A model generated the notes under the pieces. The model did no database searches. It saw only the letters and a list, made by a program, of their open reading frames with translations, and had not been told where the DNA came from. From Dactylosporangium siamense (GTDB lineage Bacteria > Actinomycetota > Actinomycetes > Mycobacteriales > Micromonosporaceae): a DNA stretch of 64,000 bases. The stretch spans positions 62,001 through 126,000 of the forward strand of contig NZ_BONQ01000024.1 of assembly GCF_016862795.1 (NCBI RefSeq), written 5' to 3'. The number at the start of each line of letters is the position of its first letter. Position 1 is the stretch's first letter. Shown here piece after piece: positions 1 through 64,000 of the stretch. Made by a program: the position numbers and the translations under genes.

Positions 1-36
1 GACCAGCGCGCTCAGATCCTTGGCCTCGCTGCTCAC
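1..36 (-). CDS. N-terminal start of an unidentified protein, cut by the window edge
   Basis: A GTG codon whose first base is at 36 is preceded on the minus strand by a GGGGGGAG ribosome-binding site a few bases away, and 12 codons stay open to the edge (MSSEAKDLSALV). The short N-terminus resembles the start of roadblock/LC7-domain proteins of actinomycetes, but 12 residues are too few to assign a family. Confidence 0.4.
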   Translation of the reverse strand, partial: MSSEAKDLSALV

Positions 37-305
37 GAACTCCCCCCGCCCCGCGACGTGCCGAAGCCATCGATCATTCCACCTTGTCGTCAGCCAACGA
101 AGTCTGCCTCGGCGGGCTTGATACGTGGACGGCACGCGGCGGTTCCGGTACGTGTCCGCCGGAAACCGGGAGACCATCCGGGTCGGAACCGGAGGTACCT
201 TCGCTGCGGCGGTCCCGAACCCTCCCCAGAGAGAGACCCGGTGAGCAATTTGGTGATCGACCACAGCCGCATCGCAGTTCAGTATCGGGTTCACCAGGAG
301 GGCAG

Positions 306-1577
306 ATGGAATACCCAGACGTCTTCGTCAATCTGCGAAGCGCCGTACTTCGCGGAAGTCGCTCATACCACCGGCTGGAGCATCTGGGCCGCAACCGCGA
401 CTCGGAGGCGGACTCCCCTGGGCGGGGCTATACGTTGGCCGAAGAGACGATCACGGACCTTCTCATCGCCGACATGGCCGGGGTCGCGTACGAGGTGGCA
501 GGACCCTGCCCGGATTGTTTACCCGAGAGTGCTGACTGCGCTCATTGGAACGGCGTGGCCAAGTCTTCGGAAGCCAGGTTGCTGATCCGGCCGTTGACGA
601 AGGCCGAGGAAGGCGGCAACCGCAAGAAGAAGGCCGTCGGAGCGGATTTCGCGATGACCTTCCATAACTCCACAGCGACCGGCGGCGCCCCCGGCGTCCG
701 CCTTCTGATCCAGGCCAAGCGAGCAGTCCTCCCGGTGGGCCGGATCCTGACGACTCCTGCTGAGGACAGACAGTTCAGGCAGCTCATCACGAGCGCCGAC
801 GAATACGGTGCCGTCCCTTACTACGCCCTTTACGTTCAGCACCCTGACGCGCACAGAGTGTCGGAGACCCGTTGCCCCTACACCAGCGAGTCCGCAGCCG
901 ATACAGCCATCGTCCTGGCCCCCGCGCACCCCGACCGCGGACTCCTCAATTCCCGGGCCGAGGATGCGATTGCGGTCGGCCGCCCTCTCCTGTGTATGAC
1001 CGGGTGCCCTTGCTGCGGAACCCGCACCACGGCAGTGACCTTCGACGCTGCCCTCGCGTTTGTCCATCAGGATTTTCCTGGCTACCAACCCCAGGAAGAT
1101 CTGCGTCCACTGCCTGCCGGACAGGCCGCCGTCTCGATCGACGACGGCCGGGCCGCTGTGGTGGAGGCGCCGAATCGATCCCCCCGACGAGGAGGGGCGG
1201 CCGGTGACGACAGGAAAATCCTGATCGTCCGACTTGGAACGACCAGGGAGTCACCGGACGGGCGCTGGATCGGTTACAGCCCGGACATGAACCCTCAGCA
1301 GGTCAAGGACTCCGCGAGCAAAGGGTGGATCCTGGACGAGAGAAAGGTTGCCGCCGTCAGGCACGTCGTAGCGACCTTTCGAGACGACGTGGTCGGCATC
1401 TACCAGATCTCACCCAATGGCCCCGTCAAGGAGCGGGTGTCGGGCAACCGCTGGATCTGGAACCTCAGGCTGCAGGACTTCACCGACGCCGATCTAGCCG
1501 AAGAGCTTCGTGAGCGGGCCCGGAGCAGAGTCCGGGGACTGACTCCGGGGACTCGAAGCCCGGTGATCTATGCGTGA
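306..1577 (+). CDS. hypothetical protein with PD-(D/E)XK nuclease-like core
   Basis: A 423-residue soluble protein of unrecognised family. ATG 306 is chosen because AGGAGG lies just upstream at 297-302 and because the residues encoded before it do not look like protein. Around residues 42-140 there is a helix with an acidic pair (EETITDLLIAD), then GADFAM, then LLIQAKR. The order E, D, QxK is the signature of the PD-(D/E)XK nuclease fold, seen for example in DUF4365 and DUF6615 type proteins. The middle part has several CxxC-like cysteines (CMTGCPCCG). The C-terminal part (from about residue 300) has a W, R, VVATFRDDVVGIYQI pattern like small PUA/EVE-type modules. A role in nucleic-acid cleavage or defence is inferred, not shown. 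The reading frame is more AT-rich than later genes. Confidence 0.7.
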   Translation: MEYPDVFVNLRSAVLRGSRSYHRLEHLGRNRDSEADSPGRGYTLAEETITDLLIADMAGVAYEVAGPCPDCLPESADCAHWNGVAKSSEARLLIRPLTKAEEGGNRKKKAVGADFAMTFHNSTATGGAPGVRLLIQAKRAVLPVGRILTTPAEDRQFRQLITSADEYGAVPYYALYVQHPDAHRVSETRCPYTSESAADTAIVLAPAHPDRGLLNSRAEDAIAVGRPLLCMTGCPCCGTRTTAVTFDAALAFVHQDFPGYQPQEDLRPLPAGQAAVSIDDGRAAVVEAPNRSPRRGGAAGDDRKILIVRLGTTRESPDGRWIGYSPDMNPQQVKDSASKGWILDERKVAAVRHVVATFRDDVVGIYQISPNGPVKERVSGNRWIWNLRLQDFTDADLAEELRERARSRVRGLTPGTRSPVIYA

Positions 1578-2251
1578 CGCCGCTGACCCGGTGAACGTTC
1601 ATGGACAACGACGCACCAGGCGCGAGGATCCCAGGCCCTGGGTCCCGGGGTCGTTCGTTCGTGCGGCGTCCGGCGGGCCTGACTCAGGTCGCCGTCCCGG
1701 TGCCGGCCTGTACCGTGCCCGTCGCCGCCCACCCGGGCAAGGGGCGTGCCGGCACCGCGGCCACAACCCGGCAGCGCCCGGCACGGAAACCAGCGCAAGA
1801 CCCAGCGTGAGGCCCAGCACAGGGTCCGGCGTCGGACATGTCGGCGACCGCACCTGAGTCCGCGCCGCGGAGAACCGGGCCAGCGCAGCGGCTGGTGGAC
1901 GACGTGTTGGCGGCCGGCGGCGTCCTGGTGGTACGAGACGACCGACATGAGCGGAAGGCCGTGCTGGACCCACTTGTCGAAATGGCGTTTGTGATCCTCG
2001 TAGAACCACCATCCGACCAACGCACCGTCCTCGCCATGGACAGGTTGTCTGAACCACTTGGGCCCGGCCTTCGCCTGTACACCAACCATCAGGCCAAGAC
2101 TGAACCGTTGGGCGTCGCGGACCTGCACGAACATATCCGTGCCCAGGTCGCCTCGCGCGTTGACCATCGGTGACCAGTGGATACGCCTGAAATCGAACGA
2201 GATCGCATCGACACCCAGTTCCCCGGTCTCATCCTCAGCCGTTCCCTGCAT
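1568..2251 (-). pseudogene. truncated DUF4365-like protein (PD-(D/E)XK type)
   Basis: Read from ATG 2251, the first 100 residues look like the N-terminal half of a DUF4365 protein: a D in the GTDMFVQV segment, then VGVQAK (the QxK half of the nuclease motif), then GWWFYEDHKRHFDKWVQHGLP. After about residue 110 (near 1920) the frame becomes Arg/Pro-rich low-complexity sequence, and none of the three minus frames restores a DUF4365 C-terminus. I therefore read it as a decayed or 3'-truncated gene. The formal ORF runs to 1568 and overlaps the 3' end of the convergent gene before it. Between about 1578 and 1920 I see no credible gene on either strand. Confidence 0.5.
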
Positions 2252-2460
2252 ACGCCTCGCCGCCGTTCATCGGTGCCGCGGTGCGATCCACCGAACGATC
2301 CCGAACTTCGGGCCTACAGTACGTAGCCGACCACGGTTGCCTAAGTCACACCCCGGTGCAGGCCAATTTGGCCGTCCCGATCGGCTGAGAACAAAATCGT
2401 GCTGGCCCATGACATCTCGTGCTGTCTCGTTTGCCCGGACAGCGCCCGGAAGGAGATCAA

Positions 2461-2491
2461 AAACGCCGCCCTCGACCGAGGTGCGGCGTTT
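2461..2491 (-). terminator. Rho-independent terminator of the initiator tRNA
   Basis: AAACGCCGC at 2461-2469 pairs with GCGGCGTTT at 2483-2491. Read on the minus strand, the hairpin is followed by a T run and lies about 20 bp after the tRNA 3' end. Confidence 0.75.
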
Positions 2492-2509
2492 CGACCTGCA
2501 TCTTCTTTG

Positions 2510-2583
2510 TAGCGGGGACAGGATTTGAACCTGCGACCTCTGGGTTATGAGCCCAGCGAGCTACCGAGCTGCTCCACCCCGCG
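2510..2583 (-). tRNA. initiator tRNA-fMet (CAT)
   Basis: A complete cloverleaf reads on the minus strand: acceptor CGCGGGG, D-loop AGCTCGGTAGCTC, anticodon loop with CAT, T-loop TTCAAAT, 3' arm CCCCGCT and discriminator A. The first position (C1 opposite U72) is unpaired and the anticodon stem has three consecutive G:C pairs (GGG/CCC). Both are hallmarks of bacterial initiator tRNA. CCA is not encoded. The 3' end faces the defence-like genes at 1-2.3 kb. Confidence 0.95.
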
Positions 2584-2634
2584 TCGGTTTCTCAACCTTA
2601 CCTGATGGGTGCCAATGGTTTCTCGGCGGGGCAC

Positions 2635-2660
2635 TCAACCTTCCGGGTGGTGCTGTCGTC
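2635..2660 (+). promoter_or_regulatory. candidate ECF-type autoregulatory promoter
   Basis: TCAACC at 2635-2640 is followed by exactly 16 bp and CGTC at 2657-2660, the usual AAC-N16-CGTC layout of ECF sigma promoters, 25 bp before the GTG start of an ECF sigma gene. Autoregulation is inferred from this layout. Confidence 0.4.
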
Positions 2661-2684
2661 TTGACCGCGACGAAAGGAGAGCCC

Positions 2685-3209
2685 GTGTTCTGGAAACGCA
2701 GCTTCGATGGCCTCGACGCCCTCGTCGCGGAGCGTGGCAGTGCGCTGCTCGCCACGGCGGTGCTGCTCACCGGCAGCCGCGCGGCGGGGGAGGACCTGCT
2801 GCAGGGCGCGCTGGAGCGGCTGATGCGCTCGTGGGGGCGGGTCCGTGAGGACCGCGAACGGTACCTGCGACGCACCATGTATCACCTCGCCGTCGATCAG
2901 TGGCGGGTGCGCCGTCGGCGGCCCGAGGTGTTCGTGCACGCGGAGCCGCAGGGGCAGCCCGACGCGACCGACACCGTCGCGCTGCGGCAGGCGCTGATGC
3001 AGGCGCTCGCGCAGTTGCCGCCGCGGCAGCGCGCGGTGCTGGTGCTGCGGTACTGGGAGCAGCTCAGCGAGGCCGAGGCCGCCGAGGTCCTCGGCTGCTC
3101 GGTGGGCACCGTCAAATCGACCGCCTCGCGGGGTCTGTCCCGCCTCCGCGAGCTCACCGCGACCTGGGACCTCCAGCCATTTCCCATCTCCAGTGGAGCG
3201 CAACGATGA
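2685..3209 (+). CDS. SigE-family ECF RNA polymerase sigma factor
   Basis: A 174-residue group-4 sigma factor that directs RNA polymerase to stress or envelope promoters. Start GTG 2685 follows AAAGGAGA with good spacing; earlier in-frame starts lack a site and lie in the tRNA region. Region 2 covers residues 10-75 (LLTGSRAAGEDLLQGALERL, then YLRRTMYHLAVDQWR). Region 4 covers about 105-160, with LPPRQRAVLVLRYWEQLSEA and the helix-turn-helix GCSVGTVKSTASRGL. This is the usual layout of the short Streptomyces SigE-like family. The stop overlaps the ATG of the next gene by 4 bp, so the two are translationally coupled. That is typical of a sigma factor and its membrane-bound regulator. Confidence 0.9.
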   Translation: MFWKRSFDGLDALVAERGSALLATAVLLTGSRAAGEDLLQGALERLMRSWGRVREDRERYLRRTMYHLAVDQWRVRRRRPEVFVHAEPQGQPDATDTVALRQALMQALAQLPPRQRAVLVLRYWEQLSEAEAAEVLGCSVGTVKSTASRGLSRLRELTATWDLQPFPISSGAQR

Positions 3210-4087
3210 GCATCGACCTTGAAACGCAGCTCGCGGCCGGCATGCACGAGCACGTCACGGATCTGACCGTTGACGGCGCCGCCGTTCTCGGGCGGGCGAC
3301 CCGGCGGCACCGTCGCCGTGTCGCCGTGATCCGCACCGGCTACGCGCTGGGCGTCGCCGGTCTCGCCGGGGTCCTCGCCGTCGGGCTGACGGCCGGTGGC
3401 ACCGGTGGCCGTGCCACCCAGGACCCACCCGCGGTGCAGGCCGGGGCGCCGGCCTCGCTGCGGCTGCAGAAGGCGGCCGCGGCCAGCGACAACATCAGCT
3501 ACCGGATGAAACTGACGATGACCAACCCCGCGGGGGAGGTGTTCAACGTCTACGAGGGGGCCTTCGACCCGCTGACCGCCACCGGGCGCGTCAGCAACTC
3601 CAGGGACGATTCCGTCGCCGTCGAGCTGCTCATCGACGGCACCCGGTACATGGGCGCCGAGCCGCCGCTCGCCCCGCTGCCCCCGGACAAGGGACCCGGC
3701 GAGAAGTACAGCCGCTATGGCCAGTATCCGGGCAGGTACGACCGCCTGTCGCTGTTCGGCGAGAACAGCCTGCTCAGCGCGGCGGCACCCGATCCGGCGG
3801 TGCTGGTGAAGGCCCTGGAGCAGGTGAACGCGACCATCACGCAGGCCGCCGACGGCACCCTGCACTTCACCTACTCGACGCAGCACGAGCTGGACTCGAC
3901 CACCAACGCCGGCGACGTGACGCTCAACGCCGACGGCCGTATCGCGAAGGTGACCCTCGTCAGCACCTGGCAGACGACGGCGAAGGGCCGCCTCGACACC
4001 GGCACCGTGCACGCCACGCTCGAACTGTCCGACTACGGGCTGCCGGTCCACGTCGAGCGCCCCGCGGACGTCGTGCCGGCGAACTGA
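3206..4087 (+). CDS. membrane-anchored partner of the ECF sigma factor, LppX/LolA-like extracytoplasmic domain
   Basis: A 293-residue protein starting at ATG 3206 inside the sigma stop codon. Residues 1-45 are cytoplasmic (Arg-rich ATRRHRRRVAV), residues about 46-66 form one transmembrane helix (GYALGVAGLAGVLAVGLTAG), and the rest is an external beta-rich domain of the type seen in actinobacterial proteins that follow SigE-family sigma genes. No zinc anti-sigma HxxxCxxC motif is present, so an anti-sigma role rests only on gene order and topology. An alternative role is an envelope lipid-binding protein under control of the sigma factor. Confidence 0.65.
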   Translation: MSIDLETQLAAGMHEHVTDLTVDGAAVLGRATRRHRRRVAVIRTGYALGVAGLAGVLAVGLTAGGTGGRATQDPPAVQAGAPASLRLQKAAAASDNISYRMKLTMTNPAGEVFNVYEGAFDPLTATGRVSNSRDDSVAVELLIDGTRYMGAEPPLAPLPPDKGPGEKYSRYGQYPGRYDRLSLFGENSLLSAAAPDPAVLVKALEQVNATITQAADGTLHFTYSTQHELDSTTNAGDVTLNADGRIAKVTLVSTWQTTAKGRLDTGTVHATLELSDYGLPVHVERPADVVPAN

Positions 4088-4094
4088 CCCACCC

Positions 4095-4126
4095 GCAGGT
4101 CCGGCGGGCGCGCCCGCCGGACCTGC
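4095..4126. terminator. perfect 15-bp stem after the sigma operon
   Basis: GCAGGTCCGGCGGGC at 4095-4109 and its exact complement at 4112-4126 form a 32-bp palindrome with a 2-base centre. It lies 8 bp after the stop at 4087 and 4 bp before the next ATG. There is no T run, so it could also affect expression of the following gene. Confidence 0.5.
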
Positions 4127-4130
4127 GACG

Positions 4131-4913
4131 ATGACATCCATGCGGGTGGGGGAGCTGCTGCACCGGACCGACAAGTCGGTCGTGAGGGCCGGCACCACCA
4201 CCGCCGGCGCGCCCGTGGTGATCAAGACGATCACCACCGACGACCCGTACTGGGTGCGGTGCCGGTCGCGGGAGCTGGCCGTCCATGCCGCCTTCGCCGA
4301 GCGCCCGCCCGGGTTCCGGGTTCCGGAGGTGCTGTTCGCCGGGGAGCGGACCACGGTGTTCGCCCGGCTGCCCGGGGCACGGCTGCACGACCGCCGCCAC
4401 CTCGACGCCGACCTCCCGCCGGCCACGGTCGCCGCGGTCCGCGCCGCGGTGGCCGCCGTCGCGACCTGGACCCCGCCCGGTGACACGGAGCGGCTGCCGG
4501 ACCCGCATGACACGATCGAGGCGGAGCACGCCGCGGGCCTGCTGAGCGAGCCGGAACGCGGCGAACTGCACCGGCTCGTCGAGCGGCTCGGCCCGGCCCG
4601 CGTGTTCGCGCACGGCGACCCCATCCCCACCAACGTCCTGCTGCACGACGGTGGCGCCGCGCTCGTCGACTGGGAGCTGGCCGGCCCGCGCCTGCCCGGA
4701 TACGACTGGGCCGTCCTCTTCGTCACCGGCGCGACCGGCAGCCCGTCCCTCGCCGCCGCGATCCTGGCCGAGACGGCCGCGCTGCGGGAGGCGTTCACGG
4801 TCAACCTCGGCCTGCTGCTGTGCCGCGAGATCCGCATCCACCGCGGCCTGCCCGGCCCGGCCGGCCTCGACGCGATTCGCGACCGGTGGCGCCACCTGCT
4901 CGGACCCGGCTGA
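4131..4913 (+). CDS. aminoglycoside/choline phosphotransferase (APH) family kinase
   Basis: A 260-residue protein-kinase-fold small-molecule kinase. The N-lobe has AGAPVVIKTIT (ATP-binding lysine) and a later acidic residue for the salt bridge. The catalytic loop is HGDPIPTNVL at about 164-173, and the metal-binding DWELAGPR corresponds to the DFG position. It is shorter than classical APH(3') enzymes and has no substrate-defining feature I can identify, so an antibiotic substrate should not be assumed; fructosamine, homoserine or choline kinases share the fold. The start is uncertain: ATG 4131 and ATG 4140 both lack a clear ribosome-binding site and directly follow a strong hairpin. Confidence 0.75.
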   Translation: MTSMRVGELLHRTDKSVVRAGTTTAGAPVVIKTITTDDPYWVRCRSRELAVHAAFAERPPGFRVPEVLFAGERTTVFARLPGARLHDRRHLDADLPPATVAAVRAAVAAVATWTPPGDTERLPDPHDTIEAEHAAGLLSEPERGELHRLVERLGPARVFAHGDPIPTNVLLHDGGAALVDWELAGPRLPGYDWAVLFVTGATGSPSLAAAILAETAALREAFTVNLGLLLCREIRIHRGLPGPAGLDAIRDRWRHLLGPG

Positions 4914-5058
4914 CCCGCGGTCCGCGTCACGCCTCCGCCGCTCCCGGCGGCGAAGCGCCGGCTGACTCGCGGTCCGCGTCACACCGCGCTGAGCGGCGAA
5001 GCGCCGGCTGACCCGCGGTCCGCGTCACGCCTCCGCCGCCCCCGGTGGCGAAGCCCCG
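4908..5058. repeat. three tandem copies of a ~50-bp unit derived from the LysR gene 3' end
   Basis: The unit GGCTGACCCGCGGTCCGCGT begins at 4908, 4960 and 5006, giving copies of 52, 46 and 53 bp. The first copy contains the stop of the APH-like gene and the third contains the stop and last codons of the convergent LysR gene (APGG/GEA-coding stretch). The repeats fill the whole intergenic space. Confidence 0.85.
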
Positions 5059-5921
5059 GCCAGGTCGACGAAGGCGCGGATCAGCCGGTTCTCGGCGGCG
5101 GTGCGCCAGACGAGGGCCCACCCGACCGGTGTGGCGTCGCGGACGGGCAGGAAGACCAGGTTGGGCCAGGAGTAGAACGCGGGGATGTCGCTGGTGACGG
5201 CTGCGACGACCCGTCCCGAGCCGACGGCGGCCAGTGCGTCGTGCAGCGTGGTGACGCGCGGGCCGCGGGCGATCGGACGGCCGGACGGGGTGTGGAACGG
5301 GTTGAGGACCTCCTCCATGTATGCGGGGATCGAACCCCCGCCCACGACCGCGTGGTCGCCGAGGTCCTCCAGGCACACCGAGCCGCGCCCCGCGAGGGGG
5401 TGCGTGGCGCCCACCATGAGCATCACTTCGGTGGTGCGCAGGACCGGCCCGACGGTCAGGTCCGGTTCGCGCACCGGGAGCCAGAGCAACGCCAGATCCA
5501 CCTCGCCGGAGCGCAGCGGGACGAGGGGATCCGGGGGCTGGACCTCGCGCACGTGGATCTGCGCGGCGGGGTGGCGGTCCTGGAACCGGCGGAGGACGTC
5601 GCTCAGCACCAGCGCCATCGGACCCATCAGGCCCAGCTTCAGCGCGCCGGAGATGCCGGCGGTGGTCGCGGCGGCCGCGTCGATCCCGGCCATGATCCGC
5701 CGGTAGCCCGCGCTGAAGTCCCGGTGGAGCTGCTCGCCGAGCGGAGTGAGCAGGACCGTGCGCGTGGTCCGTTCGAACAGCAGGCCACCGACGTGCCGCT
5801 CCTGCTTCGCGATCGACTGGCTGATCCGGCCCGGAGTGAGGTGCAGCCGCGCGGCGGTCCGGCCGAAGTGCAGCTCCTCCGCCAGGACAAGGAAGATCTC
5901 GATGTCCCGCAGGTCGATCAT
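5025..5921 (-). CDS. LysR-family transcriptional regulator
   Basis: A 298-residue regulator: N-terminal winged helix (residues 1-60, MIDLRDIEIFLVLAEELHFG, then HLTPGRISQSIAKQE) followed by a periplasmic-binding-like effector domain with the typical GLMGPMALVLSDVLRRF and VDLALLW segments. ATG 5921 is chosen because it gives the canonical LysR N-terminus; an upstream ATG at 6029 adds 36 residues that do not resemble the family and would cover the operator region. It is divergent from the DUF4097/ABC exporter operon across a region dense in GTTGC/GCAAC half-sites, so control of that operon is plausible. The effector is unknown. Confidence 0.9.
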   Translation of the reverse strand: MIDLRDIEIFLVLAEELHFGRTAARLHLTPGRISQSIAKQERHVGGLLFERTTRTVLLTPLGEQLHRDFSAGYRRIMAGIDAAAATTAGISGALKLGLMGPMALVLSDVLRRFQDRHPAAQIHVREVQPPDPLVPLRSGEVDLALLWLPVREPDLTVGPVLRTTEVMLMVGATHPLAGRGSVCLEDLGDHAVVGGGSIPAYMEEVLNPFHTPSGRPIARGPRVTTLHDALAAVGSGRVVAAVTSDIPAFYSWPNLVFLPVRDATPVGWALVWRTAAENRLIRAFVDLAGASPPGAAEA

Positions 5922-6040
5922 GCGGCGATTATTGCCGGTTCGCTCAACAGTCTGTGCTGCAGGTCGTCGTTGATCAGCATCAGGCCGGGCCGGCATGCTG
6001 GGCTCCCAGGTCATAGACATGGCGTTCATCGTACTTCATT

Positions 6041-6150
6041 GCAACGCAACGTTGCATTGAATGTACAACTGTTGCAACGATTATCAGCCTCTGAGCTGCT
6101 GTTATAAGGGCAGTGCGCAACGAGCGTGTTGCCTAAAATAGAAAGGCAAC
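6041..6150. promoter_or_regulatory. array of GTTGC/GCAAC operator half-sites with embedded promoter
   Basis: Half-sites occur at 6041-6045, in the palindrome GCAACGTTGC 6046-6055, in GTTGCAAC 6071-6078, at 6117-6121, and in GTTGCCT (6128-6134) paired with AGGCAAC (6144-6150). A -10-like TAAAAT at 6134-6139 sits inside the last palindrome. The segment is AT-rich compared with its surroundings and separates divergent lysR and exporter genes. Confidence 0.6.
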
Positions 6151-6207
6151 GTAGCGTTTCCATTGTTCGAAACACCGGACAGCACAACGAGACATCAGGA
6201 GCTCACG

Positions 6208-6876
6208 ATGCAGCAGTTCGCCACTCCCGCCCCGATCGCCGCCGTCCTCGACATCCCCGCGGGGCGTATCCAGCTCATCGCCGCCGACCGCGCCGACACC
6301 ACGGTCGAGATCCGGCCGGCGGACCCCACGAAGCACCGCGACGTGCAGGCGGCCGAGCAGGCCAAGGTCGACTACCGCGACGGCGTCCTGCGCGTCGAGC
6401 TGCCGGCCAAGCACCGGATCCTCGGCGCGACCGGGTCCGTCGAGGTGACGGTGCAGCTGCCGGCCGGGTCCCGGGTCGAGGCCAAGGCGGCCGCCGCCGA
6501 GTTCCGCGGCGTCGGCCGGCTCGGCGACGTCGCGTTCGAGGGCGCCTACGGGCCGGTCAAGCTCGACGAGGCCGGCAGCGTCCGGCTCACCGCCTCGGCG
6601 GGCGACATCTTCGTCGGCCGCCTCAACGGCCCCGCCGAGATCACCGTCGGCAAGGGCGACATCCACGTCGCCGAGGCGGTGCGGGGCGCGGTCGTGCTGC
6701 GCACCGAGGCCGGCGCGGTGACGGTCGGCGCGGCCGCCGGGGTCTCCGCCTCGCTGGACGCCGGCACCGGGTTCGGCCGGATCAGCAACGCCCTCAAGAA
6801 CACCGACGGCGCGGCCGCCCAGCTCGCGATCAACGCCAGCACCGCCTACGGCGACATCACCGCCAGCAGCAACTGA
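6208..6876 (+). CDS. DUF4097-type beta-strand repeat protein
   Basis: A 222-residue protein made of a right-handed beta-strand repeat, a DUF4097-like fold (SGDIFVGRLNGP, KGDIHVAEAVRG and FGRISNALKN are successive rungs). ATG 6208 follows AGGAGCTCACG and is preferred over an upstream start at 6163. No signal peptide or membrane segment is visible, so it probably acts in the cytoplasm. In actinomycetes such genes often precede DrrA/DrrB-like exporters, as here (29 bp to the next ATG), but the biochemical role of the family is unknown. Confidence 0.75.
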   Translation: MQQFATPAPIAAVLDIPAGRIQLIAADRADTTVEIRPADPTKHRDVQAAEQAKVDYRDGVLRVELPAKHRILGATGSVEVTVQLPAGSRVEAKAAAAEFRGVGRLGDVAFEGAYGPVKLDEAGSVRLTASAGDIFVGRLNGPAEITVGKGDIHVAEAVRGAVVLRTEAGAVTVGAAAGVSASLDAGTGFGRISNALKNTDGAAAQLAINASTAYGDITASSN

Positions 6877-6905
6877 CCGCAACCACACCGACAGAGGTAT
6901 CAGCC

Positions 6906-7841
6906 ATGACGAACCTGGCCATCGAGGCGCACGGCCTGCGAAAGTCCTACGGCGACAAGGTCGTGCTCGACGGCGTCGACCTCGCCGTCGCCGAGGGGAC
7001 GATCTTCTCCCTGCTCGGGCCGAACGGCGCGGGCAAGACCACCACCGTGCAGATCCTGTCCACGCTCGTCCCGGCCGACGGGGGCTCGGTCCGGGTCGCC
7101 GGACACGACCTGGACCGCCACCCGGACGACGTGCGCGGCGCGATCGGCGTCACCGGCCAGTACTCGGCCGTCGACAAGCTGCTCACCGGCGAGGAGAACC
7201 TGCTCCTCATGGCCGACCTCTGGCACCTGTCCCGCCGGGACGGCGCCCGCAAGGCCGCCGAGCTGCTCGACCGCTTCGACCTCGGCGAGGCGGCGGGCCG
7301 GCCGGCCAGCACCTACTCCGGCGGCATGCAGCGCCGGCTCGACCTGGCGATGACCCTGGTCGGCGACCCGCGCCTGATCTTCCTCGACGAGCCCACCACC
7401 GGGCTCGACCCGCGCAGCCGCCGCGCCATGTGGCAGATCGTGCGGGACCTCGTCGCGACCGGCGTCACGATCTTCCTCACCACCCAGTACCTGGAGGAGG
7501 CGGACCAGCTCGCCGACCGTATCGCGGTGCTCGACCACGGCCGGCTGATCGCCGAGGGCACCGCGGAGGAGCTCAAGCGCCGCATCCCCGGCGGGCACAT
7601 CGCGCTCACCTTCGCCGACCAGGTCCGGCTCGACGCCGCCCGGCAACTGTTCGGCGCGGGGATCGCCGACCCGGACGCGCTCACCCTGCAGGTGCCCAGT
7701 GACGGCGGGGTCCGTGCGATCCGCGAACTGCTCGCCCGCCTCGACGAACGCTCGATCGACATCGACGACCTGAGCGTCCACACCCCCGACCTCGACGACG
7801 TCTTCCTCACCCTCACCGGCCGGCAGGAGGCCACCCGATGA
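6906..7841 (+). CDS. DrrA-like ABC exporter ATP-binding protein
   Basis: A 311-residue ATPase of the daunorubicin-resistance (DrrA) class that powers an ABC-2 membrane partner for export of drugs or lipids. Walker A is GPNGAGKTT (about 38-46), the Q-loop is VTGQYSAVDKLLTGEENL, the signature is YSGGMQRRLDLAM and Walker B is LIFLDEPTTGLDPRSR. The C-terminal 80 residues match the DrrA extension, ending with VHTPDLDDVFLTLTG. The stop overlaps the permease ATG by 4 bp. The exported substrate cannot be inferred from sequence. Confidence 0.93.
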   Translation: MTNLAIEAHGLRKSYGDKVVLDGVDLAVAEGTIFSLLGPNGAGKTTTVQILSTLVPADGGSVRVAGHDLDRHPDDVRGAIGVTGQYSAVDKLLTGEENLLLMADLWHLSRRDGARKAAELLDRFDLGEAAGRPASTYSGGMQRRLDLAMTLVGDPRLIFLDEPTTGLDPRSRRAMWQIVRDLVATGVTIFLTTQYLEEADQLADRIAVLDHGRLIAEGTAEELKRRIPGGHIALTFADQVRLDAARQLFGAGIADPDALTLQVPSDGGVRAIRELLARLDERSIDIDDLSVHTPDLDDVFLTLTGRQEATR

Positions 7842-8611
7842 GCACCATCGCCCTCGCCGCGCGCGACTCCTCGACCATGGTCCGGCGGCAGCTCCGGCGG
7901 CTGCTGCGGTACCCGTCGATGACCGTGCAACTCATCATCACGCCCGTCATCATCCTGCTGCTGTTCGTCTACGTCCTCGGCGGCACGCTCGGCGCCGGGC
8001 TCGGCGGCGACCGCGGCGCCTACGTCAACTACGTCGTCCCCGGCATCCTGCTCATGGCGGTCGCCACGGCCGCGACCGGCACCGCCGTCATGGTCTCCTC
8101 GGACATGACCGAGGGCATCGTCGCCCGCTTCCGCACCATGCGCATCTCCCGGGCCTCGGTCCTCACCGGGCACGTCGTCGGCAGCGTCATCCAGCAGCTG
8201 CTCGGCATGGCGGTCCTCATCGGCATCGCCCTGGCGATCGGCTTCCGCCCGGCCGCCGGCGTCCTCGAGTGGCTGGCCGCGGCGGGGCTGCTCACCCTGT
8301 TCGCGGTGGGCGTCACCTGGCTCGCGGTCGCCCTCGGCCTGAAGGCCCAGACCCCCGAGGCGGCCAGCAACGCCCCGATGCCGCTGATCCTGCTGCCCTT
8401 CCTCGGCAGCGGCTTCGTCCCCACCGACTCCATGCCCACCGCCCTGCGCTGGTTCGCCGAGTACCAGCCCTTCACCCCGATCATGGAAACCGTCCGCGGG
8501 CTGCTGCTGGGCACCCCGATCGGCAACAGCGGCGGCATCGCCGTCGCGTGGTGCGCCGGCATCGCCGCGGTGTCGTACCTCTGGGCCAAGCGCACCTTCG
8601 ACAAGGCCTGA
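7838..8611 (+). CDS. DrrB-like ABC-2 type permease
   Basis: A 257-residue membrane protein with about six hydrophobic helices, starting in an ATGA overlap with the ATPase. The N-terminal TMVRRQLRRLLRYPSM motif and the central VVPGILLMAVATAA and GIVARFRTMRISRASV segments are typical of DrrB/ABC-2 transporters. It forms the channel half of the exporter encoded with the preceding ATPase. Confidence 0.9.
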   Translation: MSTIALAARDSSTMVRRQLRRLLRYPSMTVQLIITPVIILLLFVYVLGGTLGAGLGGDRGAYVNYVVPGILLMAVATAATGTAVMVSSDMTEGIVARFRTMRISRASVLTGHVVGSVIQQLLGMAVLIGIALAIGFRPAAGVLEWLAAAGLLTLFAVGVTWLAVALGLKAQTPEAASNAPMPLILLPFLGSGFVPTDSMPTALRWFAEYQPFTPIMETVRGLLLGTPIGNSGGIAVAWCAGIAAVSYLWAKRTFDKA

Positions 8612-8670
8612 GCACACGTTCGGCAGCACCTTCGGCAGCACCTTCGACAACGGCCTGAGCGCACGCGGGC

Positions 8671-8704
8671 CAGGGCCGCCAGACCTCCGGGTCCGGCGGC
8701 CCTG
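8671..8704. terminator. stem-loop between convergent exporter and HxlR genes
   Basis: CAGGGCCGCC (8671-8680) pairs with GGCGGCCCTG (8695-8704), with inner GACC/GGTC pairs. Its place between two converging genes fits a bidirectional terminator; no T run is present. Confidence 0.5.
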
Positions 8705-8714
8705 CCGTGCCTGG

Positions 8715-9110
8715 CTAGCGGGCGCGGGCCGCCGCGATCTCCGGCTGGTGGGCAACCGCCCAGTCGGCGAGCGCGGACAGCGGGTGCAGGAGGCTCTCGC
8801 CGAGCGGGGTCAGCCGGTACTCCACGCTCGGCGGCACCGTCGGATGGACCGTGCGCAGGACCAGCCCGTCGGTCTCCAGGCCGCGCAGGGTCCGGGTCAG
8901 CATCCGCTGGCTGATCCCTTCGATGCCGCGCTGCAGCTCGTTGAACCGAAATGGCCGCTGCCCGAGCAGGACCACCACGAGCACCGTCCACTTGTCGCCG
9001 ACCCGGCGCAGGACGTCGGTCACCGGGCACTGCTCGTGCTCGGCCGCCGGCACCGGCATCGGCAGGCGGGTGCCGAGCATGGAGGGCACAGCGGTGTTCC
9101 CTGCCGACAT
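8715..9110 (-). CDS. HxlR-family winged-helix regulator
   Basis: A 131-residue MarR-like dimeric repressor or activator. The HxlR core is complete: C at about 28 (EHEQCPVTDVL), GDKWTVLVVVLL, RFNELQRGIEGISQRMLTRTLR (recognition helix), and the wing VEYRLTPLGESLLHPL. The conserved cysteine is the redox or aldehyde sensor in several family members. It is divergent from a short-chain dehydrogenase gene 74 bp away, the usual arrangement for an HxlR protein and its target. Confidence 0.92.
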   Translation of the reverse strand: MSAGNTAVPSMLGTRLPMPVPAAEHEQCPVTDVLRRVGDKWTVLVVVLLGQRPFRFNELQRGIEGISQRMLTRTLRGLETDGLVLRTVHPTVPPSVEYRLTPLGESLLHPLSALADWAVAHQPEIAAARAR

Positions 9111-9184
9111 GAAACTGCCTTCTTCCGGGTTCCGGACCGGTTCCTGACGATGGGGATACCCACCGATCGTAACCAGGAGCCCGC
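9111..9184. promoter_or_regulatory. divergent HxlR/SDR promoter region with an imperfect inverted repeat
   Basis: The 74-bp gap holds direct GGTTCC repeats (two within 9136-9152) and an imperfect inverted repeat around 9147-9172 (ACGATGGG ... ACCGATCGT) with GGATACCC at its centre. HxlR proteins usually bind such GATACC-type palindromes, so this is the likely operator. No assay supports it. Confidence 0.35.
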
Positions 9185-10027
9185 GTGAGCACAGGAACCA
9201 ACGGCCGCGTGACGGTCATCAGCGGCGGCACCGACGGCATGGGACGGGCCCTCGCGCTCGCCCGCCTCGCCCGCGGCGACCGGGTCGTCGCCATCGGCAG
9301 CAACCCCGACAAGGGACGGACCCTGCCGGACGGGATCACGTTCCTGCGCGCCGACCTCACCTCGATCGCCGAGACGCGACGCGTCATCGCCACCGTCCGG
9401 GAGCGCTGGCCGGTCGTCGACGCGCTGGCACTGTTCGCCAACCGGCCGACGCCGCAACGGGTCTCGACGGTGGACGGCCTGGAGGCCACGTTCGCGCTGT
9501 ACTACCTCAGCCGCCACCTGCTCGGTCACGGCCTGCGCGACGCGCTGGACCGGGCGCCCACCCCGGTGATCGTCAACGTGGCCGGCGTCGGCATCACCAA
9601 GGGCGCGATCCAGTGGGACGATCTGCAACTGCGCCGCCGGTACCGGATGATCACCGCCCAACTGCAGGCCGGCCGCGCGAACGACCTGCTGGGCGTGGAC
9701 TTCGCCACGACCTCGGGCGCCAGGGCGCGCTACGTCCTCTACCACCCGGGCTTCACCCGCAGCGGCGACCTGAGCCCGCTGCCCGCCCCGCTGCGGGCGG
9801 TGATCCGGGTGGCGGCGAAGGTCGCGGCCCGGCCCGTCGAGGCGTCCGTGCGGCCGGTCGTCGACTGGATCGACGCGCCCCCGGCGGCCCCGCTGACCGC
9901 CGTCGACCGCGGCCGGTCGGTGCCGCTCGACCTGCCGACCCTGGATCCGGCCGCCGCCGCCCGCCTCGCCACCGTCACCGCCGAGCTTCTCGAGGCCACC
10001 GGGCCGGGCACCGACGGGACGCCCTGA
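9185..10027 (+). CDS. short-chain dehydrogenase/reductase (SDR) family oxidoreductase
   Basis: A 280-residue Rossmann-fold NAD(P)-dependent oxidoreductase. The cofactor-binding glycine motif is VISGGTDGMGRALA at residues 11-24; the pattern continues with FLRADLTS and the central strand VIVNVAGVG. The catalytic YxxxK is not obvious at the expected place (RYRMITAQLQAGR replaces it), so this may be an atypical member close to retinol-dehydrogenase-like SDRs. GTG 9185 is preceded by CAGGAG. The gene is probably controlled by the divergent HxlR regulator. Confidence 0.8.
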   Translation: MSTGTNGRVTVISGGTDGMGRALALARLARGDRVVAIGSNPDKGRTLPDGITFLRADLTSIAETRRVIATVRERWPVVDALALFANRPTPQRVSTVDGLEATFALYYLSRHLLGHGLRDALDRAPTPVIVNVAGVGITKGAIQWDDLQLRRRYRMITAQLQAGRANDLLGVDFATTSGARARYVLYHPGFTRSGDLSPLPAPLRAVIRVAAKVAARPVEASVRPVVDWIDAPPAAPLTAVDRGRSVPLDLPTLDPAAAARLATVTAELLEATGPGTDGTP

Positions 10028-10042
10028 CGGCTGGGCGGCGGG

Positions 10043-10648
10043 CTACAGCCAGCCGGTCTCCGTCGCGATCCGGATCGCGTCGACCCGGTTCCGGGCGTGC
10101 AGTTTCGTGGCCGCCGCGGTCAGGTGGTTGCGCACGGTGCCGACCGACAGGAACAGCTGCCGCGCGATGTCGGCCGCCGGGGCGCCCGTCGCCGCCAGGC
10201 GCAGCACCTGCAGCTCGCGCTCGGTCAGCGGGTTGTCCGGTGTCTCCCACGCGAGCACCGCGAGCGCCGGGTCGATGACCCGCTGACCGGCGGCGAGGCG
10301 GCGGATCGCGTCGGTCATCTGCTCGGGCGTGGCGTGCTTGAGCAGGAAGCCGGCGACATGCGCCGCCATCGCCCGCCGCAGGTCGCCGGGGCGTGCCACG
10401 CCCGTCACCAGCAGTGAGCGGCACGACGGCAGGGCCGAACGCAGCTCGATCGCCGCGCTCAGCCCGTCCCGGCCGGGCAGGCCGAGGTCGAGCACCGCCA
10501 CGTCGGGCCGCGTCCGCAGGGCCAGCCCGACCACCGCGTCACCGTCGCCGACCTCGGCGACCACCGTGATGTCGGCCTCCAGGCGCAGCAGCGCGGCGAG
10601 TGCACCACGGATCAGGTGCTGATCCTCGGCCAGCAGCACGCTGATCAC
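10043..10648 (-). CDS. LuxR/NarL-family response regulator
   Basis: A 201-residue regulator with an N-terminal receiver domain (VLLAEDQHLIRGALAALL, phospho-acceptor Asp in VAVLDLGLPGRDGL, Lys in FLLKHA) and a C-terminal LuxR helix-turn-helix (LTERELQVLRLAATGAPAA, then LSVGTVRNHL). GTG 10648 overlaps the stop of the histidine kinase by 4 bp, so the pair is co-translated. The target genes are unknown; divergent neighbours are not obviously linked. Confidence 0.95.
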   Translation of the reverse strand: MISVLLAEDQHLIRGALAALLRLEADITVVAEVGDGDAVVGLALRTRPDVAVLDLGLPGRDGLSAAIELRSALPSCRSLLVTGVARPGDLRRAMAAHVAGFLLKHATPEQMTDAIRRLAAGQRVIDPALAVLAWETPDNPLTERELQVLRLAATGAPAADIARQLFLSVGTVRNHLTAAATKLHARNRVDAIRIATETGWL

Positions 10649-12507
10649 GCCGCCACCGGGCGGACGTCGTGGGCCGCCACCGTGCGCACGTCGTCGGCCG
10701 CCGCCCGGGCGAGGGCCAGGGCCCGTTCCACGCCGGGCTCCGGGCCGGTGAGCACCCGCGTCACCTCGGCCAGCCGGGCGCCGAGGTGGTCGCCGAGCCG
10801 GTCGGTGAAGCGGGTGCGTTCCCTGGCGACCTCGGCGGCGGCGAGCTCGGCCCGGCCCCGGATCAGCGCCCCGGCGAGCAGCGGCAACTGGACCACGGCG
10901 AAGATCAGCAGAGTGTCGTCGACGTCGGCGGCCAGGTGGTAGGCGAGGGTGCCGGTGTTGCCGGTGCCGAGCGCGATCGCGACCTCGGCGGCGAGGGCCG
11001 CGGCGGCGGCCGGCCAGCGCAGCCGCCCCCGCACGAGCACCAGGAGCATCCCGCCGACGTAGTGCCGCAGCACCCACGCGTCCGGCGGGTACTGCACCAG
11101 CGGCAGGTACGCGAGCAGCACCTGACCGGCGAGCACCACCGCCCAGGCCCGCGGGCGCCGGGCGTCCGTCCGTGGCCGGCACAGGTGCAGCAGCCCCGCG
11201 CCGAACACCAGCGCCGGCGCCAGGGTCCGGGCATCGGCCGGGAGCTGCACGAGGGCCGAGAGGTAGAGCCCTACGAGGGCGAGGGTGCCGCCGGTCGTCT
11301 GGAGCAGCGTGGTCGGGTCCGGGCCGCGGTACCGGTGCACGGGCACCTCGGCGGTGAGCCGGAACTCCCCGCCGCGCACGGTCGTGCCGAGCCGGCCACC
11401 GAGCGCCGTGACCCGCTCGGTCAGGTTGCGCAGCCCGTTGCCACCGGTCCGGGCCGGTGCCGGCGGCGGGTTGCGCGGTCCGTTGCCGCCGGTCGGGGCC
11501 GTCGCCGGCGGCGGGTTGTGCGGCCGGTTGCCGCCGGTCGGGGCCGTCGCCGGTGACGAGGCGGGGCCGGTCACGACCAGGCGGGCCCGCCGCCAGGTCG
11601 AGCGCAGGGCGATGGTGCACGGCCCGCCGGTCCCGTGCCGGAGGACGTTGGTGACGGCCTCGCGGAGCACGAGCGCGAGCGCGGCGTCGACGTCGGCCGG
11701 CAAGGGCGCGACGTCGCGCGGCGCGACGACCGCGACGCCGGCGCGGGCGAGGAGGGCGCGGGCCGCGGTGAGCTCGGCGGCGAGCCCGGGACCGGGCCGG
11801 TCCGCGGTCAGCGCCTCGATCTCGGCGAGGGCGGCGGCGGCCTGGTCGCCGGCCTCGCGCAGGGCCCGGCCGGCGGCCGGGGGACCGGCCCGCCGCGTCA
11901 GCTCCAGGTTGAGCACGATCGCGGAGAGCCGGAAGCCGAGCACGTCGTGGGCGTCGCGCAGCAGGCGCCGGCGCTCGCGGGCCACCTCGACGGCGGTGAG
12001 CCGGGCCTCGGTGAGCGGCATCTCGACGGCCAGCCGGTGCAGCCACGCCAGCACGGCGAACAGGTAGCCGAGCGTGGCGGTGAACACCAGCCCGTAGCAG
12101 ACCGCGGGCACTGTCGGCTCGGTCCACCAGATGACCGGCACCGACGACCCGGACGCGACCGCGAAACCGGTCCAGGACCACGGCGCGCGCAGCCGGACCA
12201 GGCACGCGCAGCCGAGGAAGGCGATCAGCCCCCACAGGGTGCGTGCCTGCGGCCACAGCAGCACCGGCAGATACGCGAGCACCGCCTGCACCGCCAGCGC
12301 GAGCCGCCACCGGCGCACGGGCACGCCCACCACGTTGACGGCGGCCAGGGCGAGGCCGGCCGCCGTGAGGGCGAGCGCGGCCAGGCCGGCCGGTGCCGGC
12401 ACGTGGGCCAGCACGTCATACGCCGACACCGCGAACACGCAGCTCAGCACGGTCACGACGACGGCGGTGCCGAGCCGGGGCGCGGCGACGCCCGGTTGCC
12501 CGTCCAC
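10645..12507 (-). CDS. NarL-type sensor histidine kinase with a second membrane domain
   Basis: A 620-residue kinase, much longer than the usual 370-420. Residues 1-165 hold about five transmembrane helices. HisKA_3 follows (ARERRRLLRDAHDVLGFRL, His about 183), then HATPase with N-box REAVTNVLRHG. The ATP-lid motif GGNGLRN appears as three 15-residue copies, of which only the last keeps GLRNLTERV. After the ATPase, residues about 395-545 form a second multi-helix membrane domain that ends in another DHp-like helix (ARERTRFTDRLGDHLGARL) without an ATPase. The start is GTG 12507 after GGGGGTGG. The C-terminal half looks like a duplicated, truncated kinase fused in frame. Confidence 0.9.
   Translation of the reverse strand: MDGQPGVAAPRLGTAVVVTVLSCVFAVSAYDVLAHVPAPAGLAALALTAAGLALAAVNVVGVPVRRWRLALAVQAVLAYLPVLLWPQARTLWGLIAFLGCACLVRLRAPWSWTGFAVASGSSVPVIWWTEPTVPAVCYGLVFTATLGYLFAVLAWLHRLAVEMPLTEARLTAVEVARERRRLLRDAHDVLGFRLSAIVLNLELTRRAGPPAAGRALREAGDQAAAALAEIEALTADRPGPGLAAELTAARALLARAGVAVVAPRDVAPLPADVDAALALVLREAVTNVLRHGTGGPCTIALRSTWRRARLVVTGPASSPATAPTGGNRPHNPPPATAPTGGNGPRNPPPAPARTGGNGLRNLTERVTALGGRLGTTVRGGEFRLTAEVPVHRYRGPDPTTLLQTTGGTLALVGLYLSALVQLPADARTLAPALVFGAGLLHLCRPRTDARRPRAWAVVLAGQVLLAYLPLVQYPPDAWVLRHYVGGMLLVLVRGRLRWPAAAAALAAEVAIALGTGNTGTLAYHLAADVDDTLLIFAVVQLPLLAGALIRGRAELAAAEVARERTRFTDRLGDHLGARLAEVTRVLTGPEPGVERALALARAAADDVRTVAAHDVRPVAA
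11424..11558 (-). repeat. three tandem 45-bp repeats inside the histidine-kinase ATP lid
   Basis: The phrase GGTTGCGCAG-CCGTTGCC recurs with exact 45-bp spacing from 11424, 11469 and 11514. Translated on the minus strand this gives three 15-residue units of the form APTGGNGxRNPPP, so the frame is kept. The copy nearest 11424 carries the functional GGNGLRNLTE version. Confidence 0.9.
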
Positions 12508-12659
12508 GCGACCACCCCCCTCGAACCGCCCGTGATGATCTCATGGCGCGACCCGTGACGAACACCTGGATCCGTGGGCTGACCAGCGTGCGGACGTCAC
12601 GGACGGACCCGTGACCGGCGCACTGTCACCGGCGGCCGCGCGTTGCGAGCCTGTCCGGC

Positions 12660-12749
12660 ATGGACTTCATCCTGTTCCTGCTCTGCTTCGTCGTCCTCCG
12701 CGGATGGCTCGACCGCCGGGCGACCGGCCACCGGAGGGCCGCGCGATGA
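12660..12749 (+). CDS. small membrane peptide (29 aa), translationally coupled
   Basis: ATG 12660 opens a 29-codon frame, MDFILFLLCFVVLRGW followed by a basic tail (RRATGHRRAAR), ending at TGA 12747-12749. The stop overlaps the ATG at 12746 of the next gene. One hydrophobic helix with positive residues after it predicts a single-pass membrane peptide. It could be a real small protein or only a coupling leader. Confidence 0.45.
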   Translation: MDFILFLLCFVVLRGWLDRRATGHRRAAR

Positions 12750-13297
12750 TGGCGGGCCACTTCGCGCTGGCCGCCGCCGTCAAGGCCGGCCAGCCGCGCA
12801 CGCCGCTCTGGGCGCTGATGCTCGCGACCCAGCTCCTCGACGTGATCTTCGTGATCCTGTTCCTCGCCGGTGGTGTCGAAGGGCTCACCGACGTGACCGG
12901 CGGCAGCTACGGCGAGGCGCTGATCCACGCGTACTGGACGCACTCGCTCATCGGCGCCCTGGGTATCGCGGCGGCCGCCGCGGGTGTCGCCGGGTGGCGC
13001 TGGGGCCGCCGGCCCGGTCTGGTCATCGGCGCGACGGTGTTCAGCCACTGGCTGCTCGACCTGCTCGTGCACCGCGCGGACCTGCCGATCCTGCCCGGCA
13101 ACGCGGGCGACCTGCCGCTGCTCGGCCTCGGCCTGTGGCGCACCCCGTGGGCCAGTGCGGCGGTCGAACTGGCGCTCGTCCTGACGGGAGCGGTCCTGTA
13201 CCTGCGCTCGGCGCGGCGGCACGGTGTGGACCGCCGTTGGGCGTTCACGACGGCGGCGCTGCTGCTGTTGATCCTGGCGGTCGACGTCGCGTCCTGA
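12746..13297 (+). CDS. multi-pass membrane protein, metal-dependent-hydrolase-like (DUF457/YdjM type)
   Basis: A 183-residue protein with about four to five hydrophobic helices. ATG 12746 is chosen over an upstream start at 12611 because residues before it are not protein-like and because it overlaps the small upstream ORF in ATGATGG. Histidines at MMAGHFALAAAVKA near the N-terminus, IHAYWTHSL and FSHWLLDLLVH match the pattern of membrane-bound metal-dependent hydrolases of the YdjM/DUF457 kind (H, H, SHxxxD). The substrate is unknown. Confidence 0.6.
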   Translation: MMAGHFALAAAVKAGQPRTPLWALMLATQLLDVIFVILFLAGGVEGLTDVTGGSYGEALIHAYWTHSLIGALGIAAAAAGVAGWRWGRRPGLVIGATVFSHWLLDLLVHRADLPILPGNAGDLPLLGLGLWRTPWASAAVELALVLTGAVLYLRSARRHGVDRRWAFTTAALLLLILAVDVAS

Positions 13298-13309
13298 GCC
13301 GGCACCGGC

Positions 13310-13360
13310 CGGGCCGCGACGGGTCCCATCCGTACCCACGGCCACACCCGTCGCGGCCGG
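13310..13360. terminator. stem-loop ahead of the giant FnIII gene
   Basis: CCGCGACGGGT at 13314-13324 pairs exactly with ACCCGTCGCGG at 13346-13356. It follows the stop at 13297 and precedes the 100-bp AT-richer leader of the next gene. No clear promoter hexamers could be fixed in that leader (13361-13461). Confidence 0.55.
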
Positions 13361-13461
13361 CTCGGTGTCCGGCCGTTCTGAAACATCAGACGTCACGAAT
13401 TCCCGATGTATTCGACCGAGTTGTGAGGAAGTCTCGGAGTTGAAGCCTCGGGGGGTGCAAA

Positions 13462-16400
13462 TTGCCTGCGTACGGGCGTCGCGACGTGTCGCGGCTGGTC
13501 ATGTTCGGCGTGAGTGTCGCCGCCGGTGCAGGTATTGCCGTTCTCGGGTTCGCGCTACGGGCCATGGCCGCCGAGGTCCCCCCGTCAGACCCGCCCGGCG
13601 GGCACAAACCTCCCGCGGCCACCGCCGCCGCCAAGGACGCGCCGGCCACGAAGACGGCGGCAACGACAGCGGCGCAGACGGCGGCGCAGACGGCCGGGAA
13701 GACGGTGACGACGCCGGCTCCGAAAGCGACGGTCGCGACGAAGGTCGGGACCACACGGGTGGCTTCCACGGGACAGGCGGTCCAGGTCTCGCCGCCGGCC
13801 CATCCCGGGCCGCACGCGACGACGGCGCGGATCGCCCCGCCCGTGGTCAGCCGCCCACCCACCACCTCGGCAGGAGTTCCGGCACCGCGCGGGCCACCGG
13901 CAGTCACCCGTACCAAACCCTCCGCATCGAAATCACCGGTCACCACCGCGAAGCCCTCCGCCCGGGTCGCCGGGGATCCGGGCGGCGTCGGCGGCATCCA
14001 GGCCGCGCCGAACCCCCCGGGCAGCATCGGCGCCGTCGGCGGCGTCAACACCATCGTCGTCACCTGGGCCGGGTCGTCCGGCGCCACCGGGTACACCGCG
14101 ACCGCCACCAGCGGTGCCCTCACCAAGACCTGCACCGCCGCCGCCATCGGCTGCACCATGTCGAACGTCACCGCCGGCGCCTGGTCGGTGACCGTCACCG
14201 CCACCGGGGTCGGCGGCACCTCGGTCGCCTCCGGCGCGGTCGCCGCCACCGTCGTCGACCCGGCGAACCCGCCCGGCGCGCCGACCGGGGTCATCGCGAG
14301 CCCCGGCAACCGCCAGGCCACCGTCTCCTGGACGGCGCCGGCCTACCTGGGCGCCGGCATCAGCAGCTACACCGCGACGGCCAGCCCGGGTGGCGCCTCG
14401 TGCACCACGAGCGCGACCAGCTGCACCGTCACCGGACTCACCATGGGCGGCACCTACGTGTTCCAGGTGACCGCGACCGCCGTCAACGGTGCCGGGACCT
14501 CCGGGTCGAGCCTGCCGTCGCCGCTGACCACCGTCGGGCCGCCCGGGCCGCCGACCGCCCTGGTCGTCGTGGCGCTGCCCACCTCGGCGCAGGTCACCTG
14601 GGTCGGCCCGCTGCTCAGCGCGCCCGTCGATCACTACCTGGTGACCGCGAGCCCCGGCGGGCAGACCTGCACCGGCGTGCTGCTCACCTGCACCGTCACC
14701 GGGCTGACCAGCGGCACGGACTACACGTTCTCCGTCGTCTCCGTCGGCCCCGGGACGACCGGCACCTCCACGGCGACGGTGTCCTCCGCCGTCACGCCGG
14801 GGCCGCCCGGGCCGCCGAAGAACGTCCGGGTGACCCCGGGCTTCCTGACGCTGCACGTGGAGTGGGACCCGCCGGACGAGGACGGCGCCGGGATCGGGAG
14901 CTACGTCGCGACCGCGAGCCCCGGGCTGCTGCCCTGCGGCACCCTCACCGCCGCCGACCACGACTGCACGATCCTCAACCTGATCCCCAGCACCAGCTAC
15001 ACGGTGACGGTCGTCGCCGTCGGGGTCGGGCTGACCGGGACCTCGGCGGCGAGCCCGGCGAGCGCCCCGGTGACCCCCGGGCCGCCCGGCGCGCCGACCG
15101 CCGTCACCGCGACCCCGGGCAACGCCTCGGCCGCCGTGTCGTGGACCGCGCCGGCGAACCCCGGCACCGGCGTCACCGGCTACACCGTGACCGCGGCACC
15201 GGGGGGCAGCGGCTGCGTCAGCGCCGGCCCGGGCTGCACCGTGCCGCTGCTGACCCCGGGGACGTCGTACACGTTCACGGTCGTGGCCAACAGCCTCGCC
15301 GGACCGTCCCCGGTCAGCGCCGCGTCGAACGCGGTGACCCCCGGGCCGCCCGGCGTGCCCACCGGGGTCTCCGCGACCCCGGGCAACGGCACCGCGACCG
15401 TGTCGTGGACCGCGCCGGCGGCCACCGGGGCCGGCATCGGCGGCTACACCGTCGCCGCCGCGCCGGGCGGCGCCACCTGCACGACCACCGGCACGAGCTG
15501 CGCCGTGCCCGGCCTGACCAACGGCGTGGCGTATACGTTCGCGGTCGTCGCGACCGGCGCCGGCGGCACCGGCACGTCCCTGCCGAGTGCGCTGTCCGCC
15601 CTGGTCGTCCCCGGGCCACCCGACCCGCCGGTGCTGCCCGTCGCCGCCGCCGGGATCGGCACCGCGACCGTGTCGTGGTCCGCGCCGCTCATCACCCGCG
15701 CCGGGCTCAGCGGCTACACCGTCACCGCGTCCCCGGGCGGGGCCAGCTGCTCGACCAGCGGCACCACGTGCACCGTCACCGGTCTGAGCGCCGGGACCGC
15801 CTACACGTTCTCGGTCGTGGCCAACGGACCCGGCGGCGCCTCGAGCGGGGCGGCCGCCGCCGCGACCGCGACCCCCGGGCCGCCGGGAGCGCCGACCGGG
15901 GTGCAGGCCGTCGCCCTCGGCGGGGCGCTCACCGTGTCGTGGACCCCGCCGCTGTTGTCCGGGAACCTCGTCAACATCTACGTCGCCACCGCCCTGCCGG
16001 GCCTGCACGCCTGCGCCACCGTCAACGCCGCGCAGCACACCTGCACCATCACCGGCCTGGACGACGGCACCGCCTACACCGTCGCCGTGGTCTCCGTCGG
16101 CCTCGGGCTGACCGGGTCGTCGGCGCCGAGCACCCCGAGCGCCCCGGTCACACCGGGTCCGCCCGACGCGGCCACGGCCGTGACCGCAGTGGCCGGCGCG
16201 ACGAGCGCGACCGTCTCCTGGACCGCGCCCGGCACCGCCCGGGCCGGCGTCGACACCTACCTGGTCACCGCGAGCCCCGGCGGCGCGACCTGCACCACGG
16301 CCGCGGTCAGCTGTGTCGTGTCCGGGTTGACCAGCGGCACCGCGTACACGTTCACGGTGCTCACCTCCGGCCCCGGCGGCTCGTCGCCGGCGAGCACGCC

Positions 16401-19400
16401 GTCGGCGGCGGTCACGCCCGGCCCGCCCGGTGTCCCGACCGGCGTCACGGCGTCCGGCGGCAGCGGCACCGCGACCGTGTCGTGGACCGCGCCGGCCAAC
16501 CAGGGCGGCGGCATCGCCGGCTACACCGTCACCGCGCTGCCCGGCGGCGCCACCTGCGTCACCAGCGGCCTCAGCTGCCCCGTCACCGGGCTCATCAACG
16601 GCATCGGCTACGCGTTCCGGGTCGTCGCCAACGGCGTGGCCGCCACGGGGGACTCCCCGCCGAGCCAGCCGACCGCGCTCGTGGCGCCCGGCGCGCCCGA
16701 CCCGCCGACCGCGGTGCTCGCGGTCGCCGGCAACGGATCGGTCGCCGTGTCGTGGATCCCGCCGCTGATCCAGCGGGCCGGTGTCACCGGCTACACGGTC
16801 ACCGCGTCCCCCGGCGGCGCCGGCTGCTCGACCAGCGGCACGGCCTGCACCGTGACCGGCCTGACCGGCGGCACCGCGTACACGTTCACGGTCGTCGCCA
16901 CCGGCTCGGGCGGGTCCTCGACGGGCACGAGCACCACCCCGGTCACGCCCGGACCACCCGGCGCGCCGACCGGCGTGACCGCCACTGCGGCCGGCACCAC
17001 CGCGACCGTGTCGTGGACCGCGCCGGCCAACCCCGGCGCCGGCATCGGCTCCTACACCGTCACCGCGAGCCCCGGCGGCGCGTCCTGCACGACCGTGCTG
17101 CTCACCTGCACCGTCACCGGTCTCACCGCCGGCACGGGGTACAGCTTCACGGTCGTGACCAACGGCCTCCCCGGCACCGGCACGTCGGCGGCGAGCTCCG
17201 CGTCGGCGGGCGTCACCCCCGGCGCGCCGGACGCCCCGACGGCCGTGACCGCTTCCCCCGGCGCGGGCGTGGCGGCGGTGTCCTGGACCGCGCCGGTCAC
17301 CACCCGGGCCGGCCTCACCAACTACACGGTCACCGCGAACCCCGGCGGCGCGTCCTGCACCACCGCGACCCTCGGCTGCACCGTCGCCGGGCTGGTCAGC
17401 GGCACCGTCTACACGTTCACCGTGACCGCGACCGGCCCCGGCGGCACGTCGCCGCCGAGCGCGTCGTCGCCCGTGACGCGGCCGGGACCGCCGGGCGCGC
17501 CGACCGGCGTCGCCGTGCAGGGCGGCAGCGCCGCGGTCACGGTGTCGTGGACCGCGCCGGTGAACCTCGGCGGCGGCGTCGACCACTACGTGGCGACCGT
17601 GACCCCCGGCGGCGCGTCCTGCACCAGCTCCGGCGCGTCCTGCACGGTCACCGGCCTGACCGACGGCGTCGGGTACACCGCCTCCGTCGTGGCGGTCGGC
17701 ACCGGCAGCACCGGCGCCTCGCTGCCCGGCGTGACCGTCGTCCCGGTGAGCCCCGGCCCGCCCGACGCGCCCGTCCTGGTCCTCGCCGCCGGCGGCGACG
17801 GCGCGGCGGCCGTGTCGTGGACCGCGCCGCTGGTGCGGCGGGCCGGCGTGACCGGCTACACGGTCACCGCCTCGCCGGGCGGCGCCAGCTGCGCCACCGC
17901 GGCCCTCGGTTGCACCGTGCCGGGCCTGGACGGCGGCACCCTGTACACGTTCACGGTCGTGGCGAGCGGCCCCGGCGGCAGCTCCGGGCCGTCGCTGCCG
18001 TCGCTGCCGGTGCTGCCCGGCCCGCCGGACCCGCCGGCCGGGGTCACCGCCGCCGGCGGCAACGGCACCGCGACCGTGTCGTGGACCGCCCCGGCCAACC
18101 CGGGCGCCGGGATCGTCGGATACACGGTCACCGCGAACCCCGGCGGCGCCACCTGCGGCACCGTGCTGCTCACCAGTTGCACGGTCACCGGCCTGGTCAA
18201 CGGCGTCGCGTACACGTTCACCGTGGTGGCCCACGGCGTGCCCGGCACCGGCGACTCCGACCCCGGCACGTCCGCCGTGCTGCGGCCCGGCCCGCCCGGC
18301 GCGCCGACCGCCGTCGGTGCGACCGCGGGCAGCGGCGGCGCCGCGGTGTCCTGGACCGCCCCGGCGCAGCCCGGCTCGGGCATCACCGCCTACACCGTCA
18401 CCGCGAGCCCCGGCGGCGCGTCCTGCACCACCGCGACCCTCGGCTGCACCGCGCCCGGCCTGTCCGGCGGCACCGCGTACACGTTCACGGTCGTGGCGAG
18501 CGGTCCCGGCGGCGACTCGCCGGCCAGCACCGCCTCGCCGCAGGTCACCCCCGGGCCGCCGGGCGCGCCGACGGCGGTCAGCGCGATCGGCGGCAACGGC
18601 ACCGCGACCGTGTCCTGGACCGCGCCGGCCAACCCGGGCGCCGGGATCACCGGCTACACCGTCACCGCCTCACCGGGCGGCGCCGTCTGCACCAGCGCCG
18701 GCACCAGCTGCACCGTCACCGGCCTCGGCAACGGCCTCGCCTACACGTTCTCGGTCGTCGCCAACGGCGTCACCGGCACCGGCACGTCGGCCGCCGGGGT
18801 CAGCGGCCTGACGGTCATCGGGCCGCCGGACGCCCCGACGGTCGTCGTCGCGGTCGCCGGGGACCGCTCCGCCGCCGTGTCGTGGACCCCGCCGCTGATC
18901 GCGCGGGCCGGCGTCACCGACTACCTCGTCACCGCCGCGCCCGGCGGCGCGAACTGCACGACCACCGGCGTCACCTGCACCGTGCCCGGGCTCAGCAACG
19001 CCGCCACGTACACGTTCTCCGTCGTCGCCAGGGGTCCCGGCGGCTCGTCGGCGGCGGGCGGGCCCTCCAACCCGGTCCACGCCGGGCCGCCCGGCGCGCC
19101 GACCGCGGTCTCCGCGACCGGCGGCAGCGGCACGGCGACCGTGTCGTGGACGGCACCGGCGAACCCGGGCGCCGGCATCCTCTCCTACACGGTGACCGCC
19201 GCGCCCGGCGGTGCGCAGTGCAGCACCATCGGCACCTCCTGCACCGTCACCGGGCTCACGGACGGCACCGGGTACACGTTCTCGGTCGTCGCCAACGGAC
19301 TGCTCGGCACCGGCACCTCGGCGGCCGGCAGCACCGGCGCGCCCGTGACCTCGGGGCCGCCGGACGCGCCCACGGCCGTCGTGGCCACCGCCGGCAGCCG

Positions 19401-22400
19401 CTCCGCCGACGTGTCGTGGAGCGCGCCCGGTGTCGTGCGGGCCGGCGTCACCACCTACACCGTCACCGCGTCGCCCGGCGGCGCCACCTGCGTCACCGCG
19501 ACCCTCGGCTGCACCGTGCCCGGGCTGACCGGCGGCGTCGCCTACACGTTCACGGTGGTCGCCACCGGCCCCGGCGGCGGCTCCGGGCCCTCGCTGCCGT
19601 CGCCGCAGGTGGTGCCCGGCCCGCCCGGCGCGCCGACCGGCACCGGCGTCGCCGACCTCGGCGGCGGCGACGCCCTCGTCAGCTGGACCGCGCCGGGCAA
19701 CCTCGGCGCCGGGATCGACCACTACCTGGTCACCGCCGCACCGGGCGGCGCCTCGTGTACGACCTCCGGCAGCAGCTGCACCGTCGGCGGGCTGTCCGGC
19801 TCGATCGGCTACCTGTTCACGGTCGTGGCCGTCGGCGTCGCCGGCACCGGCACGTCCCTGCCGTCCCTGCCGGCCGCGTTGGTCCCGGTGACGGCGCCCG
19901 ACCCGCCGACCGCGGTCTCGGCCGTGCCCGGCATCGCCTCCGCGACCGTGTCCTGGTCCGCGCCGCTCGTCGTGCGGGCCGGCGTCACCAGCTACCTGGT
20001 GACCGCGTCGCCCGGCGGTGCGTTCTGCGCCACCTCCGGCACCAGCTGCACCGTCGCCGGCCTGGTCCCGGGGACCGCGTACACGTTCGACGTCGTCGCG
20101 CTGGGGCCGGGCGGCAGCTCGTCGGCCAGCGACCCCTCCGGCAGCGTCGCGGTCGGCCCGCCGGGCCTGCCGACCGGCGTCACCGTGCAGGGCGGGGCCA
20201 GCAGCGCCACCGTGTCGTGGACGGCGCCGGCGAACCTGGGCGCCGGGATCGCCTCCTACACGGTGACCGCCGCACCCGGCGGCGCGCAGTGCACCACGAC
20301 CGGCACCTCGTGCGTCGTCACCGGGCTCACCGGCGGCGTGCCCTACCTGTTCACGGTCGTCGCCACCGGCGTCACCGGCACCGGCGGCTCGCTGCCGAGC
20401 GTCGCGGTGGGCGGCCTGGCCGGCGCGCCGGGCGCGCCGACCGCCGTGTCCGGCGTCGCCGGCGACCGTCTCGTGGACGTGTCGTGGACCGCGCCGGCCA
20501 ACCCGGGCGCCGGCATCACCGGCTACCTCGTGACCGGCTCCCCGTCCGGCACCTGCTCCGCGAGCGGAGCGGCGAGCACCGCCTGCACCGTGACCGGCCT
20601 CGCGCCGGGCACCCCGTTCACGTTCACCGTCGTCGCGGTCGGCCCGGGCGGGACGTCACCGGCGAGCGCGCCGTCGGCCGCGGACGTGCCCGGGCCGCCG
20701 GGATCGCCGACCGGCGTGACCGCGGCCGGCGGCGACGGCACCGCGACCGTCAGCTGGACCCCGCCCGGCAACACCGGCGGCGGCGTGGACCACTACGACG
20801 TCACCGCCGCACCCGGCGCCGGCGCCTGCTCCTCCAGCGCCACCCAGTGCGTCGTCACCGGCCTGACCAACGGTGTGGCGTACACGTTCACCGTCACCGC
20901 GGTCGGCGCCGACGGCACCGGCACGTCGCTGGTGGGCGCGCCGTCGGCGCCCGTCACGCCGGGTCCGCCGGACGCGGCCACCGCCGTGACCGTGGTGCCC
21001 GGGGACCACGCGGTCACCGTGTCGTGGCAGCCGCCGGGCATCACGCGGGCCGGTGTCACCTCCTACGAGGTCGCCGTCACGCCCGGCGCGCAGACCTGCG
21101 TCACGACCGCGACGTCGTGCACCATCACCGGGCTGACCGCCGGGGACCCCTACACGTTCACGGTCCGGGCGAGCGGGCCGGGCGGCGCCGCACCGGCCAG
21201 CGCGGCCACCGCCCCCGTCGTGCCGGGGCCGCCCGGGCCGCCGACCGCGGTGACCGTCACCGCCGGTCCGAGCTCGGCCACGGTGCGGTGGACCGCGCCC
21301 GGCAACGCCGGCGCCGGCATCGCCCGCTACACGGTCACCGCCGCGCCCGGCGGCGCGAGCTGCAACACGACGTCGACCAGCTGCACCGTCACCGGCCTGG
21401 ACCCGGCGACCGCCTACACGTTCAGCGTCGTCACCGTCGGCACCGGGGCCACCGGGGTCTCCTCCGCCGCGGCCGCCCCCGGCTCGCTGACCCCCGGACC
21501 GCCCGGACCGCCCGGGGTGCCGACCGCCGTCCCCGGCAACGGCAGCGCGGTCGTCTCATGGGCGCCGTCCGGGGTCACCGGCCCCGGGATCGACCACTAC
21601 CACGTCGTCGCCGGCCCCGGCGGCGCGACCTGCGACACCTCGGCGACCAGCTGCACCGTCACGGGGCTGACCCGCGGCGTCCCGTACACGTTCGTCGTGA
21701 CCGCCGTCGGCGTCGGCACCTCCGGGACCTCCGCGCCCTCCGGGGCGTCCACTCCGGTCGTGCCCGGACCGCCCGGCGCGCCCACGGCCGTCATCGCCAC
21801 CGCCGGCGCCGGACAGGTCAGCGTGGCCTGGACCCCGCCGGTCAGCGCCGGCGCCGGGATCAGCTACTACGTCGTCACCGCCGCGCCCGGCGGCCTGAAC
21901 TGCACCACCGGTCTCACCCATTGCACGGTCACCGGCCTGACCAACGGCGTGGCCTACACGTTCACGGTGGTGGCGGCCGGCGTCGCCGGGACCGGTGTGT
22001 CGGCGCCCGCGGTCGCGTCCGCGTCGGTGAGCCCAGGCCCGCCCGGCGCTCCCGCCGCCGTCGTCGCCACCGCGGGCAGCGGCACCGCGACCGTCACGTG
22101 GCTCGCCCCGGCCCTCGCGGGCGCGGGCATCGACCACTACACCGTCACGGCCGATCCCGGCGGCATGACGTGCACCGCCCGCAACGCGACCAGCTGCACC
22201 GTCACCGGCCTGACCGGCGGGGTGAGCTACACGTTCACCGTCACCGCCAACGGGGTCAGCGGCGACTCGCCGGCCAGCACGCCGTCCGTCGCGATCCTGC
22301 CGGGCCCGCCCGGCACACCCGGCGGACTCACCGCCGAACCCGGCAACGGCGCCGCCACCGTCTCCTGGACGCCGCCGGCGAACCAGGGCGCCGGCATCGA

Positions 22401-25400
22401 CCACTACACCGTGACCGCCTCACCCGGCGGCGCCGGCTGCACCAGCATCGCGACCAGTTGCACCGTCACCGGCCTGGTCAACGGCGCCTCGTACACGTTC
22501 GCTGTGGTGGCCACCGGCCCGGCCGGCACCGGCACGTCGGCGACCGTGACCACGGCGGCCCCGGTCGTCGTCGGTCCGCCCGCCGCGCCCGGCGGGGTGA
22601 GCGCCGCTGTGGGCGACCGCAGCGCCGTCGTGTCCTGGCAGCCGCCGGCCACCGGGGTCGTCACCGGCTACACCGTGACGGCCGCGCCGGGTGGCGGGAC
22701 CTGCACCACGACCGGCGCCACCACCTGCACCGTGAGCGGGCTGACCAACGGCCTCTCCTACACCTTCACGGTGACCGCGGCCGGCCCCGGCGGCACGTCC
22801 CAGGCCAGCGCCGCGTCGCCGGCGGTCGTGCCCGGGCCGCCCGCCGCGCCCACCGCGGTCCTCGCCGTGGCCGGCAACGGCGAGGCGAACGTGTCCTGGA
22901 CCGGGCCGGCCGCCGGCGGTGTCACCCGCTTCACGGTGACCGCGTCGCCCGGCGGCGCCACCTGCACCGGCGCCGGGACGGACACCAACTGCCTGGTGAC
23001 CGGCCTGATCAACGGCGTCTCGTACACCTTCACGGTGACCGCGACCGGCCCCGGCGGCGACTCCGGGCCTTCGCTGCCGTCGGCCGTGGCGACGCCGACC
23101 GCCGGGCTGCCGGGCGCGCCCACCGACGTCACCGCCGCGCCCGGCACGGCCTCCGCGACCGTCAGCTGGAGCGCGCCGCAGGTCACCGGCGACGGCATCA
23201 CCGGCTACACGGTGACCGCGTCGCCCGGCGGCGCCGGGTGCGCGACGACCGGCACGTCGTGCACCGTCAACGGGCTGCTCGACGGCACCCCGTACACGTT
23301 CTCGGTGGTCGCCACCGGCTCCGCCGGCGCGTCGGCGCCCGGGGTGACGTCGGCGCCGGTCGTGCCCGGCCCGCCCGCGGCGCCGGCCGGTGTCACCGTC
23401 ACGCCCGGCAACGGTCAGCTGGCCGTCGCCTGGGTGCCCGGCAGCGGCCCGTCCGGCGGCTCGCGCGTCACCGGGTACACCGCCACCGCCTCGCCCGGCG
23501 GCCTGACGTGCACCGGCACCGGCACCCGCTGCACCATCACCGGGCTCGGCAACGGCGTCACGTACACGGTGACGGTCGTGGCCGACGGACCCGGCGGCAC
23601 CTCCGGGGCCACCGCCGCGGCGCCGGCCGTCCCGGGACCGGCCGGGGTGCCCGGCAACGCCACGGCGACGCCCGCGCCGAACGCGGCGACCGTCAGCTGG
23701 ACCACGCCGGCGACCGCCGGTGCCGGCATCACCCACTACGTCGTGACCGCCACACCCGGCGGGCAGACGTGCACGACCAGCGGCCCCAGCTGCGTCGTCG
23801 GCGGCCTCGCCCCGGGCACCCCGGTGAGCTTCGCCGTCGTCGCGTACGGCAACGGCGGCGCGTCCCTGCCGGCCGCCACCGCGCCCGTGGTGCCCGGCCC
23901 GCCGGCCGCGCCGGACGGGGTGGCCGCCACGCCGGGCAACGGCACCGCGAGCGTCGGCTGGGACCCGCCCACCGGCGGCGGGGCGGGCGTGGACGTCTAC
24001 ACGGTCACCGCCGCCCCCGGCGGCGCCGGCTGCACCACCGCGGCGTACGGCTGCACCGTCACCGGCCTGACCAACGGCGTCACCTACACCTTCACCGTGG
24101 TCGCGCACGGCGTCGGCGCGGCCGGGTCGTCCGCGCCGAGCCAGGCGTCGGCGCCGGTCACCCCGGCCGGCACGCGGCCCGGCCCGGCCGTCGCGGTGAC
24201 CGTCACGGCCGGCAACGGCTCCGCCGACGTCAGCTGGACCCCACCGGCCGTCACCGGCGACGGCGTCGACCACTACGAGGTCGTCACCGACGACGGGCAG
24301 AGCTGCGTCACGACGACCATCAGCTGCACGGTGACCGGCCTGACCAACGGCCGGGCCTACCGGTTCCGGGTGCGGGTCGTGGCCGTCGACGATCCCGGCG
24401 TGCCGATCTCGGGCGACCTCACCGCGCCGGTCACGCCGAGCGCCGGGCAGCCCCTCGCCCCGACCGCGGTCTCCGCCGTGCCGGGCGACGCCGCCGCCAC
24501 GATCAGCTGGACCGCCCCGTCCGGCGGGCCGCCCGTCACCGGGTACACCGTCACCGCCGTGCCCGGCGGCCTGACCTGCACCGCCACCGGCACCACGTGC
24601 GTGATCACCGGGCTGGTCAACGGCCAGGCGTACGAGTTCACCGCCGTGGCGCACGGCCCGTCCGGCACGTCGGCCGGCAGCGCGCCGTCCAACCCGGTCG
24701 TGCCCACCGCGCCCTACGGCCAGTCCGGCCTCGTGCCGCACGCGCCGGTCACGGTCACGGCGGTCTCCGCCGACGGGCGGGCCACCGTCACGTGGACCCC
24801 GGCCGCGACCGGCGCGACGCCCACCGGTTACACGGTCACCGCCGCCCCCGGCGGGTTGACCTGCACCACCACCGGCACCACGTGCGTGATCACCGGACTG
24901 ACGAACGGCCGCGCCTACACCTTCACCGTCGTCGCGCACTCCCCGGACGGCAACTCGCCGCCCAGCCCGCCGAGCGCGCCGGTCTATCCCGGCGTCGCAC
25001 CCGACGTGCCGACCGCGGTCGTCGCCGTCGCCCGCAACAGCGGCCTGTATGTGCGCTGGCGGCTGCCCGCCGCCACCGGGTCCGGGATCGACCACTTCAC
25101 CGCGACGTCCAACGCCAGCAACGGCCGCTGCGTCACCACCACCGCGACCGCCAGCCAGTGCATGATGTTCGTGCCGATCGGCGCCGACTATCAGGTCAGC
25201 GTCGTCGCCAACGGCGTCTACGGCCATGACTCGCCGCCGGTCCGGGCGGTGACCCGGACCCGGCCGACGTTCCCGGACATGCCGCCGACGGCACCGGATT
25301 CGACCGGGGCGGGCCCGCTGGACAGCACCTACGGCGCCGCCACCGTCAGGCTCACCCACGGCGAGCCGATCACACTGACCGGGAGAGGGTTCGCACCCAA

Positions 25401-25917
25401 CTCCTCGGTGCGCTTCGCCCTGTACGCCACCCCCGCCAGCGGGCGCGCCGACGCGGGCGCGTCCGGCAGCGGCGTGCGGATCGACCTGCTCGGCACGCCC
25501 ACCGTCGGACCCGACGGGACGGTCCGGCTGCAGACGACGGTGCCGGCGGCACACGACGCGGTGGAAGCCTTCGCGTACCTGGCCCGCGGCGTCGGACCCG
25601 ACGACACGGTGCGCAGCCTCGTGCTGTGGGCGAACGTCCCGAGCACGCCGGCGAACCCCACCGACCCGGTGACCCCGCCGGACCCGACGGCACCGACACC
25701 GACATCGCCGGACCTGACGACGCCCGTGACGCCCGTGACGTCGCCCGCGACGGTCCCGGTGCGCGGCCCGGCCCCGTCCCGGCGGGCCGGCAGTGCGGGC
25801 GGGGCCGGCGGGCTCGCGACCACCGGGGTGCCCGTGGCTCCGATCGTCCTCAGCGGCCTGCTGCTGCTCGTCGCCGGTGCGCTCGTCCGGCGGGCCGGCT
25901 CCTCCCGCAGACCGTGA
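13462..25917 (+). CDS. giant sortase-anchored fibronectin type III repeat protein (~4150 aa)
   Basis: A secreted, probably wall-anchored protein of 4151 residues. The start is TTG 13462 after CGGGGGG; GTG 13486 or ATG 13501 are alternatives, and an in-frame stop lies 24 bp upstream. Residues 1-36 are a signal peptide ending near AMA/AEV. Residues 37-180 form a Pro/Thr/Ala-rich stalk. I count 42 fibronectin type III modules of about 89 residues (14011-25260), each with TVSWTAP-like strand B and YTFTVVA-like strand F. Every module carries a cysteine pair, mostly C-x6-C just before TVTGL. A distinct domain and a second Pro/Thr stalk follow, then LATTG at residues 4118-4122, a hydrophobic helix and an RR-SSRRP tail: an LAxTG signal of the class E sortase type. 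Function is unknown; adhesion or matrix building is inferred. Confidence 0.9.
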   Translation: MPAYGRRDVSRLVMFGVSVAAGAGIAVLGFALRAMAAEVPPSDPPGGHKPPAATAAAKDAPATKTAATTAAQTAAQTAGKTVTTPAPKATVATKVGTTRVASTGQAVQVSPPAHPGPHATTARIAPPVVSRPPTTSAGVPAPRGPPAVTRTKPSASKSPVTTAKPSARVAGDPGGVGGIQAAPNPPGSIGAVGGVNTIVVTWAGSSGATGYTATATSGALTKTCTAAAIGCTMSNVTAGAWSVTVTATGVGGTSVASGAVAATVVDPANPPGAPTGVIASPGNRQATVSWTAPAYLGAGISSYTATASPGGASCTTSATSCTVTGLTMGGTYVFQVTATAVNGAGTSGSSLPSPLTTVGPPGPPTALVVVALPTSAQVTWVGPLLSAPVDHYLVTASPGGQTCTGVLLTCTVTGLTSGTDYTFSVVSVGPGTTGTSTATVSSAVTPGPPGPPKNVRVTPGFLTLHVEWDPPDEDGAGIGSYVATASPGLLPCGTLTAADHDCTILNLIPSTSYTVTVVAVGVGLTGTSAASPASAPVTPGPPGAPTAVTATPGNASAAVSWTAPANPGTGVTGYTVTAAPGGSGCVSAGPGCTVPLLTPGTSYTFTVVANSLAGPSPVSAASNAVTPGPPGVPTGVSATPGNGTATVSWTAPAATGAGIGGYTVAAAPGGATCTTTGTSCAVPGLTNGVAYTFAVVATGAGGTGTSLPSALSALVVPGPPDPPVLPVAAAGIGTATVSWSAPLITRAGLSGYTVTASPGGASCSTSGTTCTVTGLSAGTAYTFSVVANGPGGASSGAAAAATATPGPPGAPTGVQAVALGGALTVSWTPPLLSGNLVNIYVATALPGLHACATVNAAQHTCTITGLDDGTAYTVAVVSVGLGLTGSSAPSTPSAPVTPGPPDAATAVTAVAGATSATVSWTAPGTARAGVDTYLVTASPGGATCTTAAVSCVVSGLTSGTAYTFTVLTSGPGGSSPASTPSAAVTPGPPGVPTGVTASGGSGTATVSWTAPANQGGGIAGYTVTALPGGATCVTSGLSCPVTGLINGIGYAFRVVANGVAATGDSPPSQPTALVAPGAPDPPTAVLAVAGNGSVAVSWIPPLIQRAGVTGYTVTASPGGAGCSTSGTACTVTGLTGGTAYTFTVVATGSGGSSTGTSTTPVTPGPPGAPTGVTATAAGTTATVSWTAPANPGAGIGSYTVTASPGGASCTTVLLTCTVTGLTAGTGYSFTVVTNGLPGTGTSAASSASAGVTPGAPDAPTAVTASPGAGVAAVSWTAPVTTRAGLTNYTVTANPGGASCTTATLGCTVAGLVSGTVYTFTVTATGPGGTSPPSASSPVTRPGPPGAPTGVAVQGGSAAVTVSWTAPVNLGGGVDHYVATVTPGGASCTSSGASCTVTGLTDGVGYTASVVAVGTGSTGASLPGVTVVPVSPGPPDAPVLVLAAGGDGAAAVSWTAPLVRRAGVTGYTVTASPGGASCATAALGCTVPGLDGGTLYTFTVVASGPGGSSGPSLPSLPVLPGPPDPPAGVTAAGGNGTATVSWTAPANPGAGIVGYTVTANPGGATCGTVLLTSCTVTGLVNGVAYTFTVVAHGVPGTGDSDPGTSAVLRPGPPGAPTAVGATAGSGGAAVSWTAPAQPGSGITAYTVTASPGGASCTTATLGCTAPGLSGGTAYTFTVVASGPGGDSPASTASPQVTPGPPGAPTAVSAIGGNGTATVSWTAPANPGAGITGYTVTASPGGAVCTSAGTSCTVTGLGNGLAYTFSVVANGVTGTGTSAAGVSGLTVIGPPDAPTVVVAVAGDRSAAVSWTPPLIARAGVTDYLVTAAPGGANCTTTGVTCTVPGLSNAATYTFSVVARGPGGSSAAGGPSNPVHAGPPGAPTAVSATGGSGTATVSWTAPANPGAGILSYTVTAAPGGAQCSTIGTSCTVTGLTDGTGYTFSVVANGLLGTGTSAAGSTGAPVTSGPPDAPTAVVATAGSRSADVSWSAPGVVRAGVTTYTVTASPGGATCVTATLGCTVPGLTGGVAYTFTVVATGPGGGSGPSLPSPQVVPGPPGAPTGTGVADLGGGDALVSWTAPGNLGAGIDHYLVTAAPGGASCTTSGSSCTVGGLSGSIGYLFTVVAVGVAGTGTSLPSLPAALVPVTAPDPPTAVSAVPGIASATVSWSAPLVVRAGVTSYLVTASPGGAFCATSGTSCTVAGLVPGTAYTFDVVALGPGGSSSASDPSGSVAVGPPGLPTGVTVQGGASSATVSWTAPANLGAGIASYTVTAAPGGAQCTTTGTSCVVTGLTGGVPYLFTVVATGVTGTGGSLPSVAVGGLAGAPGAPTAVSGVAGDRLVDVSWTAPANPGAGITGYLVTGSPSGTCSASGAASTACTVTGLAPGTPFTFTVVAVGPGGTSPASAPSAADVPGPPGSPTGVTAAGGDGTATVSWTPPGNTGGGVDHYDVTAAPGAGACSSSATQCVVTGLTNGVAYTFTVTAVGADGTGTSLVGAPSAPVTPGPPDAATAVTVVPGDHAVTVSWQPPGITRAGVTSYEVAVTPGAQTCVTTATSCTITGLTAGDPYTFTVRASGPGGAAPASAATAPVVPGPPGPPTAVTVTAGPSSATVRWTAPGNAGAGIARYTVTAAPGGASCNTTSTSCTVTGLDPATAYTFSVVTVGTGATGVSSAAAAPGSLTPGPPGPPGVPTAVPGNGSAVVSWAPSGVTGPGIDHYHVVAGPGGATCDTSATSCTVTGLTRGVPYTFVVTAVGVGTSGTSAPSGASTPVVPGPPGAPTAVIATAGAGQVSVAWTPPVSAGAGISYYVVTAAPGGLNCTTGLTHCTVTGLTNGVAYTFTVVAAGVAGTGVSAPAVASASVSPGPPGAPAAVVATAGSGTATVTWLAPALAGAGIDHYTVTADPGGMTCTARNATSCTVTGLTGGVSYTFTVTANGVSGDSPASTPSVAILPGPPGTPGGLTAEPGNGAATVSWTPPANQGAGIDHYTVTASPGGAGCTSIATSCTVTGLVNGASYTFAVVATGPAGTGTSATVTTAAPVVVGPPAAPGGVSAAVGDRSAVVSWQPPATGVVTGYTVTAAPGGGTCTTTGATTCTVSGLTNGLSYTFTVTAAGPGGTSQASAASPAVVPGPPAAPTAVLAVAGNGEANVSWTGPAAGGVTRFTVTASPGGATCTGAGTDTNCLVTGLINGVSYTFTVTATGPGGDSGPSLPSAVATPTAGLPGAPTDVTAAPGTASATVSWSAPQVTGDGITGYTVTASPGGAGCATTGTSCTVNGLLDGTPYTFSVVATGSAGASAPGVTSAPVVPGPPAAPAGVTVTPGNGQLAVAWVPGSGPSGGSRVTGYTATASPGGLTCTGTGTRCTITGLGNGVTYTVTVVADGPGGTSGATAAAPAVPGPAGVPGNATATPAPNAATVSWTTPATAGAGITHYVVTATPGGQTCTTSGPSCVVGGLAPGTPVSFAVVAYGNGGASLPAATAPVVPGPPAAPDGVAATPGNGTASVGWDPPTGGGAGVDVYTVTAAPGGAGCTTAAYGCTVTGLTNGVTYTFTVVAHGVGAAGSSAPSQASAPVTPAGTRPGPAVAVTVTAGNGSADVSWTPPAVTGDGVDHYEVVTDDGQSCVTTTISCTVTGLTNGRAYRFRVRVVAVDDPGVPISGDLTAPVTPSAGQPLAPTAVSAVPGDAAATISWTAPSGGPPVTGYTVTAVPGGLTCTATGTTCVITGLVNGQAYEFTAVAHGPSGTSAGSAPSNPVVPTAPYGQSGLVPHAPVTVTAVSADGRATVTWTPAATGATPTGYTVTAAPGGLTCTTTGTTCVITGLTNGRAYTFTVVAHSPDGNSPPSPPSAPVYPGVAPDVPTAVVAVARNSGLYVRWRLPAATGSGIDHFTATSNASNGRCVTTTATASQCMMFVPIGADYQVSVVANGVYGHDSPPVRAVTRTRPTFPDMPPTAPDSTGAGPLDSTYGAATVRLTHGEPITLTGRGFAPNSSVRFALYATPASGRADAGASGSGVRIDLLGTPTVGPDGTVRLQTTVPAAHDAVEAFAYLARGVGPDDTVRSLVLWANVPSTPANPTDPVTPPDPTAPTPTSPDLTTPVTPVTSPATVPVRGPAPSRRAGSAGGAGGLATTGVPVAPIVLSGLLLLVAGALVRRAGSSRRP
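14011..25260 (+). repeat. 42 tandem FnIII-coding units (~268 bp each)
   Basis: The array averages 268 bp per unit. Between about 15610 and 21490 most units alternate between type A (RAGVTGY-like C strand, short GPGGSS loop) and type B (NPGAGITGY-like, longer GTGTS loop), which makes a two-unit period near 530 bp. Units 4 and 8 share a variant with a longer loop between the two cysteines. After unit 28 the alternation is lost. Confidence 0.85.
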
Positions 25918-25945
25918 TCTGCGGTCCGGGCGGTCGCCGCACCGG

Positions 25946-26338
25946 TCAGGCCGCCGTCACCGGATCCGGGGTGCCCCACGCGACACCGGCCCGGCAGCGC
26001 CACAGCCGGCCGGCCGTCAGGGCGAGCCCGCGCCGGAACCCGTGCGTCTCGAACGCCGCCAGGCCGTAGTTGCTGCAGCTGGGCGTGAACGGGCAACGCG
26101 CCGGACGATGTGCCGAGATCCCGGTCTGGTATCGCCGGATCATCGCCGCCGCCAGCCCGGCCACGCTCGCCGGTGCGGTGAGCACCCGCAGCATCCACAG
26201 TGGATGGTGGACCACCGTCGCGGCGAGGTCGCCCACGCAGAGCAGCGCACCTTTGGCGGCCGCGTGCACCAGATCGGTGGAGAGGCAACCGCCGCAGCAC
26301 TCGCCGACGCAGCCGAAGGGCGGTTCAGCGACAGCCAT
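25946..26338 (-). CDS. yidD: membrane protein insertion efficiency factor YidD (extended form)
   Basis: A 130-residue protein containing the complete YidD (DUF37) core: RYQTGISAHRPARCPFTPSC followed by SNYGLAAFETHGFRRGLAL and RLWRCR. YidD helps insertion of membrane proteins at the Sec/YidC site. The core is usually 70-100 residues; here about 55 extra residues precede it and include a cysteine cluster, CVGECCGGC. The gene stands alone between the giant FnIII gene and an unrelated gene, not in the usual rpmH-rnpA-yidD-yidC cluster, so it may be a second, specialised copy. Confidence 0.88.
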   Translation of the reverse strand: MAVAEPPFGCVGECCGGCLSTDLVHAAAKGALLCVGDLAATVVHHPLWMLRVLTAPASVAGLAAAMIRRYQTGISAHRPARCPFTPSCSNYGLAAFETHGFRRGLALTAGRLWRCRAGVAWGTPDPVTAA

Positions 26339-26368
26339 GGCGCGAATCGTAGACGGGTGCCGCTCCGG

Positions 26369-27142
26369 TCAGGTGCCGGGACCGTCCGGGAGCGGGCCGC
26401 CCGAGTGCCAGCCGTTCAGGGCCTGCCTGAACTCGCCGCGGGCCGCCGGTGGCAGGAGATCCTCGAAGAGGGCCTTGGGCAGCGGGCGGGGTTCGGCCGG
26501 GACGATGTCGATGACGAGGGGCCGGACCCTGGCCCTGCGGTAGGCGGCGAGCTTGTGGTGCCCGTCGATCAGGTAGCGGCCCGCGCCGCCGGGCGGCCCG
26601 GCGGTGACCAGGGCCGGCCGGATGCCGCGGGCGATCCTGGCCCGGTGCTCCTCGACGGTGCCCAGGCCGGGCGGTGGCCAGCGGTCGGTGGCGAGGATGT
26701 ATTCGTCCTCGTCGGCGTAGTCCGGATACCAGCCGAACCAGTCCGCCTCGCCCCGGTCGAACACCGTCACGGTCGGCGACATCGTCCGGGCCGAGACCAG
26801 GTAGCGGCCGCGGCAGAACAACCGCAGCAGCGGCAGCAGCGGCTCGGTCCGCAGGCCGTGCACCCGGTCCACCGGCCACTTGCCGCGCCTGCCGCGCTCC
26901 ACCGTCAGGCCGGGCTCGGCGAGCCAGTCCCGCAACGCGCTCAGCTCGGCCGGACGCGGCGCGTCCCAGCCGGCGGCACCGGCCCGGGCGGCGAGCTCGC
27001 CCACGCTGCCGTGGTCGTCGTAGGCGTGCACCCAGACCGGCGCCCCCGCCAGGTACAGCACACTGGCCGCGTCGTTGCCGAGCACCTCGACCACACCGAG
27101 CCCGTCGGGCACGTCGACCGTGAGCGGCTCGGCAGGCGTCAT
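26369..27142 (-). CDS. hypothetical protein with DGHHK motif (ParB/sulfiredoxin-like)
   Basis: A 257-residue cytoplasmic protein of unidentified family. ATG 27142 is chosen; a longer frame runs further upstream but its extra residues are not protein-like and overlap the divergent gene. Near residue 200, RYLIDGHHKLAAYRRARVRP resembles the DGHHR nucleotide/phosphate-binding loop of ParB/Srx-fold proteins, followed by LVIDIVP. The N-terminal half has no recognisable motif. Its function is unknown. It is divergent from the GNAT gene. Confidence 0.65.
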   Translation of the reverse strand: MTPAEPLTVDVPDGLGVVEVLGNDAASVLYLAGAPVWVHAYDDHGSVGELAARAGAAGWDAPRPAELSALRDWLAEPGLTVERGRRGKWPVDRVHGLRTEPLLPLLRLFCRGRYLVSARTMSPTVTVFDRGEADWFGWYPDYADEDEYILATDRWPPPGLGTVEEHRARIARGIRPALVTAGPPGGAGRYLIDGHHKLAAYRRARVRPLVIDIVPAEPRPLPKALFEDLLPPAARGEFRQALNGWHSGGPLPDGPGT

Positions 27143-27172
27143 CCGACCATGCTCCCGCACGGAGCGACCCGG

Positions 27173-27178
27173 TACAGT
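27173..27178 (+). promoter_or_regulatory. -10 element of a leaderless transcript
   Basis: TACAGT at 27173-27178 ends seven bases before ATG 27186, the exact geometry of actinobacterial leaderless promoters (TANNNT then 6-8 nt to the start codon). No good -35 is visible. Confidence 0.5.
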
Positions 27179-27185
27179 GCGGGGC

Positions 27186-27221
27186 ATGGAATGCTTCGCC
27201 GCCGATCGCACCCGTCGCTGA
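27186..27221 (+). CDS. 11-aa leader peptide ahead of the acetyltransferase
   Basis: ATG 27186 begins MECFAADRTRR and stops at TGA 27219-27221. The ORF appears leaderless. Its stop codon lies inside GCTGAGGGTC (27217-27226), which is the 5' arm of an inverted repeat whose 3' arm, GACCCTCAGC (27275-27284), ends two bases before the GAAAGG ribosome-binding site of the next gene. The arrangement resembles the leader peptides of inducible antibiotic-resistance genes. Confidence 0.45.
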   Translation: MECFAADRTRR

Positions 27222-27284
27222 GGGTCCGCTCGTCGCCGTTGCTGGGCGCGAGTGGGCCGACCCTGTCGGTACCCGACCCTCAGC
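27217..27284 (+). promoter_or_regulatory. attenuator-like nested stem-loops
   Basis: An exact 10-bp inverted repeat (27217-27226 with 27275-27284) encloses a smaller hairpin, CCGAC 27257-27261 with GTCGG 27265-27269 flanked by GGG and ACCC. Both lie between the leader peptide and the acetyltransferase start at 27302. No terminal T run is present, so translational rather than transcriptional control would be expected. Confidence 0.45.
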
Positions 27285-27301
27285 CCGAAAGGCACCATTC
27301 C

Positions 27302-27784
27302 ATGTTGATCCGTTCGTTCCTGCCGCATGACCTGACACCGCTCGTCGAGCTCACCATCGAGACGTTCGGGCCGTTCTACGAGGAGTCCTTCCGCCCCGCG
27401 GTGGGTGAGGTCGTCTTCGCCAACCAGCACGGCGACTGGCGCGGCGACTACCGCACGCAGGTCGCACAGCTGCACCAGCCGGAGGCGCACAGGCACGTCG
27501 CGGTGGCCGAGGCCGGCGGTGCGGTCGCGGGGTACGTCGCGTGGAGCGTCGACCCGGACCGGCGCAACGGCACGGTCTCGCACCTCGCGGTCGCCGCCGG
27601 GCACCGCCGCCACGGGACGGCCACCGTCCTGTGTGAGCACGCCTTCGCCGACATGCGCACCCACGGCGCGGAGGTGGTGGAGATCGGCACGGGTGCCGAC
27701 GCCTTCCACGCTCCGGCCCGGGCGCTCTACGAACGCCTCGGCTGCACCCCGTTCCCGGTCACGGTCTACTACCGCGAGCTCTGA
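27302..27784 (+). CDS. GNAT-family N-acetyltransferase
   Basis: A 160-residue acetyl-CoA-dependent acetyltransferase. Motif A is VSHLAVAAGHRRHGTATVLC (residues about 91-110, with the R/Q-x-x-G-x-A-like pyrophosphate loop RRHGTA), and the C-terminal YERLGCTPFPVTVYYREL is typical of GNAT motif B. The N-terminal MLIRSFLPHDLTPLVELT is the usual strand 1/helix 1. ATG 27302 has GAAAGG at 27287-27292. The leader peptide and stem-loops upstream suggest induction, possibly by a translation inhibitor. The substrate (aminoglycoside, protein or other amine) cannot be read from the sequence. Confidence 0.85.
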   Translation: MLIRSFLPHDLTPLVELTIETFGPFYEESFRPAVGEVVFANQHGDWRGDYRTQVAQLHQPEAHRHVAVAEAGGAVAGYVAWSVDPDRRNGTVSHLAVAAGHRRHGTATVLCEHAFADMRTHGAEVVEIGTGADAFHAPARALYERLGCTPFPVTVYYREL

Positions 27785-27832
27785 CGATCGCCGGTCCGGG
27801 GCGGGCCGGCGTCCGCCCCGGACCCGGCGAGG

Positions 27833-29056
27833 TCACGCCGTCGGGTGGAACGCCCGCAGGTCGTAGTTCCCCGCTTCGCCGGCGATCGCCAGGCCGGCGT
27901 ACGCACTGACGAACAGCGGCGCGATGCCCGGGCTCGCCTCGCGTTCCGTGCCGGTCCGGGCGTCCAGGACGACGGGCTTGCCGCCGGCCCGGCCGTAGAC
28001 GGCGCCGTGCCAGGCGGCGGTGAAACCGGGCGCTTCCCGGCCCTGCGCCGGCAGCTCCCACCGCCACGTGCCGGTGCCCGGGTCGAGCGCACCCACCCAG
28101 TCGGCGACGGGCCCGCCGCCGGCGTGGCAGACAACCACACCGGCCTGGTCATCGACACAGTCGACGCGCTGGTTGCCGGTGTCCTCGGCCGTCTTCACGG
28201 CGCCGGTGGCGGTGTCGAGCACGTTGAACCGCCGCTTGTTCTCCTTGGTGATCCACTGCATCACGACAAGCCTGTCGCCGGCCGGGGTGACGCTCTGCAC
28301 CTCGACGTCCGCCGGGGTCCGCCACCGCTGTGCGCCGTCGCTCACGCTGAGCGCCGCCCGTGCCCGCCCGTCGATGACGATCACCGAGTCGCCCGCGACC
28401 GCCGTGGTCTCGACGCCGGGTTTGCTCCACACGACCTTCCGGGTGGACAGGTCCAGTGCCGTGGTGACGGCGTTCGTGCCGAAATTGCCGAGGATCAGCG
28501 TCCGGTCGTGGACCCCGAGCTGCGTCGTCGCCGTGTCCAGCAGCAGGGTCCACGCCCGCGCTCCGGTCTGCGCGTCGATGGCGACCAGCTCGGAGGACGC
28601 CGATCCGTCGACCCGGAACGTCGCCAGCACCAGCGTCCTGCCGTCGACCTTCGCCAGCAGCGGCATGCTGGCCCCGTTGGGCCCGGCCCACACCGTGTTG
28701 CCGAGCCCGGCCGGCGCCGCCTTGTGCTCGGGCGTGACCGTCGCGGTGGTCTTCCCGGTCAGCACGTCGACGACGAGCACCTGGACGGCGGTGACGATGA
28801 ACGCCGTCGAGTCGACCAGCGCGATCGTCAGCGGCGCCACCGCCGCGCCCGCCAGGTTGACCTGCGGTTCGATCGCCTCCCGGGGCAACGCGACGCCGGT
28901 CGCGGGGTCGAACCTGGTCGGCGGGTCGAACTTCCGCGCCGCCGCCGGCGGGCTCGCCGTTCCGGCCTCCGGTGTCGCGGCCGCCCCGCCGCTGCTGCCG
29001 CCACATCCGCTGAGCCCGGCCAGTACACACAGCGCCGCCAGCACCCGAACCCGCAT
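27833..29056 (-). CDS. secreted lipoprotein with PQQ-like beta-propeller repeats
   Basis: A 407-residue lipoprotein. ATG 29056 has GGGGGA just upstream and gives a clean signal peptide with lipobox LSGC at about residue 18; ATG 29068 is an alternative. After a Gly/Ala/Pro-rich linker, repeated strands such as LVAIDAQTGARAWTLLL, LDLSTRKVVWSKPG and LSVSDGAQRWRTPA are blades of a PQQ-binding-like (BamB-like) propeller. No PQQ ligand or enzyme motif is evident. A structural or binding role at the outer face of the membrane is likely; the partner is unknown. Confidence 0.8.
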   Translation of the reverse strand: MRVRVLAALCVLAGLSGCGGSSGGAAATPEAGTASPPAAARKFDPPTRFDPATGVALPREAIEPQVNLAGAAVAPLTIALVDSTAFIVTAVQVLVVDVLTGKTTATVTPEHKAAPAGLGNTVWAGPNGASMPLLAKVDGRTLVLATFRVDGSASSELVAIDAQTGARAWTLLLDTATTQLGVHDRTLILGNFGTNAVTTALDLSTRKVVWSKPGVETTAVAGDSVIVIDGRARAALSVSDGAQRWRTPADVEVQSVTPAGDRLVVMQWITKENKRRFNVLDTATGAVKTAEDTGNQRVDCVDDQAGVVVCHAGGGPVADWVGALDPGTGTWRWELPAQGREAPGFTAAWHGAVYGRAGGKPVVLDARTGTEREASPGIAPLFVSAYAGLAIAGEAGNYDLRAFHPTA

Positions 29057-29327
29057 CGCGTCCCCCATCGCCCGAATCGCCGGTCATCGTATCGACAGAT
29101 CGCAACACGCTGATTGCTGGTCGCAGTGTCGCGGCGCGCCCCCCCGGTGCAGGGCCGGCTTTCGGGTGTCGGCTACCTGACGTCCGGAACGCGCCCGCCG
29201 CCCGTCTTCTCCCGAAGCGACGTGGCACGCGGACGGCCACCGGAACGAGGACCATGAACCTCTGACCCACCGCGCTCCCGGCGCCTCCACACCCCTATCC
29301 ACCGATCCCACAGTGAGCAGGCGGCAG

Positions 29328-30449
29328 ATGCCCATCCTCGACGAGGTTCGTGCCCTTACCCCGGACGTCCGCGCCAGCGCCGAGCAGATCGAACGCGACC
29401 GGTCCCTGCCCGGGGACCTCGTCCATCGCCTCGCCGGGCTCGGTGTGTTCCGTCTCGCCGCGCCGCGGGCGGCGGGCGGCGGGGAGGCCGACCCGATCAC
29501 CATGTTCGAGGTCTTCGAGGAGCTGGGCCACGCCGACGGGTCGGTCGGCTGGTTCGCCATGATCGGCGCCGCGACCGGGATCGCGCTCGGCCGCCTCGCC
29601 GACAGCACCGCCACCGAACTGCTCGCCGACCCCCGCTTCCTCATCGCCGGGGTGGCCGCCCCCCTCGGCCGGGCCGTGGCGGCTCCCGGCGGTTACCGGG
29701 TGAGCGGCCGCTGGCCGTTCGCCAGCGCGAGCCGCCAGGCCACCTGGCTGGTCGGCGGTTGCCTGGTGATGACCGGCGAGCAGCCGGAGCCGCTGCACGT
29801 CATCCTGCCCGCCGCCGACGTCACCGTGCACGACACCTGGGACGTGGTCGGCCTGCGTGGCACCGGCAGCCACGACATCGAAGCCGTCGACATCTTCGTG
29901 CCGGCCGAGCGGGCCTTCTCGCTCCAGCGGCCGGCGACCCGACCCGGGCCGCTCTTCGCCTTCCCGGTGCCGGGGCTGCTGGCGTTCGGCATCGGGGCGG
30001 TGTCACTGGGCATCGCCCGGGCCGCCGTGGCGGAGTTCACCCGGCTCGCCGCCGGCAAGCGCAATCCCGCGACGGGGGAGGTGCTGGCCGCCAAGCCGGC
30101 CGCGCGGACGGCGCTCGCGGAGGCCGAGTCGCTGGTCGGCGCCGGGCGGGCTTTCCTGACCGGGGAGCTCGCGTCGGTCTGGCGCCGGGTCACCGCCGGT
30201 GAGGAGGTCGGCGCCGCCGAGCGGGCCCGGCTGCGGCTGGCCGTCGCCTACGCGACCCGCGGCGCGGCGCGAGCCGTGGACCTGCTCTACGACGCCGCGG
30301 GCGGCTCGTCGCTGTTCCTGTCGAGCCCGCTCCAGCGGCACTTCCGGGACGTCCACGCGGCCACCCAGCACGCGATGGTCGGCAGCGACGTGCTGGAACT
30401 CGCCGGCGCGGTGCTGCTGGACCAGCCCGTGCCCACCGCCCGGCTGTAG
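29328..30449 (+). CDS. acyl-CoA dehydrogenase-like flavin-dependent monooxygenase (HpaB/DszC type)
   Basis: A 373-residue protein with the three-part ACAD fold: N-terminal helices (IERDRSLPGDLVHRLAGLGV), middle beta domain (YRVSGRWPFASAS, then DTWDVVGLRGTGSHDIEAVD) and C-terminal helical bundle ending DVHAATQHAMVGSDVLELAG. The RGTGSHD segment and the final HAATQHA are typical of group D flavin monooxygenases (DszC, HsaA, indole oxygenases), which accept reduced flavin from a separate reductase. The glutamate base of true acyl-CoA dehydrogenases is not seen. ATG 29328 gives the family-like MPILDEV start; GTG 29313 is the alternative. No reductase is adjacent. Confidence 0.8.
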   Translation: MPILDEVRALTPDVRASAEQIERDRSLPGDLVHRLAGLGVFRLAAPRAAGGGEADPITMFEVFEELGHADGSVGWFAMIGAATGIALGRLADSTATELLADPRFLIAGVAAPLGRAVAAPGGYRVSGRWPFASASRQATWLVGGCLVMTGEQPEPLHVILPAADVTVHDTWDVVGLRGTGSHDIEAVDIFVPAERAFSLQRPATRPGPLFAFPVPGLLAFGIGAVSLGIARAAVAEFTRLAAGKRNPATGEVLAAKPAARTALAEAESLVGAGRAFLTGELASVWRRVTAGEEVGAAERARLRLAVAYATRGAARAVDLLYDAAGGSSLFLSSPLQRHFRDVHAATQHAMVGSDVLELAGAVLLDQPVPTARL

Positions 30450-30455
30450 GCGGCC

Positions 30456-30487
30456 GACCGCCCGGCCCCCGCGGGGGCCGGGCGGTC
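30456..30487. terminator. strong bidirectional terminator stem
   Basis: GACCGCCCGGCCCCC (30456-30470) pairs exactly with its complement at 30473-30487, followed by GTGTTT. It lies between the convergent flavoprotein and sugar-dehydrogenase genes. Confidence 0.75.
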
Positions 30488-30503
30488 GTGTTTCAGGAGG
30501 TGA

Positions 30504-33350
30504 TCAGGAGGTGATCAGGTCGAACTCCTCCCAGGAGCCGATGGCGCCGCGGTTGGCGATCAGCGCGCCGGCGCCGGCGTTCTCCGCCGCGACGTACTGG
30601 TTGTTGACGCCGGCCTTGAGCGAGACGCTGCCGTCGCCGTTGTGCACGATCTGGAACCTCTCCCAGGCGCCGACGGCGCCCCGGTTGGCGATGAGCGGGC
30701 TGTTGCCGCCGTTCTCGGCGCAGACGTACTGGCCGTTGGCGTGGGCGCGCAGCGCCACGAACCCGTCGCCCAGATCCACGACGTCGAACTGTTCCCACGG
30801 GCCGACAGCGCCCCGGTTGGCGATGAGCGGGCTGTTGCCGCCGTCGTCGGCCGTGACGTACTGGCCGTTGGCGTGGGCGCGGAGGCTGATCACCTGGCCG
30901 GCGGGGGCGGCCACGCCGGCGCCGACGAAGTCCATCCAGTTGACGTTGAAGAGGTACCCCGGCGTGCCGGCCGGGTTGCGGGCGACGAAGTACAGCTTCC
31001 CGGTGCCGGCCGGCGGGTTGGTCAGGTCGACGGTGACGTCGGTGTAGGTCTGCCAGCCGCCGGTGCCCGGGATCGTGGCCGACCCGAGCAGGGTTCCGGT
31101 GGGGGAGTTCCACCGCACCTCGGCGATGCCGCCGGCGGCGGCCGACGCGGCCCGGAGGCGGATCTGGTTGATGTTCGTCAGTGCCGCCGGCTCGACGCTC
31201 CACCAGTCGCCGTCCTGGATGAAGCCGATGTCGGGACCGCCGCCGGCGCTGTCCGATCCCGGCTCGACCGTGACACCGGGGCTGTCGTCGCCCTTGCCGG
31301 CCGGGGTGCGGCCGGTGTTGGTGAAGAACTCCGCACCCTTGCGCTTGGGCTGCAGGATCACCTGGCTGCGGGTGGTCAGCGGGGCGGCGCCGGGGGCGCC
31401 CCGGTCGGTGTAGGTCGCCTCGAAGACGTAGAAGACGTTGTCGCCCTCCGAGTGGCCGCTGGACAGCGTGGTGCTCACGGTGCCGTTGCAGCCGGTGTAC
31501 GCCTCGAGCGGGTGGCCGTGGGTGTCGTGGCCCAGGATGGCCTGCAGGCGGACGTCGCCGCAGTTGATCGTGCCGTCCTCGGGGTCGGTCACGGTCGCCG
31601 AAAAGTTGATCTTGTCGCCCCACTGGAAGAAGCCGCCGTCCGGTGGCGCGTTGAGCGTCACGGACGGCGCGGTGTTGCCGGCCGTGACGGGGACGCTCGC
31701 GGAGTTCGTCTTGCCGGCGGCGTTGGTGACGGTGAGCACGGCGGTGTAGTTGCCGTTGGCGGTGTAGGTGTGTGCCGGGGACGCCGCCGTGGAGCTGGCG
31801 CCGTCGCCGAAGGTCCAGCTGTACGTCAGCGGACCGCCGTCCGGGGTGGACGAGCCGGCGCCGGAGAAGTTCACCGTCAGCGGGGCGGGGCCGTTGGTGC
31901 GGTCGGCCGTCACGCGGGCGACCGGAGAGGCGCCGCCGGTGACGTAGTCGATGCGGTAGATGCCCGAGTCGGTGTTGTCCCCGCCGAAGCCCGATCCCCA
32001 TTCGATGATGTAGAGCGCGCCGTCGGGGCCGAACTTGAAGTCCATCGGCTTGAGGAACGACATCGATGTCAGCAGGGAGTCGATCGCGTTGACACCCTTG
32101 CCGTCGGGGGTGAGCTGGAAGGTGTACATCCGGCTCGTGTTCCACTCGGAGAAGAGGGCGCGGCCGTCGAAGTACTCCGGCCACTTGCGGTCGGACACCA
32201 GGCCCGCGTCGTACCGGTACACCGGTCCGGCCATCGGCGCGCCGCCGGACAGCTGTGGGAAGTGCGCGGGGTCCGCGGCGTAGTGGTACCAGATGGTCGC
32301 CGGCGCGGCGGGCGGCAGCTTCGTCAGCCCGGTGTTGTTCGGCGAGCTGTTCGTCGGACCGCCGGCGCAGTCGAACGGCGCACCGGACGCGCCGCTGGCG
32401 AAGTCGTAGGCGATGTAGGGCGTGTTGTTCCCGATGCAGAACGGCCAGCCCGAGTTCTCCGGCGAGCTCAGGATGTCCCATTCGACGGTGTTCTCGGGTC
32501 CCCGGGCCGCGTTGGGCGTTCCCGCGTCGGGACCATAGTTGGCCACCATGGCGTAACCGGTCTTCGGGTCCAGCCCGAGCCGGAACGGGTTGCGCTCACC
32601 CATCGCGAAGATTTCGGGCCGCGTCCTGGCCGTGCCGGGCGGGAAGAGGTTCCCGGCCGGGATGGTGTAGGTGCCGTTGGCCTCCGGGTGGATGCGCAGC
32701 ACCTTGCCGGAGAGGCTGTCGGTGTTGCCGGAGGTGCGTGAGGCGTCGAAGTTCGCCTGCCCCGGCCGGTGGTCGATCGGGGTGTAGCCGTCGGAGGCGA
32801 ACGGGTTGGTGGTGTCCCCGGTGGACAGCCACAGGTTGCCATTGTTCCGGTCGATGGCCAGCCCGGCGCCGTGGTGGCAGCAGTCGCCGCGCTGGACCGG
32901 GACATCGAGCACGATCTTCTCGCTGCCGAGGTCGACGGTGTCGCCGGTGACGGTGAACCGGCTCAGCCGGTCCACCGGGGCGCCGCTGGGCGAGTAGAAC
33001 AGGTACAGCCAGTGGTTGGTGGCGAAGCCGGGGTCGAGGGCGATGCTCAGCAGCCCGCTCTCGTTGGAGGTGAAGACGTCCAGGTGGGCCGACGGCACGG
33101 TGCCGCCGCCCGGCCGGATGACGTTGACGTCGCCGAGGCGGTCGATGTAGAAGACGCGGCCGTCGGGTGCGATGTCGAGCATCATCGGGTTGGACGTGTT
33201 GGTGTCCAGTGGGACCTTCTGGAAGCTGCTGTCCGGTGGGGCGTCTGCCGCCGACGGCGCGGCCGTGTTGAGCACGACGGCGGTGGACAGGGCCAAGGTG
33301 GCGACGGTGACACGGGCAGCACGACGCAGCCCGCGAGTGAAGGGTGACAC
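30504..33350 (-). CDS. secreted PQQ-dependent sugar dehydrogenase with PKD, CBM6-like and fascin-like modules
   Basis: A 948-residue exported enzyme. The signal peptide ends near residue 36. The six-bladed soluble glucose/sorbosone dehydrogenase domain spans about 45-460 (RGDCCHHGAGLAI, LSTGD and GERNPFRLGLDPKTG, then FGPDGALYIIEWGSGF). A PKD domain follows (about 470-560, SWTFGDGASSTAASPAHTYT), a beta-sandwich region, a CBM6-like region (about 700-815, DGDWWSVEPAALTNINQIR) and a C-terminal three-repeat fascin-like beta-trefoil (about 820-948). The start is GTG 33350 after CGGGAG. It is the second gene after the ThuA-domain gene, 34 bp downstream, so the two form an operon. It likely oxidises sugars or glycan ends outside the cell; the true substrate and cofactor are inferred only. 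Confidence 0.88.
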   Translation of the reverse strand: MSPFTRGLRRAARVTVATLALSTAVVLNTAAPSAADAPPDSSFQKVPLDTNTSNPMMLDIAPDGRVFYIDRLGDVNVIRPGGGTVPSAHLDVFTSNESGLLSIALDPGFATNHWLYLFYSPSGAPVDRLSRFTVTGDTVDLGSEKIVLDVPVQRGDCCHHGAGLAIDRNNGNLWLSTGDTTNPFASDGYTPIDHRPGQANFDASRTSGNTDSLSGKVLRIHPEANGTYTIPAGNLFPPGTARTRPEIFAMGERNPFRLGLDPKTGYAMVANYGPDAGTPNAARGPENTVEWDILSSPENSGWPFCIGNNTPYIAYDFASGASGAPFDCAGGPTNSSPNNTGLTKLPPAAPATIWYHYAADPAHFPQLSGGAPMAGPVYRYDAGLVSDRKWPEYFDGRALFSEWNTSRMYTFQLTPDGKGVNAIDSLLTSMSFLKPMDFKFGPDGALYIIEWGSGFGGDNTDSGIYRIDYVTGGASPVARVTADRTNGPAPLTVNFSGAGSSTPDGGPLTYSWTFGDGASSTAASPAHTYTANGNYTAVLTVTNAAGKTNSASVPVTAGNTAPSVTLNAPPDGGFFQWGDKINFSATVTDPEDGTINCGDVRLQAILGHDTHGHPLEAYTGCNGTVSTTLSSGHSEGDNVFYVFEATYTDRGAPGAAPLTTRSQVILQPKRKGAEFFTNTGRTPAGKGDDSPGVTVEPGSDSAGGGPDIGFIQDGDWWSVEPAALTNINQIRLRAASAAAGGIAEVRWNSPTGTLLGSATIPGTGGWQTYTDVTVDLTNPPAGTGKLYFVARNPAGTPGYLFNVNWMDFVGAGVAAPAGQVISLRAHANGQYVTADDGGNSPLIANRGAVGPWEQFDVVDLGDGFVALRAHANGQYVCAENGGNSPLIANRGAVGAWERFQIVHNGDGSVSLKAGVNNQYVAAENAGAGALIANRGAIGSWEEFDLITS

Positions 33351-33384
33351 GGGTTCTCCCGGGAGATGAGCGAAAGCGGCGGGG

Positions 33385-34575
33385 TCAGCTGATGAGGTCG
33401 AACTCTTCCCACAGGCCGATGGCGGTCCGGTTGGCGACGAGCGGGCTGTTGCCCGCGTTCTCGGCGGTCACGTAGTTGCCGTTCACGGCCGCCCGCAGCG
33501 ACACCGAGCCGTCGGCGTTGCCGACGATGTCGAACTGCTCCCAGAGACCCACCCCGCCCCGGTTGGCGATGAGGGCCGAGCCGCCGGCGTTCTCGGCGCA
33601 CACGAACTGGTTGTTGGCGTGGGCGCGCAGCGCGATGCGGCCGTTGCCGGCGTCGACGCGGTCGAACTGTTCCCACGGCCCGATCGAGGTCCGGTTGGCG
33701 ATCAGCGCCGCCGCGCCGCCGTTCTCGGCGGTGACGTATCTGCCGTTGACCCGGGCGCGGATGCTGATCACGGACGGCGCGGGCGGCGTGCCGACCGAGC
33801 AGTCGGCGGCCACGGCACCGGCCGTGGTGAGGATGCCGCCGAGGAGGATGTGCAGGAAGGCGGCCTCGCTGTAGCTCTCCGTCGTGTGACCGAGCGCCGT
33901 GTAGAACGCGCGGCCGCCGTCGTAGTTGTGGCACCAGGTCGTGGGGTGGTCGGCGCCCATCGACGAGCCGCTGTAGGACGAGTTGTCCACCGACGTGATG
34001 ACGTGGACGGTGCCGCGCGGGTTGGCCTGGAAGTCGTACCACTCGTCGGTCCGGGTGATGGAGGTGGCCAGGCCGGCGGTGGCCGGGTGGGCCGTGTCCT
34101 CGACCACCAGGCGGGCGGCCTGGGTCGCCGGGTGCTGCTTGAAGTAGGCGCCGACCAGCCCGCCGTACCAGGCCCAGGAGTAGCCGCTGTCGGCGGCCGC
34201 GTGGACGCCGACGTATCCGCCGCCGTGCTGGATGTAGCGCTGGAAGGCGTCCTTGCCGGCCTGGGTGCCGACCGGGTCGCCGGTCGCCGACAGGAAGATC
34301 ACGGTCTGGTACTGCGCGAGGTTGGCGTCGGTGAACTGCGCGTCGTCCTCGGTCGTGTCGACCGTGAACCCGTTGGCCGCGCCGAGGTCACGGATGGCCT
34401 GGATGCCGGTGGGGATGGAGTCGTGCCGGAAGCCGGTCGTCTTCGAGAAGACGAGCACTTTGAACGGGGCGTAGGCGGCGGCGGGGGTGGCCGGGCCGAA
34501 GAAGACGGTGGTCGCGGCGCAGAGGATGGCGGCAGCAGCCGTCGCCCATCTGCGCGGCACGGATGAGGGTGCCAC
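33385..34575 (-). CDS. secreted ThuA-domain protein with fascin-like module
   Basis: A 396-residue exported protein: signal peptide (cut near AAA/YAP, residue 34), ThuA-like glutamine-amidotransferase-fold domain about 36-260 (KVLVFSKTTGFRHDSIP, YIQHGGGYVGVHAAADS, YDGGRAFYTALGHTTESY) and a fascin-like three-repeat domain about 268-396. ThuA domains occur with trehalose, sugar-dehydrogenase and plant-polymer genes, but their reaction is unclear. GTG 34575 follows AGGAG. It is the first gene of the operon with the PQQ-type dehydrogenase, and both proteins carry almost the same C-terminal module, which suggests a common binding target. Confidence 0.88.
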   Translation of the reverse strand: MAPSSVPRRWATAAAAILCAATTVFFGPATPAAAYAPFKVLVFSKTTGFRHDSIPTGIQAIRDLGAANGFTVDTTEDDAQFTDANLAQYQTVIFLSATGDPVGTQAGKDAFQRYIQHGGGYVGVHAAADSGYSWAWYGGLVGAYFKQHPATQAARLVVEDTAHPATAGLATSITRTDEWYDFQANPRGTVHVITSVDNSSYSGSSMGADHPTTWCHNYDGGRAFYTALGHTTESYSEAAFLHILLGGILTTAGAVAADCSVGTPPAPSVISIRARVNGRYVTAENGGAAALIANRTSIGPWEQFDRVDAGNGRIALRAHANNQFVCAENAGGSALIANRGGVGLWEQFDIVGNADGSVSLRAAVNGNYVTAENAGNSPLVANRTAIGLWEEFDLIS

Positions 34576-34653
34576 GGTTCAGCTCCTGGTGGGGTGTGTC
34601 CAGGGACAGGGGGACTGCCGGCCGCCGAGCGGGCAGGGGTACCGAATTTTCGG

Positions 34654-34674
34654 TTAGTTAGACAACGAAACTAA
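34654..34674. promoter_or_regulatory. XylR/ROK-type operator palindrome
   Basis: TTAGTT-N9-AACTAA (34654-34674) lies 79 bp before the ThuA start in a locally AT-rich stretch. It resembles the TTAGTTT/AAACTAA operators of ROK-family xylose repressors. No ROK gene is in the window, so the regulator would be encoded elsewhere. Confidence 0.55.
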
Positions 34675-34745
34675 GCCTTCGACTCGCACTCGTCAATCCC
34701 GGTCGATGGCGACCGGTGCGGGAGGGCCCCGCCGGCGGCCACCCC

Positions 34746-34774
34746 TTGACAGGCCGGTCGGCCGGTCCTAGCTT
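34746..34774 (+). promoter_or_regulatory. promoter of the first GH43 operon
   Basis: TTGACA at 34746-34751, a 17-bp spacer and TAGCTT at 34769-34774 form a near-consensus housekeeping-type promoter. The predicted start of transcription is near 34781. Confidence 0.7.
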
Positions 34775-34793
34775 TCGATTACGCCTGACGTAT

Positions 34794-34805
34794 TGAAACG
34801 TTTCA
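34794..34805 (+). promoter_or_regulatory. LacI-type operator TGAAACGTTTCA
   Basis: A perfect 12-bp palindrome with central CG, just downstream of the predicted transcription start and 28 bp before the GH43 start codon. This is a repressing position. The best-formed of a set of related sites in the window. Confidence 0.7.
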
Positions 34806-34833
34806 TCAGCTCCGCCCGCCACGGAGGAAACCA

Positions 34834-36819
34834 ATGCGCAAAGTCCTCGCCCTGCTCGTCTTCGCCACGGCGATACTCGTCGGCGCGCAACCCGCCGCCG
34901 CGTCCTACGCCACGACCGTGACCAACTTCGACGCCGCCGGCAACCAGGTCACCCGCTTCGACACCGCCGGCAACGCGGTCGACGCCCACGACGGCGACCT
35001 GCTCGCCGCCGGCGGCAGCTACTACCTCTACGGCACCTCGTACGACTGCGGCTTCGGCTGGCAGCAGGGCGGCACGCCGTTCTGCGGCTTCAAGGTCTAC
35101 TCGTCCACCGACCTGGTGCACTGGACCGACCGCGGCGCGCTGTTCGACGCGACCACGAGCACCTGGCAGAGCCGGTGCAACGGCAACACGTTCGGCTGCT
35201 ACCGGCCGCACGTCGTCTACAACGCCGCCACCGCCCGCTACGTGCTGTGGATCAACACGTACGACATCGGCGTCGGCTACCACGTCTTCACCAGCACCAC
35301 CCCGACCGGGCCGTTCACCGAGCAGGCGATCCCGACCCTCGCGGTCAACAACGGCATCCCGCCCGGCGTCAACAACGGCGACCACGACGTGTTCGTGGAC
35401 GACGACGGCACCGGCTACCTCGCCTACACCGACTGGCGGACCGGCGGCGACATCGTCGTGGAGCGGCTCAACAGCGCGTACACCTCCGGCACCGGCACCT
35501 ACGCCCGCCTCGGCCAGTCCGCCACCGAAGCGCCGGCCCTGTTCCGCCGGGGGAGCGGCTACTACCTGGCCTACTCCGACCCGAACTGCGGCTACTGCAC
35601 CACCGGCACCTCGGTGAAGCGGGCGTCCTCGCCGCTCGGGCCGTGGTCGGCCGGCACCAAGCTCACCACCGACTCCTGCGGCGGCCAGCCCTCCTTCGTC
35701 GCCGACATCGAGGGCACCTACGTCTACGGCAGCGACCTGTGGAGCAACGGCGCGCCGAACGAGGCGCTCGCCAACTTCTTCTGGGCGCCGCTCGGCTTCG
35801 CCGGTGACGGCTCGGTCAACGCGATCGCGTGCTCGGCAACGGCTTCGCTCACCCTGACCGGCGGCGCCGCCGGCACCCAGGTGCACCCGGCCGACCTGGA
35901 CCAGGACGGCGGGGTCTCCGGCTACCGCACGTACTGCGACGTCGGCGGCAACGTCCAGCGCTCGCAGTCGTTCGTGGCGTCACGCACCGGCACGCTGAGC
36001 GCCGTCTCCTACACCACGTTCCAGCGCGGCTACCCGAACGCCGGGCTGCGGATCGCCGTCCACACTGCGGACTCCGCGTACCGGCCGACCGGCGGTGCGC
36101 TGTTCTCCACCGTGGTGCCGGCCTCGGCGGTCGGCTGGTCACCGCGGAACATCACCGTCCATCCTGGACTGTCGGTCAGCGCCGGCACCCGCTACGCCAT
36201 CGTCGTGTCGTCCAGCACCACCACCGGCTGCTACGGCCTGCAGTACCACGACGGTGCGCCCTACCCGGGCGGCGGCGAGGCGTACAGCAGCAACAACGGC
36301 GCGTCGTTCGGCGCCGAGAGCAACCGCACCGTCAAGTTCCAGACCTCCATCGGCACCACCAACCCGGCGCTCACCGCGACCGCCACCGCGAGCAGTTCGT
36401 TCGAGGGCTGCTGCGGCTGGCGGCTCACCGCGCTCACCGACGGCCAGGACGCCTCCACACCCACCTCGATGGGCTGGAGCAGCACCAACTCGCTGAACGT
36501 CAACCACACCGAGTGGGTCTCCGTGGACCTCGGTGGGGTCAAGGCCATCAGCCGCGTCACCCTGCTCCCGCGCGGCGACGCCGGGAACGCCGGCGAGGGC
36601 TTCCCGGCCGACTTCACCGTGCAGTCCTCGGTGGACGGTGTCACGTGGACGGTGCTCGCCGCCCGCACCGGCTACCCCAAGCCGGCCGCCGTCGCCCAGC
36701 ACTTCGACTTCGGCACGCAGGCCGCGCGCTACGTCCGCGTCGTCGGCACCGGCCTGCGCAACACCAACCCGAACGACCCGCTGTACCGGATGCAGCTCGC
36801 CGAGCTGAAGGTGGCCTGA
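34834..36819 (+). CDS. secreted GH43-like five-bladed propeller protein with discoidin domain
   Basis: A 661-residue exported protein. The signal peptide ends near residue 24 (ASYA). Residues 25-335 look like a GH43-clan propeller: NAVDAHDGDLLAAGGSYYLY (candidate catalytic base region), GDHDVFVDDDGTGYLAYTD and EAPALFRRGSGYYLAYSD (candidate acid Glu). A middle beta-sandwich (about 340-510) ends in TGCYGLQYHDGAPYPGG. A C-terminal F5/8 type C (discoidin) domain (about 515-661) follows. The DAHDG start resembles GH43 exo-galactanases more than arabinofuranosidases, but the specificity is not certain. GGAGGAAACC precedes ATG 34834. The next gene starts one base after the stop, so they are co-transcribed from the promoter and operator upstream. 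Confidence 0.82.
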   Translation: MRKVLALLVFATAILVGAQPAAASYATTVTNFDAAGNQVTRFDTAGNAVDAHDGDLLAAGGSYYLYGTSYDCGFGWQQGGTPFCGFKVYSSTDLVHWTDRGALFDATTSTWQSRCNGNTFGCYRPHVVYNAATARYVLWINTYDIGVGYHVFTSTTPTGPFTEQAIPTLAVNNGIPPGVNNGDHDVFVDDDGTGYLAYTDWRTGGDIVVERLNSAYTSGTGTYARLGQSATEAPALFRRGSGYYLAYSDPNCGYCTTGTSVKRASSPLGPWSAGTKLTTDSCGGQPSFVADIEGTYVYGSDLWSNGAPNEALANFFWAPLGFAGDGSVNAIACSATASLTLTGGAAGTQVHPADLDQDGGVSGYRTYCDVGGNVQRSQSFVASRTGTLSAVSYTTFQRGYPNAGLRIAVHTADSAYRPTGGALFSTVVPASAVGWSPRNITVHPGLSVSAGTRYAIVVSSSTTTGCYGLQYHDGAPYPGGGEAYSSNNGASFGAESNRTVKFQTSIGTTNPALTATATASSSFEGCCGWRLTALTDGQDASTPTSMGWSSTNSLNVNHTEWVSVDLGGVKAISRVTLLPRGDAGNAGEGFPADFTVQSSVDGVTWTVLAARTGYPKPAAVAQHFDFGTQAARYVRVVGTGLRNTNPNDPLYRMQLAELKVA

Positions 36820-36820
36820 G

Positions 36821-39157
36821 ATGACCCATCGCCTGCGGGTGGCCGTCGCCGCCCTGCTCGTCCTCGTCGCGTCGCTGGTGGTGGCCGGGCCGGCACACGC
36901 CGACGTCACCACGACCATCGCCAACAGCGACGCCGCCGGCAACCAGCTCAGCCGGTTCGACGTCGCCGGCAACTCGCTCGACGCGCACGACGGTTCGCTG
37001 ATCCAGGTGGGCAACACGTTCTACCTGTACGGCACCAGCTATTCGTGCGGGTACGAGTACCAGCACAACTCGAACTTCTGCGGGTTCAAGGTGTACAGCT
37101 CGCCGGACCTGGCGCACTGGACCGACCGCGGATACGTCGTGGCCCCGGACGCCTGCGGGTACTGCTTCCGGCCGCACGTCATCTACAACGCGGCGACCGC
37201 GAAGTACGTGCTGTGGGCCGACGGCGGCGGGCACTACCTCGTCTACACCAGCGGCACGCCGACCGGGCTGTTCACGCGGCAGCCCGACCCGAACCTCGCG
37301 GTCGGCGGTGCCGTCGACGAGGCGCTGTACCTGGACGACGACGGCACCGCCTACGTCATCCACAACACCGTCCAGGTGCCCGCCGGCGACACCGCCGACA
37401 TGGTGGTGGAGCAGCTCACCCCCGACTACCTCAACACCACCGGCGCGTACGTCCGGCTCGGGCTGGGCAACGTCGAGGGGTTCACCGTCTTCAAGCGCAA
37501 CGGCGTCTACCACGCGTTGATGTCCGACCCGACCTGTGCGTACTGCTCGGGCGAGACCGGCGAGATGACGGCGACCTCGATGCTGGGCGCGTGGAACGGC
37601 CGGTGGTACGACCCCAACGGCTGGAACTTCAACGACAACCGGCCGCAGCCGCGCTGGCGGTCCCGGATCGTCAACGCCACCAACTGCGGCGGCCAGCCCC
37701 TGGCAAGCCTGCCGATCGTGCACGCCGACGGCAGCACCGGGTACTACTTCGTGTCCGACCGCTGGAACAACCGGGCGCCCAACGAGTCCCTGGCCAACCT
37801 CTACATCGGGCCGATGACGTTCGACGGCGCCGGCACGCTGCAGGACATCCAGTGCGTCAACTCGTTCACCATCTCCCTGCCGGGCAGCGGCGGCGCCTAT
37901 CTCAACCCGCCGGACCTCGACCAGCGCAGCGGCTTCGACGGGTTCCGGCACTACTGCGACATCGCCGGCACCGTGTGGCGGCAGCAGAGCTTCACGCCGT
38001 CGCGCACCGGCACGCTCAGCGCGGCCTCGGTCACGAGCTTCCAGAGCGGCAAGCCCAACGCCCCGCTGCTCCTCGACGTGGTGGACGCGGCCAACGGCGT
38101 GCTGCTGGGCCGGTCCACGTTCGCGGTGAACACCGTGCCGTGGGCGCCGACCGGCATCACCGCGCGACCGGGCATCACCGTCACCGCCGGGCACCAGTAC
38201 CTGCTCCGGGCGCACTCCGCCACCACCAGCGGCTGCTACGGCTGGGAGTACAACGACGGGAACCCGTACGCGGGCGGCGTCGAGTCGTACAGCACCAGCG
38301 CCGGCGGCTCGTTCACCGCCGAGAACGGCCGGGACCTCAAGTTCTCCACCGAGGTCAGCGCCACCCCGGCGCTGGTGTCCGACGAACTGCCCGCGGGCTG
38401 GACCAGTTGCGCCGGTGAAGGGGCCACCTGCACCTTCACCGCGACGCGCCGGGTCGCCTACGGCGCGGGCGCCTACGCGTACAGGACCGGGGGCAGCACC
38501 GCGTGCGGCATCGCGGCGTTCGGTGGCGACCCGGCGGTGGGGGTGCTCAAGTCGTGCTACGTCGCCCCGCTGGGCGGCCCGAGCGGCTGGACCCAGTGCG
38601 GGAGCGAGGGCGGCAGTTGCGCGTTCAGCGGGTCGAACGTGGTGGCCTACGGCGCGAACGGCGCGTTCGTGCACCGCAAGCTCAGCGGCGGCGCGGCCTG
38701 CGGTCTGGCGGCGTTCGGCGGGGTGGACCCGATCCCGGGCGTGGCCAAGGCGTGCTACCTGCCCCCGGCCGGCGCGCCGCCCGGGTACACCTCCTGCGCC
38801 GGCGAGGGCGGCACGTGCACGGTCAGCGGCGGTCAGCGGGTGATCTACGGCGCCCGCGGCGCGTTCGGCACCCGGTGGAGCACCGGCTCGATCGCCTGCG
38901 ACAACGCGACGTTCGGCGACCCGGTCGACGGGGTGGTGAAGGGTTGCTACGTGCGCGGCGGCGCACCGGCCGGCTTCGGCACCACGTGCTCCGGCGAGGG
39001 CGGCACGTGCTCGTTCGGCGGCTTCCGCACGGTGGCCTACGGCGCGGCCGGGCAGTACGCGTACCGCTCGTTCACCGGCGGCACGGCGTGCACCGCGGCG
39101 GCGTTCGGCGGTGACCCGGCGTTCGGCATCGCGAAGTCCTGCTACCTGACCCCGTAA
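36821..39157 (+). CDS. secreted GH43-like propeller protein with four Cys-rich C-terminal repeats
   Basis: A 778-residue exported paralogue of the preceding protein: signal peptide to about residue 27, GH43-like propeller (NSLDAHDGSLIQVGNTFYLY, DEALYLDDDGTAYVIH, then VEGFTVFKRNGVYHALMSD, where the EAP motif becomes VEG) and the same middle sandwich. The discoidin domain is replaced by four repeats of about 58-65 residues from about 520 onward. Each reads roughly C-A-x-E-G-x-x-C, then YGA, AC-x-x-x-x-FG, and K-x-C-Y, with four cysteines each. Such repeats occur at the ends of actinobacterial secreted hydrolases and are probably sugar-binding, which is inferred. The gene follows the first GH43 gene by one base. 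Confidence 0.82.
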   Translation: MTHRLRVAVAALLVLVASLVVAGPAHADVTTTIANSDAAGNQLSRFDVAGNSLDAHDGSLIQVGNTFYLYGTSYSCGYEYQHNSNFCGFKVYSSPDLAHWTDRGYVVAPDACGYCFRPHVIYNAATAKYVLWADGGGHYLVYTSGTPTGLFTRQPDPNLAVGGAVDEALYLDDDGTAYVIHNTVQVPAGDTADMVVEQLTPDYLNTTGAYVRLGLGNVEGFTVFKRNGVYHALMSDPTCAYCSGETGEMTATSMLGAWNGRWYDPNGWNFNDNRPQPRWRSRIVNATNCGGQPLASLPIVHADGSTGYYFVSDRWNNRAPNESLANLYIGPMTFDGAGTLQDIQCVNSFTISLPGSGGAYLNPPDLDQRSGFDGFRHYCDIAGTVWRQQSFTPSRTGTLSAASVTSFQSGKPNAPLLLDVVDAANGVLLGRSTFAVNTVPWAPTGITARPGITVTAGHQYLLRAHSATTSGCYGWEYNDGNPYAGGVESYSTSAGGSFTAENGRDLKFSTEVSATPALVSDELPAGWTSCAGEGATCTFTATRRVAYGAGAYAYRTGGSTACGIAAFGGDPAVGVLKSCYVAPLGGPSGWTQCGSEGGSCAFSGSNVVAYGANGAFVHRKLSGGAACGLAAFGGVDPIPGVAKACYLPPAGAPPGYTSCAGEGGTCTVSGGQRVIYGARGAFGTRWSTGSIACDNATFGDPVDGVVKGCYVRGGAPAGFGTTCSGEGGTCSFGGFRTVAYGAAGQYAYRSFTGGTACTAAAFGGDPAFGIAKSCYLTP

Positions 39158-39178
39158 GGTCCGGCGCGGCACATGGAC

Positions 39179-39210
39179 GGACCGGGACGCTGCCGACAGC
39201 GTCCCGGTCC
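39179..39210. terminator. bidirectional terminator between GH43 and rhaB
   Basis: GGACCGGGACGCTG (39179-39192) pairs with CAGCGTCCCGGTCC (39197-39210) around a 4-base CCGA loop, between the converging stops at 39157 and 39225. Confidence 0.8.
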
Positions 39211-39224
39211 TTCGCCGTTTGACG

Positions 39225-40694
39225 TCAGGCGTGCAGCCGGGCCTCGGCGCCGGCCCAGTCCCCGCGGGTCTCCGGCCGCGGCTGGAAGTGCCGCACCGGC
39301 AGGTGCCGGGTGAGCAGCCGGCGGAGGTCGTCCAGCTCGCCGTGCACCGCGCCGAGCGCCCTGGCCTGCACCAGTGCGTTGCCCAGCGCGGTGGCCTCGA
39401 CCGGGCCGGCCGTCACCGGCAGGCCGCACGCGTCGGCGGTGAGCTGGCACAGCAGTTCGTTGCGGGCCCCGCCACCGACGATGTGCACCACGTCGACCGT
39501 GGTGCCGGCCAGGTGCTGGGCCTGCCGGACGGCCCGGGCGTGGGCGACGGCGAGGCTGTCCATGATGCAGCGCACCGTCGCGGCCCGCGACGACGGCACC
39601 GGCTGGCCGGTCCGCCGGCACCATTCGTCGATCCGCGCCGGCATGTCGCCCGGCGACAGGAACACCGGGTCGTCCGGGTCCACCACGCTGCGCAGCGCCG
39701 GCTCGGCCGCCGCCCGGCCCAGCAGCGCCTCGAGGTCCACCGTGGAGCCGTCGGCCTGCCAGCCGCGGATCGCCTCCTGCAGCAGCCACAGCCCCATCAC
39801 GTTGCGCAGGTAGCGCACGGTGCCGTCGACGCCGGTCTCGTTGGTGAAGTTGGCCTGCCGGCTGGCGTCGGTGAGCACCGGCGCGGCCAGCTCCACGCCG
39901 ACCAGTGACCAGGTGCCGCAGGAGATGTAGGCGAAGCGGTCGCCGCGCGCCGGGACCGCCACCACCGCGGACGCCGTGTCGTGCGAGCCGACCGCGATCA
40001 CCGGCACCGGACCCGGCAGGCCGATCTCGGCGCACACCGGCGCGGTCAGCTCGCCGATCCGGTCACCGGGCCGGCACAGCGGCGCGAACAGCCCCGGGTC
40101 CAGGCCGAGGTCCGCGATCAGGTCGGCGGACCATCCACCGGAACGGGCGTCGAGCAGCTGCGTGGTCGACGCGTTGGTGATCTCGGAGGTCTGCTCGCCG
40201 GTGAGCCAGTACGCGATCAGGTCGGGCAGCAGCAGCATCCGCCGGGCCGTCCGCGCGGCGGGTGTGCCGGCCGCGCTGACCAGCTGGAAGATGGTGTTGA
40301 ACGGCAGGTTCTGCAGCCCGGTGCCGGCATACAGCCGCGCCGCTCCCAGCTGGTCCAGCACCCGGTCCATCACGCCGTCGGTGCGGCTGTCGCGGTAGCA
40401 GACCGGGTTGCCGATCAGGGCGCCGGTCGCGTCGAGCAGCCCGTAGTCGACGGCCCAGGAGTCGATCCCCACGCTGTGCAGTCCCGCGCCGGTCCGTCCG
40501 GCCGTCCGCAGCCCGTCCAGGACGCCCTGGTAGAGGCCCAGGACGTCCCAGTGCAGGGTCGGGCCGACCCGGATCGGCCGGTTGGCGAAGCGGTGCGCCT
40601 CGGTCAGTTCCAGCACGTCGGGGCCGACGCGGGCCAGCATCACCCGGCCGCTGGACGCACCGAGATCGACCGCGGCGACACTCGCCTGGTTCAC
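39225..40694 (-). CDS. rhaB: L-rhamnulokinase
   Basis: A 489-residue FGGY-family kinase that phosphorylates L-rhamnulose to L-rhamnulose 1-phosphate. The N-terminal phosphate loop AAVDLGASSGRVML is the rhamnulokinase form. Further marks are GIDSWAVDYGLLD (catalytic Asp), SHDTASAVVAVP, YISCGTWSLVGVEL and the C-terminal ATP motif VHIVGGGARNELLCQLTAD. GTG 40694 overlaps the stop of the preceding isomerase by 4 bp. It is the last gene of the catabolic operon. Confidence 0.95.
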   Translation of the reverse strand: MNQASVAAVDLGASSGRVMLARVGPDVLELTEAHRFANRPIRVGPTLHWDVLGLYQGVLDGLRTAGRTGAGLHSVGIDSWAVDYGLLDATGALIGNPVCYRDSRTDGVMDRVLDQLGAARLYAGTGLQNLPFNTIFQLVSAAGTPAARTARRMLLLPDLIAYWLTGEQTSEITNASTTQLLDARSGGWSADLIADLGLDPGLFAPLCRPGDRIGELTAPVCAEIGLPGPVPVIAVGSHDTASAVVAVPARGDRFAYISCGTWSLVGVELAAPVLTDASRQANFTNETGVDGTVRYLRNVMGLWLLQEAIRGWQADGSTVDLEALLGRAAAEPALRSVVDPDDPVFLSPGDMPARIDEWCRRTGQPVPSSRAATVRCIMDSLAVAHARAVRQAQHLAGTTVDVVHIVGGGARNELLCQLTADACGLPVTAGPVEATALGNALVQARALGAVHGELDDLRRLLTRHLPVRHFQPRPETRGDWAGAEARLHA

Positions 40695-42136
40695 GGTGCG
40701 ACGACGACGAGGTCGATGTCGAGCAGCTCGGCGAGGCAGCGCAGGTCGGCCACCCGGTGCCCGGTGCCCAGCGCCCAGTGGTGCCCGACCCCGCTGGCGC
40801 TCCACCGGTCGGTCCACTCGCCGGGGTGGCAGCCGAAGTCGACGCGCGAGGTGGTGTTGCCGATCCGCATCAGCGGTCCGGTCACCACGGTCCCCTCGGA
40901 GGCGACGAAGACGTAGCGGCCGTCCCGGCGCTGGCCGACGCCGAACACCGTGACCGGGCCGGGCGCGACCGCGAACTCCACCGACACACCCCAGCCACGC
41001 TTGCCGTGGTAGACCCCCAGGCCGCGCAGCAGGGGCCGGCTGTCGCTGATCGCGAGGTGGCCGGGCCCGTCGTGGCCCATCTCGACGACGCCGTCGCGGA
41101 AGTTGAGCGCCTGCAGCTCGGTGAAGCTGCCCCCGCCCCCGAGCCGGTCCATCATCAGCATCGCCAGGCTGGTGCGCAGCTCATACTCGCCCACCGCGGG
41201 GAGGCCCCGGGCGGTCAGCAGCGACGCGCCCAGGATCAGGCCGGCGCCGAGCCGCTCGTGCAGCTCGCCCTCCAGCCCCCGGTGGTAGTAGGCCAGCGAG
41301 TCCAGCCCGAAGTCGGCGACCAGGGCGTCGAGCCCGCAGGCGACGGTCGCCGCCCACTGCAGGTCCTCGTCCACCACGCTGTCGGTGATCTCGAAGACCT
41401 GCCGGGCCTGCTCCAGTTTGTCGGCGACCTGCGCCGGCTTCACCGCGGCCACCCGGACCCGCAGGTCGTCGACCTCCAGCACCTCGATGTGCCCGCCGAA
41501 CTGGGCGCTGACCATGGTCAGGTCGGTGGACACGTCGAGCATGCCGGGATACAGGTGCCCCATCAGACCGTGGCGGGAGTCGCGCAGCGAGCCCCGGACA
41601 CCGGCGGCGCGCACCCACCGCAGGATCTTCTCCCAGGCCTGCTCGTCGGCGAGGTACCCCGACACCGAGCGGAACTCGATCCCCGACCGGTGCAGCGCGT
41701 TGGCCACCTCGGGCAGCGGGCACGCCCCGCAGTAGGCCAGCCAGGTGCCGGTGGTCATCGCCGGATGGTCCATCGCCTCGGTCGGCTGCAGGTTGATGAA
41801 CAGCACCGGCGCGCCGACCCGCTGCGCGATCGGCAGGACCATGCTGGCCGTCATGTACGTGGTCATGAAGATCACGACGACGTCGCAGCCGGCCACCCGC
41901 AGCTGCTCGCCGGCCCGCGCCGCCTCGGGCGCGTCGGAGATGAACCCGACGTCGGTCACCTGGGCGCCGATGCCCGACAGGCGTCGGCTCACCACCCGGG
42001 CGCTGTCCTGCAACTGGGGCAGCAGCTCCGGGAACTGGGGCCAGTAGGCGCCCAGCCCGCCGGCGACGAGGCCGACCCGCACCGGCCGGGCCGGCACCCT
42101 TTCGAGCAGGACGGATGGCGAATCGGTGGCGGTCAT
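40691..42136 (-). CDS. L-arabinose/L-fucose isomerase-like protein
   Basis: A 481-residue protein of the AraA/FucI-like family (RVGLVAGGLGAYWPQFPELL at residues 19-38, CDVVVIFMTTYMTASMVLP, GLMGHLYPGMLDVSTDL). These enzymes interconvert aldoses and ketoses with a divalent metal at the base of the C-terminal domain. It sits inside the rhamnose operon next to a complete RhaI gene, so it is not needed for rhamnose itself. It may handle L-arabinose, L-fucose or another sugar released by the secreted enzymes. ATG 42136 follows GAGGAG; the stop overlaps rhaB. Confidence 0.82.
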   Translation of the reverse strand: MTATDSPSVLLERVPARPVRVGLVAGGLGAYWPQFPELLPQLQDSARVVSRRLSGIGAQVTDVGFISDAPEAARAGEQLRVAGCDVVVIFMTTYMTASMVLPIAQRVGAPVLFINLQPTEAMDHPAMTTGTWLAYCGACPLPEVANALHRSGIEFRSVSGYLADEQAWEKILRWVRAAGVRGSLRDSRHGLMGHLYPGMLDVSTDLTMVSAQFGGHIEVLEVDDLRVRVAAVKPAQVADKLEQARQVFEITDSVVDEDLQWAATVACGLDALVADFGLDSLAYYHRGLEGELHERLGAGLILGASLLTARGLPAVGEYELRTSLAMLMMDRLGGGGSFTELQALNFRDGVVEMGHDGPGHLAISDSRPLLRGLGVYHGKRGWGVSVEFAVAPGPVTVFGVGQRRDGRYVFVASEGTVVTGPLMRIGNTTSRVDFGCHPGEWTDRWSASGVGHHWALGTGHRVADLRCLAELLDIDLVVVAP

Positions 42137-42159
42137 TGGCTACGCTCCTCAGGATCGGT

Positions 42160-44193
42160 TCAGCGCAGGAACGCGGCGGCGACACCCGCGTCCACGGGGA
42201 TGTGCAGGCCGGTGGTGTGCGCCAGCTCGCCGGCGGTGAGCACGAACACCGCGTTGGCGACGTGCTCGGGCAGCACCTCCCGTTTGAGGAGGGTGCGCTG
42301 GGCATAGTAGGCACCGAGCTCGGTCTCGGGAACCCCGTAGACGGCGGCCCGCTGGGCGCCCCAACCACCGGCGAAGATGCCGGAGCCGCGCACGACGCCG
42401 TCGGGGTTGATGCCGTTGACCTTGATGCCGTGCTCGCCGAGCTCGGCCGCGAGCAGCCGGACCTGGTGCGCCTGGGCCGCCTTCGCGGCGCTGTAGGCGA
42501 CGTTGTTCGGCCCGGCGAAGACGCTGTTCTTGCTGGCGATGTAGACGATGTCGCCGCCCATCCCCTGCTCGATCATCAGCCGGGCGCCGTGCTGGGCGAC
42601 CAGGAACGAGCCCTTGGACATCACGTCGTGCTGCAGGTCCCAGTCGGCCTCGGTGGTCTCCAGCAGCGGTTTGGAGACCGACAGGCCGGCGTTGTTGACC
42701 ACCAGGTCCACGCCGCCGAAGGCCAGCGCGGCCGCCCGGACCATCCCGCCGACCGCGGCCGGGTCGGTGACGTCGGCGGTCACCGCGACCGCGACGTCGG
42801 GCCCGCCGAGCTCGGTGGCCACCCGGTCGGCGGCGGCGGTGTCGCGGTCGGCGACGACCACGCAGGCGCCTTCGGCCGCCAGGCGGTGCGCGATGGCCCG
42901 GCCGATGCCCGACCCGGCGCCGGTGACCAGCGCGATCCGCGCCGCCAGTGGTTTGGGTTTGGGCAGCCGGGCCAGTTTCGCCTCTTCGAGCGCCCAGTAC
43001 TCGATGCGGAACTTCTCGCTCTCGTCGATCGGCGCGTAGGACGACAGCGCCTCCGCGCCGCGCATCACGTTGATGGCGTTGACGTAGAACTCGCCGGCCA
43101 CCCGGGCGGTCTGCTTGGTGGCGCCGAAGGTGAACATGCCGACGCCCGGCACCAGCACGACCGCCGGATCGGCACCGCGCATCGCCGGCGAATCGGCGTC
43201 CGCGTGCCGGTGGTAGTACCCGGCGTAGTCCTTGCGGTACGCGGCGTGCAGCTCGCGCAGGCGGGCGACGGTGTCGGCCAGCGGCGCGGTCGGCGGCAGG
43301 TCCAGCACCATCGGGGCGACCTTGGTGCGCAGGAAGTGATCGGGGCACGAGGTGCCCAGCGCCGCCAGCCGCGGGTGCTCACGGCGGGAGACGAAGTCCA
43401 GCACCTCGTCGCTGTCGGTGAAGTGACCGACCTGCGGGCGGTCGGTCGAGGCCAGACCGCGCAGCACCGGCGCCAGCTGAGCGGCCCGTTCGCGGCGCTC
43501 GGCCGGGGGCAGCGGCTCGTAGCCGGGCAGCACCGGGCCGAACGGCTCGGGCCTGCCGTGGGCCCGGATGAACCGGTCGGCCGTCTCGATGATCTCCAGC
43601 GCGTGCGCTTCGCACTCGGCGCTGGTCTCGCCCCAGGCGGTGATGCCGTGCCCGCCGAGGATGACGCCGATCGCCTCCGGATGCGCGCGGCGGATCTCGG
43701 CGATGTCGAGTCCCAGCTGGAATCCGGGCCGCCGCCAGGGCACCCACCGCACCCGGTCGCCGAAGCACTCGGCCGTGCGGGCCGGCCCGTCGGCGGCGGT
43801 GGCGAACGCGATCCCGGCGTCGGGGTGCAGGTGGTCGACGTGCGCGGCGTCGACGAGACCGTGCATCGCGGTGTCGATCGACGGGGCGGCGCCGCCCCTG
43901 CCGTGCAGGCAGTAGTCGAATGCGGCGACCATCTCGTCCTCGCGCTCGACCCCCGGGTACACGTCGACCAGGGCCCGGACCCGGTCCAGGCGCAGCACGG
44001 CGAGGCCGGCCTCGGTCAGGGTGCCCAGGTCGCCACCGGATCCCTTGACCCACAGCAGCTCGACGTCCTTGCCGGTCACGGGGTCGACGTCGGTGCCCTT
44101 CGCCGAGGTGTTGCCGCCGGCGAAGTTGGTGTTGCGCGGGTCGGCGCCCAGCCGGTTGGACCGGGCGACGAGCTCGGCGGGGGAGTTGCTCAT
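42160..44193 (-). CDS. bifunctional rhamnulose-1-phosphate aldolase / lactaldehyde dehydrogenase
   Basis: A 677-residue fusion. The N-terminal half (about 1-400) is a class II aldolase with zinc-type histidines (HLHPDAGIAFA, GGHGITAWGETS). It should cleave L-rhamnulose 1-phosphate to dihydroxyacetone phosphate and L-lactaldehyde. The C-terminal half (about 420-677) is an SDR: ALVTGAGSGIGRAIAHRL, NNAGLS, and the catalytic Y-x-x-x-K in VAYSAAKAAQAHQ. It oxidises or reduces the lactaldehyde. This is the known RhaD/RhaE-type fusion of bacilli and actinomycetes. ATG 44193 is chosen, 4 bp after the rhaI stop; an earlier ATG at 44232 overlaps rhaI. Confidence 0.92.
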   Translation of the reverse strand: MSNSPAELVARSNRLGADPRNTNFAGGNTSAKGTDVDPVTGKDVELLWVKGSGGDLGTLTEAGLAVLRLDRVRALVDVYPGVEREDEMVAAFDYCLHGRGGAAPSIDTAMHGLVDAAHVDHLHPDAGIAFATAADGPARTAECFGDRVRWVPWRRPGFQLGLDIAEIRRAHPEAIGVILGGHGITAWGETSAECEAHALEIIETADRFIRAHGRPEPFGPVLPGYEPLPPAERRERAAQLAPVLRGLASTDRPQVGHFTDSDEVLDFVSRREHPRLAALGTSCPDHFLRTKVAPMVLDLPPTAPLADTVARLRELHAAYRKDYAGYYHRHADADSPAMRGADPAVVLVPGVGMFTFGATKQTARVAGEFYVNAINVMRGAEALSSYAPIDESEKFRIEYWALEEAKLARLPKPKPLAARIALVTGAGSGIGRAIAHRLAAEGACVVVADRDTAAADRVATELGGPDVAVAVTADVTDPAAVGGMVRAAALAFGGVDLVVNNAGLSVSKPLLETTEADWDLQHDVMSKGSFLVAQHGARLMIEQGMGGDIVYIASKNSVFAGPNNVAYSAAKAAQAHQVRLLAAELGEHGIKVNGINPDGVVRGSGIFAGGWGAQRAAVYGVPETELGAYYAQRTLLKREVLPEHVANAVFVLTAGELAHTTGLHIPVDAGVAAAFLR

Positions 44194-44197
44194 CAGG

Positions 44198-45364
44198 TCA
44201 GGCTCCCCATCCGGCCTGCTGGCCACCGACACGGTCGGATTCGATCTTCTGCTGGTAGCCGGACCGGTGGTAGGCCGCGACCGGATCCGGGTCCAGACCC
44301 TGCTCGACCCGCATCTGGGCGAGCAACGGCCGCACGTCGCCGGCGAACGCGTCCATCAGCACCGCGTGCGCGCCGAGCACGTCGCCGGACCGCTGTGCGG
44401 CGGCCAGTGCGTCGGCGTCGACCAGCAGCGCCTTGGCGACCGCCTCCTGCACGTTGAGCACCGAACGGATCAGCGCCGGCACCTTCGCCTCGAGGTTGTG
44501 GCACTGGTCGAGCATGAAGGCCACCTCGGCCTCGGGGCGGATCGCGTCGGCGCGCACCAGCTCGTGGGCGATCCTGAACAGCTGGAAGGGATCAGCGGCG
44601 CCGACCATGAGATCGTCGTCCGCGTAGTTGCGGCTGTTGAAGTGGAACCCACCGAGCTTGCCGAACCGCAGCAGCACGCTGACCAGGAACTCGATGTTGG
44701 TGCCCGGCGCGTGGTGGCCGGTGTCGACCAGGACCTGCGCCTTGTCACCCAGCGCCACGCAGTGCGCATAGGAGGTGCCCCAGTCCGGCAGGTCCATCGA
44801 GTAGAAGTGCGGCTCGAACAGCTTGTACTCCACCAGCATCCGCTGGCCGTCGCCGAGGCGGTCGTAGACCTCGCTCAGGGCGTCGGCCAGCCGGTCCTGC
44901 CGGGCCGCGATCGAGTCCTGGCCGGCGTAGTTGGTGCCGTCGGCCAGCCATACCGACAGGATCGTCGAGCCGGTGGCGTCCATGATGTCGACGCACTCCA
45001 GCAGGTGGTCGATCGCCTTGCGGCGGACCCCGGCGTCGGGATGGCAGACGCTGCCCAGCTTGTAGTCGTTGTCCTGGAAGACGTTGGGGTTGATGGCGCC
45101 GATCGCGATGCCCTCGGCCGCGGCGAACCGGGCGAGGTCGGCATAGTCGTCGACGGCGTCCCACGGGATGTGCAACGCGACGCTGGGCGCGGCCCCGGTG
45201 AGCCGGTGCACCATCGCGGCGTCCGCCACCTTCTCATAGGCGTCGCGGGGCACGCCGGACTGGGCGAACACCTTGAATCTCGTTCCGGAGTTGCCGTACG
45301 CCCACGAGGGCGTCTCGATGCGCATGGCCGCGACGGCGGCGATAACAGCGGCGTGGTCGGTCAT
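44198..45364 (-). CDS. rhaI: L-rhamnose isomerase
   Basis: A 388-residue TIM-barrel metal isomerase converting L-rhamnose to L-rhamnulose. The family-specific stretches are SWAYGNSGTRFKVFAQSGVP, ALHIPWDAVDDYADLARFA, QDNDYKLGSVCHPD, DTGHHAPGTNIEF and FMLDQCHNLEAKVPA, which carry the metal-binding His, Asp and Glu residues. ATG 45364 follows GGAGAG. The gene lies 85 bp after the binding-protein gene, separated by a strong hairpin, and leads the intracellular part of the operon. Confidence 0.95.
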   Translation of the reverse strand: MTDHAAVIAAVAAMRIETPSWAYGNSGTRFKVFAQSGVPRDAYEKVADAAMVHRLTGAAPSVALHIPWDAVDDYADLARFAAAEGIAIGAINPNVFQDNDYKLGSVCHPDAGVRRKAIDHLLECVDIMDATGSTILSVWLADGTNYAGQDSIAARQDRLADALSEVYDRLGDGQRMLVEYKLFEPHFYSMDLPDWGTSYAHCVALGDKAQVLVDTGHHAPGTNIEFLVSVLLRFGKLGGFHFNSRNYADDDLMVGAADPFQLFRIAHELVRADAIRPEAEVAFMLDQCHNLEAKVPALIRSVLNVQEAVAKALLVDADALAAAQRSGDVLGAHAVLMDAFAGDVRPLLAQMRVEQGLDPDPVAAYHRSGYQQKIESDRVGGQQAGWGA

Positions 45365-45402
45365 CAATCTCTCCTGTAGTGCGCCGAAGGGCTCGAGAGG
45401 GC

Positions 45403-45439
45403 CCGGCGGGCGGGTGCTTGGCTGGCGCCCGCCCGCCGG
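45403..45439 (-). terminator. stem-loop between binding-protein gene and rhaI
   Basis: CCGGCGGGCGGGTGC at 45403-45417 pairs with GCGCCCGCCCGCCGG at 45425-45439 around a short loop. Position after an ABC binding-protein gene suggests partial termination or protection of its mRNA, so that it is made in excess over downstream enzymes. Confidence 0.6.
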
Positions 45440-45449
45440 ACCCGCCGGG

Positions 45450-46427
45450 TTACTTGACCGTGTCGGCGTTTTCCTTGGTGATCAGGGCAACCGGGTTGAA
45501 GACCTCACGCTCGGCCGGGTTGCTGAAGGTGATCGCCTGCTTCTTGATGGCCTGCTCGGCCAGCTTGACGGTCAGCTCGCCCATCGCCTTGGGGTCCTGT
45601 GCCACGGTCGCGGCCAGGCCACCGGCCTTGATGGCGGTGATCGCCTCCGGGTCGGCGTTGAAGCCGACGGAGACGATGTCGGTGACCGGGTTCTTGCCGG
45701 CGTCCTTGATCGCGTTGGCCGCGGCGACACCCATCGGGTCGTTGCACGAGAACACGCCGGCCACGTCAGGGTTCTTGGCGAGGATGTCCTTCATGACCTT
45801 GTAGCCCTCTTCGGCCTTGGAGTTGCCCGAGAGCTCGGCGACGACCTTGAAGCCGGCCTTCTCGATGGCCTCCTTGAAACCGGCGTTGCGCCGGGCGGCG
45901 TAGACCGCGGACGGCTCGCAGGTGATCGAGGCGACGTTCTTGCTGGTCTTGTTGTTGGCGGCGATCTGCTTGACCATGTAGTCGGCGGCGAGCTTGCCAC
46001 CGCCGGCGTTGTCGGAGATCACGATCGCGTCGTACGGCGCGCCGCCGCCGCCGATGTCGTCGACGATGACCGGCACGCCCTTGGCCTTCGCCTTGGCGAT
46101 GATCGGTCCGAGCGCGCTCGGCTTGAACGGGCTGATGATCAGCACGTCCACGCCCTGGTCGATCAGCGCCTGGGCGCCGGTGACCATCTCGTTCTCGTCG
46201 CTCTTCTCGTCGTGCAGCTTGAACTCCCAGCCCTTGGCGGTGGCGGCGGCGCGGGTGCCGGCCTCCATCTTCTGGAAGAACTCGTACTGCATGTCGTAGA
46301 CCGAGAACCCGACGACGACCTTGTCGTCCTTGCCGGCGGTTTTCGGGTCGGTCGCATTGGAGTCGGAGCAGCCCGCCATGACCAGCGCGGCGGCGAGGGC
46401 GATCGGGAGGAGGCCCATCTTGCGCAT
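45450..46427 (-). CDS. sugar ABC transporter substrate-binding lipoprotein (rhamnose, RhaS-type)
   Basis: A 325-residue periplasmic-binding-fold lipoprotein with signal peptide and lipobox VMAGC (Cys at about 20). The cluster-B ribose/xylose-like fold is clear from VVVGFSVYDMQYEFFQKM, ALIDQGVDVLIISPFKPSAL, DNAGGGKLAADYM and VFSCNDPMGVAAANAIKDAG. Position in front of rhaI and downstream of permease genes makes L-rhamnose the likely ligand. It has its own upstream gap of 91 bp with a LacI-type operator at 46465-46477, so it may be transcribed separately as well as from the ABC operon. Confidence 0.88.
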   Translation of the reverse strand: MRKMGLLPIALAAALVMAGCSDSNATDPKTAGKDDKVVVGFSVYDMQYEFFQKMEAGTRAAATAKGWEFKLHDEKSDENEMVTGAQALIDQGVDVLIISPFKPSALGPIIAKAKAKGVPVIVDDIGGGGAPYDAIVISDNAGGGKLAADYMVKQIAANNKTSKNVASITCEPSAVYAARRNAGFKEAIEKAGFKVVAELSGNSKAEEGYKVMKDILAKNPDVAGVFSCNDPMGVAAANAIKDAGKNPVTDIVSVGFNADPEAITAIKAGGLAATVAQDPKAMGELTVKLAEQAIKKQAITFSNPAEREVFNPVALITKENADTVK

Positions 46428-46464
46428 CGTGGAGGTTCCTTTCGAGTGTCCTACGGGGGTGTGT

Positions 46465-46477
46465 TTGAACGTTTCAA
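46465..46477 (-). promoter_or_regulatory. LacI-type operator variant TTGAACGTTTCAA
   Basis: This near-palindrome lacks one A relative to TTGAAACGTTTCAA. It lies 38 bp before the binding-protein start codon, in the only sizeable gap of the transport genes. Confidence 0.55.
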
Positions 46478-46518
46478 CTCGAACCGAACGGTAGTGCTGC
46501 GGCCATCGGCGCCGATCG

Positions 46519-47598
46519 TCAGGCGCCGTCCACGGGTGAAGGCCGTTGAACCAGAACCGACAGCGCCCGCCGGAACGATCCCGGCGCGGCGAAGCGGGTC
46601 CGCAGCCCGTCGATGGTCAGGGCGACGATCAGCACGCAACCCAGCACGATGCGCTGGTATGCCGATGGGACACCCTGGCTGACGAGCATGTCGTTGAGGA
46701 CGCTGACCAGCAGGACCGCCGAGAAGGTCCCGATCAGCGTGCCCTTGCCGCCTTTGAGGCTGGTGCCACCGAGCACCACCGCGGCGATCACCTTGAGCTC
46801 GAATCCGTCCTGCGCCGAGCCGTCGGCGGTCCAGACCCGGGTGATGTAGGTCAGCGCCGCGATGCCGACGCTCACCCCGACCAGGGCGAAGACGAAGATC
46901 CTGATCCGGGTCTCGGAGATGCCGCAGAACCTGGCGGCCGCGGGCGACGAGCCGTAGGACAGGATCCGCCGGCCGGTCGCGGTGCGGCGCAACAGCAGCC
47001 AGGCGGCGCCGTAGACGACCAGCATGATGACGAACGGCAACGGGATGCCGGCCACGTTCAACCCGCCGATCTTGACGAACGGCGAACCGATCTGGTCGTA
47101 CGGCAGCGTCTTCGGCCCGTCCTGGGTGAGGATGTACGCCACGCCACGGAAGACGAACAGCGTCCCGAGGGTGGCCACGAACGGCGGCACCCGCAGCCCG
47201 GTGATCAGACCGGCGTTGACCAGGCCGCAGGCCAGGCCCGTCGCCACCGCGGCGGCCACGGCCAGCGCCGTGCCGCCGGCCGAATAGCCGATCAGGGTCA
47301 CCACGCTGACCAGGGCCAGCTGCCCGCCGACCGAGAGGTCGAACGCGCCACTGGCGATGGCGAAGGTCATGCCGGCGGCCACGATCCCCAGGTAGGCGCT
47401 CTCCCGCAGCACCGACTGCAGGTTTGAGAACTCGAGGAAGTCCGGGGCGACGAGGGGGGTCGCCGCCAGCAGCAGCGCCAGGATCGCGGTGATTCCCCAG
47501 GTGTCCCACAGTTTGCCCAGTGTCGGCCGACCGGCACGGTCCGCGCGGGAGGCCGGGGCGCTCCGGGCCGGCTTGGGCGTCTGCGTGTCGGTGCTCAT
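46519..47598 (-). CDS. sugar ABC transporter permease (RbsC-type), first subunit
   Basis: A 359-residue integral membrane protein with about ten hydrophobic helices after a 30-residue cytoplasmic lead. It shows the RbsC-family motifs [37 protein letters not shown] and [22 protein letters not shown] 47598 overlaps the stop of the second permease gene by 4 bp. It forms, with the next protein, the channel for the sugar taken up in this cluster. Confidence 0.92.
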
Positions 47599-48566
47599 AC
47601 GACAGCCTCCTTCACGGCAGCGGGGACGGTGGCCGGGCCGGCGGTGACCCGCCGGCGCAGTCCGAGCAGTGCGAGCGCGGCGATGAGCAGCAGCCCGACA
47701 CTGATGCGCTGGTAGGCCGGCGGCGTGTTGAGCAGGTTGAGCCCGTTGCGAATGGTCTCGATGAGCACCGCGGCCAGCACGGTGCCCAGGACCGAGGCGC
47801 GACCGCCGAGCAGTGCCGTGCCGCCGAGCACCACCACGGTGATCGCGTCCAGCTCGAAGCCCAGGCCCAGCTGCCCGTTGCCCTTCTGCAGCTGGCTGGC
47901 GATCAGCAGGCCCCAGAACCCGCCGGCGGTGCCGACCAGCACGTAGATCGCGATCCTGATCCGGTCGACCGGCAGGCCGGAGACCCGGGCCGCCTCGCGG
48001 TTGGAGCCCACTGCGCAGACCCAGCGGCCGAACCTCGTCCGGTTGATGCTCCACCAGGCCAGGGCGGTGGCCAGCACGGCCAGCAGGATCGGCATGGGTA
48101 CCCCCAGGGGCCGGCCACCGACCAGGTACTTCAAGGCCGGCGAGCTGACGATCTGGTCGTGACCGTCGGTGTACGCCAGCGCCAGCCCCCGCACGATGAC
48201 CAGGGTGGCCAGGGTGGCGATGAACGGTGTCACGCCGAGCTTGGTGACCACCATCCCGTTGACCAGGCCGATCAGCGCGCCGGCCAGCAGTGCCAGCAGC
48301 ATCGCCAGCAGCACCGGCACCCCGTCGATGATCGCCGAGCAGCAGACCACCGCGGCCAGCGAGACCGTCGAGCCGACCGACAGGTCGAACTCTCCCATCG
48401 CCAGGCAGAAGGTCATCGCCAGCCCCGGAACCGCCACGATGGCCGCGTTGACCAGGACGTTCTCGATGTTGCCACCGGACAGGAAGCTGTCGGTGCGCAG
48501 TGCCAGGAACAGCACGACCAGCAGCAGCGGGACGACCAGCGGGGCCTTGCGCAGCGCGGCGGACAT
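47595..48566 (-). CDS. sugar ABC transporter permease (RbsC-type), second subunit
   Basis: A 323-residue membrane protein with about ten helices and the motifs [37 protein letters not shown] and [22 protein letters not shown] 48566 overlaps the stop of the ATPase gene in ATGA; a longer upstream start would extend into that gene. Two non-identical permeases are usual in rhamnose/autoinducer-2 type importers (RhaP and RhaQ), and this pair fits that arrangement. Confidence 0.92.
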
Positions 48567-50113
48567 CAGACGCCCGCCGGCGAGAAGATCCGACGCTCGG
48601 TGGTGGCGCACATGATGACGTTCTCCTCGGTCAGGTCGGCGCCGGTCAGGTGCCCGACCACCTGGCCACCGGCCAGCACGTAGACCCGGTCACTGATCCC
48701 CAGCAGCTCGGGCAGATCACTGGAGATCATGAGCACGGCGGCACCGTCGGCGGTCAGCTCGTTGATCAGCTGGTGGATCTCGAACTTGGCGCCGATGTCG
48801 ACGCCCCGGGTCGGCTCGTTGAGGATCAGCAGCCGGCCACCGGGCGCCAACGCCCGGCCGAGCAGGACCTTCTGCTGGTTGCCGCCGGAGAGCTGGCCGA
48901 TGAGCTGGTCCGGGCCGGTCGTGCGGATGGCCAGCCGGTTGCGGTAGTCGGCGAAGACGCCGGCCTGCGCCGCCGGTGACAGCAGCCGGGTGAGCGCGTG
49001 CCGCAGCCGGCCCAGCACCGAGATGGTGAGGTTGTCCCGCACCGACAGGTCGGGCAGCAGGCCCGCGGCCTTGCGATCCTCGTGCAGGAAGCCGATGCCG
49101 GCCGCCATCGCGTCCGCCGGGCTCCCGGGGCGGTACGGCGCGCCGTCGAAGGTCATGGTGCCGGCGGTGATCGGCAACGCGCCGAAGATGACCTGCGACA
49201 CCTCGGGCTGGCCGGCTCCCGCCACGCCGCCGATGCCGACGATCTCGCCGGCGCGCACGGTCAACGACACGTCGCGCAACTGCCGCCCCGCGCTCACCCC
49301 GGCGAGGTCGAGCACCACTTCGTCGCCGGCGACCCCGGCCCGCGGCGCCGCCGCGGCGATGTCGCGGCCCACCATCAGCCGGACCAGTTCGTCCGGGTCG
49401 GTGTCGGCCAGCGCCGCGGTGCGCACGTGCCGGCCGTCGCGCAGCACCGTGACCCGGTCGGCGACGGCGAAGACCTCGTCCAGGCGGTGGCTGACATAGA
49501 CGACGCTGCGTCCCTCGGAGCGCAGCCGCCGCACGACGTCCAGCAGCCGGGTGGCCTCGTCGGCGGACAGCGCCGCGGTCGGCTCGTCCATCACGATGAT
49601 GCGTCCGTCCACCGACAGCGCCTTGGCGATCTCGACGAGCTGCTGCTCGGAAACGGTGAGGCTGTCCACGGTCGCCGCCGGGTCGATGTGCACGCCCAGG
49701 ATGCCGAACAGCTCGGCCGAGCGGCGGTTGATCTCGGCGTAGCGGATGCCGCGGGAGAACCTGCCGTAAGGCTCGCGGCCCGAGTAGACGTTCTCCGCCA
49801 CCGTGAGGTCGGGATAGAGGTTGAACTCCTGGTAGATCACGGCGATACCGGCGTGCAACGCGTCGGCGGGCCGACGCGGACGGTACGGCTGACCGCCGAG
49901 CCTGACCTCGCCGGCACTGGGCCGGTGCAACCCCCCGAGCACTTTCAGCAGCGTGGACTTGCCCGCGCCGTTTTCGCCCACGAGCGCGTGCACCTCGCCA
50001 CCGCGCACGTCGAAGTGCACCCCGTCCAGGGCCCGGACCCCGGGAAACTCCACCGTCAACCGGTCGACGTGCAGCAACGGCGGATCTTCCGGCGACGTGT
50101 TGTCGGCTGTCAT
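48566..50113 (-). CDS. sugar ABC transporter ATP-binding protein (RbsA/RhaT-type, two ATPase domains)
   Basis: A 515-residue tandem ATPase. Domain 1: Walker [10 protein letters not shown] (about 50-58), signature [13 protein letters not shown], Walker [13 protein letters not shown]. Domain 2: degenerate Walker [10 protein letters not shown], signature [14 protein letters not shown], Walker [15 protein letters not shown]. This asymmetry is normal for RbsA-type proteins. ATG 50113 is chosen because GGGAGGTGGGGAC precedes it; an upstream start at 50134 is less well placed. It is the first gene of the operon that runs to rhaB and is divergent from lacI, with operator-like sites in between. Confidence 0.93.
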
Positions 50114-50157
50114 GTCCCCACCTCCCTCCACCACGCCGAGCCTCTGAAGATCAAAAT

Positions 50158-50224
50158 GAATCGTTTCGAAGTTTTGCGGCTCGAACGCTACGATCCCGTT
50201 GCAGGGCTGTCAATGGATCGTTTC
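50158..50224. promoter_or_regulatory. two LacI-type operator variants upstream of the ABC operon
   Basis: GAATCGTTTC at 50158-50167 and GGATCGTTTC at 50215-50224 both match the GAAACGTTTC core with one or two changes. They are spaced 57 bp apart upstream of ATG 50113, which would suit cooperative binding or looping by a LacI protein. Confidence 0.45.
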
Positions 50225-50277
50225 GGAGACCGGGGTGCGAGCTGGGTCAGGCCCCGGTGTCGCAACCGTCGCCGGGG

Positions 50278-50305
50278 TTGACACGTTTCATCTCGGACGT
50301 AAGCT
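50278..50305 (+). promoter_or_regulatory. lacI promoter overlapped by an operator-like sequence
   Basis: TTGACA (50278-50283), 16 bp, TAAGCT (50300-50305). ACACGTTTCA at 50281-50290 overlaps the -35 and matches the right half and centre of the palindrome found elsewhere in the window. This suggests autoregulation. Confidence 0.55.
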
Positions 50306-50340
50306 CAACGCTTCCAACACCCGCACGTACTCGAGGAGCC

Positions 50341-51381
50341 ATGGCGACCAGCATCAAGGAGGTTGCGCGGCGGGCGGGCGTCTCCATCGGCACCGTGAGC
50401 AACGTGCTCAACCATCCCGACATGGTCGCTTCCACCACCCGCCAGCGGGTGCTCAAGGCGATCGCCGAGCTCGGCTACGTCCGCAACGACTCCGCCCGGC
50501 AACTGCGCGCCGGGCGCAGCCGGACCATCGCCGTCGTCGCCCTCGACCTGGCCAACCCGTTCTTCACCGACGTGCTGCGCGGTGCCGAGATCGTGGGCGA
50601 GGAGAGCGGCGTCAATATCATGATCTTCAACAGCGGTGAGGACGCCGCCCGCGAACGCCGCCACCTCGACGTCCTGGAAGAGCAGCGAGTGCTCGGCGTG
50701 CTCATCACCCCGCTCGACGGCAGCGTCGACCCCCGGCTGGACCAGCTGATCGAGCGCGGCATACCGGTGGTGCTGGTCGACCGCGGCTCCGGCCGCCACA
50801 ACCGCTGCTCGGTGGCCGTCGACGACGTGCTCGGCGGCCGGCTCGCCGGCACCCACCTCGTCGAGCAGGGCCACGAACGGATCGCCTTCGCCGGCGGTCC
50901 CTTCACCCTCGCGCAGGTCACCGACCGGCACGCCGGCCTGCGCGAGGCCCTCACCGGTGGGCAGCAGCTGCGGGTCATCCCGACCGCCAACCTCACCGCC
51001 GCCGCGGGCCGCCTCGCCGGCGAACACCTCGCCGACCTGCCCGCCGAGATCCGGCCGACCGCGGTCTTCTGCGCCAACGACCTGGTGGCGCTCGGCGTGC
51101 TCCAGGAGATGACCATGCGCGGGGTGCGGGTGCCGCAGGATGTCGCGATCGTCGGCTACGACGACATCGACTTCGCCGCCGCCTCGGCGGTGCCGCTGTC
51201 CTCGATGCGCCAGCCCCGCGAGCAGCTCGGCCGCGCGGCCACCCAGCTCCTGCTGGAAGAGGCCAACGAACCCGAGCAGCACCAGCACCGGCACGTCGTC
51301 TTCCAGCCCGAGCTGGTCGTGCGCGAGTCGAGCGCCCCGGCCGGGCCGTCCACCCGCCCGGACCCTTCGTGGAGCCGGTGA
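50341..51381 (+). CDS. LacI-family transcriptional regulator of the rhamnose/GH43 genes
   Basis: A 346-residue repressor. The helix-turn-helix is at residues 1-50 (SIKEVARRAGVSIGTVSNVL, then hinge STTRQRVLKAIAELGYVRND and the AR in SARQLRAG, which inserts in the DNA minor groove). The ligand domain has LANPFFTDVLRGAEIV, VDDVLGGRLAGTHLVEQGH and VAIVGYDDIDFAAASAVPLS. ATG 50341 follows GAGGAGCC. An earlier in-frame start (50257) would add non-homologous residues across the promoter. Divergence from the ABC operon and the repeated palindromes point to local control; the inducer is probably rhamnose or a phosphorylated intermediate. Confidence 0.92.
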   Translation: MATSIKEVARRAGVSIGTVSNVLNHPDMVASTTRQRVLKAIAELGYVRNDSARQLRAGRSRTIAVVALDLANPFFTDVLRGAEIVGEESGVNIMIFNSGEDAARERRHLDVLEEQRVLGVLITPLDGSVDPRLDQLIERGIPVVLVDRGSGRHNRCSVAVDDVLGGRLAGTHLVEQGHERIAFAGGPFTLAQVTDRHAGLREALTGGQQLRVIPTANLTAAAGRLAGEHLADLPAEIRPTAVFCANDLVALGVLQEMTMRGVRVPQDVAIVGYDDIDFAAASAVPLSSMRQPREQLGRAATQLLLEEANEPEQHQHRHVVFQPELVVRESSAPAGPSTRPDPSWSR

Positions 51382-51397
51382 GCCGATCCTGGCGGTC

Positions 51398-52342
51398 TCA
51401 GTGTGGAGCAGCAGGCTCGTCGGGAGCCGGGCGGACATCACCGGCACTGCAGTAATTGCCGGGCGAGTGCCACTGGTGCACGATCCGTAGCTCCTGCGCC
51501 GCATCCGCACCCGCTCCCGGGCGCCAGCGTTCGTCTGCCTGCCAGGGGAAGACCGGCTCGGCGGGATTGGCGTGGGCCCACGCGTCCAGTGCCAGCGGGA
51601 TCAACCGCATCCGGCGTTCGATCCACCCGGCGTCCCAGGGCCCTTCCGCGAGGATCTGCTCAGCCGCGCGGAACTCGTAGTACAGGGTGCGGCGCAGGCG
51701 GTTGCCCCGGACCCGTGGCGAGCCGTGGACCAGCATGACGTCGTGGACGAGCACGTCACCGGGGTGCGCCTCGATCTCGACGGCGCCGGGCGGATCCCAG
51801 CCGTGGTCGGTCTCCAGCCGGCACAGGTCGGGAACGTCGCGGTGGGAGCCGGGCAGCACGCGCAACGCGCCCTCGCCGGGCCGGGACTCGTCGAGATAGA
51901 CATCCAGGTTGGCGATGCGCCAGTGCCGCGGATGCGTCGCGTCCTGATGCCAGTGCACCGGAGCCCCGTCACCGGCCGCCTTGAAGACCAGCGACTCGTA
52001 CGTGGGCACGAAGTTCGGCCCGGCCAGGCTCTGCGCGACGCCCAGCAGTCGGGGGCAGCCGAGCAGCTCCAGGGACGCCGCACCGCCCTTGTCGTGTACA
52101 TAGTTGATTCGGAACGGCACGTCGACGCCGTCGCGGTGGGCGACGTCGAAATCATCGGGATTCACGCCGGGCGCGAGGTTGCCGGTGTCAGGTCCGGCGG
52201 TCATCCAGGCTTCGGAGTCGACGCGCAGCCGGTCGATCGTCGACGGGGGGATCAGGCCCCGGAGCATCAGATAGCCGTTGCGGTCGAAGAAGTCGAGCTG
52301 GTCCGCATCGAGCGCGAACGACGGTCGAAGGTTCGTTGACAT
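51398..52342 (-). CDS. phytanoyl-CoA dioxygenase (PhyH) family protein
   Basis: A 314-residue Fe(II)/2-oxoglutarate-dependent oxygenase. The double-stranded beta-helix metal site is visible as WHQD (HxD at about 130) and a later His in LVHGSPRVRGNRLRRTLYYEF, with Arg for 2-oxoglutarate. The N-terminal LDFFDRNGYLMLRGLIPP is typical. It is probably leaderless (TAGCGT, six bases, then ATG). It is convergent with lacI, 16 bp apart. It is paired with the divergent AraC gene. The substrate is unknown. Confidence 0.87.
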   Translation of the reverse strand: MSTNLRPSFALDADQLDFFDRNGYLMLRGLIPPSTIDRLRVDSEAWMTAGPDTGNLAPGVNPDDFDVAHRDGVDVPFRINYVHDKGGAASLELLGCPRLLGVAQSLAGPNFVPTYESLVFKAAGDGAPVHWHQDATHPRHWRIANLDVYLDESRPGEGALRVLPGSHRDVPDLCRLETDHGWDPPGAVEIEAHPGDVLVHDVMLVHGSPRVRGNRLRRTLYYEFRAAEQILAEGPWDAGWIERRMRLIPLALDAWAHANPAEPVFPWQADERWRPGAGADAAQELRIVHQWHSPGNYCSAGDVRPAPDEPAAPH

Positions 52343-52348
52343 CCTTCG

Positions 52349-52387
52349 ACGCTAGGTCCGGGAGCGGGTCGGAAACTCCGGTATCTT
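52349..52387. promoter_or_regulatory. back-to-back leaderless promoters of the PhyH and AraC genes
   Basis: On the minus strand TAGCGT (52349-52354) ends six bases before the PhyH ATG. On the plus strand TATCTT (52382-52387) ends six bases before the AraC GTG. The 51-bp gap holds both, so the two polymerases and any activator must compete for it. Confidence 0.5.
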
Positions 52388-52393
52388 CGCGTC

Positions 52394-53218
52394 GTGTTCC
52401 CGGATTCCACGGCTTCGGAATATGGCTTGGCCTGCTGGTCGGGGACGCCGACAGCGATGCGGTCGCCGCACCGCCACGGCGAGATCGAGGTCAACCTCGT
52501 CACCTCCGGCCGGCTCGCGTACGCCGTCGGCGGTGATGTGCTCGAAGTGCGGGAAGACTCCGTGATCGCCTTCTGGGCGACGATGCCCCATCAGCTCCTG
52601 GACTTCCGTCCCGGCACCCGGGTCCACTGGCTGACCGTGCCACTGCGGACCTTCCTCGGCTGGGGCGTGCCCGAGCAGGTGCTGACCGACCTGCTCGGTG
52701 CCCGGCCGCTGGTCGACGACTCGGCCGCTGCCCTCGGCCAGGACCCGGCGTTGTTCACACAGTGGGCCCGGGACCTCACCTCCGGTCCGGAGCACCGGCA
52801 GATCGCCGAACTGGAGATCCAGGCCCGCCTGCGCCGTCTGGCGCTGTCCCGGCCCGGCGCCGACGCCGGCCACCACGGCGTCGGAGTCCAGGCCGTCACC
52901 CAGGCCGCCGCCATGGTCAGCTTTGTCGCCGCCCGCTACTGCGATCAGATCTCCAGCGCCGATGTCGCGGCTGCCGCCCATCTTCAGGCGAGCCGGGCGA
53001 TGACGGTGTTCAAGACCGTCATGGGCACGACGATCGGCGCCTTCGTGACCGAGTGCCGGGTGGCACAGGCCAAGCGGCTCCTGATCACGACCGGCCTGCC
53101 GCCGGCGGTGATCGCCGCCAGGGTCGGCTTCGGATCGACGAGCCGGTTCTACGCCGCGTTCGCGGCCGCTACCGGCGTGGCACCCGGCGCCTACCGGAGC
53201 CAGGCGACCCCTCCCTGA
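52394..53218 (+). CDS. AraC-family transcriptional regulator
   Basis: A 274-residue regulator with an N-terminal cupin sensor (residues 15-85, MRSPHRHGEIEVNLVTSGRL, with RVHWLTVPL) and a C-terminal double helix-turn-helix (about 180-270, AAHLQASRAMTVFKTVMGTT and FGSTSRFYAAFAAATGVAPG). Start GTG 52394 lies six bases after TATCTT, so translation is probably leaderless. It most likely controls the divergent dioxygenase gene; it could also sense the sugar. Confidence 0.9.
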   Translation: MFPDSTASEYGLACWSGTPTAMRSPHRHGEIEVNLVTSGRLAYAVGGDVLEVREDSVIAFWATMPHQLLDFRPGTRVHWLTVPLRTFLGWGVPEQVLTDLLGARPLVDDSAAALGQDPALFTQWARDLTSGPEHRQIAELEIQARLRRLALSRPGADAGHHGVGVQAVTQAAAMVSFVAARYCDQISSADVAAAAHLQASRAMTVFKTVMGTTIGAFVTECRVAQAKRLLITTGLPPAVIAARVGFGSTSRFYAAFAAATGVAPGAYRSQATPP

Positions 53219-53229
53219 ACCCGCCGGCC

Positions 53230-54753
53230 TCACCGGTCCAGCGCGCGGGACAGCCGCTCCTTCCATTCCTCGCAGTCGCCGCGGACCTGCGGGTATTCGT
53301 CGAGGAAGTTCGCCCAGTCGACCGCCAACGGTGCGATCGACGCCGCGCCGTACCCGTCCGCCGAGGGGCCGAGGTCCTCCCGCAGCACGGCACGGATGAG
53401 ATCCAGGTCGACCGGGCCGTGCTCGGCGAGCAGCACGGCGTCGTAGAGGTCCTTGCCTTGCGGGTAGGCGTCGGTCTCCAGCCACAGCAGCTTCCACGCC
53501 AGCGCCAGCTCGGGCGGCGCCGCGGGAACCTCGAACGGCCCGACCCGCAGCGGCACTGGCGGCACCGGCAGGTGTTCGCCAAACACGAGGTCGACCTGGA
53601 TCGTGCCGGCCGGCACGCCGGGCACCCGGAACGGGAAGGCGAGCCGGCGGCCGGGAACCCGGTCGTAGGTCCAGATCTCCTCGACGGTGACGCCTTCGGC
53701 GGTCAGGCCGGCGCCGGGCCGGTCCCGGACCGCGTCGATCAGCGACTGCAGCGGCGCCCCGGCGCGGGGGTCGCCTACGTCGTGGCCGTGCGGCACGACG
53801 TAGTCGAGGTCGCCGGGCTCGCGGGCGCCCGCACCCAGCTGGATCCGCAACGGCACGCTGCCCCGCATGACGAGGTCGCCGGCCCACGGCCCCTGCGCGA
53901 CGAGGCCGATCAGGTGCTCGATCGCCGCCCACCGGGCCGCCCGCCAGGCCGCCCCGGCGTCCGCGTCCAGGAACTCGGGCTCTCCGGCCCGGTAGCCGTG
54001 CGGGTGGTGCTTCATCGCCGGGTCGAACGCCGCCGACTGGCGCATCCCGGGACCCGGCTCCAGCGGGCGGTATGTGGCAGGGTAGCCCTCCCGCCCCGCC
54101 GGCGCCGACCGCCGCCAGTCGGTCCACGGGTCGCGGGGCAGGTCGAGCCATCCCTGGTCGAGGGCTAGGTTGTTGTCGGCAGCCACGTACTCCTGCTCGA
54201 CGTCGAGCACCTCGTGGCCGGCCGCGCGCAGGTCGTCGACCAGTGCGTCGAGCCGTTGCCGTGCGGTGGCGAGGCCGACCCGCCGGCAGCGCTGGGTGAC
54301 GAACCGCTCGTGCGTGCCGTCCTCGTGCCGCCGGCGCGCGTTGCGCGACAGCCGTGCGTCGTGCGTGCCGGCGAGCTTGGTCAGCGCCGACAGCTGCCGC
54401 CCGGTGTCGCCGGGCAGGCGCAGCTTGACGTGATGTTCGAAGTACCGCTCCAGCGGGTCGCCGAACGCTTCCGCGTCGGTCTGCGGCACCCCCTCGTTCC
54501 ACGGCGCCGCCTCGATCTTGACCCGGCTCGGCATCAGGCGCTCCTGGCGCAGCCGGGCCTCCCACGACGCCGCGATCTGCCGCACCTCCGTGAGGGTGCC
54601 GTCGGCGTGCAAGGTGAGCATCGGCTGCACTGCGTTCGTGCCGCGATCCAGCTCGATCTGCACGTACTTCACGCCGTGCTCCGCGGCGAATGCACCGAGC
54701 CGCTCGGCGCCCCAGCCGCTGACGGTGATGTGAATCTCGAAGTCCCCCGACAT
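53230..54753 (-). CDS. fusion of an FEIHxTV domain and an AbiEii-like nucleotidyltransferase domain
   Basis: A 507-residue protein (520 if ATG 54792 is used). The N-terminal 200 residues begin with MSGDFEIHITV, continue with KYVQIELDRG and ERYFEHHVKLRLP, and end with RHEDGTHERFVTQRC. This part is conserved in actinomycetes but has no function I know. The C-terminal 270 residues have the nucleotidyltransferase-fold signature MRGSVPLRIQLG, then GDLDYVVP (the G-S plus DxD pair) and QGKDLYDAVLLAEHGP, close to AbiEii/AbiGii toxins. It lies downstream of the AbiEi-AbiEii pair on the same strand. Possibly an active NTase toxin that also uses the AbiEi antitoxin; that is inference. Confidence 0.75.
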   Translation of the reverse strand: MSGDFEIHITVSGWGAERLGAFAAEHGVKYVQIELDRGTNAVQPMLTLHADGTLTEVRQIAASWEARLRQERLMPSRVKIEAAPWNEGVPQTDAEAFGDPLERYFEHHVKLRLPGDTGRQLSALTKLAGTHDARLSRNARRRHEDGTHERFVTQRCRRVGLATARQRLDALVDDLRAAGHEVLDVEQEYVAADNNLALDQGWLDLPRDPWTDWRRSAPAGREGYPATYRPLEPGPGMRQSAAFDPAMKHHPHGYRAGEPEFLDADAGAAWRAARWAAIEHLIGLVAQGPWAGDLVMRGSVPLRIQLGAGAREPGDLDYVVPHGHDVGDPRAGAPLQSLIDAVRDRPGAGLTAEGVTVEEIWTYDRVPGRRLAFPFRVPGVPAGTIQVDLVFGEHLPVPPVPLRVGPFEVPAAPPELALAWKLLWLETDAYPQGKDLYDAVLLAEHGPVDLDLIRAVLREDLGPSADGYGAASIAPLAVDWANFLDEYPQVRGDCEEWKERLSRALDR

Positions 54754-54836
54754 CTGCAGCACCACGCCATCCTGCCCGCTCCGCACGCGCATCAGAAGCG
54801 CGGTTTCGTCCTGCTGCTCAGTGGGAATGCGATGGT

Positions 54837-55094
54837 TCAGTCCTGGAGGAGTTGCCGGGCCAGGTCCGGCGCCGTCTCGACCGGTTCGCTGAGGATGGTC
54901 GACCACCACCAGGATGCGCAGTGGCACATGCCAATCAGCCTTGGTGGTGACCTGTCGATCGCTACCCTTCGCGTCTCGCTGGGACCGCAGTCCTTCCCGA
55001 AGCACTTGCCGATGGATTCGACGACCTCGGCGGTCCCGGCCAGTAGCGCGAGGTCGATGACGGCGTGTGCATCGATCGGCTCGCGTGGTTCGTC
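54837..55094 (-). pseudogene. possible gene remnant without a start codon
   Basis: Directly after the AbiEii stop (55095-55097) the same minus-strand frame stays open for 85 codons and looks protein-like: AVIDLALLAGTAEVVESIGK, CFGKDCGPSETRRVAIDRS, LIGMCHCASWWWSTILSE, then a normal end, PVETAPDLARQLLQD and a TGA stop. No ATG or GTG begins it in a sensible place. It may be the 3' end of a lost gene. Family not recognised. Confidence 0.35.
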
Positions 55095-55870
55095 CTACGC
55101 AACCCAGGTTGCCCGCGCCGGATCCCACCGCCCGGCGGCCACTCCGGCCAACACCGGGTCGAGCATTGCCTTCACCAAGGCCAACGCCGCCGGGAACCGT
55201 CCCAACTCCATCAACTGAGGTAGTTCGGTGGCTTTCGCCTCGTATCCGGCCGGCCACAGCGGTCCCGGCACCATGAAGTCCGCAGGCAGCCCGACCCCGC
55301 GCCGCGCGGTTTCCGACAGCAACGCGCGCCGCAGGTCGGCAGCGATGGGCTGCTGAGTGCGAGCGATCAGAACCAGGTCGACGAGATCCTTGTAACGGCT
55401 GGCACGACCTCCGGCGGGTGAGTCATCGAATGCCCAGCGACCAGATCCACCGAAAACGACGCGAACGGCCGCCCACCCAGATCGGCCACGCACGCGAACC
55501 GTCGACCCTTGTCGCCGACGAGCGGGGTCGGCGGCTTGATCTCGAAACTGAGGAAGTCGCCCACGTTGCGCCTGGCGCAGGCCCGGAGTGCCTGCTCCGC
55601 CTCGTCGAGCCCGGTGGTGGATTGCCAGGACAAGTCGATGTCCTTGCTGTGCCGAGCCACCTCCAGGCGTGCCAGCAGCGCGGCGGCACCCTTGAGCACC
55701 CATCGATCAGCATCTGGCGCGCTGAAGACCCGGGCCAACAGCCGGTCGTATGCGAACTGGCGCTGCAGGTCGGTCACCGTGAACGCGGATTCGCTTGCCA
55801 ACTTCTTCAGTCGATCCGTCAGGCCGGCGCGCAACGCTGCGGGCGACCCGTATGGGAATGGCTCCGTCAT
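55095..55870 (-). pseudogene. AbiEii-type nucleotidyltransferase toxin, internally deleted and frameshifted
   Basis: From ATG 55870 the frame encodes a normal AbiEii start: RQFAYDRLLARVFSA, then WVLKGAAALLARLEVARHSK and DIDLSW (the NTase GG/S-x-x-DxD region), up to FSVDLVAGHSMTHPPE near 55410. It then leaves frame. In another frame the AbiEii C-terminus resumes (SRYKDLVDLVLIARTQQPIA to the stop at 55095). Roughly 45 codons that normally join these parts are missing. The start overlaps the AbiEi stop (ATGA), so it was once a coupled toxin. It is now probably inactive. Confidence 0.75.
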
Positions 55871-56505
55871 GCGACATCACCCAACAGCTGGTTTGCCAGC
55901 GCCGGGCCGTCGTCCGCCTGATATCTGCGGGCGAGTGGTGCCACCGACTCGGCGATCTTGTCCACGGTCGTCAGCCCGCGTCGGACCGCCTCCACCGCGA
56001 TGGTGGTCACCGCGCTCCCGTCCTCGTACCCGTCCAACAGGTCCGCCACGATCCGATGCGCCCGGGTCACCGGCAACCCGCCCACCAGGTCCCGGTCCTC
56101 CGGCGGAACCTGACGCAGATACAGCTTTACGTCCTGCCGTCGCGTCTGGGTTCGTACCGGAACGGCGAACTCGTGAATGTCGGCGATCAGGTCCCCGAGG
56201 CCGTACAGCTCTGCCGCGGACCGATGCGACACAACCGCCACCCGGTCGGACTGCACCCGCTGCCACGCCGGCGTGAGCGGATCGAGCTGTAGCCACGCAG
56301 CCCGCAGATCAAGATGACCCGCATCCGGTCCCCCGGCGACCCGATACACACCGTGCGCCACGCGCACCAGCGCCCCAGCCGCCACCAGGCGAGCGAAGGT
56401 CGCCCGAGGTGCCCCCGCCGCGAGAGCTTGGGCACGGGTTACCAGCCCCCATTGATCCTCGGCGATCTCGGTGGCCAGCCGGGCCAAAACTTCAACGGAG
56501 GACAT
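55867..56505 (-). CDS. AbiEi-type antitoxin / transcriptional regulator
   Basis: A 212-residue protein with the AbiEi layout: N-terminal winged helix (DQWGLVTRAQALAAGAPRAT, FARLVAAGALVRVAHGVYRV) and a C-terminal domain (SDRVAVVSHRSAAELYGLGD, GLPVTRAHRIVADLLD). In type IV AbiE systems this protein represses its own promoter and counters the nucleotidyltransferase toxin. ATG 56505 lies six bases after TACACT (56512-56517 on the minus strand), so it is leaderless. Its partner gene immediately downstream is broken. Confidence 0.88.
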   Translation of the reverse strand: MSSVEVLARLATEIAEDQWGLVTRAQALAAGAPRATFARLVAAGALVRVAHGVYRVAGGPDAGHLDLRAAWLQLDPLTPAWQRVQSDRVAVVSHRSAAELYGLGDLIADIHEFAVPVRTQTRRQDVKLYLRQVPPEDRDLVGGLPVTRAHRIVADLLDGYEDGSAVTTIAVEAVRRGLTTVDKIAESVAPLARRYQADDGPALANQLLGDVA

Positions 56506-56511
56506 CTGCAA

Positions 56512-56517
56512 AGTGTA
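56512..56517 (-). promoter_or_regulatory. -10 element of the leaderless abiEi-like transcript
   Basis: TACACT on the minus strand, within an AT-rich island (ATATTTGATACAC), six bases before ATG 56505. Confidence 0.6.
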
Positions 56518-56600
56518 TCAAATATGGCGCTTATTGCAGTCAAGGTGATCGATGGGCTGAGGTTTAGGGAGTGCCACCGTTACCGCTCTCGCGCGGCTGG

Positions 56601-57161
56601 TCAGCCCATCGTTGTGTGAACGAACGCCACCACGTCGTCGGTGGACAGGCCGATCAGGCGGGCCCGGTGGGTGGCCATGAGCAGGAGGTGCGCGACCATC
56701 CGCTCCCGCTGCTCCAGGCTGCCTGCCCACTCCCACAACTGCTCGAAGCCCAAGTCGTCCGCCTCGATGCCGTGCTCATCACGGAGTTGCGCGACCAGTG
56801 CCGCAACGGCGGCGAGCCGGCTCGGACCTGACCGCACACACCGTAGCGCCGGCATCCCACCGAGGTCGGCGAACCGGCACCCGTCAGGTGGTGCCGCCGC
56901 CAGCGCGGCGACCCGGCCGGATTCGACAGGCCCGGTGCACAGCAGGTCGAAGACATACAGCGGCGCACCCGCACCGTTCACCAGGCGGACGTCAAGTTCT
57001 TCGGCGGTAAACCAGTCGATCCCCAGCTTCCGCTGCAGCAACTGGCGGCATTCGAAGTCGGCCAGCCGCGGATCGGCGACCGTCGCCTGCCCGACCTTCG
57101 GCACGTCGATGGTCCATCCGTCGTCCGCGCCGTGAGCCAGGGTCGCCGAGATGGTTTCCAC
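56601..57161 (-). CDS. hypothetical protein
   Basis: A 186-residue cytoplasmic protein that I do not recognise. GTG 57161 is chosen because the longer upstream frame is Arg-rich and unlike protein. Visible stretches are WTIDVPKVGQATVADPRLAD (strand-rich), ADDLGFEQLWEWAGSLEQRE and LLLMATHRARLIGLSTDDVV (helical). There is no signal peptide or membrane segment. It lies 95 bp before the abiEi-like gene on the same strand and could be in the same defence locus, but nothing in the sequence shows this. Confidence 0.55.
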   Translation of the reverse strand: METISATLAHGADDGWTIDVPKVGQATVADPRLADFECRQLLQRKLGIDWFTAEELDVRLVNGAGAPLYVFDLLCTGPVESGRVAALAAAPPDGCRFADLGGMPALRCVRSGPSRLAAVAALVAQLRDEHGIEADDLGFEQLWEWAGSLEQRERMVAHLLLMATHRARLIGLSTDDVVAFVHTTMG

Positions 57162-57450
57162 GCCCGCAGCGTAGCGGGAACAACGCAGCTGGTAGAACCG
57201 TCGGACCGGTTCGGCGTGAGATCGCGTGGACAGGCGCCCAAGGACAACAAGCTCAAGATATTGCGGATTCGACGCTGGCCGGGTGCGGGCCGAGCTTCGT
57301 CGCACCCTTCGGCTTCTTTGTTGGTGTGGGACTTGTCGGTGACGCTGACGAAGACCCGGTTGCCGAGTGGAGCTCCGTCCTCCGACCACGGACCCGCGGC
57401 CAGCCCGGCCGTTTCTTCCCCGCCGCTCGGCGCGTACCCCTGCGGGACAT
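57162..57450. other. stretch without a convincing gene
   Basis: Both strands were read. Short open frames exist but are Arg/Ser/Pro-rich and have no motif. Nothing further is supported before the promoter at 57451. Confidence 0.5.
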
Positions 57451-57479
57451 TGACGGGGTGGCGACGATTCCTTAGCGTT
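57451..57479 (+). promoter_or_regulatory. promoter of the third GH43 gene
   Basis: TTGACG (57451-57456), 17 bp, TAGCGT (57474-57479). It matches the promoter of the first GH43 operon (TTGACA-N17-TAGCTT) in hexamers and spacing. Confidence 0.65.
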
Positions 57480-57496
57480 GACGCATCGAGCGTTCT

Positions 57497-57510
57497 TGAA
57501 ACGATTCAAC
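57497..57510 (+). promoter_or_regulatory. LacI-type operator TTGAAACGATTCAA
   Basis: A 14-bp near-palindrome (one mismatched pair) placed just after the predicted transcription start, the same position as the operator at 34794-34805. Confidence 0.65.
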
Positions 57511-57547
57511 CCAGCGAATGATCCCGGCCGCCACCGTGGAGGTTTCC

Positions 57548-59551
57548 ATGTCCGTTCGCCGCTTCGCCCTGGCCATAGCCGCCGGCGTCCTAGTCCTGTC
57601 CGGTGCCGCCCTCGCCCTGCCGTCGCCCGCGCTGGCCGCGCACACCACGACGATCGTCAACTTCGACAGCAACGGCAACCAGGTCACCCGGTACGACACG
57701 GCAGGCAACGCCGTCGACGCGCACGACGGTGACCTGGCGCTGTTCGGCGGCGTGTACTACCTGTACGGCACCTCATACGACTGCGGCTACGCGCTCAACA
57801 CCAACGGCACACCGTTCTGCGGGTTCAAGGTGTACAGCTCGCCGGACCTGGTGCACTGGACCGATCGCGGGCCGCTGTTCGACGCCTCGACCGCGCTGTG
57901 GCAGGGCCGGTGCGCGCCGCCGCGCTTCGGCTGCTACCGGCCACACGTGGTGCGCAACGCGGCGACCGGGCAGTACGTGCTGTGGGTCAACGGCTACGAC
58001 AACCCGAGCGGCTACCGCGTCCTCACCTCCACCGACCCGGCCGGGCCGTTCACGGAGGTCGCCGAGCCGACGCTCGCCGTGCAGGGCACCGGCGCCGGGT
58101 TCAACAACGGCGACCATGACCTGTTCGTCGACGACGACGGCACCGGGTACATCGCCTACACCGACATCCGCGGCGCCGGCGCCGGCAGCCACGACCAGAT
58201 CATCGAGCGGCTCGACGCCACGTACACGACCGGGACCGGCGCCTACACCCGACTGGGGTCGACGCACACCGAAGCGCCGTCACTGTTCAAGCGCGGTGGC
58301 GTCTACTACTACGTCTACGGACCGACCTGCGCGTACTGCACCGGCACGCAGACCTGGTACAAGCGCGCCACCGCACCGCTGGGCACCTGGACCGCGCCGA
58401 TGAGCATCAACGCCAACTCCTGCGGCGGCCAGCCGTCGTTCGTGGCGGCGATCCCCACCAGCACCGGCACCGAGTACCTCTACGGCAGCGACCTGTGGAA
58501 CGGCCAGAACAACGAGGCGCTCGCCAACTTCCACTGGGCACCGCTGAGCTTCGCCGGCGACGGCTCGATCTCCCCCTTCGCCTGCAGCAACAGCGTGACC
58601 CTGACGCTGACGACGGGCGCGGCCGGTGCGCAGCTGGTACCAGCGGACCGTGACTCCACCGGAGGAGTGGACGGTTACCGCACCTGGTGCGACATCTCGG
58701 CCTCGCTGCTGCGCCGGACACAGAGTTTCGTGGCCACCCGCACCGGAACGCTGACGAGTGCCTCGTACACCACCTTCCAACGCGGCCCGGTCAACGCCGG
58801 CCTGACCATCAGCATCGTGACGGCGAGCGGCAGCCCGTTGTACACCACCACGGTCCCCGCATCGGACATCGGCTGGGCACCGCGCAACGTCACCATCTCA
58901 CCGGACGTGGCGGTGACCGCCGGTACCCGGTACGGCATCCGCGTCACCTCGGCCACCACGACCGGCTGCTACGGCCTCACCTACAACGATGCGGCCCCGT
59001 ACCCGAGCGGCGGCGAGTCGTACAGCACCGACGGCGTCACCTGGATCCCGGAGACCAACCGGACGTCCAAGTTCGAGACCACCATCGGCGCGACCAACCT
59101 CGCCGGCCCGGCCGCCCGCTCCGCGAGCAGCAGCGCCGAGGCGTCGGGCTGGACACTGGCGGCGGTGAACGACGGCCAGCGCACCTCGACACCGACATCG
59201 ATGGGCTGGTCGTCGAACAACAACCTCGGCGTCAACCACGCCGAGTGGCTGCAACTCGACCTGGGCACCGCCCGCGCCGTCAACCGCGTCGACCTGTTCG
59301 CGCGCAGCGACGCTGGGAACGCCGGCCAGGGCTTCCCGGTCACGCTCCGGGTCGAGGTGTCGGCCAACGGCCAGACCTGGGCACCAGCGCTGATCCGTAC
59401 GGGCCTGGCGGTCCCCGGCACCGGTGCGCAGCGGTTCACGTTCGGCGCGCAGGGCGCCCGCTACATCCGGGTCGTCGGCACCAGCCTGCGCAACACGAAC
59501 CCGAACGACCCGACGTACCGGATGCAGTTCGCGGAGATCGAGGTGTACTAG
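57548..59551 (+). CDS. secreted GH43-like propeller protein with discoidin domain (paralogue)
   Basis: A 667-residue exported protein, a close paralogue of the protein encoded at 34834 in all three parts: propeller (NAVDAHDGDLALFGGVYYLY, GDHDLFVDDDGTGYIAYTD, EAPSLFKRGGVYYYVYG), middle sandwich (TGCYGLTYNDAAPYPSGG) and C-terminal F5/8 type C domain ending RNTNPNDPTYRMQFAEIEVY. The signal peptide ends near LAA, residue 32. ATG 57548 has GGAGG before it; a start at 57518 would lack this. Its promoter and operator match those of the first GH43 operon although the genes lie 23 kb apart. The stop overlaps that of the convergent acyl-CoA dehydrogenase. Confidence 0.83.
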   Translation: MSVRRFALAIAAGVLVLSGAALALPSPALAAHTTTIVNFDSNGNQVTRYDTAGNAVDAHDGDLALFGGVYYLYGTSYDCGYALNTNGTPFCGFKVYSSPDLVHWTDRGPLFDASTALWQGRCAPPRFGCYRPHVVRNAATGQYVLWVNGYDNPSGYRVLTSTDPAGPFTEVAEPTLAVQGTGAGFNNGDHDLFVDDDGTGYIAYTDIRGAGAGSHDQIIERLDATYTTGTGAYTRLGSTHTEAPSLFKRGGVYYYVYGPTCAYCTGTQTWYKRATAPLGTWTAPMSINANSCGGQPSFVAAIPTSTGTEYLYGSDLWNGQNNEALANFHWAPLSFAGDGSISPFACSNSVTLTLTTGAAGAQLVPADRDSTGGVDGYRTWCDISASLLRRTQSFVATRTGTLTSASYTTFQRGPVNAGLTISIVTASGSPLYTTTVPASDIGWAPRNVTISPDVAVTAGTRYGIRVTSATTTGCYGLTYNDAAPYPSGGESYSTDGVTWIPETNRTSKFETTIGATNLAGPAARSASSSAEASGWTLAAVNDGQRTSTPTSMGWSSNNNLGVNHAEWLQLDLGTARAVNRVDLFARSDAGNAGQGFPVTLRVEVSANGQTWAPALIRTGLAVPGTGAQRFTFGAQGARYIRVVGTSLRNTNPNDPTYRMQFAEIEVY

Positions 59552-60696
59552 CCGTTGAGCAGCTGTCTTGCCATCACGATCCGCTGCACTTGGTTCGTGC
59601 CCTCGTAGATCTGGGTGATCTTGGCGTCGCGCATCATGCGCTCGAGCGGGAAGTCCTTCGTGTAGCCGTAGCCGCCCAGCAGCTGCACCGCGTCGGTGGT
59701 GATCTGCATCGCGGCGTCGGAGGCGAAGCACTTCGCGGCCGCGCCGAAGTAGGTGAGGTCCTTGTCACCGCGCTCGGACTTGCCCGCGGCGGCGTAGGTG
59801 AGCTGGCGGGCGGCCTCGAGCTTCATGCCCATCTCGGCGAGCATGAACTGGATGCCCTGGAAGTCGGCGATCGCCTTGCCGAACTGCCGGCGCTCCTGCA
59901 CGTAGCCGAGGGCGAAGTCCAGGGCGCCCTGGGCGATGCCGAGGGCCTGGGCGGCGATCGTCACCCGGGTGTGGTCCAGGGTCTGCATGGCGGTGCCGAA
60001 GCCGGTGCCCGGCTCGCCGATGATGCGGTCCGCGGGGATGCGGACGTTGTCGAGGTACACCTCGCGGGTGGGGGAGCCCTTGATGCCGAGCTTCTTCTCC
60101 GGCGCGCCGAAGCTGACGCCCTCGTCGGACCGCTCGACCACGAAGGCGGAGATGCCGCGGGAGCGGGCGGCCGGGTCGGTGACGGCGAACACGGTGTAGT
60201 ACTCGCTGACCCCGGCGTTGGTGATCCAGCGCTTGACGCCGTTGAGGACCCAGGTGTCCCCATCCAGCTGAGCGCGGGTCTTCATGCCGGCCGCGTCGCT
60301 GCCGGCGTCGGGCTCGGACAGGCAGTAGGAGAACATGGCGTCGCCGGCGGCCACCGCGGGCAGATACCGCTGCTTCAGTGCGGCCGAGGCGGCCAGCAGC
60401 AGCGGCATGGTGCCGAGCTTGTTGACCGCGGGGATCAGCGACGAGGACGCGCAGGCCCGGGCGACCTCCTCGATGACGATGGCGGTCGCGAGGGCGTCGG
60501 CGCCGGCGCCACCGTACTCCTCGGGGATGTGCGGGGCGTGGAAGTCGGACGCCCGCAGCGCGTCGTAGGAGGCCTGCGGGAACTCGCTGTTCTCGTCGGC
60601 CGCGGCGGCGTTCGGTGCGACCTTGCCGTCACACACCGCACGCACCGCCTCACGGATCGCGACATGCTCCTCAGGCAGCTGATAGACCTCGAACAC
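59548..60696 (-). CDS. acyl-CoA dehydrogenase
   Basis: A 382-residue FAD-dependent enzyme introducing an alpha-beta double bond in acyl-CoA. It shows YCLSEPDAGSDAAGMKTRA (signature 1), WITNAGVSEYY, RRQFGKAIADFQGIQFMLAE (signature 2), QLLGGYGYTKDFPLERMMRD and the catalytic Glu in IYEGTNQVQRIVMAR. The length and motifs are standard for short- or branched-chain members. ATG 60696 was taken. The 3' end overlaps the convergent GH43 gene by 4 bp. No other fatty-acid gene is adjacent. Confidence 0.95.
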   Translation of the reverse strand: MFEVYQLPEEHVAIREAVRAVCDGKVAPNAAAADENSEFPQASYDALRASDFHAPHIPEEYGGAGADALATAIVIEEVARACASSSLIPAVNKLGTMPLLLAASAALKQRYLPAVAAGDAMFSYCLSEPDAGSDAAGMKTRAQLDGDTWVLNGVKRWITNAGVSEYYTVFAVTDPAARSRGISAFVVERSDEGVSFGAPEKKLGIKGSPTREVYLDNVRIPADRIIGEPGTGFGTAMQTLDHTRVTIAAQALGIAQGALDFALGYVQERRQFGKAIADFQGIQFMLAEMGMKLEAARQLTYAAAGKSERGDKDLTYFGAAAKCFASDAAMQITTDAVQLLGGYGYTKDFPLERMMRDAKITQIYEGTNQVQRIVMARQLLNG

Positions 60697-60892
60697 CGAC
60701 GCCCCCTCGAAGAAAAGATCCTGAACCGCCGTTCAGGGGGTGAGCATACCGACGAGTAACCAAGGAGCTGAACGCGCGGTCGGCGGGGAGGGACTACTCT
60801 CGCCGGAGCAACGTCGGCAACACCCAGCCCTATACGCCACAAATGTCCAAAATGATGGCATTTGCGGAAACGGGAAGAGCGGAGATACAGGC

Positions 60893-62314
60893 GTGACCAT
60901 CGCGTACCCGAGCACCCCACCCGTAGCAGCCGCGCCCTCCGGCGCACCGCGCCCGCGGCTGACCTTTCTCGGCACCGGCTATCTTGGCGCGACCTACGCC
61001 ATCTGCTTCGCCGAGCTCGGTTACGAGGTGCTCGGCTTCGACGTCGACGAGGCGAAGATCGCCAAGCTGGCCGGCGGTGACGTGCCGATCCACGAACCCG
61101 GCCTTGACGAGCTGCTCCGGAAGAACCTGTCGGCCGGCCGGCTGCGCTTCACCACCTCGTGGGAGGAGGTCGCCGAGTTCGGTGACGTCCACTTCATCTG
61201 TGTGGGCACCCCGCAGCGCCCCGACGGCATGGCCGCCGACCTCTCCCACGTCGAGAGCGCCGTCACCAACCTCGCGCCGCTGCTCAAGCGCAAGGCGCTG
61301 ATCGCCGGCAAGTCGACCGTCCCGGTCGGCACCGCCGAGTGGATCGAGCAGCTGGTGCGCCGCCACACCCCCGCCGAGCTCGGCGTCGAGGTCGCGTGGA
61401 GCCCCGAGTTCCTGCAGGAGGGCGTCGCCGTCGAGGACGTGCTGCGCCCTAACCGGATCATCTTCGGCGTGAAGAGCGAGTGGGCCACCGGCATGCTCTA
61501 CGCCGCCCACAAGGGCGTGTTCGACCTGGCGCTCACCGAGGACCGCGAGGTCCCCGTCGTCGTCACCGACTTCGCCACCGCCGAGCTGGTCAAGGTCGCC
61601 GCCAACGCCTTCCTCGCCACCAAGATCTCCTTCATCAACGCGATGGCCGAGGTCTGCGAGGCCGCCGGCGCCGATGTGACGCAGCTCGCCCGGTCGATCG
61701 GCTACGACGCCCGGATCGGCAACAAGTTCCTCCGCGCCGGCGTCGGCTTCGGCGGTGGCTGCCTGCCCAAGGACATCCGCGCGTTCCAGGCCCGCGCCCA
61801 GGAGCTCGGCGTCGGCGAGGCGCTGCGGTTCCTGCACGAGGTCGACCTGATCAACCAGCGCCGCCGGCAGAAGATCGTGCAGCTGTCCGCCGAGCTGCTC
61901 GGCCGCGGCTACGGCCCGGCCGGCCCGGACCTGGCCGGCACCCGGATCACCGTGCTCGGCGCCACCTTCAAGCCCAACTCCGACGACGTGCGCGACTCGC
62001 CGGCCCTGTCGGTGGTGCGCAAGCTGTCCCGCTCCGGCGCCGACGTCACGGTCTACGACCCGGAGGGCATGGACAACGCCCGCAACGACGTCGACGACGT
62101 GACCTACGCCAAGACCCTCACCGACGCCGTCAGCGGCGCGGACCTGGTCTGCGTGCTGACGGAGTGGGAGGAGTTCCGCAACACGGACCCCAACGCGCTC
62201 AACGAGCTCGTCGCCGCCCGGCGGGTCATCGACGGGCGAAACTGCCTCGACCAGTCCGTGTGGGTCGCCGCCGGCTGGGAGTACCGCGGCATGGGCAAGC
62301 CCACCGTCGCTTAA
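60893..62314 (+). CDS. UDP-glucose 6-dehydrogenase
   Basis: A 473-residue enzyme oxidising UDP-glucose to UDP-glucuronate for capsule, wall or glycoside synthesis. The N-terminal Rossmann motif is LTFLGTGYLGATYAICFAEL. STVPVGTAEW, FLQEGVAVEDVLRPNRII, TAELVKVAANAFLATKISFI and the catalytic cysteine in GVGFGGGCLPKDIRAF are typical, followed by VLGATFKPNSDDVRDSPAL in the C-terminal NAD-like domain. GTG 60893 has GGAG at 60881 and begins an unstructured 20-residue lead; a start at 60740 would pass through the AT-rich leader. The enzyme acts in the cytoplasm. Confidence 0.93.
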   Translation: MTIAYPSTPPVAAAPSGAPRPRLTFLGTGYLGATYAICFAELGYEVLGFDVDEAKIAKLAGGDVPIHEPGLDELLRKNLSAGRLRFTTSWEEVAEFGDVHFICVGTPQRPDGMAADLSHVESAVTNLAPLLKRKALIAGKSTVPVGTAEWIEQLVRRHTPAELGVEVAWSPEFLQEGVAVEDVLRPNRIIFGVKSEWATGMLYAAHKGVFDLALTEDREVPVVVTDFATAELVKVAANAFLATKISFINAMAEVCEAAGADVTQLARSIGYDARIGNKFLRAGVGFGGGCLPKDIRAFQARAQELGVGEALRFLHEVDLINQRRRQKIVQLSAELLGRGYGPAGPDLAGTRITVLGATFKPNSDDVRDSPALSVVRKLSRSGADVTVYDPEGMDNARNDVDDVTYAKTLTDAVSGADLVCVLTEWEEFRNTDPNALNELVAARRVIDGRNCLDQSVWVAAGWEYRGMGKPTVA

Positions 62315-62449
62315 ACGACGGAATCTCCCGAACGGGCGCTTCGCTTTCGCGACACGTCGAAACAAGGCATTCTTCCCAGTAGGGCGTGAACAGCCGGGGG
62401 TGGCCGCACACGCGGTCACCCCCGGCTGCGGCCCGGGGGGAGGAGTCGC

Positions 62450-64000
62450 GTGGAGACGTATCCGTGCCCGGCGTGCGGTGGCCCGGCCAGTGAGGCCACC
62501 GGCTGCCGTGATTGCGGCCGCCCGCACGACCCCGACGCCGCCGCGCTCGCCCTGTTCCAGCGCACCGTCGCGTCACTGGAACAGAAGAAACGCGACCTGA
62601 CCGACGACAGCCAGAAGCTGCGCCGCCAGCTCGCCCACGCCTCCGCGCAGCGCGACTCGCTGCGCCGCAAGGTCCGCCAGTCCATCGACCAGGAGCAGAC
62701 CGGCCGCACCCGGCGCCCCCGGCTCGGTCGCGGGCCGAAGATCGAGAGCACCCCGCCCGCCGCGCGGCAGACCCAAGAGCCAAGAACGCAAGAGCAGCAG
62801 GTGTACTCCCCGCGAGCGCCACAGGAGCAGGAACCGGCCCTGACCGGGTCCGCGCCGGACCACCGGCCGGTGATGGCGCCGCCACGGCGGACGGCACAGC
62901 GGGCGCTGCCGCAGATGCGCCGCCCGCCGGGCGGATCCGGCCCGCACGGGCCGGTCGACGAGCCCGAGGCGACCACCTCCAGCATGCAGGCGTCGGTCCT
63001 CGCGCTCGGCGGTCTGCTCCTCGCCGGCGCCGCGATCGTGCTCACCACCGACGCGTTCGGCTCGATCGGCACCGTCGGGCGGGTCGTGCTGCTCGCCCTC
63101 ATCACCGCCGGTGCCCTCGCACTGCCGTTGATGCTGGTCCGGCGCGGCCTCACCGCCACCGCGGAGACCGTGGCGTCGGTCGCGCTGCTGCTCGTCCTGC
63201 TCGACGGCTACGTCCTGCGCTCCGAGGGGCTGCTCGGCGTCGACCGGCTCGAGACCACGCTGTACATGGGCATCGTCTGCGCCGCCACGGCCGGCATCGC
63301 GGCCGTGTACAGCATGCAGAGCCACCTCATCGCCTCGCGGTACGCGACCCTCATCGCCCTGCAGCCGGTCCTGCCGCTGATCGCCTACGACGTCATCCGC
63401 GGCCCGGCCGGCTGGTCCCTCGCCCTGTCCGGGGTCGCCCTCATCGACCTCGCGTTCGGCATCGCCCTCGGCCAGACCGTCCGACGCCGTCTCGAGCAGC
63501 GCGAGCCCACCCCGGTCATCGGGCCGGACGGGCAGCAGCACCCGGCCGGCGCCGAGCCGACGCACACCCCGCAGACCGACCGGTTCGCCGACACCCTCAT
63601 GCGGGACGCGGCCTGGGTGCTGTTCGCGATCACGTTCGGCGCGGCCCTGGTCTGCGCCGCCGGCGCCCTCGCCACCACCGAGGCCCTCGGCGAGACCGTC
63701 CGCGCCGCCGCGGTCACCCTGGTCGCCGCCGCGATCGGTGTCGCCGGCTCGCTGAACTGGCGCCGCGGCGCCGTGCCCGACATCGCCGCCGGCATCGCCA
63801 CCATCGCCGTCATCGCCGCGTTCGCCAGGGTGGGCGCCGTCGCGTTCCCCGGCTCCACCCTGGTGTTCCTCGCCCTCGCCGTGGCGCTCGCGGCGGTCGG
63901 CGTGCCGCTCCTGCCCGGCGACGCCCGCCGGGGTCCCCGCTACGCGGTCTCCGTCGCGACCGCCGCCACCACCCTGCAGCTGGTCGTCACGGTCCTGCCG
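62450..64000 (+). CDS. SCO7613-like zinc-ribbon membrane protein (partial, runs off the window)
   Basis: 517 codons are open to the window edge without a stop. GTG 62450 follows GGGGAGGAG. Residues 1-30 form a zinc ribbon with two CxxC pairs (PCPACGG and GCRDCGR). A coiled coil follows (about 40-75, LEQKKRDLTDDSQKLRRQLA), then a charged, disordered linker, and from about residue 180 a series of hydrophobic helices (SVLALGGLLLAGAAIVL onwards, at least ten). This matches the large SCO7613 C-terminal-domain proteins common in actinomycetes. The function is unknown. The C-terminus lies outside the window. Confidence 0.75.
   Translation, partial: METYPCPACGGPASEATGCRDCGRPHDPDAAALALFQRTVASLEQKKRDLTDDSQKLRRQLAHASAQRDSLRRKVRQSIDQEQTGRTRRPRLGRGPKIESTPPAARQTQEPRTQEQQVYSPRAPQEQEPALTGSAPDHRPVMAPPRRTAQRALPQMRRPPGGSGPHGPVDEPEATTSSMQASVLALGGLLLAGAAIVLTTDAFGSIGTVGRVVLLALITAGALALPLMLVRRGLTATAETVASVALLLVLLDGYVLRSEGLLGVDRLETTLYMGIVCAATAGIAAVYSMQSHLIASRYATLIALQPVLPLIAYDVIRGPAGWSLALSGVALIDLAFGIALGQTVRRRLEQREPTPVIGPDGQQHPAGAEPTHTPQTDRFADTLMRDAAWVLFAITFGAALVCAAGALATTEALGETVRAAAVTLVAAAIGVAGSLNWRRGAVPDIAAGIATIAVIAAFARVGAVAFPGSTLVFLALAVALAAVGVPLLPGDARRGPRYAVSVATAATTLQLVVTVLP

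Follow-up and report, generated by a model that had tools for sequence, protein, structure and literature searches.

A predicted wall-sorted protein of Dactylosporangium siamense with 42 fibronectin type III modules and a cysteine pair in each

The giant gene and its surroundings

The window studied here, a stretch of 64,000 nucleotides from a draft genome of Dactylosporangium siamense (contig NZ_BONQ01000024.1, positions 62,001 to 126,000), contains a giant open reading frame on the forward strand (13462 to 25917). The frame has a TTG start and encodes a protein of 4151 amino acids, with a precursor mass of about 386 kDa. It opens with a putative signal peptide (13462 to 13569, residues 1 to 36), called by eye, with probable cleavage between A-M-A and the following A; its orthologs in Dactylosporangium vinaceum (L017) and Virgisporangium ochraceum (L018) have a comparable hydrophobic segment at their start. 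Next come an Ala/Thr/Pro-rich N-terminal stalk of about 143 residues that is devoid of cysteine (13570 to 13998, residues 37 to 179) and an array of 42 fibronectin type III (FnIII) modules with one cysteine pair each (13999 to 25281, residues 180 to about 3940). A C-terminal beta-domain (25366 to 25635, approximately residues 3969 to 4058) lies between module 42 and a Pro/Thr-rich linker (25636 to 25812, approximately residues 4059 to 4117), where model confidence (pLDDT) is low. The protein ends in a sorting signal (25813 to 25914), in which the motif LATTG (25813 to 25827, residues 4118 to 4122) is followed by a hydrophobic stretch and an Arg-rich tail, with 29 residues from motif to protein end. 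This is the LAxTG/LPxTG type of signal with a hydrophobic segment and a basic C terminus. The first-pass annotation of this DNA had listed the signal peptide, the stalk, and the LATTG signal with its Arg tail, and all of them are present in the sequence (the signal peptide as judged by eye).

Directly after the giant gene, and tail to tail with it, lies a gene for YidD, a putative membrane protein insertion factor (25946 to 26338, reverse strand). Further along the window are three glycosyl hydrolase family 43 genes (34834 to 36819, 36821 to 39157, and 57518 to 59551) with similar N termini, two of which have F5/8 type C domains. A sugar-use cluster, perhaps for rhamnose, occupies 39225 to 51381 and includes an FGGY kinase, an aldolase/dehydrogenase fusion, a RhaA-like isomerase, a sugar-binding protein, ABC transporter parts, and a LacI regulator. 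On the reverse strand, a frame at 53230 to 55257 has a match to an AbiEii nucleotidyltransferase close to its end. When 36 other window genes (from a rough composition-based call, which missed yidD) were compared with the 10-kb flanks of the D. vinaceum and Virgisporangium loci, there was no match at an E value of 1e-10 or 1e-5.

The module array, its orthologs, and its distribution

Module borders in the giant were set by the V-x-W anchor of the B strand, which recurs at distances of 87 to 95 residues across the 42 modules. The Pfam fn3 model (PF00041) matches the protein with 1376 bits against a cut-off of 25, in 40 significant stretches, and places it in the FnIII family; both this match and the anchoring bear out the earlier count of 42 modules. 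The protein has 84 cysteines, two in each module and none outside the modules (residues 224/231 to 3890/3900), and their codons, 82 TGC and 2 TGT, span 14131 to 25161. The spacing is C-x6-C in 34 of the 42 modules, x9 in four (modules 4, 8, 25, and 42), x7 in three (modules 16, 31, and 33), and x8 in module 34, in agreement with the original description of a pair in every module, mostly C-x6-C. This pattern is not a product of chance, as only four alignment columns are invariant (both cysteines, a tryptophan, and one glycine) while pairs of modules are on average 50% identical.

Within the array, modules 2 to 24 (14263 to 20418, limits approximate) form a two-module super-repeat, which, like the beta-domain, the first-pass annotation did not mention. 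Identity at even lags exceeds that at odd lags by 0.057, a difference not reached in any of 5000 shuffles, and short modules (87 to 89 residues) alternate with long ones (89 to 93 residues). It looks as if this part of the array grew by duplication of a two-module unit. The pattern is absent from modules 25 to 42, where the even-odd difference is 0.003 and 1603 of 5000 shuffles gave one as large.

A scan of genome contigs for the array returned eight loci, and the homologue search that had been suggested along with the module count now supplies repeat numbers. The complete, single-contig chromosome of D. vinaceum encodes an ortholog with 42 modules, all paired, and the Virgisporangium ortholog has 34 modules, likewise all paired. 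A smaller relative in Planosporangium mesophilum (L020) is a frame of 750 amino acids ending in an LPVTG signal; it has five W-anchored modules, four of which are called by the profile, and all four of these are paired. Between the window giant and its D. vinaceum ortholog, the cysteines are conserved module by module (84 of 84), and mean identity is 66% for modules of the same number compared with 52% for other pairings. The dN/dS ratio is about 0.55 (simple Nei-Gojobori estimate; dN 0.28, dS 0.52), which indicates moderate constraint.

The giant is sparsely distributed. Based on score and frame length, an ortholog occurs in two of seven genomes of the genus. Among 354 genomes of the family, five match the first modules at an E value of 1e-25, and three have an ortholog with a giant frame; the five are the source genome, D. 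vinaceum, Virgisporangium (3553-residue frame), and two genomes of another genus (frames of 4327 and 1826 residues). We therefore consider it improbable that sporangium-forming bacteria have a general need for the giant. In a draw of 396 genomes from the phylum, 12 besides the source genome match two modules at an E value of 1e-20. For 10 of the 12, modules with the pair are present at the best locus, a rate that is biased upward, as the query contained the cysteines.

The 4327-residue frame represents a second giant of the wall type (G065:C1, locus L139, reverse strand). It has about 40 FnIII modules, mostly with a C-x4-C pair, and 41 pair motifs across the frame; the first fetched stretch of the locus alone contains 36 profile-called modules, all of them C-x4-C. 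The protein begins with a Gly-rich region and closes with a last module of x6 spacing, the shared beta-domain, and an MPVTG tail.

The cysteine pair and its association with wall sorting

An AlphaFold model of modules 18 to 20, based on 56 aligned triples, has a mean pLDDT of 95.7 and shows FnIII-type beta-sandwiches, each with six strands of at least three residues plus short pieces. In this model, DSSP assigns the cysteine pairs 46/53, 135/142, and 223/230 to consecutive strands (45-48/52-56, 134-137/141-145, and 222-225/229-233). The x9 pair of module 42 (Cys36/46) is similarly placed on consecutive strands (35-37/45-51) in a model of the C terminus; that model is poorer overall (mean pLDDT 67), with values of 81 to 84 in the blocks around the cysteine pair. 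The pair thus lies on neighboring strands in all four modules that were modeled (18 to 20 and 42) of the 42. Structure prediction had been proposed as a check on whether the two cysteines lie far apart, and in none of these four modules do they.

A second line of evidence comes from FnIII modules outside the giants. Among 149 such modules in three genomes, 64 have both cysteines, 85 have neither, and none has a single one. The other fetched loci add 244 modules, some of them from the D. vinaceum and Virgisporangium giants and from stretches that overlap; both cysteines are present in 206 and neither in 37, and one was scored as single, its second cysteine lying outside the region counted. When strict profile columns were used, 24 of 90 modules in the source genome seemed to have the E-strand cysteine only, because the C' cysteine shifts with loop length; the region-based count finds no such module. 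Based on the predicted placements and these counts, the pair behaves like an intramodular disulfide between the C' and E strands, and the earlier suggestion of one disulfide per module is probably correct, all four modeled placements being compatible with it.

It had further been suggested that such a bond would stiffen FnIII domains, and here the models point elsewhere. The predicted bond closes a loop of only 6 to 9 residues between adjacent strands and ties about 8 of some 89 residues, which argues for protection of the fold and against proteases more than for stiffening of a rod. An extended chain measures about 0.36 nm per residue, so in the modeled structure the bond would remove some 2 to 3 nm from the roughly 30 nm to which an unfolded module of 88 residues could be stretched, and extension would barely be limited. 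The bond would not staple the two sheets of the sandwich together. We therefore regard a clasp acting locally on folding and protease resistance as likelier than a stiffening device, and the rod-stiffener interpretation is weakened.

The three genomes compared were that of the window, one from the same genus but lacking the giant (G002), and one taken for Virgisporangium (G351), with the giants left out. FnIII regions were found through Pfam fn3 matches, which are independent of the cysteines, and modules were then called with a cysteine-masked profile; as this profile was built from the giant's own modules, it favors giant-like FnIII. Regions were scored in 32 of 38 cases in the source genome, 17 of 20 in G351, and 12 of 15 in G002, the remainder having no module above the threshold, and one fn3 place in G351 (C88) was left out of the count. 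By our rule, a sorting signal is present in 18 of the 63 proteins scored and absent from 44, and the remaining one is cut by a contig end; the two paired modules of this last protein are within the 149 modules but outside the sets of 18 and 44. One protein of G002 with a sorting signal and cysteine-paired FnIII (L172) scored under the threshold and does not count toward the 18.

All 18 FnIII proteins that carry a sorting signal have paired modules, compared with three of the 44 without (56 of 76 modules versus 6 of 71), and the last FnIII module is paired in 17 of the 18. Judged from their C-terminal ends, most of the FnIII proteins that lack a signal look like secreted enzymes. The three exceptions, paired without a signal, are L170, which has the beta-domain but no sorting signal; L073, whose tail resembles that of L170; and L083, which ends in a hydrophobic segment from which the motif is absent. 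The cysteine pair is therefore not peculiar to the giant but is found in every sorting-signal FnIII protein scored in the three genomes and also elsewhere in the phylum, in other families.

The 18 anchored FnIII proteins are not independent of one another, as a profile of the C-terminal beta-domain matches 16 of them (seven of which are its seeds), and descent of one anchor cassette explains part, perhaps much, of this association. With default settings, the profile gave no match in the window giant, its two orthologs, or the second giant; with filters off, the C-terminal 310 or so residues scored 30 bits (window giant), 35 (D. vinaceum), 45 (Virgisporangium), and 102 (second giant). Pfam returned nothing for the beta-domain of the window giant at E values up to 1, whereas the Planosporangium copy has a sub-threshold Big_13 match. 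When the C-terminal model (mean pLDDT 67) was used for a fold search, the matches were weak and mixed beta-sandwiches. The beta-domain that precedes the sorting signal is possibly an unnamed anchor-proximal domain.

Anchoring, proposed role, and known systems

The genome has ten sortase matches, and eight of these open reading frames were scanned by class. One exceeds the cut-off for class E (NF033747, 233 bits versus 160), another four exceed those for class F, and three fall below the cut-offs, with class E as the best class for two of them. There are also two matches above cut-off to the VKOR family; in Actinobacteria, VKOR and a thiol oxidoreductase oxidize exported, sortase-anchored proteins.

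The orthologs complicate this picture. In D. vinaceum, the motif (LAATG) is followed by 204 residues of open frame with four further cysteines, and in Virgisporangium (LARTG) by 169 residues with none. Codon-position GC differs between tail and array in both (0.49/0.78/0.98 versus 0.62/0.73/0.97 in D. vinaceum; 0.90/0.58/0.84 versus 0.63/0.70/0.96 in Virgisporangium), which perhaps reflects a non-coding overlap or a sequence error. The tails may thus be non-coding frame kept open by high G+C content, or erroneous sequence. If they are translated, the sorting signal is not terminal, and the orthologs would not be anchored by a sortase in the simple way. Hence, the original prediction that the protein is wall linked stands only in part: the LAxTG motif fits class E, and one such sortase is above its cut-off, but both ortholog frames continue beyond the motif.

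We conclude that the giant is probably a wall-anchored stalk or spacer fiber, fixed by a sortase at LATTG, with the cysteines of every module forming a local hairpin clasp. The N-terminal signal would direct export through Sec. Outside the membrane, the 42 modules would fold and each cysteine pair would be oxidized to a C'-E disulfide, a reaction for which VKOR genes are present. The class E sortase would then cut LATTG between T and G and join the protein to peptidoglycan. FnIII modules have a pitch of about 3.3 nm, and a straight array of 42 would hold the Ala/Thr/Pro-rich N terminus approximately 140 nm off the wall, in line with an earlier estimate that the fiber could exceed 100 nm. The clasp would guard one exposed hairpin against fraying or cleavage and aid folding outside the cell. 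The last FnIII module, the beta-domain, and the sorting signal would constitute a cassette that is found in other proteins of the family, and on this cassette the array would have grown in length, probably more than once. The least certain step is the use of the fiber; on hyphae or spores, it may space the surface or make contact with the matrix.

Several other explanations deserve consideration. That the repeat number or the cysteine pattern results from faulty sequencing or assembly would be conceivable for a draft of 296 contigs, but the longest exact direct repeat within the gene is only 44 nucleotides, a single uninterrupted frame covers the whole gene, and the single-contig D. vinaceum chromosome gives the identical count, with 34 paired modules in Virgisporangium; we reject an artefact, whose chance appears negligible, and the assembly error that had been named as a possible refutation was not seen. 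The number may be real and still be of little consequence if repeats accumulated almost neutrally on a common wall-anchor cassette, with a function that does not depend on length. The absence of the array from five of seven genomes of the genus, the varying lengths (42, 42, 34, and a five-module relative), the second giant in another genus, a dN/dS of about 0.55, and the 16 of 42 window modules whose best D. vinaceum partner has a different number are all compatible with such growth. We nevertheless find it unlikely, as the pair is kept in 42 of 42 modules, D. vinaceum has the same count even though modules of the same number differ at about one-third of positions, and 26 of the 42 best partners have the same number, compared with one expected at random.

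Another explanation assigns the array the part of a stalk for a fibrillar adhesin whose N-terminal region binds a cell, a matrix sugar, or a surface. The order of signal peptide, non-repeat N terminus, stalk, and sorting signal matches the layout of Gram-positive adhesins in the available text of PMC8286594, and 9 of the 11 lysines of the giant are concentrated in its N-terminal region. However, the N-terminal stalk is of low complexity (Ala/Thr/Pro), without a Pfam match, and the searches turned up no adhesive domain anywhere in the giant. The Pfam matches are limited to six FnIII-like families, with nothing at the C terminus, and the one NCBIfam match has 130 bits, far under its cut-off of 1950. 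An adhesin of this kind is therefore possible but somewhat doubtful. It is very unlikely, finally, that the cysteines link neighboring fibers or bind metal to form a cross-linked coat. The nearly constant distance from pair to pair would suit side-to-side contact, but the both-or-neither distribution in the 149 modules and the placement on consecutive strands in the four modeled modules fit an intramodular bond. A metal site is further disfavored by the spacing in relatives, which spans x4 to x12 (the bounds of the search pattern), and by the module alignment, in which no histidine is conserved alongside the pair.

Building on the interpretation as a clasped, wall-anchored fiber, we tentatively propose, as a broader idea that is less likely than not to hold, that these actinomycetes have two FnIII repertoires, an unclasped one in secreted enzymes and a clasped one in wall-fixed proteins. 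The second repertoire would have been enlarged at least twice (once with C-x6-C and once with C-x4-C) into class E-sorted fibers of about 140 nm, with a part in constructing or spacing the surface of hyphae or sporangia.

The closest functional parallels come from Actinoplanes missouriensis, a member of the same family, in which, according to the available part of a recent report, sporangium formation involves the class E sortase SrtE and its wall proteins, with morphogenesis controlled through three named substrates (PMC13251363). Sporangia that lack the anchored spore protein SspA are described as fragile (available text of PMC13293333). As far as these accounts go, the form of A. missouriensis sporangia depends on a class E sortase and its substrates, and a developmental surface role is thus reasonable for the giant. 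By their descriptions in the same sources, CwpA, CwpB, and SspA share with the giant a C-terminal pentapeptide, a hydrophobic stretch, and a basic tail, and both genomes have class E and class F sortases. CwpA and CwpB are 337 and 436 residues long with LPVTG (PMC13251363, in the part available), and SspA is described as disordered (PMC13293333, likewise), whereas the giant is a folded array of 4151 residues with LATTG. A disordered mature chain of the SspA type, so far as that account describes it, is not what the giant has, as its modeled modules are folded (pLDDT 95.7).

The giant also resembles the Gram-positive fibrillar adhesins, as portrayed in the available text of PMC8286594, in combining an anchor with a long repetitive stalk. 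It differs from them in that no adhesive domain was found, and on this ground we rejected its classification as a fibrillar adhesin proper. The main text of that article (PMC8286594) nowhere uses the words fn3, fibronectin type III, cysteine, or disulphide.

None of the single ingredients is new: FnIII domains, anchoring by sortase, and disulfides in FnIII have all been described. Among the open-licence papers listed in our literature searches, we found no report of a 42-module array with a clasp in each module or of a split between clasped and unclasped FnIII. The present case is one of bacterial FnIII in which the cysteine pair is absent from most other FnIII of the same genomes and tracks the wall-sorting signal, and it raises the question of whether wall fixation and long extracellular exposure select for local disulfide clasps. 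It also provides a candidate structural fiber for the Micromonosporaceae.

Among proteins of known structure, the best 60 of 139 profile matches to the giant come from FnIII arrays, titin, fibronectin, and contactin among them, and FnIII tandems are likewise the best fold matches to the model of modules 18 to 20 among the 50 listed. The superposition of this model on known tandems is poor, with TM-scores to the query of 0.29 to 0.53, values to be read with the uncertain domain angles of the model in mind. In five aligned matches from titin and fibronectin chains, none has both cysteines at this place and several have one. The nearest animal analogs of the bond are tissue factor and the class II cytokine receptors, FnIII proteins with a disulfide near the C'-E hairpin, which in tissue factor closes a short loop. 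The apparent likeness is confined to the position of the bond, and these proteins are two-domain animal receptors. The Pfam Tissue_fac model gives 68 bits summed over the array (cut-off 27), with no single stretch significant, compared with the 1376 bits of fn3.
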